DNA of 22,429 nucleotides from positions 1 through 22,429 of IMG/VR virus record IMGVR_UViG_3300044522_000204; one strand, given 5' to 3'. Positions within the stretch are counted from its first letter, which is position 1. Each line of letters begins with the position of its first letter. Both the position numbers and the translations under genes were made by a program. Shown here in pieces: positions 1-22,429 of this stretch. This DNA comes from a virus. The notes beneath the pieces were generated by a model, which saw nothing but the letters and a program-made list of their open reading frames with translations, made no database searches and had not been told where the DNA came from.

Positions 1-11
1 TCGATTTCCAT
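1..11 (-). CDS. Start of a leftward gene running off the left edge (partial)
   Basis: An ATG at position 11 on the minus strand opens a reading frame of which only Met-Glu-Ile and part of the next codon lie inside the window. The start is supported by a strong ribosome-binding site, GGAGGG, about 10 bases upstream. It also lies on the same strand as the primase-helicase gene, downstream of it across the non-coding repeat region. Nothing can be said about the product. It would be the next gene of the leftward control/replication unit. Confidence 0.4.
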
Positions 12-30
12 GCCCAATTTCCCTCCGTAT

Positions 31-203
31 CGGTACCGCCCGCATCGCCGGTAACTGGTAACGGTACCTAAAGGTACCTGTTACCGCCGTTACCGCTCGA
101 CGCCTTGCCCCGTTTTCGTTACCGCTTCTGTTACCGGCATATGCTTTACCTATAGTTTTCAATAACTTCTGCGGTAACTTTCTAAAAGTTACCGGTAATT
201 ACC
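31..203. repeat. GTTACCG / CGGTAAC repeat cluster (candidate iterons or operators)
   Basis: This non-coding stretch holds many copies of GTTACC on both strands. Direct copies start at 80, 89, 118, 130 and 188. Inverted copies (GGTAAC) start at 50, 57 and 173. GGTACC palindromes lie at 32-37, 63-68 and 73-78, and a perfect GGTAATTACC palindrome at 194-203. Two related ATTACCGC copies continue into the end of the primase gene near 260-290. The copies share GTTACCGC or GTTACCGG as a core. Position directly beside a replicative primase-helicase suggests origin iterons. A repressor operator array is the alternative. No coding frame runs through this stretch. Confidence 0.7.
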
Positions 204-206
204 GGG

Positions 207-2228
207 CTATTTCGCGCCGTTTTTGATCATGACCATCAGGCCAGCAGTTTTGGGGCAAATTACCGCAAATCCGGCGTCCATTACCGCCACCATTTCAGCC
301 ACAATCAGCGCGCCAATCAGCTTATCGGAAACGCTTGGTTTGATGTATTGACGGGCCGAAGATTCGGTCAATTCCAGCTTTGTTTTGACATGATCCAACA
401 GCGCAGAGCGCGACACAAAAGGCTTTCCATCGACGATCTCGGCACCAGAAGCCCACCAAGCGGCCTCGAACATCTTGCGCCACATATCTAGCTTTGACTC
501 TTTCCGACGCTCTGGAGGCGCTTCCTCGGCCACCAGCACGGCGCTGCTCACCGCCTCGCCGTCCTCATCAAGCCAGCCATTGATTGCGACCGCCTGCAAC
601 CGCGCATAGATCGGTGCAGCTTCCTCGGCATCCTTGGACTTGCGCTGCACGATCTGGATCGGTGCATCACCCTTTGCCGGTATCACGCTGATCTCAATTT
701 CCAGCGCGCCCTTCCAAGCCGACGAGCCGCGCGCCCTGTGCTGGGCCTCGTCTGACACGCCAGTGTGATGCACCAGCAGCACGGAGCAGCTAAACTCCCG
801 CATCAGGCTGGCACAGGCATCGATCATCGTCTTGGCATCGACGGAGCTATTTTCATCGCCCGATAGGAACCGATGCAGAGTGTCGACGTTTATGAGGCTG
901 GGCGGATGCGGCAGCGCACGAATGGCATCGACCACGCGCTGATAGCCCTCGGGCGTGTTCAGATCGGTGCCGGTCTTTGAAATCCACATATCTAACTTGC
1001 CAGCGCCATGATGTTGCTTCCAAGCTGCAACGCGGCTGCGCAAGCCGTGGTGGCCTTCACCCGCCAGATAGACCACCGGGCCGGGCTTGACGCGGTGACC
1101 ATGCCATTCAGTGAGACCTGATGCGATGTGAAGGCTCCAGTCCAACACGGCAAATGTTTTGCCGCCACCGCTAGGCCCATGCACCATAATCAGCGCGGCT
1201 TCTTGTAGCCAGTGTTTGACCAGCCACCGGATCGGCGCAGGCTCAAGGCAGAAGTCATCGGCTGGGGTCAGCCAATCGGTCGCGGGCAAAGGCATCAACA
1301 ATACCTTGAGATCATAGCCGCCCGCCAGATAGTCGTTCGCATCCCCGGGTGTTGGCGGCATCACAACCCGTGCGCCATACTTGGCGCTGGCCTGATCGGC
1401 ATATTTCTGCCCGGTGCCTGACGAGTCGTTGTCAGCTACGATGGTGATGCTGCCGCCAATACCAACCAGTTCGCGGATCGTTCCGGTGACCGGGACGAGA
1501 TTGGAAGCTGAGTAAGCCACAACACATGGTCGCCCGGTGACTTCATAGATGGTCGCGGCAGTGGCAAAGCCCTCAGCGATGTAGATCGGCCCCGGCTCGT
1601 CCATCGTCCCGACAGTCCAGTAGCAACCGCCTGTCTGTCCACCAGAATGATACAGCTTGCCACCGTCTATATCGATATATTGGAGCGAGGCGAGTTTACC
1701 TTCTGGCGTATAGAGCGGCACGACCAGCCGGCCATCGCCTGTGACGCGAGAGCCATGAGTCCCGATGCCCTTGCGCGTCAGATACGGATGCGCCGGATCG
1801 GCTCCCATGCAACCGACCCAAATGGCTTCGACGGTATTGGCAGCAGTCTCGCGGGTGCGGGCCGTCTCGGCATCGCGCGCGGCCTTCGCCTCGTTCATGC
1901 GCCGAGCGTGTGCCATCTCTTCGGCTGGGGTCAAAGACCGCCCAACATCAGCCCGCCACGTTGATTCGATGCCAGCGCGCCAGCAACCGAAGCGGCCGGC
2001 GGGGATGCCATCCGAGTATGCAACGTACCAGCCAGACTTATCACCGGCACCGGGCGAGCCTTTGGTGCCGGAATTAAAGCGATGCATCTTGCCGTCCAGC
2101 ACGATCTCACGCGGCGGGGTCAGCCCTGCACGTTGCATGGCGTCAAGCAACTGCGCCGCTGGCGGATCAGGCTGCGCCACTTTCGGAGGTGACCACGGGC
2201 CACCTAGCACATTCGTTAGATCAGCCAT
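207..2228 (-). CDS. Toprim-type primase fused to RepA-like helicase
   Basis: The 673-residue protein combines a primase and a replicative helicase ATPase, as in many phage and plasmid replication proteins. An N-terminal region (about 1-150) leads into a Toprim domain with the acidic residue in IYIAEGF (215-221) and the paired Asp of IVADND (263-268). A RecA-fold ATPase follows: Walker A GPSGGGKT at 351-358, a Walker B-like segment ending in Asp449, HHTG at 487-490, and GSSAWKGALE at 501-510, which is typical of RepA/DnaB-like family ATPases. About 110 C-terminal residues may bind DNA or partners. It presumably primes and unwinds phage DNA. The ATG overlaps the stop of the upstream 45-residue gene by 8 bases, which suggests translational coupling. 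The repeat field just downstream may be its origin. Function class is secure from motifs; polarity and oligomeric state are not visible. Confidence 0.88.
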   Translation of the reverse strand: MADLTNVLGGPWSPPKVAQPDPPAAQLLDAMQRAGLTPPREIVLDGKMHRFNSGTKGSPGAGDKSGWYVAYSDGIPAGRFGCWRAGIESTWRADVGRSLTPAEEMAHARRMNEAKAARDAETARTRETAANTVEAIWVGCMGADPAHPYLTRKGIGTHGSRVTGDGRLVVPLYTPEGKLASLQYIDIDGGKLYHSGGQTGGCYWTVGTMDEPGPIYIAEGFATAATIYEVTGRPCVVAYSASNLVPVTGTIRELVGIGGSITIVADNDSSGTGQKYADQASAKYGARVVMPPTPGDANDYLAGGYDLKVLLMPLPATDWLTPADDFCLEPAPIRWLVKHWLQEAALIMVHGPSGGGKTFAVLDWSLHIASGLTEWHGHRVKPGPVVYLAGEGHHGLRSRVAAWKQHHGAGKLDMWISKTGTDLNTPEGYQRVVDAIRALPHPPSLINVDTLHRFLSGDENSSVDAKTMIDACASLMREFSCSVLLVHHTGVSDEAQHRARGSSAWKGALEIEISVIPAKGDAPIQIVQRKSKDAEEAAPIYARLQAVAINGWLDEDGEAVSSAVLVAEEAPPERRKESKLDMWRKMFEAAWWASGAEIVDGKPFVSRSALLDHVKTKLELTESSARQYIKPSVSDKLIGALIVAEMVAVMDAGFAVICPKTAGLMVMIKNGAK

Positions 2229-2358
2229 TAGCCCTTACCCTTTCAGATATGATAGCGTCGAAACCTTCGAGCCAATCTTTGTGCTTCCGCGCATCGCGCT
2301 TACCGCCATTCATGGCAGATTCGCGCCCAGCTTGAAACTGGAGGATGTCATTAGCCAT
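2221..2358 (-). CDS. 45-residue hypothetical protein, weakly RMF-like
   Basis: This small reading frame sits exactly between the XRE regulator and the primase. It overlaps the end of the former and the start of the latter by 8 bases each (ATGGCTAA and ATGGCTGA). The exact junctions are the main support for it being a real gene. The product is basic and probably helical. It contains QFQAGRES near residues 7-14 and KDWLEGFDAII near 27-37. This spacing loosely recalls the ribosome modulation factor pattern (GY-x-AG ... W-L-x-G-W), but the aromatic and proline positions are not well kept. The function is therefore unknown; a translation- or replication-linked micro-protein is only a guess. Confidence 0.6.
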   Translation of the reverse strand: MANDILQFQAGRESAMNGGKRDARKHKDWLEGFDAIISERVRANG

Positions 2359-2533
2359 CGATCAATGGCCCAGCGAGATAGTCAGACAGCAGCTTCATGG
2401 TGGCATAAGTCGGATTGGCATTCACGCCATTGCGAATCGCAGCGATGGTGTTTCGATGTATGCCGGTGCGCTCCGATACCTTTTCGACGTTGCGATCACC
2501 CAGTGCGGTTCGGATTTGGTCTAGATTCAACAT
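2351..2533 (-). CDS. Small XRE/Cro-type helix-turn-helix regulator
   Basis: The 60-residue protein is essentially one helix-turn-helix domain. Helices cover VEKVSERTG (about 16-24) and the recognition segment IHRNTIAAIRNG (about 25-36), followed by a PTYATMKLLSDYL helix as in Cro/CI-like proteins. The ATG is preceded by AAGGGA about 9 bases upstream. It is the first gene of the leftward unit, and its upstream region is shared with the divergent rightward early unit. It is therefore the natural candidate to bind the dyad at 2568-2596 and switch or dampen one or both transcripts. There is no oligomerisation or cleavage domain, so it is more Cro-like than CI-like. It is not evidence of lysogeny by itself. 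Confidence 0.85.
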   Translation of the reverse strand: MLNLDQIRTALGDRNVEKVSERTGIHRNTIAAIRNGVNANPTYATMKLLSDYLAGPLIDG

Positions 2534-2652
2534 TTTGTGTGTCCCTTCGTTTTTTGAACATTTGACGCTTTACAAGCACACATTGCGGCTGTAAAGACAT
2601 TTTCACGCACCGACTGGATTGTCCGACTGGTGCTAAAGCGAGAGGGCCTTCA
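2534..2652. promoter_or_regulatory. Divergent control region with a CTTTACA-N15-TGTAAAG dyad
   Basis: This 119-bp gap separates the leftward regulator gene from the rightward early genes. It contains a 7-bp inverted repeat, CTTTACA at 2568-2574 and TGTAAAG at 2590-2596. Because of its symmetry, each strand offers a weak promoter-like pair (TTTACA, 17-base spacer, TAAAGA or TAAAGC). An 8-bp direct repeat, CCGACTGG, lies at 2610-2617 and 2623-2630, 13 bases apart. The region most likely carries back-to-back promoters with operator sites for the neighbouring HTH protein. The promoter boxes match consensus poorly, so exact starts are inference. Confidence 0.55.
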
Positions 2653-3330
2653 ATGGCAATCAATCTAAAAAAGACGGGCGGACTATCCGCCAACGGCGTG
2701 AAGCTGCTCTGCTACGGGCAAGCTGGCGCTGGCAAGACGAGCCTGATCCGCACACTGCCAAACCCGGTGGTGCTGTCGGCAGAGGGTGGGCTACTGTCCA
2801 TCCAAGACGCCAACCTTCCTTACATCGAAATCGCCGACATGGACGATCTCATGGAGGCGTTCGCTTGGTGCAAGTCATCGACTGAAGCGGTTGGTTTCGA
2901 GAGCGTGGCGCTCGACTCCATCAGCGAAGTGGCTGAAGTTGTCCTCCAGCACGAACTGCGTAAGAACAAAGACGGACGCGCTGCATATGGCGAGTTAAAC
3001 ACCACCATGCAGGAGTTGATCCGCGCCTTCCGCGACCTTCCCGGCAAGCACGTTTATATGAGCGCCAAACTGGAAAAGTCGCAGGATGAGATGGGGAAAC
3101 TCCTCTACAATCCGGGGATGCCCGGCAAGTCACTGACGCAGGGCCTGCCATATTTCTTTGATGAGGTGCTGGCGCTTCGGGTCGAGCGTGACGCAGACGG
3201 CGCAACCCAGCGCGCCCTGATGTGTGACGGCGACGGCGCATGGCTCGCCAAAGATCGATCAGGCAAACTTGAGACTTGGGAAGCGCCCGATCTCGGTGCG
3301 ATCATTGCGAAGATTGGCGGTGCAGCATGA
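2653..3330 (+). CDS. Sak4-like AAA/RecA-fold ATPase (recombination mediator)
   Basis: The 225-residue protein has Walker A GQAGAGKT at 22-29 and a Walker B-like segment SVALDS at 84-89. It has the compact RecA core seen in phage Sak4/AAA_24 proteins, which promote single-strand annealing together with a phage ssDNA-binding protein. The C-terminal part carries the PGKSLTQGLPYFFDEVLAL segment common in this family. It opens the rightward early unit behind GAGAGGG, and its stop overlaps the next gene (ATGA). The DUF669-type protein, a Cas4-like exonuclease and an SF2 helicase follow, the usual company of Sak4. A short hairpin (GGCGGA-CTA-TCCGCC, 2677-2691) lies within the first codons. A replication-associated ATPase role is the alternative. 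Confidence 0.8.
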   Translation: MAINLKKTGGLSANGVKLLCYGQAGAGKTSLIRTLPNPVVLSAEGGLLSIQDANLPYIEIADMDDLMEAFAWCKSSTEAVGFESVALDSISEVAEVVLQHELRKNKDGRAAYGELNTTMQELIRAFRDLPGKHVYMSAKLEKSQDEMGKLLYNPGMPGKSLTQGLPYFFDEVLALRVERDADGATQRALMCDGDGAWLAKDRSGKLETWEAPDLGAIIAKIGGAA

Positions 3331-3659
3331 GCGCAGATAGCAAGATTAATAAGGTTACGCATCACCGTGGCAGGCTTTCAAGCAACGCTGATGCAGTATT
3401 GGCGCAGTTAAATGCCGGAAGCACATATGCGGCAATTGCTAAAAAGTTTGGTGTAGCTATTCCATCGGTTTATCACTTTGCAAAGCGCCGGGGCATTACA
3501 CGTAATCCAAAATACGTTGATATTAGTCAAGCAAGCGCGGCGATGCTCCATGAAATTGCTAGGCTTTCGAAGCTGATTTACGCAGCGCAGAGCGCACAAG
3601 TCAAAATCGACGCGCTCAAAACGGCATTGCTGGTCATTGCCAAAGAGGAAGAGGTATGA
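3327..3659 (+). CDS. Helix-turn-helix DNA-binding protein
   Basis: The 110-residue protein has a resolvase- or Hin-like helix-turn-helix around residues 22-55, including STYAAIAKKFGVAIPSVYHF, followed by a helical C-terminal half ending in an acidic tail. I chose the ATG at 3327, which overlaps the previous stop (ATGA). An in-frame upstream ATG at 3276 lies wholly inside the ATPase gene. The stop overlaps the next gene in the same way. The DNA is visibly richer in A and T than its neighbours, with codons such as aaa, att and tta, which hints at separate acquisition. No catalytic domain is attached, so it is probably a regulator or an accessory DNA-binding protein. Its targets are unknown. Confidence 0.7.
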   Translation: MSADSKINKVTHHRGRLSSNADAVLAQLNAGSTYAAIAKKFGVAIPSVYHFAKRRGITRNPKYVDISQASAAMLHEIARLSKLIYAAQSAQVKIDALKTALLVIAKEEEV

Positions 3660-3877
3660 GCGATACATATGGCCCGGCGTTTCCGACAACGCCAGAAAGC
3701 GCCGAACGTCTCGGTTGCACGTTTACGCACGAAGATGTTGGTCTTACAAAGCGCGATTGGTTCGCGGGACAGGCTTTGGTGGGGTTGATTGACCCCGCTT
3801 GGGTGACAGACATTGAACACGCGGCGGAATACGCCTATCGCGTTGCCGACGCTATGCTCATCGAGCGCGCAAAATGA
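3656..3877 (+). CDS. Conserved-type small phage protein, unknown function
   Basis: The 73-residue product has a Thr/Pro-rich N-terminus, a central GLTKRDWFAGQALVGL segment (about residues 29-44) and a C-terminal amphipathic helix, AAEYAYRVADAMLIERA. This arrangement (TKRxWFAGQAL followed by a YAYxxADAM helix) is familiar from small early proteins of many phages, but no function is known to me. It starts with ATG overlapping the previous stop and is followed by another ATGA overlap, so it sits in a tight translational chain with the recombination genes. GAGGAAGAGG upstream supplies the ribosome-binding site. No metal-binding or membrane features are seen. Confidence 0.7.
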   Translation: MSDTYGPAFPTTPESAERLGCTFTHEDVGLTKRDWFAGQALVGLIDPAWVTDIEHAAEYAYRVADAMLIERAK

Positions 3878-4254
3878 CCGTCTCAATCTATCAGCAATGG
3901 CTCAACGCCAAGGCCATCGAGACCGCTGCAATCAAGACCCGGCGTGATCTCGAGGACGCGATGGTTAAGAGCCTTGGCATTGCCGAGAATCTTGATGGCA
4001 CCGTCAACGTTGATGCGGACACTTACAAGGTCAAGATTGAAGGCCGCATTAACCGCAAAATCAACGCTGACAAGCTGCAAGAGTTGGCGGCTGAGAATGG
4101 CTTGACCGAGCATCTCGCAAGCCTGTTCCGGTGGAAGCCGGAAATCAATGCCGCCGCTTGGAAAGCAGCTAAGCCGGAAATCACTTCCCCACTGCTTGAC
4201 GCAATCACGGCCACACCGGGCCGTCCTTCTTTCACCATTACCAACAAGGATTAA
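3874..4254 (+). CDS. Hypothetical phage protein of the recombination cassette
   Basis: The 126-residue protein is soluble and mixed alpha/beta. A helical N-terminal half is followed by a beta-rich middle (TVNVDADTYKVKIEGRINRK, about 43-62). The C-terminal stretch WKPEINAAAWKAAKPEITSP precedes PGRPSFTI at the end. The last motif is familiar from conserved phage proteins encoded next to Sak4 and DUF669 genes. I cannot assign a biochemical role. Its ATG overlaps the preceding stop and it ends only 5 bases before the DUF669-type gene. Constant neighbourhood with an annealing ATPase and a putative ssDNA-binding protein suggests a helper in recombination or replication, which is inference from position. 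Confidence 0.7.
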   Translation: MTVSIYQQWLNAKAIETAAIKTRRDLEDAMVKSLGIAENLDGTVNVDADTYKVKIEGRINRKINADKLQELAAENGLTEHLASLFRWKPEINAAAWKAAKPEITSPLLDAITATPGRPSFTITNKD

Positions 4255-4259
4255 TTGAC

Positions 4260-4778
4260 ATGGCTTTTCTCGAAGAAACTTTCGTTGCCGACGATCTTCC
4301 CCAGTCTGACCGCAGCTACGATCTGCTACCCGAGGGCTGGTATGACGCCACGATCAGCAAGGCCGAAGTTGGCAACACCAAAGCTGGCACCGGCACCAAG
4401 ATCGATGTGCGCTATGACATCACCGGGCCGACCCAGCAGGGGCGGGTCATTTTCGCCAGCCTCAACATTCGCAACCCGAATCCCGAAGCCGAGCGCATTG
4501 GCCGCGAACAGCTTGGCGAATTGATGCGCGCTATCGGCTTGACCAAGGTGCAGGACTCCGACGAACTGATCGGCGGACAGGTCTGCATCAAGGTCAAGAT
4601 CAAGAAGGCATCCGCCAAAGACATCCCTGCTGGATACACGCAAGACCGCAACGAAGTCGGCGGCTGGAAGGCGATCAGCGGATCAATGGCCGCAATGCCG
4701 AAGGCTTCGATGCCGAAGGTCGCCGCAGCACCATCTGCACCAGCCAGCGCAAGCGCCAAGCCGCCTTGGGCTAAGTAA
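4260..4778 (+). CDS. DUF669-type ssDNA-binding candidate
   Basis: The 172-residue protein has the features of phage DUF669 proteins. LPEGWYDATISKAEV (about 23-37) opens a beta-rich core with TGTKIDVRYDITGP and ASLNIRNPNPEAERIGREQL. VCIKVKIKKA (about 108-117) follows, and a flexible Ala/Pro/Ser-rich tail ends in PPWAK. DUF669 proteins are widely suspected to act as ssDNA-binding partners of Sak4-type annealing ATPases. The order here supports that role. The start follows AAGGA about 9 bases upstream. A strong stem-loop lies immediately after the stop and may set the level of this protein relative to the downstream nuclease. Family call is fairly firm; biochemical activity is inferred. Confidence 0.8.
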   Translation: MAFLEETFVADDLPQSDRSYDLLPEGWYDATISKAEVGNTKAGTGTKIDVRYDITGPTQQGRVIFASLNIRNPNPEAERIGREQLGELMRAIGLTKVQDSDELIGGQVCIKVKIKKASAKDIPAGYTQDRNEVGGWKAISGSMAAMPKASMPKVAAAPSAPASASAKPPWAK

Positions 4779-4787
4779 GAGAGTTTT

Positions 4788-4820
4788 CCCCCCGGCCTAC
4801 TGGGGACTTAGGCCGGGGGG
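4788..4820 (+). other. Strong GC-rich intercistronic stem-loop
   Basis: CCCCCCGGCCTA (4788-4799) and TAGGCCGGGGGG (4809-4820) form a perfect 12-bp stem around a 9-base loop. It sits between the DUF669-type gene and the exonuclease gene. No T-run follows on the plus strand; the TTTT lies before the stem. It is therefore not a canonical terminator. A role in mRNA stability, processing or partial attenuation is more likely. Confidence 0.75.
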
Positions 4821-4851
4821 ATGCCTCAACCGCAGCAACGGGAGACTGAGC

Positions 4852-5859
4852 ATGAAACTGCCCGAGCCGATGAATACCATAACAAACCTAATTGACCAAT
4901 ACCACAAAGCGCAAAGCGAGCGACCGCGCCCGCACATGGGTTGCAGCGTCCTTGACCACCCTTGCGACCGCTGGTTGTGGCTGTCATTCCGCTGGGCCGT
5001 GGTGGAAAAGTTTGAAGGCCGCATCCTGCGCCTGTTCCGTCGCGGCCAGAACGAAGAGGAAATCATTGTGCGCGATCTGCGCAATGTCGGCATTGATGTG
5101 CGATCAAGCCAAGCGCGGGTGAACTTCGGTAGCCATGTTTCCGGTAGCCTCGACGGCATCATTGAAAGCGGTGTGCCAGAAGCGCCAAAGAAACGCCACG
5201 TTGCGGAGTTCAAGACGCACTCGAAGAAATCCTTTGACGATATGGTCAATCACGGAGTCGAGAAATCCAAGCCGATGCATTACGTCCAGATGCAAGTCTA
5301 TATGCACGGCACCGACATTGACCGCGCGCTTTATGTGGCGGTCTGCAAAGACGATGACCGGCTCCATATCGAGCGTGTGCGCTACGACGCTGACGTTGCT
5401 ACCAGAGCGGTTGCGCGCGGCCAGCGCATCGCACTAGCGGATCGTATGCCAGAGCCTCTCAGCGGCGATCCTAGCTGGTATCAGTGCCGTTTCTGCGCGG
5501 CGCATAGTTTTTGCCACAAAGCCGCGCCAACTAAACAGGCCAACTGCCGCACTTGCGCGCACAGCACGGCTCTGGCTGACTCTACATGGCGCTGCGAGCG
5601 GCACGACGCCGATAACATCCCGGTTGATTTCCAGCACACCGGTTGCGACGATCACATCATTCACCCCGATCTGGTGCCGTGGCCGATGATCCCGAGCGAT
5701 GATGGGCATTCTGTCATGTGGAAGATCGGCGACCGGGTGATTGAGAATGGAGCCAACGGCTACAAAAGCCGCGAGATACTGGCGAACCCGGACGTTTGCG
5801 GCACCGATGAGGTCGAGGCGATGAAGCGGGTATTTCCTGATGCGGAGGTGGTGGGCTGA
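4852..5859 (+). CDS. Cas4/RecB-like PD-(D/E)xK exonuclease with Cys cluster
   Basis: The 335-residue protein carries a RecB-family nuclease core: GSLDG with Asp101, EFK with Glu119 and Lys121, and a QxxxY motif at Gln146-Tyr150. Cys31 and Cys38 near the N-terminus and Cys212, Cys215 and Cys221 after the core resemble the Fe-S-supporting cysteines of Cas4/AddB nucleases. A further Cys232, Cys235, Cys248 and Cys265 set with a GCDDH end looks like a zinc ribbon. It presumably resects DNA ends to give ssDNA for the Sak4-type annealing ATPase. The ATG at 4852 follows GGGAGA by 7 bases. An in-frame ATG at 4870 is the alternative start. It overlaps the helicase gene by one base. Family level is secure; direction of resection is not visible. 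Confidence 0.82.
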   Translation: MKLPEPMNTITNLIDQYHKAQSERPRPHMGCSVLDHPCDRWLWLSFRWAVVEKFEGRILRLFRRGQNEEEIIVRDLRNVGIDVRSSQARVNFGSHVSGSLDGIIESGVPEAPKKRHVAEFKTHSKKSFDDMVNHGVEKSKPMHYVQMQVYMHGTDIDRALYVAVCKDDDRLHIERVRYDADVATRAVARGQRIALADRMPEPLSGDPSWYQCRFCAAHSFCHKAAPTKQANCRTCAHSTALADSTWRCERHDADNIPVDFQHTGCDDHIIHPDLVPWPMIPSDDGHSVMWKIGDRVIENGANGYKSREILANPDVCGTDEVEAMKRVFPDAEVVG

Positions 5860-7442
5860 TGCTTCGTGACTATCAGCAGCGCACCATCGACCAGCTTTAC
5901 GCTTGGTTCGCGGCAGGCAACGCTGGCAACCCGTGTCTGGTGTTGCCAACCGGCAGCGGCAAGAGTCACATCGTTGCGGCGCTCTGCAAAGACGCCATTC
6001 AAAGCTGGCCCGATACCCGCATATTGATGCTGACCCATGTTCGAGAGCTTATCAGCCAGAATGCCGCCAAGATGCGAGAGCATTGGCCCAACGCGCCGAT
6101 GGGGATTTATTCTGCCGGGTTAAATCGCAAGGTGTTGGGTGAGCCGATCACGTTTGCCGGAATCCAATCGGTGCGGACAAAGGCGCAACAGATCGGTCAT
6201 GTCGATCTCGTCATCATCGACGAATGCCACCTTGTCAGCCACAAAGATGAAGGCGGCTACCGGGTGCTGCTGGCCGATCTGCTCGCCATCAACCCGGCGC
6301 TGCGTGTGGTGGGCCTGACAGCCACGCCTTACAGGCTGGGGCATGGCCTAATCACCGACGCGCCTGCGCTGTTTCACGCCCTGATCGAACCGGTCTCAAT
6401 TGAGGAACTGATCTATAAGGGGCATCTCTCAACGCTCCGTAGCAAGCAGTGTCAAACATCATTTGACACTAGCGGCGTCCACAAACGCGGCGGCGAGTTC
6501 ATCGACAGCGAGTTGCAGGCGGCGGTTGATACCGAAGATAACAATCTAGCCGTTGTCTACGAAGTCATAGGGCGGGCTGGCGACCGCAAGGCATGGTTGT
6601 TCTTCTGCGCTGGCGTCCACCATGCCGAAGCAATCGCGGCGCTGCTAAACCGATATGGAATCGCGGCAGCTTGCGTAACTGGCGCAACACCGAAGGCCGA
6701 GCGCGACAGGATTTTGACGGACTTTAAGTGCGGGAAAATTAGGGCGTTGACCAACGCCAATGTCCTAACCACCGGCTTTGACTATCCCGACATCGACCTG
6801 ATTGCCATGCTGCGCCCGACCATGAGTCCAAGCCTGTATGTCCAGATGGCCGGGCGCGGGATGCGGGTCAAAAGCCACACCGACCATTGTTTAGTGCTGG
6901 ACTTCGCCGGGGTTGTGGCAACGCATGGCCCAATCACCGCCATAGAACCCAGAAAGCGCCGTGGCGAAGGTGATGGCGAAGCGCCGGTCAAGGTCTGCGA
7001 TGCCTGCAATGAATTGGTGCATATCAGCGCCAAGGTTTGCCCGACTTGCGGCGAAGCCTTCCCGGCACCTGAGCCGGTGGAGTTGACGCTGCACCACGAT
7101 GACATCATGGGCGTAGAGGCGGCAGAGATGACCGTGCAAAGCTGGCAATGGAGGCGACACACCAGCCGGGCCAGTGGCAAGGATATGCTGCTAGTGTCCT
7201 ATTATGGTGGCCTGAGTGACCCGGCGGTGTCCGAGTATTTCCCGGTTACGCACGATGGCTATGCTGGCCAGAAGGCGCTGGCGGCAGTGGCCGATATTGC
7301 ACAAAGTGGCGGAGTGGCGTTTAGTGGAGCCATCACGCTTGATGATTGGGCCGACCGGCTCAACGCTGGCGCGACACCCGCGACGATCAATTACCGCCGC
7401 GATGGGAAGTTTTACAGAGTGCTACGGAGGGGATGGGCATGA
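5859..7442 (+). CDS. SF2 DEAD/DEAH-type helicase with C-terminal zinc ribbon
   Basis: The 527-residue protein has the superfamily 2 motifs in order: PTGSGKS at 30-36 (motif I), DECH at 121-124 (II), TATP at 154-157 (III), and QMAGRGMR at 329-336 (VI), preceded by NVLTTGFDYPDID. A CxxC pair at 380/383 and another at 394/397 form a likely zinc ribbon after the helicase core. About 120 residues of unassigned C-terminal domain follow. It resembles phage-encoded Rad25/UvsW-like helicases, probably acting in branch migration, recombination or origin remodelling with the adjacent exonuclease. GGAGGTGG precedes the ATG, which overlaps the upstream stop by one base (TGATG). The next gene overlaps its stop (ATGA). 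Confidence 0.87.
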   Translation: MLRDYQQRTIDQLYAWFAAGNAGNPCLVLPTGSGKSHIVAALCKDAIQSWPDTRILMLTHVRELISQNAAKMREHWPNAPMGIYSAGLNRKVLGEPITFAGIQSVRTKAQQIGHVDLVIIDECHLVSHKDEGGYRVLLADLLAINPALRVVGLTATPYRLGHGLITDAPALFHALIEPVSIEELIYKGHLSTLRSKQCQTSFDTSGVHKRGGEFIDSELQAAVDTEDNNLAVVYEVIGRAGDRKAWLFFCAGVHHAEAIAALLNRYGIAAACVTGATPKAERDRILTDFKCGKIRALTNANVLTTGFDYPDIDLIAMLRPTMSPSLYVQMAGRGMRVKSHTDHCLVLDFAGVVATHGPITAIEPRKRRGEGDGEAPVKVCDACNELVHISAKVCPTCGEAFPAPEPVELTLHHDDIMGVEAAEMTVQSWQWRRHTSRASGKDMLLVSYYGGLSDPAVSEYFPVTHDGYAGQKALAAVADIAQSGGVAFSGAITLDDWADRLNAGATPATINYRRDGKFYRVLRRGWA

Positions 7443-7630
7443 GACCAGACAAGCCAGATTTTCTGATCGAATATGAAAAGTGGGTGCGCGCTGGGCCACC
7501 GCAATGCTGCCACACCTGCGACCACTTCGGAGGTCGTGGCGAGTGTTTCATATTCAACACACACCCGCCAGCCGAGTTCACCAACAGTCAGGGGGAGTGT
7601 GCGGCATGGTCATACGAAGTCCCATTCTGA
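7439..7630 (+). CDS. Small Cys-rich zinc-finger-like protein
   Basis: The 63-residue protein begins at the ATG overlapping the helicase stop, behind a strong GGAGGGG. An in-frame ATG at 7346 lies deep within the helicase gene and was rejected. Cys23-Cys24, Cys27, Cys36 and Cys54 are the likely metal ligands. The pattern CxTCxH, then a Cys, then PP-x-x-F and GEC resembles the second Cys cluster of the exonuclease encoded upstream (CRTCAH ... C ... P-x-x-F-Q ... GC). It may be a free-standing version of that zinc module. Function is unknown; a DNA- or protein-binding accessory is plausible. Its end overlaps the start of the VRR-NUC gene by 25 bases. Confidence 0.75.
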   Translation: MRPDKPDFLIEYEKWVRAGPPQCCHTCDHFGGRGECFIFNTHPPAEFTNSQGECAAWSYEVPF

Positions 7631-7974
7631 AGGCTGCGCTCCCGACAGAGCATGAAGAGCAGCGTGATCTGGTGCGCTGGTTCCGCCGCAAATATGGGCC
7701 GGTGCGTATCTTCGCCATCCCCAATGGCGGCTATCGCTCCATGACCACCGCAGGCAAGCTGAAGGCCGAAGGCGTTAGCGCGGGCATCCCCGATCTGTTC
7801 GTCCCAGCTTGGCGGCTATGGGTCGAAATGAAGCGACAGAAGGGCGGTCGCTTGTCGCCAGAGCAAGCCGACTGGATCGTGTATCTGGAGAGCGTCGGCT
7901 ACACCTGTCTCGTCTGCCCCGGCTCCGAAAATGCACAGGCCCAGATCGATGCATTCGTTGCTGCGCAGAAATAA
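7606..7974 (+). CDS. VRR-NUC family nuclease
   Basis: The 122-residue protein is a minimal VRR-NUC domain of the PD-(D/E)xK fold. HEEQRDLVRWF (about 16-26) forms the first helix. IPNGGYRS (38-45) and GIPDLF with Asp63 precede VEMKRQKGGRLSPEQADW, with Glu74 and Lys76 as catalytic residues. Such stand-alone phage proteins probably cleave branched or flap DNA structures. The ATG at 7606 follows GGGGAG at good spacing. An upstream in-frame ATG at 7480 would add 42 residues that read as an out-of-frame copy of the previous gene. Placement after the exonuclease and helicase suggests Holliday-junction or replication-fork processing, which is inference. Confidence 0.85.
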   Translation: MVIRSPILKAALPTEHEEQRDLVRWFRRKYGPVRIFAIPNGGYRSMTTAGKLKAEGVSAGIPDLFVPAWRLWVEMKRQKGGRLSPEQADWIVYLESVGYTCLVCPGSENAQAQIDAFVAAQK

Positions 7975-8025
7975 TGCGTCTTGTGCATTTTTGCTATTTA
8001 CAAGGTGCGAGAATGCTAATAGGAC

Positions 8026-8072
8026 TGTCTCAACAGCAACGGGGCAGCGCCCCACCACACGGGAGACACCAG
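8026..8072 (+). promoter_or_regulatory. Leader sharing sequence with the exonuclease leader
   Basis: The 98-bp gap after the VRR-NUC gene ends in a leader with CTCAAC, AGCAACGGG and GGGAGAC. The same blocks in the same order lie at 4823-4848 before the exonuclease gene. Here they are separated by an 18-base insertion that includes a small GGGGC-AGC-GCCCC hairpin (8041-8053). The last block holds the ribosome-binding site. ATTTACAAGG at 7996-8005 resembles the divergent-region dyad arm but no good promoter pair is seen. Confidence 0.4.
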
Positions 8073-8285
8073 ATGCCATTCGCCGATTACACCATGACTT
8101 TTGAAACGATGAGCGAAGCAATTGCTTGCTACGATCTCAAGCGTCTCCCGGTTCAGGGCCAGTCGTATTATGCCGGCACTCGCTTTGCTGATGACGGTCG
8201 CAAGATTCGCGTCTTTGCTCGCAAGCATCACGGCAACGTCGCTCGCTTCACTTTTTCCGAGCGCATGGAGGATTATTCAGCATGA
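8073..8285 (+). CDS. Hypothetical protein, 70 residues
   Basis: I chose the ATG at 8073, preceded by GGGAG at good spacing. An in-frame ATG at 8013 would add 20 low-complexity residues encoded by the leader. The product starts MPFADYTMTFETMSEAI and has a beta-rich, basic C-terminal half (KIRVFARKHHGNVARFTFSE) that could bind nucleic acid. I recognise no family. Its stop overlaps the start of a small membrane protein gene (ATGA). Good codon usage and conserved-looking junctions support coding. It opens the stretch of small early genes. Confidence 0.6.
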   Translation: MPFADYTMTFETMSEAIACYDLKRLPVQGQSYYAGTRFADDGRKIRVFARKHHGNVARFTFSERMEDYSA

Positions 8286-8425
8286 CCCGCTACATCACCA
8301 TCGCCGCGCTGATAGAGCGCGACCGCCGCAATCGCCGCGTTGCCCGTGTAGCCGCCACCGTGGCCGCTGCTGGCCTTGCGCTGGCGATCATCGCCCTGCC
8401 AATCGGTTGGATGCTGACATGGTAG
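8282..8425 (+). CDS. Small one-TM membrane protein, 47 residues
   Basis: Starting from an ATG that overlaps the previous stop, this frame encodes a basic N-terminal segment (IERDRRNRRVAR, about 11-22). One hydrophobic helix rich in Ala, Leu, Ile and Val (about 23-46) follows, ending MLTW. The positive-inside rule predicts a cytoplasmic N-terminus. The frame overlaps the next small membrane gene by 7 bases. It is too short for family assignment. Its place in the early region, far from the lysis genes, argues against a holin and for a host-takeover or superinfection-exclusion role, which is inference. Confidence 0.55.
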   Translation: MTRYITIAALIERDRRNRRVARVAATVAAAGLALAIIALPIGWMLTW

Positions 8426-8538
8426 ACCCAGAGCGCCCCGGCAAGCGCCACCTTAGCTGGCGGCAGTCCGTCGTCGTGATCGTGCTGGCTATCATCGTTG
8501 CGCTGGCACCGTGGCTATCCGCCATCCCGTATAGATAG
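8419..8538 (+). CDS. Small one-TM membrane protein, 39 residues
   Basis: The ATG lies inside the end of the preceding membrane-protein gene (7-base overlap). The product has a charged N-terminus (MVDPERPGKRHLSWRQ) and one strongly hydrophobic helix (about 17-34, SVVVIVLAIIVALAPWL), with a short external end. Its frame is open further upstream, but that part is the shadow of the 8073 gene. With its overlapping partner it forms a pair of tiny single-pass proteins that may act together. No spanin-type lipobox is present. Confidence 0.5.
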   Translation: MVDPERPGKRHLSWRQSVVVIVLAIIVALAPWLSAIPYR

Positions 8539-8548
8539 GAGCAGCCCA

Positions 8549-8734
8549 ATGACTTATCTGCAAAAATTGAGGGCCGCGTACAATGCCGCCCGCGCCTCCA
8601 CCGCACGGGACGATTACGACGCCGTTCTTGACCTTGCCTACGACGCCTTCAGCGCCGCCTACGTTGCCTACAGCGCCGCCGACGCCGCCCGCGCCGCCCT
8701 CGCAGCGCAAGAGCAGGAGCAGACCGATGACTGA
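8549..8734 (+). CDS. Alanine-rich helical paralogue 1
   Basis: The 61-residue product starts MTYLQKLRAAYNAARAS and is dominated by Ala with regularly spaced Tyr, Asp and Val (YDAVLDLAYDAFSAAY), ending LAAQEQEQTDD. It is predicted to be one long amphipathic helix or helical hairpin. I chose the ATG at 8549 behind AGGAG; upstream in-frame codons belong to the preceding gene's shadow. The N-terminal MT-x-L-x-x-L-x-A and C-terminal AAQ-x-x-x-x-TD patterns recur in the next two genes. The three are therefore tandem paralogues. Function is unknown. Coiled-coil assembly or binding of a host helix bundle is possible. Confidence 0.65.
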   Translation: MTYLQKLRAAYNAARASTARDDYDAVLDLAYDAFSAAYVAYSAADAARAALAAQEQEQTDD

Positions 8735-8939
8735 CTTGGAGAGACTGAAGGCCGACCGAGATGCCTGCGGCGCTGCATGGGACGCCGCGCTCGACGCTGT
8801 CTCTGCATCGCGCGCCGCACGGGACGCCTGCGAAGCCGCCGACACCGCCCGACTCGCAGCCCACCGCGCCGCCAACCACGCTGCATGTTACGCCTACCTC
8901 GCCGCCATCGCAGCGCAAGAGAGGGAGACTGACCAATGA
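8727..8939 (+). CDS. Alanine-rich helical paralogue 2
   Basis: The 70-residue product begins MTDLERLKADRDACGAAWDA and ends AAIAAQERETDQ. Between lie Ala-rich repeats with Asp, Arg, His and aromatic residues at regular spacing and three Cys residues. Its ATG overlaps the stop of paralogue 1 by 8 bases, and AGGAG lies upstream. The DNA segment CGCAGCGCAAG at the end of each paralogue stands 26-27 bases before the next ATG. This marks the array as a tandem duplication. It is longer than its sisters, mainly through extra Ala-rich repeats. Function unknown. Confidence 0.65.
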   Translation: MTDLERLKADRDACGAAWDAALDAVSASRAARDACEAADTARLAAHRAANHAACYAYLAAIAAQERETDQ

Positions 8940-9085
8940 CTGAGATCGAGAAACTGACGGCCGCACGGGACGCCGCCGTGGCCGCATGGTACGCCGCCCT
9001 TGACGCCTACAACGCCGCGCTTGACGCTGCTAACGACGCCTACCGCGACGCACTCGCAGCGCAAGCTAAGGAAACTGACCAATGA
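8936..9085 (+). CDS. Alanine-rich helical paralogue 3
   Basis: This 49-residue product starts MTEIEKLTAARDAAVAAWYA and ends LAAQAKETDQ. The middle is a clean amphipathic repeat (ALDAYNAALDAANDAYRDAL). The ATG overlaps paralogue 2's stop (ATGA) behind GGGAG. It is the shortest and most regular member, so it may be closest to the basic repeat unit. After its CGCAGCGCAAG linker another ATG appears at 9082 at the expected distance, but no paralogue follows. Function unknown. Confidence 0.62.
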   Translation: MTEIEKLTAARDAAVAAWYAALDAYNAALDAANDAYRDALAAQAKETDQ

Positions 9086-9094
9086 GTAAACCAC

Positions 9095-9313
9095 ATGGCC
9101 AAGCGCATCATGGACTACGAGATCGACCCGCTATTCAGGACGCCGGGGCTGCCTCGCATCCTGCGATTGCGACAGATCAGGGAGCAGACCTACATGACCC
9201 CCGCCGAGCGGCGCGAATTGAAGCGGCTGGAGGAAACGCAGCAAAACATCGAGTTCCTGTATCACCGGGGGAAACGTCGAGCCGCCCGAAGAAAGCAGAA
9301 CACGGAGTCCTAA
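9095..9313 (+). CDS. Basic helical hypothetical protein, 72 residues
   Basis: The frame from ATG 9095 has the codon pattern of its neighbours, with G or C at most third positions. It encodes a helical, Arg-rich protein (IDPLFRTPGLPRILRLRQ; TPAERRELKRLEETQQNIEF; ending RGKRRAARRKQNTES). The C-terminal basic tail suggests nucleic-acid binding. The competing frame from ATG 9082 has a better ribosome-binding site (AAGGA) but poor codon use over this stretch. Translation here may depend on coupling to paralogue 3, whose stop is 9 bases upstream. No family recognised. Confidence 0.6.
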   Translation: MAKRIMDYEIDPLFRTPGLPRILRLRQIREQTYMTPAERRELKRLEETQQNIEFLYHRGKRRAARRKQNTES

Positions 9314-9381
9314 CCGCAGCGCCGCGTCTTTTACAGGGACGCACTGCCAAAGGTGAGGCCCAACAGTCGCACCGGGTTCGA

Positions 9382-9699
9382 GTGGCTGACGCATACCTGA
9401 CCGGAAACAACACGGTCGCAGAGTTGGCCGTGGAACATGGCGTCTCAGTCTTTACGATCCGCGATTGGATTCGAGACCGCCGCGATACGTTCATGCTTGA
9501 CCACCGCAAGCGCCCGCTGGGGACACGCCGCGACCGAGCGCATGAGCCTAATCTAGTGGTTGGCGTCTACGGCACAGGCGGCACCATGACCGACGAATCT
9601 GTGCGACGGGCGACCCGCGATCTTGAAAAGGCCATTGTGGCAGGATTGGCAGCGCGCGGTCTTGCTCCGCTGCCGTATCGTAGGGAGGTTGCACAATGA
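9382..9699 (+). CDS. Helix-turn-helix protein (start uncertain)
   Basis: The protein has a clear helix-turn-helix: VADAYLTG, then TVAELAVEHG, then SVFTIRDWIRDRR, as in transposase- or sigma-like small DNA-binding domains. A basic linker and a C-terminal helix (SVRRATRDLEKAIVAGLAARG) follow. Between the end of the 72-residue gene and the HTH, the only usual start codon in frame is GTG 9382, which gives 105 residues but has a weak ribosome-binding site. The alternatives are ATG 9082, which would prefix 100 residues, most of them an out-of-frame reading of the previous gene, or a -1 frameshift from that gene. The stop overlaps the next ATG. Probably a regulator; target unknown. Confidence 0.55.
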   Translation: MADAYLTGNNTVAELAVEHGVSVFTIRDWIRDRRDTFMLDHRKRPLGTRRDRAHEPNLVVGVYGTGGTMTDESVRRATRDLEKAIVAGLAARGLAPLPYRREVAQ

Positions 9700-9890
9700 C
9701 ACGCGAAGTCGAAATATTGCATCGCAGCGCAATAGCCTTAGCGGCTATGGAAGCTGCCAAGCGCGCGTTTAAGGCCGCTGAGATTGAAGTTGTCCGTCTA
9801 TGCCGTGAATACGAACAGGCCAACGGCGCGCGTGGTCTAGCACCGCATCATCTGGCACAAAGCTGCCGAGCAAGGGGAATTGAGATATGA
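9696..9890 (+). CDS. Small helical hypothetical protein, 64 residues
   Basis: The ATG overlaps the HTH gene's stop (ATGA) and follows a good AGGGAGG. The product is almost wholly helical, with an Ala-rich amphipathic N-terminal half (SAIALAAMEAAKRAFKAAEI) and a basic end (HHLAQSCRARGIEI). Two Cys residues are too far apart for a finger. No family is recognised. It may be a coiled-coil partner of a neighbouring early protein. Its stop overlaps the RMF-like gene. Confidence 0.6.
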   Translation: MTREVEILHRSAIALAAMEAAKRAFKAAEIEVVRLCREYEQANGARGLAPHHLAQSCRARGIEI

Positions 9891-10054
9891 GCGTCAGCCA
9901 AGGTTACCAAGACGGTCTAGCAGGCCGCAACTGCTCCGACGATAGCGCTGACTATATGCGAGGCTGGGTGACCGGATGGCGCGAACGTATGCTGGCGTGG
10001 AACAGCCTGAGCCAGCCTGTCGGGATCGACGACGTGGAAGGCGCAAAGCGGTGA
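9887..10054 (+). CDS. Ribosome modulation factor-like micro-protein
   Basis: This 55-residue frame starts at an ATG overlapping the previous stop, behind AAGGGGAA. Residues 6-13 (GYQDGLAG) followed by RN and, after about 15 residues, GWVTGWRERM match the layout of ribosome modulation factor (GY-x-AG-x-x-GR ... W-L-x-GW-R-x-A-M). RMF dimerises bacterial 70S ribosomes into inactive 100S particles in slow-growing gammaproteobacteria. Related small proteins occur in phages, where their role is not settled. Here it could bind ribosomes and bias host translation, or only share the fold. It sits near the end of the early unit. The next gene starts at GTG within its stop (GTGA). Confidence 0.6.
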   Translation: MSVSQGYQDGLAGRNCSDDSADYMRGWVTGWRERMLAWNSLSQPVGIDDVEGAKR

Positions 10055-10311
10055 AGGTCACCCTGAACCCGAGGCACTTTCACGTTCGTGCCAAGGCGGC
10101 TGACGGTACGATCTGGCTGACGTGGGAAAAGGGGCTTCTGCCCCTCCGCGTGGTCAAGGACGTGACGAACGACGTGCTGCTCTGCCTCTGCGCCGACCTG
10201 TCCGCAGGCGGTGAGACGCAACTGGTGGAGCGATCTGTGCGATTCAATGACGGTTTTGTGTGCAAAATCACCGTCGAAGTAGTCAGGGATATTATACCCT
10301 CGACGGTATAA
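10051..10311 (+). CDS. Hypothetical protein, last gene of the early unit
   Basis: I place the start at GTG 10051, which overlaps the preceding TGA and follows GGAAGG at about 9 bases. This gives 86 residues. An in-frame ATG at 9976 lies inside the RMF-like gene and would prefix Arg-rich shadow sequence. The product is beta-rich and soluble (TLNPRHFHVRAKAADGTIWL ... ERSVRFNDGFVCKITVEVV), with Cys residues in LLCLCADLS. No family recognised. Its last codons and stop form part of the first ATTATACC dyad, so the palindrome cluster begins within the gene end. Confidence 0.55.
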   Translation: MKVTLNPRHFHVRAKAADGTIWLTWEKGLLPLRVVKDVTNDVLLCLCADLSAGGETQLVERSVRFNDGFVCKITVEVVRDIIPSTV

Positions 10312-10358
10312 TGTAAAATTATACCCTTTATGGTATAACCTTCAAGATCATTGATCTT
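10291..10358. repeat. Three clustered palindromes at the convergent junction
   Basis: Two related dyads lie 27 bp centre to centre: ATTATACC-N6-GGTATAAT (10291-10312) and TTATACC-N6-GGTATAA (10319-10338). Both left arms run on as ATTATACCCT. A third, AAGATCA-T-TGATCTT (10344-10358), overlaps the stop codon of the last late gene. The stretch is much richer in A and T than its surroundings. It may hold paired protein-binding sites, bidirectional transcription ends, or both. Confidence 0.7.
10313..10338 (-). terminator. Possible terminator of the leftward late unit
   Basis: Read leftward, the dyad TTATACC-N6-GGTATAA (10319-10338) forms a 7-bp stem followed at once by TTTTACATT. This is the layout of a weak intrinsic terminator about 20 bases past the last late gene. 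The stem is AT-rich, so efficiency is doubtful. TATAAT within it could instead be a -10 box with TTGAAG 16 bases upstream. Confidence 0.35.
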
Positions 10359-10597
10359 TAGTTAGCCTTGGGGCAGTCTGATTCGCACAGACACGCCCAT
10401 TGGCTATTGTGGGCCTCTATCGCCGCCACTGTCTCCGCCATATCTTTAGTGGCATCGTAGCTAATTGGCGCAGCAATAATGCAATAGCTATTGACGAAAC
10501 CGGGAACGGTCGAAACGGTTGCGCAGCCGCTCATCGCGGGTAGGATCAGGCACAGCGATAGCCGCCTCGCCCAGTTTGATCTGGTGTTCCACAACAT
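10358..10597 (-). CDS. o-spanin (Rz1-like outer-membrane lipoprotein)
   Basis: The 79-residue product has an N-terminal basic segment, a hydrophobic signal (LSLCLILPAMSG) and a lipobox Cys at residue 25 followed by ATVS. This predicts a short outer-membrane lipoprotein. The mature part contains YCIIAAPI and IEAHNSQWACLC, a pattern (HN-x-x-W near a C-terminal Cys) often seen in phage Rz1-like proteins. With the i-spanin it would fuse inner and outer membranes at lysis. The gene starts inside the i-spanin gene in another frame and continues past it, an overlapping spanin arrangement. It is the last gene of the late unit. Confidence 0.8.
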   Translation of the reverse strand: MLWNTRSNWARRLSLCLILPAMSGCATVSTVPGFVNSYCIIAAPISYDATKDMAETVAAIEAHNSQWACLCESDCPKAN

Positions 10598-10706
10598 CTG
10601 CCGCTTCCTTTATGGCTTCCTGCCGCCCCTGCTGCTTCCAACGCTCTTGATCGAAGTGCGCGAACACCCGCTCAATAAGCGCCAGCAGGGACGACAGAAA
10701 TTTCAT
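10488..10706 (-). CDS. i-spanin-like (Rz-like) protein
   Basis: I chose the ATG at 10706, which forms a TGATG overlap with the holin stop; a GTG three bases upstream is in frame. The 72-residue protein has a short hydrophobic N-terminal helix (FLSSLLALIERVFAHF) and a long charged helix (RQEAIKEAADVVEHQIKLGE). The Arg-rich end PDPTRDERLRNRFDRSRFRQ is common in phage Rz-like proteins. The membrane helix is less hydrophobic than in classic Rz. The main support is its position between the holin and the overlapping lipoprotein gene. Confidence 0.7.
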   Translation of the reverse strand: MKFLSSLLALIERVFAHFDQERWKQQGRQEAIKEAADVVEHQIKLGEAAIAVPDPTRDERLRNRFDRSRFRQ

Positions 10707-10879
10707 CACTTGGCTTTTTCTGCCAAGACAACAGCGATCAGGCCAGCAACGGCAGCGACAGCCGACGATGCAGCGGCGTAGAGGTCGCTGGAGACGCCAA
10801 AGGCCAGCGCAAGGCCCGACAGTCCAGCGTAGGTCGATGGCTCTTTAAGGCGCGTCAGGACGAAGTTCACGATAGACAT
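10706..10879 (-). CDS. Holin candidate (small, hydrophobic)
   Basis: The 57-residue product starts at the ATG at 10879 behind AAAGGAAC, which lies within the end of the endolysin gene. Upstream in-frame codons belong to the endolysin gene in another frame. It begins MSIVNFVLTRLKEPSTYAGL. Two hydrophobic stretches (about 18-28 and 31-53) are joined by a short turn with one Asp, and the end is charged (LAEKAK). This matches a common family of small phage holins with a RLKEPSTxAGL start. It would form the membrane lesions that release the endolysin. It lies between the endolysin and spanin genes. Confidence 0.75.
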   Translation of the reverse strand: MSIVNFVLTRLKEPSTYAGLSGLALAFGVSSDLYAAASSAVAAVAGLIAVVLAEKAK

Positions 10880-10880
10880 A

Positions 10881-11273
10881 TTAAGTTCCTTTCGGGTATT
10901 GCTTCCAAGGCAGTTCCCAGTGCGGGCCGTCCTTGAAAGTTCGCCAGTCACCGCCCCAAGTGAGCGGGACATTCTCGGCTACAGCAGCGGCCTTCACGAT
11001 CTTGGCCAGCCGGTGATACAGCGGCCAATCCCAAGATACGCCATCGCCCACCATTGGCGCAATATCGACGGCGTGTCCGGTTAGGTGGCGGCTGTTCAGC
11101 GTCTTGGTGGCCTTGTTCTTGAGCAGCACTTCCTGCCGCGCCAGAGTCCGCCGTCCCTCCAACACTGTGAAGTCAAGATCGGACATTGCCGCTGCGCGCT
11201 TTACGACGCGCACTAGATCAGGGTGAACATCCTGCAACCGGGACAGCGAGCGCGGGCCTAGAATGATGCTCAT
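10881..11273 (-). CDS. Endolysin, M15-type L-Ala-D-Glu / VanY-like peptidase
   Basis: The 130-residue protein is a single M15-family metallopeptidase domain without a cell-wall-binding module or signal peptide. SRHLTGHAVDIAP supplies zinc ligands His63 and Asp70, with Gly66 and Ala68 at the usual places. GPHWEL supplies His118. An N-terminal LEGRRTLARQ segment also fits the family. It would cleave peptide bonds of peptidoglycan, as the T5 endolysin does, once the holin opens the membrane. The ATG follows AAGGAATAGG. The stop is one base from the holin start, and the holin's ribosome-binding site lies in its last codons. Confidence 0.88.
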   Translation of the reverse strand: MSIILGPRSLSRLQDVHPDLVRVVKRAAAMSDLDFTVLEGRRTLARQEVLLKNKATKTLNSRHLTGHAVDIAPMVGDGVSWDWPLYHRLAKIVKAAAVAENVPLTWGGDWRTFKDGPHWELPWKQYPKGT

Positions 11274-11277
11274 CGGC

Positions 11278-12324
11278 CTATTCCTTTTGCCGCAGGAAGT
11301 TCAAGAAGTCCGCCGCCATCTCGACGTTGTCGAACGCCTGTATCAGCGGGCGTTGGCCAACGCGCGGTGTCACGATTGTCACGACAGACTGCCCGTCACG
11401 CTGCTCCGTAAACTGCCCCTTGAGCGCATAGTCATCGGCATCTTTGTAGCCACGCGCTCGCACCAGACAAGCCCTGCGACCGCCGGGTAGCTCGACGTTG
11501 CCGGTTGCAAACGTGTGGATATGAAACGCCGCGTAAATGTCCGCGTGTTCGTCCATCATCGCAGCGCGTTTCAGCCCGTGCAGTTCGTTGTAGATTGACG
11601 AGCCTTTGAAGTTGTGCCGCGCCCAGACTGTAGCGTCTGAACCGTCTGGCGATAGCAGCTTCAACTTGGCGTCCCAGTCGCGCATGAGGATGCGGTTGGT
11701 GTTCAACCCCTCAAAGATGCGCTTGCCGGTGTTCCATGTGTCGTGGTTTCCGAGCAGCCAGATCAGCCACCGGACGCCAAGGTCTTTCAACAGCCACTCG
11801 ACTAGCTCCCAGCCTTCGGACACTGTGGCCGACTGCTCGCCATAGAGGCGCTCCAACTTTCCAACCCAGTTGTTGATGCTGTCGCCACCGTTCGCGCCGT
11901 ACATGCCCTCAGTCTCGGCGCAGATGCGCGCGTGGCGCTCAATGCTGTCGAGGTCACAGAACGGGTCGTCGAGATGCGGATCGCCGAACCAGCAGATGCC
12001 ATATGGCCCTGAGATCGGCACCCGCACAGTCTGCCACGATGCCGCCCTAGCATGGTTGATGCGCAGATTGTTGCGCACCTTCATCGTTGCCAGCCGCTCG
12101 CCAAACGGTAGATCGGACGGAGGCAGTTCTTCGGCTACTGTCTCTTGGTGTGCCAAGTTGGCGTATAGATAATCAGGCCCGTAAGTCCGTCTAATGGCGT
12201 TGATGATGGCGGCACGGGAGCAACCAAGTTTGGCTGCTGCTACAGTCTGGTTGCGTCCACACGCCTCCCATACAGCGATCCGCTCAGCATCAATGGCCGT
12301 GAGATCGGTGGTTTGGTTGGACAT
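11278..12324 (-). CDS. HTH-fused calcineurin-like metallophosphoesterase
   Basis: The 348-residue protein has the metallophosphoesterase motifs in order: GDPH with Asp115 and His117, GGD with Asp148, GNHD at 192-195, a His at 237, and the terminal HIH pair at 268/270. Before the catalytic domain, residues 12-48 (WEACGRNQTVAAAKLGCSRAAIINAI) form a Fis- or transposase-like helix-turn-helix. Such enzymes hydrolyse phosphodiesters, and DNA or nucleotide substrates are plausible. Its place among late lysis genes is odd for a DNA-repair enzyme. The ATG overlaps the stop of the preceding holin-like gene (TAATG). Enzyme class is firm, substrate unknown. Confidence 0.85.
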   Translation of the reverse strand: MSNQTTDLTAIDAERIAVWEACGRNQTVAAAKLGCSRAAIINAIRRTYGPDYLYANLAHQETVAEELPPSDLPFGERLATMKVRNNLRINHARAASWQTVRVPISGPYGICWFGDPHLDDPFCDLDSIERHARICAETEGMYGANGGDSINNWVGKLERLYGEQSATVSEGWELVEWLLKDLGVRWLIWLLGNHDTWNTGKRIFEGLNTNRILMRDWDAKLKLLSPDGSDATVWARHNFKGSSIYNELHGLKRAAMMDEHADIYAAFHIHTFATGNVELPGGRRACLVRARGYKDADDYALKGQFTEQRDGQSVVTIVTPRVGQRPLIQAFDNVEMAADFLNFLRQKE

Positions 12325-12518
12325 TAATCAGGCTTTCGGCCCAGCAATTGCTGGATCGTGTCCATTTCGTAAATGCGCAATACCAGCCACATCGCCGACA
12401 AGATTTGCAAGATTGCCGGAAATATCTCCACGCTTACCCATGACACAAGACCCACGCCAGCGGCGGCAGTATCCATAATTGTCTTGGCTACGGCATTCAG
12501 GTCATGGTTTTCGTTCAT
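12324..12518 (-). CDS. Holin-like small membrane protein
   Basis: The 64-residue product has a polar N-terminus (MNENHDLNAVAKTIMDTAAA). A hydrophobic region follows (about 20-49, GVGLVSWVSVEIFPAILQIL and SAMWLVLRIYEM), which could be two short or one long membrane segment. The C-terminus is charged (QLLGRKPD). Layout and size recall T7-type class II holins. It lies between the tailspike and metallophosphoesterase genes. With another holin candidate after the endolysin, one of the two may be an antiholin or regulator. AGGAAA precedes the ATG. Confidence 0.65.
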   Translation of the reverse strand: MNENHDLNAVAKTIMDTAAAGVGLVSWVSVEIFPAILQILSAMWLVLRIYEMDTIQQLLGRKPD

Positions 12519-12533
12519 AGATATTTCCTAAAC

Positions 12534-14648
12534 TTACGCCATAACACCAGAAACAAGATTGTTTCCACTGAGTCCAGTAGCCGTGATCTGTACACCGTTG
12601 ATGGTCAACTTGTTTCCGCTTCCCCCTGAGATTGCAGCCGGGTCCATGCCAGAGCAATTAATCTCCGTGAAAGTATTTCCGGTGCTGGCAAGCTGCACAC
12701 CAAGAGGATAGACACCCGCGCTGCCATAGCCGACCGGCGCAATGATATTTCTGGAACAAGTGCTAAACATACGGACAATGGCACCGCTCATGGTGGTGCT
12801 GTAGTTTTTGACTATAGGCTTGAGTACGCAGTTGTTTGCGTTTGTTGCGTCAACGCCGGAAATCTTCGCTTCCATGATGATCGTGCCGTCGATAGTAACG
12901 CCGTTGCTTGCGTCAATGCTGACGCCAGACGATGTTACAGCGCCGACCATAATTGCCTGCCCGCCATTTACGCGAATTTGCCCTTTGCAATTATCGACCG
13001 CAATCGCAGCCCGAGCGCCTGCTGCGGCCCCATGATAGCCGCCGATAATCTCAACCGAACCAAACTTGTTGCAGTTTTGCAGAAAAATACCCGCGTAGGA
13101 AAATGCGTCCATGACAGGATTCTTGATTTGCAAATCGCCATTCGTGAACGCAAACGGCCCCGTAAGGCCGTCACCGACAACCTGAATACCAATCCGGCAA
13201 GCGGTGGCCTCTGGGCTTTCAAGGAAGGCATCGGTAAATCCGTCATCTAAGTAAAAGCCGACGCTATCAGCCGGTGGCGCTCCGCCGACAGTGCCGTTGC
13301 AATAATTTAGATAGAGCGAAGCGTTGCCGCTGTTTAGGCCGGGGATAGACGCCGAGCCATTGACGTAGAAGCCATAGAAGCGATCAGTTCCGCCGCCAGC
13401 GCCAGCGATAGTCCGGAATGCCCAGCAGCGGTAAGCCTGAGTCTGAACGGTCCCATAAAACTGAAAGCCGAAAATGCTTTCTGCACACATCACGTTTTCA
13501 AAAAGCGCATACAGCGTGTATTGATTTTTGATGCCGCTAACAGCCGCCGTGATATTCGGCGCAGTTGAGCGCCCCACATATACGTTGTTGACCTTGTTGC
13601 CCTGAAACAGCGCGTTGATGCTGCCGGGGAACGTATCAGGCCCAACTTGGATAACGTCGGCAGATGCGTTCGTTTGCAAGATGCGTGTGACAAAATTAGA
13701 GATAGCGCCATCAAATCGTTCGGCTACGCCAGACAATTCGCGCCACGGCAGGCCCATATAAATGCGGGAGTTGATCCAGTAATCACCAGCCACAAGCTGC
13801 ACCTTGAGCAGTGCGATCAGAGCCGCATTGATGGCGGTTACGTTGCCCGCCGCCGCGCCGGGGGTGTTGGGTATAGCGCCCCACCATTCCGAGAAACCTT
13901 CGGAGGTCTTATTCCAATTGAACGTGACGCTTGCGCCCGCCCCAATCTGGAATACTTGCTGCGGCCCTGCGATCATCTGGTTGTTGAAGGCGATCACAAC
14001 ACCAGTGCCGAGGATCAATATAGCGCCAAAATCAAACGAAACCGCTGACGCGAACGTGATGGAGCCATTGATGATATAATTGCCCGAAGGAACACGCAAC
14101 GTGCCGCCACGGGCATCAGCAGCGATAAACGCGGCGGTGTCATTGGTGACGCCATTAGCGACCGCGCCAAAATCCTGCGGCGTAACCGTCTGGCGCATTT
14201 TGTCCTGCGCCGAAATGGCAACCGCGCTTGCGCCAGTTTGAAGGAAGCCGATCCAGTCAGAACCGTCGTTGTCCGCGAGATCGGAGACCTTCCCGACTTG
14301 CCCCTTGAAGCCGGTGAAGTCGATGTTCGAAGCCGAAGCCCCGGCATCGATGCCAGTGCCATCAGGGAAGCTATAAACCAGCAGATTCTTTTCGTCGTTG
14401 ACGAGGATCGAAAAGTTCAGCGCATCAACGTAAACCTGCGCCGGAGTGCCGTTGCGATAGATGTAGCCATTGCTCGTTATAAGCGGCTGCGATGCCGTGA
14501 TCGTCAGCGCCTCGTCGTAATAGACTTGCAGCGGGTTGGTCACAGGGTCGAGATTGGCGACACCGATATAGATGTTGCCATTGTCGAGCGGAGTGCCATC
14601 ACGATCATAAAAGACCGGGTACGGGACTTGAACGGAAAGTGCGGCCAT
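12534..14648 (-). CDS. Tailspike with P22-like head-binding domain and beta-helix
   Basis: The 704-residue protein begins with a domain (about 1-110) like the P22 tailspike head-binding domain: DGTPLDNGNIYIG, DPVTNPLQVYYDE, ITASQPLITSNGYI and AQVYVDA occur in that order. A linker leads to TPQDFGAVANGVTNDTAAF (about 156-174), the usual start of a pectate-lyase-type right-handed beta-helix. The beta-helix continues with Gly/Asn-rich repeats to the C-terminus. It should form the trimeric receptor-binding spike and may cleave surface polysaccharide; no catalytic residues can be assigned. The C-terminal part probably determines host range. The gene ends 15 bases before the holin-like gene and starts with a TAATG overlap. 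Confidence 0.85.
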   Translation of the reverse strand: MAALSVQVPYPVFYDRDGTPLDNGNIYIGVANLDPVTNPLQVYYDEALTITASQPLITSNGYIYRNGTPAQVYVDALNFSILVNDEKNLLVYSFPDGTGIDAGASASNIDFTGFKGQVGKVSDLADNDGSDWIGFLQTGASAVAISAQDKMRQTVTPQDFGAVANGVTNDTAAFIAADARGGTLRVPSGNYIINGSITFASAVSFDFGAILILGTGVVIAFNNQMIAGPQQVFQIGAGASVTFNWNKTSEGFSEWWGAIPNTPGAAAGNVTAINAALIALLKVQLVAGDYWINSRIYMGLPWRELSGVAERFDGAISNFVTRILQTNASADVIQVGPDTFPGSINALFQGNKVNNVYVGRSTAPNITAAVSGIKNQYTLYALFENVMCAESIFGFQFYGTVQTQAYRCWAFRTIAGAGGGTDRFYGFYVNGSASIPGLNSGNASLYLNYCNGTVGGAPPADSVGFYLDDGFTDAFLESPEATACRIGIQVVGDGLTGPFAFTNGDLQIKNPVMDAFSYAGIFLQNCNKFGSVEIIGGYHGAAAGARAAIAVDNCKGQIRVNGGQAIMVGAVTSSGVSIDASNGVTIDGTIIMEAKISGVDATNANNCVLKPIVKNYSTTMSGAIVRMFSTCSRNIIAPVGYGSAGVYPLGVQLASTGNTFTEINCSGMDPAAISGGSGNKLTINGVQITATGLSGNNLVSGVMA

Positions 14649-16738
14649 TATTCAGTTTCCTCTGAGGGTGGCTGTGTCTCTGACTGGGCAACGGCACTCA
14701 TGCGCTTGGCGATCTCCACCAAGCGTTCACGGTTATTAGTCTTGCCAGCCTTTAGCAACAAGTTGCGCATTGCCGCGCTTTCGTAAATGCGAGCGATTGC
14801 CCCGATGCCACCGGCAGTTGCCATAGCGCCTAGGAATCCTTCAAAGCCTCCACCAAATGCGCCGACGCCACCGACAGTGGCAGTAGGAATGAACGTCTGA
14901 GCGCCAGTTACAGGGAATGCGCCAGCTTCACCGGCCCGTCTGGTAGCATTCAAGACGCGCGACAAACCTTGCACTCGGGCCAGTTCGTCACCGCTAAAGA
15001 AAATGCCAACTTGCTTGGCAAGCGTTTGAATTTCGTTTGCAAACCGTGTCGGTGATACGGCATCTTCGCCTGTGCTTGTTGCCTTTGTTGCTGCGCGGGC
15101 AATGATGGCTTGGCGAGCGACGGCCCGTCCCTGCGGCGACAGATTGCGATACAAAGCCGCAACGTCACTAGGCTTGCTGCTGAATAGGAGGCTCTCCACC
15201 GCTTCCGGCGTAGCCTCTCCAGTTTTCAATACGCGCGAAAGCGACTGCTTTTGCAACTCACCTGCTTCTTCGGAAAGCCGCTTATTCGAGACCATCCATT
15301 TATCAAAGTCCCGGCGTTCGCCATTCCGGCGAATGAAAGCGCCCATGTCTTTGCGCACAGGATCGTAAATTGCTCGCAAAGCTTTTGCTCCAGCCTCACG
15401 CGCTGGCGCTGAAATTTGATTAGCTGGGTCGTTTTTAAAGACACTGGATAGCACATCTTTGCGATATGACTCCAATTCAAACAAGTTTCGGCCCTGAATG
15501 TCAGTCCTAATCTGTTCGAGAGCGTCAGCGGCTTCATCGCCTGCTGACGTTTTACGACGCCGTAGTGCTGCAATTTCGGTGCCAATGCGATCAATTGTGG
15601 ATTGCACAGGCACATTGCCAGAGCCAGCCAGTCGATTGATGACTTCATTCTTGTTGTCGGAATACTGCCGAATAGTGGCAGACCGCCTCTGCGCCAAATC
15701 CGCAACGATCTGCTCTGGAAGCGCATTGCCATCTGCCGCGCCATAATCAGTTACAATGTCCCGCACTGCGTTGATGCGGGCCTGCTGCTGCGCCTCTCGC
15801 ACCGGGCCGGTACCAGCCAGCGGGATTCGCTCGCCAGTTGCTTGCGCTGTGCGACCGGCAAAGGTGCGTGGCGGCAGAACATCGCTGGTCATTAGCGGGA
15901 CGCCAACAGCTTCGGCCTCTTGTACAATCGCTGGCAATGGCACTCTTGGACGCGGCACAGCAGCCCCGCCAGCAACACTACCAACCAAACCAGCCGCGAG
16001 CTGTGCCGCAGGCCCGCCACCAGCCTCTGCGGTTAGCTGAGATACCGCACCACCCGTTGCGGCTCCGGCAAGCTGTGCGCCCGGTCTAGCGGCCAGTATC
16101 TCGCCAATGCCGGTGACAGCCGTTCGCGCGGCACCGGGAGCCTGCGCCATTAGGCCGCGACCCAGCCCGATCATACCAGCGCCGCCACCAACTGCACCAG
16201 CCGTTGTCTGCAATACACGCTCTGCGGCTGTCTTGGCTTCTGGTACGCCAATGCTGGTTAGCAGATTCTCCATCGCCGCTGTCGGCTCGGTGAAGTTTGT
16301 GCCGAATAGCGCGTTGATGCCCATCACAATCGGGTCAACGACAGCAGGAAAAGCCGCGCCAGCCAAAGCGCCGGGAGGCCCGCCCATAGCGCCCCCTAGA
16401 GCGGCAAAAGCGGCAGTTGGCGCAAGGCCACGCGCCAAAGCGCCGCCGACGCCTTCAACGCTTGTTTCAGGCTCTGGCGTACTGATTCCGCCGCCAAACT
16501 CAGCAGCAAGCGCAGCGTAATCAGATGGCGGGATATTGACGGTGCTGACTGGCTCCATGGCAGCGCCCGGAACACCACGCGGTATATTGGATTCTTCAGT
16601 GGGCTGCGTCGATCTCGGTGGCCCAATATTGACGCGCATAACGGGACGCCCTTCAGCATCCATCGTCATGCCGCCAGCCGCATCGGTTTCTATATTGCCG
16701 CCAAACTCACGGGCCAAGGCTTCATAGTCTACGGCCAT
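14648..16738 (-). CDS. Large DNA-ejection / internal virion protein candidate
   Basis: The 696-residue protein has a disordered N-terminal region with a repeated motif (DYEALAREFGGNIET at 4-18 and DYAALAAEFGGGIST at 73-87). Gly/Ala-rich hydrophobic segments follow (about 100-140 and 185-260). A long charged, helical middle (about 300-590) and another Gly/Ala-rich hydrophobic stretch near 625-660 complete it. This layout fits proteins stored in the podovirus head and ejected to form a DNA channel, in the position of P22 gp16. No lytic transglycosylase motif was seen. It is linked to neighbours on both sides by TAATG overlaps. Assignment rests mainly on order and composition. Confidence 0.6.
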   Translation of the reverse strand: MAVDYEALAREFGGNIETDAAGGMTMDAEGRPVMRVNIGPPRSTQPTEESNIPRGVPGAAMEPVSTVNIPPSDYAALAAEFGGGISTPEPETSVEGVGGALARGLAPTAAFAALGGAMGGPPGALAGAAFPAVVDPIVMGINALFGTNFTEPTAAMENLLTSIGVPEAKTAAERVLQTTAGAVGGGAGMIGLGRGLMAQAPGAARTAVTGIGEILAARPGAQLAGAATGGAVSQLTAEAGGGPAAQLAAGLVGSVAGGAAVPRPRVPLPAIVQEAEAVGVPLMTSDVLPPRTFAGRTAQATGERIPLAGTGPVREAQQQARINAVRDIVTDYGAADGNALPEQIVADLAQRRSATIRQYSDNKNEVINRLAGSGNVPVQSTIDRIGTEIAALRRRKTSAGDEAADALEQIRTDIQGRNLFELESYRKDVLSSVFKNDPANQISAPAREAGAKALRAIYDPVRKDMGAFIRRNGERRDFDKWMVSNKRLSEEAGELQKQSLSRVLKTGEATPEAVESLLFSSKPSDVAALYRNLSPQGRAVARQAIIARAATKATSTGEDAVSPTRFANEIQTLAKQVGIFFSGDELARVQGLSRVLNATRRAGEAGAFPVTGAQTFIPTATVGGVGAFGGGFEGFLGAMATAGGIGAIARIYESAAMRNLLLKAGKTNNRERLVEIAKRMSAVAQSETQPPSEETE

Positions 16739-17541
16739 TATTGAATCCCAACTCTGCGCTTGAACGCATCCGCAGATTGCTTATTTGGGAAGGTGGCAAC
16801 CCTCCCATCTGGCAATGGAACCGTTATATTTTGCGATGGCGGGGCAACCGGCTGTTCTAATACGGGGCCAGCGATGGCATTGATTTCACGCTCATTGTAG
16901 CCACCAGCGCGCAAACGATTCACACGCCGCTGAGTTGCCTTCTCAATAATCTCCAAACGCCTGTTAAGGTTTTTCTGGACTTCACTAGGTTTCATTCCCG
17001 GCGTAACTGTAGTGGCGTTGTAAGCTGATTTTTCGCCAGCCGTAAGTGACGCGCCAAACAACTTGTTTCGAATAACGTTGTCGCTTGCACGGAAATCTGC
17101 CCACCAATCACGCTGTCCCGGCGTCCCAACGCCGAATGCTCCTTGGGCAATATTTTCAACATCTCCAGCTATATTACCAGCGAAGTTCTCTTGAAATGAG
17201 TTGACCGCTCGCTTGAGAGCATCAAGTTGATCCACATCTTCAGTCAGTTTATCGGCATCACCTTGGCGCAATGCCGTTCCAGCCGCCGCTGGGCCACCGG
17301 GAATTGGCTCAAGACCGCCGCCCGGCGTCCGCCTATAGCCAGACGGAACGCCTCCTCCTTGAAACGTAGATTCCGCTCGTGTGTCCGCACGCTCTGCTCG
17401 TATGTCCCCACGGCGCGCAAGATCAAGACGCTCTGCTTCAGCCGCTGATGTTGGAGCGGGCTGTACGCCGATAATAGGCTTCAGTTGCATCGCCGGTATA
17501 GGCTTGGCGATTCCGTCAAAACGATCAAATGGATTAGCCAT
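16738..17541 (-). CDS. Putative ejection/internal virion protein
   Basis: The 267-residue protein begins MANPFDRFD, an opening familiar from podovirus internal proteins. It continues through a basic Pro/Gly-rich segment to a helical core (about 95-215). The C-terminus, NITVPLPDGRVATFPNKQSA with a final basic helix (AFKRRVGIQ), resembles a short domain found at the ends of several phage virion proteins. Overlapping TAATG junctions tie it to the larger ejection candidate downstream and another upstream. It is probably packaged in the head and released with DNA. No enzymatic motif is visible. Confidence 0.55.
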   Translation of the reverse strand: MANPFDRFDGIAKPIPAMQLKPIIGVQPAPTSAAEAERLDLARRGDIRAERADTRAESTFQGGGVPSGYRRTPGGGLEPIPGGPAAAGTALRQGDADKLTEDVDQLDALKRAVNSFQENFAGNIAGDVENIAQGAFGVGTPGQRDWWADFRASDNVIRNKLFGASLTAGEKSAYNATTVTPGMKPSEVQKNLNRRLEIIEKATQRRVNRLRAGGYNEREINAIAGPVLEQPVAPPSQNITVPLPDGRVATFPNKQSADAFKRRVGIQ

Positions 17542-18332
17542 TACTGTGCTTCCAAAACGCGCGCTGCCGCACCAGAACCATACTTTGAATCAAATGCACT
17601 GCGCAACTTAGGATTTGTTTTTAGCAAATCCACGGCTTCTTGCGGGATTGATGGGGATATTTCTGCGTCTTGCGATGCGGCCATCACGGTTTTTTTCGCA
17701 AAAACACCAACGCCGGGAACGATGATAAAATCATCTCCTTCCCGTTTAGTTCTAAGCGCCTTTTGGAACTCAGGAGTGCCCGGTTTTAAACCTTCTGCAA
17801 TTAGCTCTTTGAGAAACGGAGTTTGGTCAGCAACAGTCGAAAGTTTGCTCCACAACTCCGGATTCGTCGCAGCAAGTGTCGCGCCAATCGAGATCATCCC
17901 AGCGTTAGGATTCTGTTCATACACGCGCAAGTTTGCCTCGCCCTGTGCGGCTTCTTGTGTTCGACCAGAATTGCGCGCCGCATCAATGAACGTCTGCATC
18001 TGCGCCTTGACGGCCTCAGTTTCGCCACTACGCATCAGCATATAAAGCTGCGTCCGCTGGCGCTCGTCAGCCTCACGCTGCGGAGCTGTCCGCATGGTGT
18101 AAGCCTGCTTGGCCCGTTCTGCGATGGACGGATTCTTGAGAATCAAGTCGCTGATCTGCGTTGTCGTTGGCGTCCCACCTTCAAACGCCGTCAGCAGCGC
18201 AGCCTCACCCTCACGGGCGCGCTGTTCAACTTCCCGTGCCTTGCGCTGTTCTTCAAGAACAGTGCTGATTTGCAATCCCTGAGCGAAGCCCGCCAGCGGG
18301 GAAACCACGTTATAGTTATAAGGCTCTGCCAT
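17541..18332 (-). CDS. Putative ejection protein, helical
   Basis: The 263-residue protein is mostly helical and charged. It opens with MAEPYNYNVVSPLAGFAQGL, then EEQRKAREVEQRAREGEAAL, as in P22 gp20/gp7-like internal proteins. Ala/Gln-rich helices cover the first 170 residues. A short beta segment (DDFIIVPGVGVFAKKTV) follows, and the end is QEAVDLLKTNPKLRSAFDSK, a pattern seen at the termini of phage ejection proteins. AGG lies upstream of the ATG. It overlaps the following gene (TAATG). Function is inferred from order among late genes. Confidence 0.58.
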   Translation of the reverse strand: MAEPYNYNVVSPLAGFAQGLQISTVLEEQRKAREVEQRAREGEAALLTAFEGGTPTTTQISDLILKNPSIAERAKQAYTMRTAPQREADERQRTQLYMLMRSGETEAVKAQMQTFIDAARNSGRTQEAAQGEANLRVYEQNPNAGMISIGATLAATNPELWSKLSTVADQTPFLKELIAEGLKPGTPEFQKALRTKREGDDFIIVPGVGVFAKKTVMAASQDAEISPSIPQEAVDLLKTNPKLRSAFDSKYGSGAAARVLEAQ

Positions 18333-18358
18333 GATCTACCTGACTTACCGTATGGAGT

Positions 18359-19096
18359 TTAGAAGCCGGGAATCGGAACCGGCGCTACGTTAGGCTGGAA
18401 ATTATAAACTGGTGTGGTCTGCGCATTCTGGAAGGTGCCGGAAAGACCGACATTGCCAGCACCGCCAAAGCCGCCGAGTATTCTTTGACCAGTGGGGCCT
18501 GTGGCAAATCCGCTGACTTGATTAAGCGCAGTGTTGAAGGCGTTTGCCGATCCAAGGATTCCGCCAGCCTGCGCTCGTCCAGATTCCTCAAGCAATCCAG
18601 CAATGTTTCCGGCGCTGGTAACACCGGCAGCGCCGACGCCAGCCGCAGACCGCTGGCCCAATGATGTCATCTCGCCAAGACGCCCATATTGCTGTTCCAG
18701 AAACTGGTTGAGCAGCGATGGCCGAAACTGCGCAAGCGCACCCTGAACATTGCCGCCACGAAGCCCGCCGGTTGCCGACGCCTTCTGCAAAAGCGCCTCT
18801 TCGCCTTGCCGCGCGATTGCCTGAAATAGCGGGCTTTGCTCCTGCCCAGCAACGTAAGCCTGCTGGGCTTCTGGCCCGGCAAGACCGAGCGCCGCCATCT
18901 GTTGCGCCAATGCAGGCGTCCCAGCCGCACGATAAGGCTCTAGCAGCCTTTCAAGATTCTCACGCGCCGCGCGCTGTTCTGCGGCCCCCAACTCAGCAGA
19001 TTTAACTTGTGCCGCCGCCGCGCTTTTTGATGCGCTGGCAGACGAAATGCCACCGATTACAGCACTACCTACAACTGCCGCTGCCATTGCCGACAT
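18359..19096 (-). CDS. DNA transfer/ejection protein (P22 gp7-like position)
   Basis: I chose the ATG at 19096, which overlaps the upstream stop (TGATG); a TTG one codon earlier is in frame. The 245-residue product starts with a hydrophobic Ala/Gly/Ser-rich segment (AAAVVGSAVIGGISSASAS). A charged helix (ELGAAEQRAARENLERLLEP) leads to Gln/Ala/Gly-rich sequence (SPLFQAIARQGEEALLQKAS, ATGGLRGGN). This pattern is widely annotated as a DNA transfer protein in podoviruses and prophages. It is likely an ejected protein that enters the host envelope. Its start is coupled to the cupin-SET gene. Confidence 0.68.
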   Translation of the reverse strand: MSAMAAAVVGSAVIGGISSASASKSAAAAQVKSAELGAAEQRAARENLERLLEPYRAAGTPALAQQMAALGLAGPEAQQAYVAGQEQSPLFQAIARQGEEALLQKASATGGLRGGNVQGALAQFRPSLLNQFLEQQYGRLGEMTSLGQRSAAGVGAAGVTSAGNIAGLLEESGRAQAGGILGSANAFNTALNQVSGFATGPTGQRILGGFGGAGNVGLSGTFQNAQTTPVYNFQPNVAPVPIPGF

Positions 19097-19968
19097 CAAC
19101 GCTCTCCTAGTGACAGGCGCAAGACCTGCCTATAATCTAATGTGATTTCTTCGCCAAGTGCCGAGCCGGTAGAACCGGCGATGTCGCGGATGGCGAACAG
19201 ATACACATCATCGTTCGCGGCCTTCACGGCGATTGCGTTAGGCTCTTTGGCATGGTTGACATAGCGCCCGGCTGGCGTCCGCTTGCCGTCAAGCCTCGCC
19301 GGAGCGATGGCCTCCAATGCAGCGATGTTGCCAGACGCGAACATTCCCTTTCCGGCGATTGGCGAAGGTGCCGTGACCACCTTGTATTCGCCAAGCGGGA
19401 ATGGAATCAAATCGGCGGTGTTTTCGGAGATGCTTTGCACGGTCTCGGCGTCAAAGCCGAATGTTGCAATGGCGTCGTGGAAGTCCGCGATGTCCTCATC
19501 ATTGCGGTGCGTCAGAAACTTCTGGCCAGCCTGCCACTCCTCGCTCTTTTCAAACAAGACGGCTTCCAGCTTTTCCACGTTCATCTCGTTCGTGGCGTAG
19601 ATGTTCTGCCACACCATGTCCTCGATCACATACGCCAGCTTGCGCCCCGGCTCGGCTATGAAAGTGAACGGTGCGCTAATTTCTAACGTCTCGCCGGATT
19701 CCTTGAACAGCATCACCTTGCCAGACACCAGCACATTCATATGCGGGTCAAGATGCTTATGCCCGATCAGATACGACCCGGCCTTAGCCGCCATCTCACG
19801 GATATAGATGCCGGGGCCGAAGCGGTGCGTGACCGGGCAATCGGCCTGCTGGTGCCGCAGAAACTCACCCTCAAGCCGCTGTATATCGCTTTCGCAAAAC
19901 TTATCGCCCAGCACGATCATCTGATCGTCTGGCGCTTCATCATATACCAAGGCGGTTTCGAGTGTCAT
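19096..19968 (-). CDS. Cupin-SET domain fusion (putative protein methyltransferase)
   Basis: The 290-residue protein joins two folds. Residues about 50-125 read as a cupin: Gly64-x5-His70-x-His72-x3-His76-x6-Gly83 follows cupin motif 1 with His in place of the usual Glu. Motif 2 is degenerate around EPGRK (106-110). Residues about 194-285 read as a SET domain: GKG (206-208), NH ... PN (Asn238, His239, Pro243, Asn244) and GEEITLDY (272-279) with the catalytic-type Tyr279. SET enzymes transfer methyl groups from S-adenosylmethionine to lysine. No pre- or post-SET Cys cluster is present. The gene sits in the virion module and overlaps the ejection gene by TGATG. The target may be a virion or host protein; inactivity is also possible. 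Confidence 0.78.
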   Translation of the reverse strand: MTLETALVYDEAPDDQMIVLGDKFCESDIQRLEGEFLRHQQADCPVTHRFGPGIYIREMAAKAGSYLIGHKHLDPHMNVLVSGKVMLFKESGETLEISAPFTFIAEPGRKLAYVIEDMVWQNIYATNEMNVEKLEAVLFEKSEEWQAGQKFLTHRNDEDIADFHDAIATFGFDAETVQSISENTADLIPFPLGEYKVVTAPSPIAGKGMFASGNIAALEAIAPARLDGKRTPAGRYVNHAKEPNAIAVKAANDDVYLFAIRDIAGSTGSALGEEITLDYRQVLRLSLGER

Positions 19969-19985
19969 TCTGCCCTTTCAGACTG

Positions 19986-20017
19986 AGCCACCGGCTGCTC
20001 AATGACGCTCGGTGGCT
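19986..20017 (-). other. Intercistronic hairpin before the cupin-SET gene
   Basis: AGCCACCG (19986-19993) and CGGTGGCT (20010-20017) form an 8-bp stem with a 16-base loop, between the Cys-rich gene and the cupin-SET start. No T-run follows on the minus strand, so it is not a clear terminator. It may tune expression of the downstream genes. The ribosome-binding site AAAGGGC lies after it. Confidence 0.5.
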
Positions 20018-20027
20018 GCACCTTACA

Positions 20028-20432
20028 CTAATCTTCGGAGCTTTCAAACTCCCGCTCTTCCTGCGCCTGACATGACCGCAGATCGTGACAGATGAAGTCG
20101 AACTTGTTGCAATAGCCACGGAAGCCAGCGTTCTCGTCCCATTGGTTGCGCGGGATTCGCTCCATCTTGGCCTGCGTCAACGTGCTGTTGTCATAGTATT
20201 CGCAGTTGGAGCAACGACGCCGCCGGGCTTCCGCCTCATCGACTTGCATTGCAACGCCCAGCGCCTTCCAGTATGGCCCATTCGCGCCCGGTTCGTTGCT
20301 GGGCTTTTCTGGGCCGAGCATCCAATCCTTGATGACGATCTGAGTGTTCTTCTTGTTCTCAGACGCGGTGATGAATGGCTCGCTTTCCTGCAAACCATTG
20401 AAGCCACCAAACACGATAACAGGCTTTTTCAC
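20028..20432 (-). CDS. Cys-rich late protein, probable metal-binding
   Basis: The 134-residue protein starts at a GTG that overlaps the previous stop (GTGA); no ATG is nearby. Residues 49-70 (GANGPYWKALGVAMQVDEAE) precede a Cys cluster: Cys74, Cys77, Cys108, Cys115 and Cys121. The setting, CSNCEYY ... GYCNKFDFICHDLRSC, suggests one bound zinc or Fe-S centre. The end is acidic. It lies between a small virion protein and the cupin-SET gene, so it is likely a virion or assembly protein. I recognise the pattern as recurring in phages but know no function. Confidence 0.65.
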   Translation of the reverse strand: MKKPVIVFGGFNGLQESEPFITASENKKNTQIVIKDWMLGPEKPSNEPGANGPYWKALGVAMQVDEAEARRRRCSNCEYYDNSTLTQAKMERIPRNQWDENAGFRGYCNKFDFICHDLRSCQAQEEREFESSED

Positions 20433-20767
20433 GTTACAATCTCCCGACCCGATGCGCGGATGGTAAGCGAGGTTGCCGCGCTGGCAATAGTTGAAATGAT
20501 CCCGCCGGGGTCAAGCACTTGCCCGACCAATTCCGGGAACGTGTAGGTTTCATTCGGCGCGATGGCCCGCGTGTCAACGATTAGATTGCTCGCCCCAGCA
20601 GTCCCGCCGGACGCAATCAAGTTGACGCTAATCGTGACATTGCCAGCCGCCGTATTGGTGGCCGTGAACTTGTCGATGATCGTGCGGCAATTGACCGCCG
20701 TATACTGTCCGGTCTGCACGGCTTCGGCCTGCTTTGCGGGAATAAGCGTTTTTACGGTTACGGCCAT
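20429..20767 (-). CDS. Small beta-rich virion protein
   Basis: The 112-residue product begins MAVTVKTLIPAKQAEAVQTG and continues with beta strands rich in Thr, Val and Ala (TATNTAAGNVTISVNLIASG, APNETYTFPEL). The C-terminus (SLTIRASGREIV) suggests an Ig-like or jelly-roll sandwich. Similar short proteins occur among tail and head decoration genes of many phages. AGGAC precedes the ATG. It follows the fibre gene after 8 bases and overlaps the Cys-rich gene. A structural role is inferred from composition and order. Confidence 0.6.
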   Translation of the reverse strand: MAVTVKTLIPAKQAEAVQTGQYTAVNCRTIIDKFTATNTAAGNVTISVNLIASGGTAGASNLIVDTRAIAPNETYTFPELVGQVLDPGGIISTIASAATSLTIRASGREIVT

Positions 20768-20775
20768 GATACGTC

Positions 20776-21999
20776 CTACTGCTCCGTCTGCGTAACAGCC
20801 AATATCACAGCCGGGGCCGCAGGCGCAAATGCCGTCGCGGCAACGGTTGCGATGCTGACGTTAGTGCTATTCGCCGCGTACATGACTTCGATAAAGTCGC
20901 CTGCCAGCAGCGATACTACTTCGTTGAGTGATACTACCAGATAGCCGTTGTTGAGCGTGATCGACGCGACCCGCGCGGAGTTGGGAATGTCAGCGGTATT
21001 GTTCTTGCGTAGCCAGACCCAGATAGATTTTTGGGATGAATTGGTGGAAGTGATCTGCACCGACACCGAAATGTTGTAGAGACCGGCGTTGGCGATAACA
21101 ACGCGGGACGCAGGCGTACCCAAAGAAACGTCGTTGGCAATCTCGGTGTTGGTAAAAACCAACGCATACGCCGTGTTAGCCGCTGCGGGTGTCTGCGTGT
21201 CTAGCTTGGTGAACTCGCCGTAGTAAATCTGCTGTTCAATCGTCGGGCGCACAAAGATGATGCCGTCGGTCGTGCCGACCTGCAATACCGCCGCCACTGG
21301 AACGACGTTGTTCGGTGCCGTTGGCTTTACGTTAGTGAATGCGCCAGCAACTGTCGGGGAGGCGTAGAGAACGTCACCGAGAGCAAACGCGCTGGTGTTT
21401 ACATCGCGCACAAAGCCGAATGTGGTGCAGTATCCCCTCTCCCCGCTATCGGGCAAATCGTGCGTCATGACGCCAACGACATACAGCGTGTTTGTTGCGC
21501 CGTTGGCGAGGTAGGGCGAGACTGACAAGGCACTGTCGGGAACCGCGCCGGTAAAGCCTACAACCGTGCCGTTTGGAATCGTCACTCCGGTAAAGTTTGC
21601 AACCCTAGCGTATTGCTCCAAACCCACTTGCTGAACGACGCCATACTCCATGCCGATGTCAAGGGTCTGGTCTGATGGATTCCAAGCGGCTCTGGCTATC
21701 GAGGACGTATGCGGAGCGTTAAGGTTGAAATCAATATAATCAGTGCTAATTGAGTTGTTGTTCTGCGTTGCCGGTTGAGATGCCGCCACATCCAAAACAT
21801 CCGTTATCACCGCAATACTGGCCAGCGCCTCATTGGCCGTTGCGAAGGCGCTTCCCGCTGAAACACTGATCTCATCAAGCGTTACCGTGTTGATGATGTC
21901 AACGGTCGCAAACAGCTTTTCAAACTGCTTGATCTGCTCGAAGTCTTGCAGGAAAGACGCAAGCTGGTCGCGCGTCAGATTGAGACGCTGAACGGCCAT
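20776..21999 (-). CDS. Needle-position tail fibre with C1q-like C-terminal domain
   Basis: The 407-residue protein has a helical N-terminus (VQRLNLTRDQLASFLQDFEQ, then IKQFEKLFATVD) familiar from podovirus tail proteins. A beta-rich middle follows (about 95-265). The C-terminal domain (about 275-395) carries GLYNISVSVQ, IWVWLRKNN and GDFIEVMYAAN, the strand pattern of C1q/TNF-like jelly rolls in trimeric fibres. It directly follows the gp10-like gene, the position of the tail needle gene in P22. It may close the tail or touch the host surface. The start overlaps the gp10-like stop (TAATG). Confidence 0.65.
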   Translation of the reverse strand: MAVQRLNLTRDQLASFLQDFEQIKQFEKLFATVDIINTVTLDEISVSAGSAFATANEALASIAVITDVLDVAASQPATQNNNSISTDYIDFNLNAPHTSSIARAAWNPSDQTLDIGMEYGVVQQVGLEQYARVANFTGVTIPNGTVVGFTGAVPDSALSVSPYLANGATNTLYVVGVMTHDLPDSGERGYCTTFGFVRDVNTSAFALGDVLYASPTVAGAFTNVKPTAPNNVVPVAAVLQVGTTDGIIFVRPTIEQQIYYGEFTKLDTQTPAAANTAYALVFTNTEIANDVSLGTPASRVVIANAGLYNISVSVQITSTNSSQKSIWVWLRKNNTADIPNSARVASITLNNGYLVVSLNEVVSLLAGDFIEVMYAANSTNVSIATVAATAFAPAAPAVILAVTQTEQ

Positions 22000-22429
22000 T
22001 AGAAGGCCAGCGGCTCGATAGCCGCCTCTAGCCTAGCAAACGACATATGAGCCTGCGAGGTGCCTTGAAACCGCTGCATGCGCCAGTTACGCATCCATCC
22101 CTGCTGGAACCACACAAGGCGCTTTGCCCGGTCTCCCGTGGTGCCGATATTGATGATCTTCTGCTGGCTCCATGTCTGGCCGTCAGTTGAATACGATGTG
22201 TTGATCGTCGGGTTGGTGCCGAATGCAACCGATCCTGTCAGGCTGACAAGTTCAAGCTGCTGCACGATTGCGCCACGGCCTTCGTTATAGATGATCGTAG
22301 TGCCAAACTCCCAGCGCACGTTAGCGCCCCAGTGCGTCGATACATCGATGTCAAAATAGCCGATTGCCGACGACTCTGGATCGCCAACGAGCCACTTGTT
22401 ATAGCACCACACAAAACTTTGCGCCCGAT
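21999..22429 (-). CDS. P22 gp10-like packaged-DNA stabilisation protein (partial, C-terminal part)
   Basis: The frame is open to the right edge of the window, so only about 143 C-terminal residues are seen. The GTG codon at 22412 is internal, within a segment reading AKFCVWCYNKWLVGD. DPESSAIGYFDIDVSTHWGA, VRWEFGTTIIYNEG and QQLELVSLTGSV follow. They match the repeated beta-propeller-like pattern of P22 gp10-type tail accessory factors, which plug the portal after packaging. The end FQQGWMRNWRMQRFQGTSQA also fits. Downstream order (needle-like, then ejection genes) supports the call. Confidence 0.75.
   Translation of the reverse strand, partial: RAQSFVWCYNKWLVGDPESSAIGYFDIDVSTHWGANVRWEFGTTIIYNEGRGAIVQQLELVSLTGSVAFGTNPTINTSYSTDGQTWSQQKIINIGTTGDRAKRLVWFQQGWMRNWRMQRFQGTSQAHMSFARLEAAIEPLAF

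Follow-up and report, generated by a model that had tools for sequence, protein, structure and literature searches.

T4-type phages reportedly carry mobile regulatory cassettes, the PeSL elements of Arbiol et al. 2010, which are said to be promoter plus stem-loop units placed between genes. The locus analyzed here, in a 22,429-nt stretch of viral DNA (IMG/VR record IMGVR_UViG_3300044522_000204; hereafter the window), likewise presents a repeated element permitting the shuffling of small accessory genes, but in contrast to the intergenic PeSLs this element is coding and translational, and no promoter- or terminator-like match was found on the + strand between positions 7900 and 10500. As in integrons (see PMC11023631), exchangeable small genes are arrayed between conserved sites; unlike in integrons, the genes are translationally coupled and their exchange appears to be homologous. 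No integrase was detected among the ten window proteins scanned.

The mechanism proposed below resembles exchange at boundary sequences in lambdoid phages, a proposal cited in PMC3029335; according to the same source, such sequences were not found at most mosaic boundaries. The lambdoid nin genes are tightly packed, with ATGA overlaps (PMC8022706). The locus differs from these systems in that a single joint of ~30 nt, together with the codons that follow it, is repeated at almost all junctions. This joint mostly connects paralogous heptad-repeat ORFs whose number changes, encodes a Shine-Dalgarno sequence within the tail of the preceding gene, and is shared by a T4-like phage and by phages whose terminases are unrelated. 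Searches of PHROGs and Pfam returned no convincing match that would relate its genes to those of the nin region. Phage-coded annealing proteins are known to recombine short, diverged homologies and to drive mosaicism (De Paepe et al. 2014, PMC3945230); that study tested Rad52-like proteins in lambda-like phages and does not mention Sak4, and the relaxed recombination it describes has no defined joint array, unlike the situation here. We found no description of such an array in open-licence papers. Judged by its sequence, the array may be a new version of boundary-sequence exchange, and we propose, with a probability of roughly 0.68, that homologous recombination reshuffles it at joints that are both coding and translationally coupled.

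A three-gene array and its joints

The window is a linear virus record of 22.4 kb. Its left and middle parts encode a primase, a Sak4-like annealing protein, SSB, a Cas4/RecE-like exonuclease, a helicase and a nuclease, and its right side carries structural genes, including one for a DNA-ejection protein. The array is located toward the end of the rightward genes, among the following features:

2653..3330, + strand: Sak4-like ssDNA annealing protein (PHROG 124, E 1e-54), a candidate helper of recombination at the joints
4852..5859, + strand: Cas4/RecE-like exonuclease (PHROG 1990, E 1e-95), also a candidate helper of recombination at the joints
8419..8538, + strand: upstream flank gene, 39-aa protein with one hydrophobic segment (MVDPERPGKRHLSWRQSVVVIVLAIIVALAPWLSAIPYR), judged by eye
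8549..8734, + strand: cassette 1, MTYLQKL...AAQEQEQTDD, 61-aa Ala-rich heptad-repeat protein
8701..8734, + strand: joint 1, 8-nt overlap type, with AAQEQEQTDD tail codons, Shine-Dalgarno-like AGGAG and next start ATGACTGA
8727..8939, + strand: cassette 2, MTDLERL...AAQERETDQ, 70 aa, Ala-rich, single helix predicted
8909..8939, + strand: joint 2, 4-nt ATGA overlap type, with AAQERETDQ, GGGAG and ATGACTGA
8936..9085, + strand: cassette 3, MTEIEKL...AAQAKETDQ, 49 aa, Ala-rich, helix predicted over residues 3-48
9055..9085, + strand: joint 3 (terminal), with AAQAKETDQ, AAGGAA and ATGAGTAA, leading to the downstream gene
9095..9313, + strand: downstream flank gene MAKRIMDYE..., 72 aa, which bounds the array in array-carrying loci

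The three Ala-rich ORFs with shared ends had been noted in the initial annotation and are confirmed, as is the motif placed 26, 27 and 27 nt before an ATG: the window holds exactly three copies of CGCAGCGCAAG (starting at 8701, 8909 and 9055; 0.09 copies expected in shuffles, with 0 of 100 shuffles reaching three), placed at those distances from the ATGs at 8727, 8936 and 9082. The third copy does precede an ATG, at 9082, but it is at 9095 that the conserved gene downstream begins. Adjoining ORFs overlap by 8 nt (ATGACTGA) and then by 4 nt (ATGA), and the idea that the linker combines protein tail, ribosome-binding site and next start in one unit is supported. The upstream flank gene stops within TAGGAGCAGCCCA, the ribosome-binding site of cassette 1, and its relatives (49-100% identity) precede the array in most array-bearing contigs. 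TRF identified 21-nt (7-codon) periods inside the cores, and cassette 2, used as query against its own record, matched only itself and cassette 3. Downstream, the ORFs at 9082-9699 and 9095-9313 overlap in different frames; substitutions between relatives in 9095-9313 are spread evenly over codon positions, a pattern consistent with coding in both frames or with an error in the annotation.

These elements are part of a much larger family extending beyond the window, in which the terminal joint of most other arrays ends ETPNE, as against AAQAKETDQ here. Throughout, LAAQ is almost always written CTC GCA GCG CAA, with fixed tail codons (GCA in 46/47, GCG in 43/47 and CAA in 46/47), while 68% of Ala codons in the cores are GCC. 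Overlaps of 4 or 8 nt, including overlapping ATGA stop/start codons, are present at most junctions, and DNA-level conservation extends into the first 8-10 codons of the following gene. There are two spacing classes of joint, and some cassettes have none; a joint profile aligned on the ATG mixes both classes and understates conservation, and an ungapped comparison of tails between classes is confounded by a one-base offset and was not used.

The joint is also attached to cores that bear no detectable resemblance to the Ala-rich type, a departure from the initial view of tandem paralogues. Such cores include MATDFEIWQ... (L089, with a variant VAQ tail), MQSDAVG... (L008, L209), ...IVADLRAMSALYSTG... 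(L089, L096, L181) and RERAAIVAWLRDD... (L015), besides the fused cores beginning MTDDLREAV... (L201, L204). At L092:4357-4596 the joint DNA is read in another frame, with the ribosome-binding site and next ATG retained, and in L105 the upstream TAGGAGCAGCCCA has moved with the first cassette of the window and is read through as PLGAAQ. Together, unrelated cores, out-of-frame reading and read-through argue that it is the DNA of the joint, rather than a peptide tail, that is conserved.

Conservation of this kind could alternatively arise if the joint were kept only as a translation-coupling signal and recombination were ordinary and untargeted, with joints standing out as breakpoints since a break anywhere else would inactivate a gene. 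AGGAG-type sequences with ATGA or ATGACTGA overlaps at nearly every junction, and the ATGA overlaps shared by lambdoid nin genes (PMC8022706), fit this explanation; coupling, however, should not need CTCGCAGCGCAA, which lies 5' of the Shine-Dalgarno sequence and is fixed in otherwise uncommon codons, nor does coupling sit easily with the DNA-level conservation of the next gene's first codons, and we consider this explanation unlikely.

Turnover of the array and exchange between phages

Viral contigs were scanned seven times and genome contigs twice, yielding about 20 distinct arrays, most of them located between a hydrophobic-segment gene of the 8419-8538 type and a MAKRIMDYE gene of the 9095-9313 type; the latter gene served to retrieve 26 loci. 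No array was detected in two scans covering 84,980 bacterial and archaeal genomes; the sole pattern match, in a Hirschia MAG, lies ahead of a gene read as cas7 from its sequence and is not an array. Several viral contigs matched a shorter joint pattern (L186, L190, L191, L192, L195, L197, L199, L200 and L202), but these matches fall within other genes, lack the tail and were set aside.

The number of cassettes ranges from one (L010, L015, L091, L181) through two, three, four and five to a maximum of eight (L209/L214), the counts for L014 and others at contig ends being minimal. L018 presents both flank genes and no cassette, and backbone relatives without cassettes (L016, L018, L036, L060 and L062) suggest that the array is dispensable. 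The initial annotation had expected copy number and length to vary between relatives, and constancy was not what we observed: copy number spans 0-8, there are 29 distinct in-frame core lengths, and content differs. Its claim that diversification is fast stands at moderate distance only. Two contigs that are 97.6% identical over 4 kb downstream (L008 and L090) have four and two cassettes, respectively, and window-type relatives at 90-93% identity have one or two, but the closest relative (L004, 99.8% backbone identity) has the same number as the window. Differences between these two closest sequences concentrate in a single segment:

8904..8958, + strand: SNP tract holding 10 of 11 window-versus-L004 differences and spanning joint 2

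This tract covers 55 of 5127 nt (clustering p about 1e-14), and within it L004 resembles L005, as in an exchange tract at a boundary, here represented by one event only. Separately, comparison of L011 with window positions 3656-9181 revealed an identical array and 124 differences clustered at about 3.5-7 kb, a contrast that marks a mosaic backbone in these sequences.

All 52 cores giving any match had their best match in another phage and none within their own array, with the near-identical window and L004 arrays not compared with each other. This result indicates that arrays are assembled by exchange rather than by local duplication; it rules out local tandem duplication and runs against the earlier notion of a self-propagating unit, since on these alignments the unit spreads between phages rather than by copying in place. 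The core of cassette 1, first in the window array, recurs as the last core in L105 (4810-4995; 94% DNA identity over 117 nt), accompanied by its ribosome-binding site TAGGAGCAGCCCA. The cores of cassettes 2 and 3 are, respectively, 98.6% identical to L005:4789 and identical to L005:4998 over 81 nt. Near-identical cores also link phages whose backbones are unrelated: that of L014:5091, in a window-type phage, is identical over 138 nt to L209:3396, and L006:3519 is 97% identical to L106:3352 over 78 nt. Such pairs point to recent traffic between these phages, from which a shared host would follow naturally.

Array-bearing contigs comprise at least four terminase groups without significant mutual similarity (the window's own type, L222/L223, L224 and L225/L227), and most carriers have no homologue of the window's helicase and Sak4. 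One carrier, G001 (behind L006/L007), is T4-like, with genes for a T4-type (gp43-type) polymerase, at best about 50% identical to cyanophage polymerases, a gp44-type clamp loader, UvsX, a gp46-like protein and a replicative helicase. Four contigs related to it (L194, L201, L204 and L205) have arrays at the corresponding place, making an assembly artefact unlikely.

Further genes occur in or near these arrays. The hydrophobic-protein gene lies beside the array in the window, and in T4-like carriers a 39-aa protein with a hydrophobic segment (MTKLELLKLAAM...) is encoded between cassettes (L201:2957-3076 and L006:3791-3910). An ArdC-type anti-restriction gene (L209:1102-1968) was found about 1.4 kb upstream of the eight-cassette array, and near that array only. 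In the T4-like phage, the cassette at L006:3972-4130 consists of a standard head (MTDLERLKAELEAAHAD) joined to the C-terminal portion of the helix-turn-helix gene that the window has downstream of its array (positions 9578-9736; 86% DNA identity), so that fragments of flank genes travel too.

Coding capacity and nature of the products

Head and tail share a frame in 46 of the 47 cassettes with an intact joint, over 29 distinct core lengths. Among near-orthologous cores (≥94% identical), changes at codon positions 1/2/3 number 8/6/19 (p = 0.004, to be read with the identity split having been made after the pooled test). The pooled counts for all 15 independent pairs showed no bias (32/35/37), and neither did the more diverged cores (17/25/20). 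Frame keeping and the third-position excess in near-orthologues argue that the cassettes are translated, while the lack of such an excess in diverged cores, unlike in the helicase (17/4/86 between the window and L009), points to weak constraint at the protein level; diverged cores may be loosely constrained or diversifying.

A largely neutral array, in which slippage in 21-nt repeats and unequal crossing over make and lose useless Ala-rich ORFs, would account for its dispensability, for the low-complexity cores with 21-nt periods and for the weak codon-position bias of diverged cores. It would not predict 46/47 joints in frame, a third-position excess in near-orthologues, arrays in several unrelated phages, a T4-like one included, or the absence of any core with its best match inside the same array, and is in our view distinctly improbable.

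Cassettes 2 and 3 were modeled as single helices (AlphaFold2, single chains; pLDDT 96), hydrophobic residues recur with a 3.5-residue, heptad periodicity, and the proteins are acidic (mean net charge -5, pI 4.4). On these models the products are likely coiled coils. Pfam and PHROGs gave no convincing family match for the cassettes, the L015 core matching an uncharacterized family over 20 residues (E 0.003). A sequence search of the PDB with the cassettes returned nothing, and a single helix matches everything in structure libraries. Neither the locus nor cassette 2 had a BLAST match among cultured phages, an outcome to which low-complexity filtering may contribute. The location of the array toward the end of the rightward genes is consistent, as are its dispensability, diversity and exchange, with an accessory, changing set of early host-takeover or counter-defence proteins, a role that we advance tentatively. 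A membrane role shared with the neighboring single-pass protein, for instance in superinfection exclusion or lysis control, where variation would serve to distinguish phages, is very improbable. In its favor, a small hydrophobic-segment gene flanks most arrays and another one lies between cassettes in T4-like carriers; against it, the Ala-rich products are acidic with charged residues throughout, L018 retains the flank genes without cassettes and no known membrane family was matched.

Proposed exchange of cassettes at fixed joints

According to the reading we prefer, reshuffling by homologous recombination at the joints, each cassette is a small ORF whose last codons (LAAQ and an E/Q/K-rich tail) also encode a Shine-Dalgarno sequence and whose tail overlaps the start codon of the next ORF. 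Since the DNA of the joint and of the codons just after it hardly varies from one junction to another, any cassette could be joined to any other, and such joining would keep reading frame, ribosome-binding site and translational coupling. Phages in the same cell would swap cassettes through homologous recombination, both at the joints and within the repetitive Ala-rich cores, with probable help from phage recombinases (in the window Sak4, SSB and the Cas4/RecE-like exonuclease, in the T4-like phage UvsX). Most products would be acidic, Ala-rich proteins predicted to form single long helices with heptad periodicity, likely coiled coils, and unrelated small ORFs would be captured in the same cassette format. 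It is conceivable, although we hold it at less than even odds, that podovirus-like, T4-like and other phages of one host exchange cassettes in this way without an integrase, building private arrays from a shared pool of standard-format ORFs with a conserved head and a coding, ribosome-binding tail.

A long-standing question is whether the mosaicism of phages originates at conserved boundary sequences or through random breakage. Here the boundary is clear and repeated: it accompanies unrelated cores, persists where it is read in another frame and coincides with a tract of recent exchange, which makes the boundary proposal directly testable. The locus illustrates concretely how fixed joints may allow phages to reshuffle small genes, and reveals recent small-gene traffic between phages with otherwise unrelated genomes, a T4-like one included; the joint DNA could also serve as bait for accessory phage genes in metagenomes. 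If the proposed exchange is correct, a whole phage community would be sampling combinations of helical effector proteins.

Follow-up and report, generated by a model that had tools for sequence, protein, structure and literature searches.

The DNA analysed here (the window) is a viral stretch of 22,429 nucleotides, in which a run of minus-strand genes resembling the head-completion and ejection genes of podoviruses encloses a gene that joins a cupin to a SET domain. In the order of transcription, the genes concerned are:

21999–22412, minus strand: P22 gp10-like head-completion protein, C-terminal part (phrog_578, 9.1e-19)
20776–21999, minus strand: 407-aa protein in the position of P22 gp26 (needle), for which the name 'needle' is unproven; no confident family match
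20429–20767, minus strand: 112-aa protein; weak match, to phrog_20100 only
20028–20432, minus strand: 134-aa Cys-rich upstream neighbour (CSNC...YCNKFDFICHDLRSC); no Pfam or PHROGs match
19096–19968, minus strand: cupin-SET fusion gene, 290 aa (ORF calls, Pfam, PHROGs and AlphaFold2)
18359–19096, minus strand: gp7-like ejection protein with a hydrophobic N-terminus, its start overlapping the cupin-SET stop (PF25688, 1.7e-6; phrog_598, 1.2e-29)
17541–18332, minus strand: 263-aa protein in the position of P22 gp20, placed by position; no Pfam or PHROGs match
14648–16738, minus strand: gp16/DNA-transfer-like ejection protein of the same module (phrog_770, 3.9e-60)

An early module occupies 207–7974, with Toprim+AAA (207–2228, minus strand), an AAA_24 ATPase (2653–3330), a DEAD/ResIII helicase (5859–7442) and a VRR-NUC nuclease (7480–7974). 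The 112-aa protein is kept upstream in many other cupin-SET loci and in Vibrio phage VvAW1.

The fusion gene runs from an ATG at 19968, preceded by a Shine-Dalgarno-like AAAGGG at 19978–19973, to a TGA at 19098–19096; this stop overlaps the ATG of the gp7-like gene as TGATG (19098–19094), with AGGAG at 19108–19104 upstream of the second start. An earlier note on this DNA had given the fusion these coordinates and had described its coupling to an ejection gene, and both statements hold, with the strand being minus. The note further set the gene between tail/needle and ejection genes: the virion module and the gp7-like successor stand, while the needle lacks a confirming family match. Pfam assigns the C-terminal part to SET (PF00856; 27.1 bits against a gathering score of 22.4, E 5.8e-6), and phrog_34170 matches the protein essentially full-length (5.9e-73, residues 28–284). 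The N-terminal half matches two 'tail' families of PHROGs, phrog_12032 (1.3e-29) and phrog_24280 (4.8e-21), both consisting of SET-less cupin relatives; a search of NCBIfam with the protein gave no match. The parts of the gene, all on the minus strand, are:

19588–19848, minus strand: cupin (double-stranded beta-helix), residues ~41–127, a homologue of the phage 'short tail fibre' cupins that lack SET (phrog_12032, phrog_24280; VIA)
19741–19761, minus strand: cupin motif 1, His70/His72/His76, of which only 70 and 76 are conserved
19402–19542, minus strand: helical linker, residues ~143–189 (AlphaFold2 model; stand-alone SET relatives)
19126–19401, minus strand: minimal SET domain, residues ~190–281, with the SET-I insert nearly absent (PF00856; VIA)
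19345–19353, minus strand: GxG cofactor motif, G206-K-G208 (conserved in 63/63)
19237–19257, minus strand: NHxxxPN cofactor motif, N238-H-(3)-P243-N244 (conservation in 63 relatives)
19132–19149, minus strand: catalytic Tyr motif, E274-x-T-x-D-Y279 (E274 and Y279 in 63/63)

The SET half is the better defined of the two. Its conservation was assessed in 63 aligned sequences, taken from the window and fetched contigs and sharing 23–81% identity with the window protein; G206, G208, R235, N238, N244, E274 and Y279 are present in every one, H239 in 62 and P243 in 60. The three signatures named in the earlier note (GKG, NH...PN and GEEITLDY, the last ending in Y279) are thus all found, and Tyr279 and Asn238, the residues on whose conservation the note had staked its proposal, are invariant. 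All three motifs occur in strict form in 100 of the 119 proteins of 240–330 aa at these loci, a set that includes one SET-less cupin; nearly all exceptions retain N238-H and Y279 and alter P243 alone, and one ends at a contig edge. AlphaFold2, run full-length on the 63 aligned relatives, gave a model with pLDDT 89.9 and pTM 0.85, with pLDDT mostly above 90 over residues 200–280. In VIA comparisons the segment ~190–281 superimposes on the SAH complex of the MLL1 SET domain, with Z 10.9, 35% identity and 1.8 A over 80 residues. The SET part also matches vSET of an algal virus (Z 9.7); the predicted fold is that of SETs holding SAM or SAH, as the note had required of it. The helical linker belongs to the SET module, because stand-alone SET relatives have it too. 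A Gly-rich loop before GEE occurs in main-clade relatives and is absent from the clade of Pseudoalteromonas phage PH1 and from the stand-alone SETs. Comparison with an 81%-identical relative yielded dN/dS of 0.086 for SET and 0.091 for the cupin, which points to strong purifying selection. Overall, the C-terminal half appears to be an intact minimal SAM-dependent SET lysine methyltransferase, its activity being predicted from motifs and model.

The cupin assignment is likewise supported by structure comparison: the best Foldseek matches of the N-terminal part are cupins, and VIA gives Z of ~9 over 83–103 aa to HP0902, PpnP and DddK. The three histidines at motif 1, taken earlier for metal ligands, are indeed present in the window protein, but the trio is not a family trait. 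His70 and His76 are each kept in 59/63, whereas position 72 carries Gln in 43 and His in 16 of the 63, and the motif-2 His position is occupied by Ala or Gly in the relatives. Metal-binding cupins are recognised by conserved His/Glu ligands in motifs 1 and 2, and the family departs from this pattern. We therefore rejected a three-His metal site, and the idea of a metal or oxygen sensor finds no support for the family, because residue 72 is mostly Gln and the motif-2 His is missing.

The distribution of the fusion is broad and its position strikingly constant. Two scans of viral contigs returned 540 and 424 matching stretches, in overlapping sets, and the cupin-SET family was matched in over 500 viral contigs; named phages with the fusion are Rhodoferax phage P26218, Pseudoalteromonas phage PH1 and phage zth2-2, and it occurs in Manatee Spring genomes as well. 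The next gene is gp7-like in 104 of the 117 distinct cupin-SETs having downstream sequence, and in 9 of 11 cupin-only loci, with a spacing mostly between -28 and +2 nt; the gene upstream varies between loci. The gp7 sequences are too divergent for a pattern-based survey of this slot in viral contigs. SET-less cupins hold the same slot in phages of Vibrio, Thalassomonas, Dickeya and Acinetobacter and in Zobellviridae and Krylovirinae; P22-like and T7-like (Krylovirinae) phages are both among them. The methyltransferase had been singled out as an unusual item in a phage structural module; it is better regarded as no oddity, because a large family occupies a fixed slot. Equally, the slot does not require methylation, given how many phages place a SET-less cupin there.

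Events joining and separating the two domains appear to have been several. On the cupin tree, which derives from a short alignment, the distribution of SET requires two changes or more, a minimum dictated by branches with good support, so that SET was either joined twice or lost in between. In Paraburkholderia ferrariae (L112:6210–7657) cupin and SET are two genes overlapping by 4 nt; this pair lies directly before an apparent terminase small-subunit gene. A Comamonadaceae prophage (L109) has SET without cupin, after replication genes, and the gene of an MS-hydrophobic protein follows two genes past it.

Nearly all of the proteins encoded after the cupin or cupin-SET start alike. A hydrophobic N-terminus, defined as a stretch with KD of at least 1.0 in the first 45 residues, characterises 98% of the 124 partners and 18% of the 1101 remaining genes at these loci, and Ser stands at position 2 in 105 of the 124 vs 11% of controls, a signal that owes much to shared gp7 ancestry. 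The hydrophobic N-terminus is also seen in partners missed by the gp7 profile, including those from phages of other architecture: the ~110-aa proteins of BPP-1-like phages, BPP-1 Bbp22, and a 1124-aa protein (L137:7831–11205) which follows a cupin-SET, has an MS-hydrophobic start like podoviral ejection proteins and is encoded near a 1776-aa tape-measure-like protein, probably in a long-tailed phage employing the same pair.

Taken together, these observations are best reconciled, with a probability that we place a little short of even, with a virion-morphogenesis factor, the cupin, to which a SET lysine methyltransferase was added that would act, while the virion is being assembled, on some protein of the ejection apparatus. 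The cupin half would be the ancestral occupant of the slot just before the first ejection protein, where, judged solely from synteny, it would most likely serve as an assembly or handling factor for a membrane-active ejection protein with a hydrophobic N-terminus; the SET half would methylate one or more lysines of an ejection-apparatus protein as the particle is built. This suggests that phages with cupin-SET mark proteins chemically in the course of constructing their DNA-injection machinery.

Other readings were weighed against this one. The strongest, though in our judgement unlikely, is that the enzyme targets host proteins, whether in the infected cell at a late stage or following carriage in the virion and ejection. 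Rac of phiKMV-like phages provides a precedent: this GNAT, whose gene lies at the border of the structural cluster, acts on the RNA polymerase of the host (PMC7552054). The SET-only relative in the Comamonadaceae prophage, placed after replication genes, could be read likewise, though an MS-hydrophobic gene is again close by. Against this, synteny with one virion gene is maintained across the loci of over 100 distinct proteins, and a fixed slot before ejection genes fits a role in assembly better.

We consider it more improbable still that SET is a binding or structural add-on devoid of methyltransferase activity. The domain is admittedly reduced: GxG and NH are only ~30 residues apart and a single short C-terminal helix follows the core, so that little of SET-I or post-SET is left, which is also the case in other minimal SETs. 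These two elements normally form the peptide groove, although they are not obligatory across the SET superfamily. The aromatic residue found in MLL1 two positions before the catalytic Tyr is moreover Leu, Ile or Val here. An inactive domain is nonetheless difficult to square with the invariance of GxG, N238 and Y279 and with the purifying selection described above, and vSET is minimal in the same way.

A further proposal, that SET methylates the adjacent gp7-like protein, the most probable site being the small-residue/Lys region near its N-terminus (such as ASKSA in the window), draws on translational coupling, on near-fixed synteny and on the SASKSAAAA that follows the hydrophobic stretch of the window partner; we nevertheless give it little credence. 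Two partners, in L094 and L128, contain no lysine at all despite intact SET motifs, and 13 of 115 are lysine-free in their first 60 residues. No lysine is invariant or SET-specific in a comparison of 66 gp7-like sequences from SET loci with 10 others, and the partners generally contain little lysine (median fraction 0.021, against 0.039 for other genes of the same loci; 100 of 114 loci). The earlier note had put forward an ejection protein as a substrate; the neighbouring one was accordingly rejected as the universal acceptor, and because gp7 does not fill that role, one of the larger ejection proteins or a different virion protein becomes the more likely target. A second substrate put forward there, the Cys-rich neighbour, was also rejected as a general one, for it adjoins cupin-SET only in the subgroup of the window (28 loci). 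Similarly improbable is a cupin-SET that is itself a virion component (a short tail fibre or adhesin) with SET as decoration: the names of phrog_12032 and phrog_24280, the RefSeq names of cupin relatives and a Shewanella phage X14 relative labelled 'putative structural protein' speak for it, but these names look like transferred annotations, we found no virion proteomics, and ejection genes follow this slot, which in the genomes of P22 and T7 holds gp14 (GNAT-like in its model) and gp13 instead of a fibre.

The preferred reading, of an assembly cupin with an added lysine methyltransferase, bears on a modification already recorded. A recent mass-spectrometry study reported methylated lysines on virion proteins of phages for which no methyltransferase is known (PMC13288928). 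A large phage family encoding its own SET beside an ejection gene allows a direct approach to the questions of whether phages methylate their virions and for what reason. A wider and distinctly more doubtful extension is that a portable pair, a cupin followed by a protein whose N-terminus is small-residue plus hydrophobic, recurs across podoviral, BPP-1-like and long-tailed phages; the cupin would often carry its own methyltransferase, and an acetyltransferase-like protein would stand close by or replace it. If this is true, modifying virion proteins covalently would belong to the general course of making the DNA-injection apparatus.

From the perspective of known systems, SET and cupin domains are both familiar, and some database entries already bear SET-type names, one cupin-SET relative being annotated 'pbcV-1 histone H3-lys 27 methyltransferase structure'. 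No description of a phage cupin-SET fusion or of phage-encoded SET methyltransferases was found in the literature searched, outside which most subscription papers lay, and a paper on the phiGT1 podovirus core module makes no mention of methylation or a cupin. The closest counterparts are the members of phrog_34170, a family without assigned function that includes the protein of phage PH1; like the protein of Rhodoferax phage P26218, which has the same architecture, they are full-length cupin-SETs in the same slot. The SET half of P26218 scores below the Pfam cut-off, and its record calls the protein hypothetical or tail-fibre-like. With PBCV-1 vSET and MLL1-type SETs the window protein shares the fold, GxG, NHxxxPN and the catalytic Tyr motif; it differs in the near loss of SET-I, the family-specific Gly-rich loop before GEE, the fusion to a cupin and its setting in a bacteriophage virion operon, with no histone substrate. 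Cyanophages P-RSM6 and P-SSM7 have a stand-alone minimal SET (~99 aa), lacking a cupin, next to virion genes; in the cyanomyovirus P-RSM6 (L263:5058–5357) the 99-aa SET directly precedes baseplate wedge genes of gp25/gp6 type, and this baseplate location is unlike the cupin-SET slot. The cupins of phrog_12032 and phrog_24280 ('short tail fibre protein' of BA3, VvAW1 and BPP-1, the last being Bbp23) are homologous to the N-terminal domain and also precede a protein with a hydrophobic N-terminus, but without SET. In BPP-1 a Pfam-confirmed GNAT adjoins the cupin, and in BPP-1 and two BPP-1-like contigs taken together a GNAT lies beside or near it. Finally, P22 gp14 (DUF2824) and T7 gp13 (Phage_T7_Gp13), for which we found no experimental role in the literature searched, are unrelated in sequence to cupin-SET and occupy the same slot, directly before P22 gp7 and T7 gp14, respectively. 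The best matches to a model of P22 gp14, all 50 of those listed, are GNAT-type with Z up to 9.5; the model itself (pLDDT 62, reached in one of five models) allows a GNAT fold to be proposed with low-to-moderate confidence, and for T7 gp13 the acetyltransferase match is at chance level only (E 0.39). For this little-understood slot a common explanation can now be offered, namely that its occupant is a protein which would prepare the membrane-active ejection protein encoded next to it.
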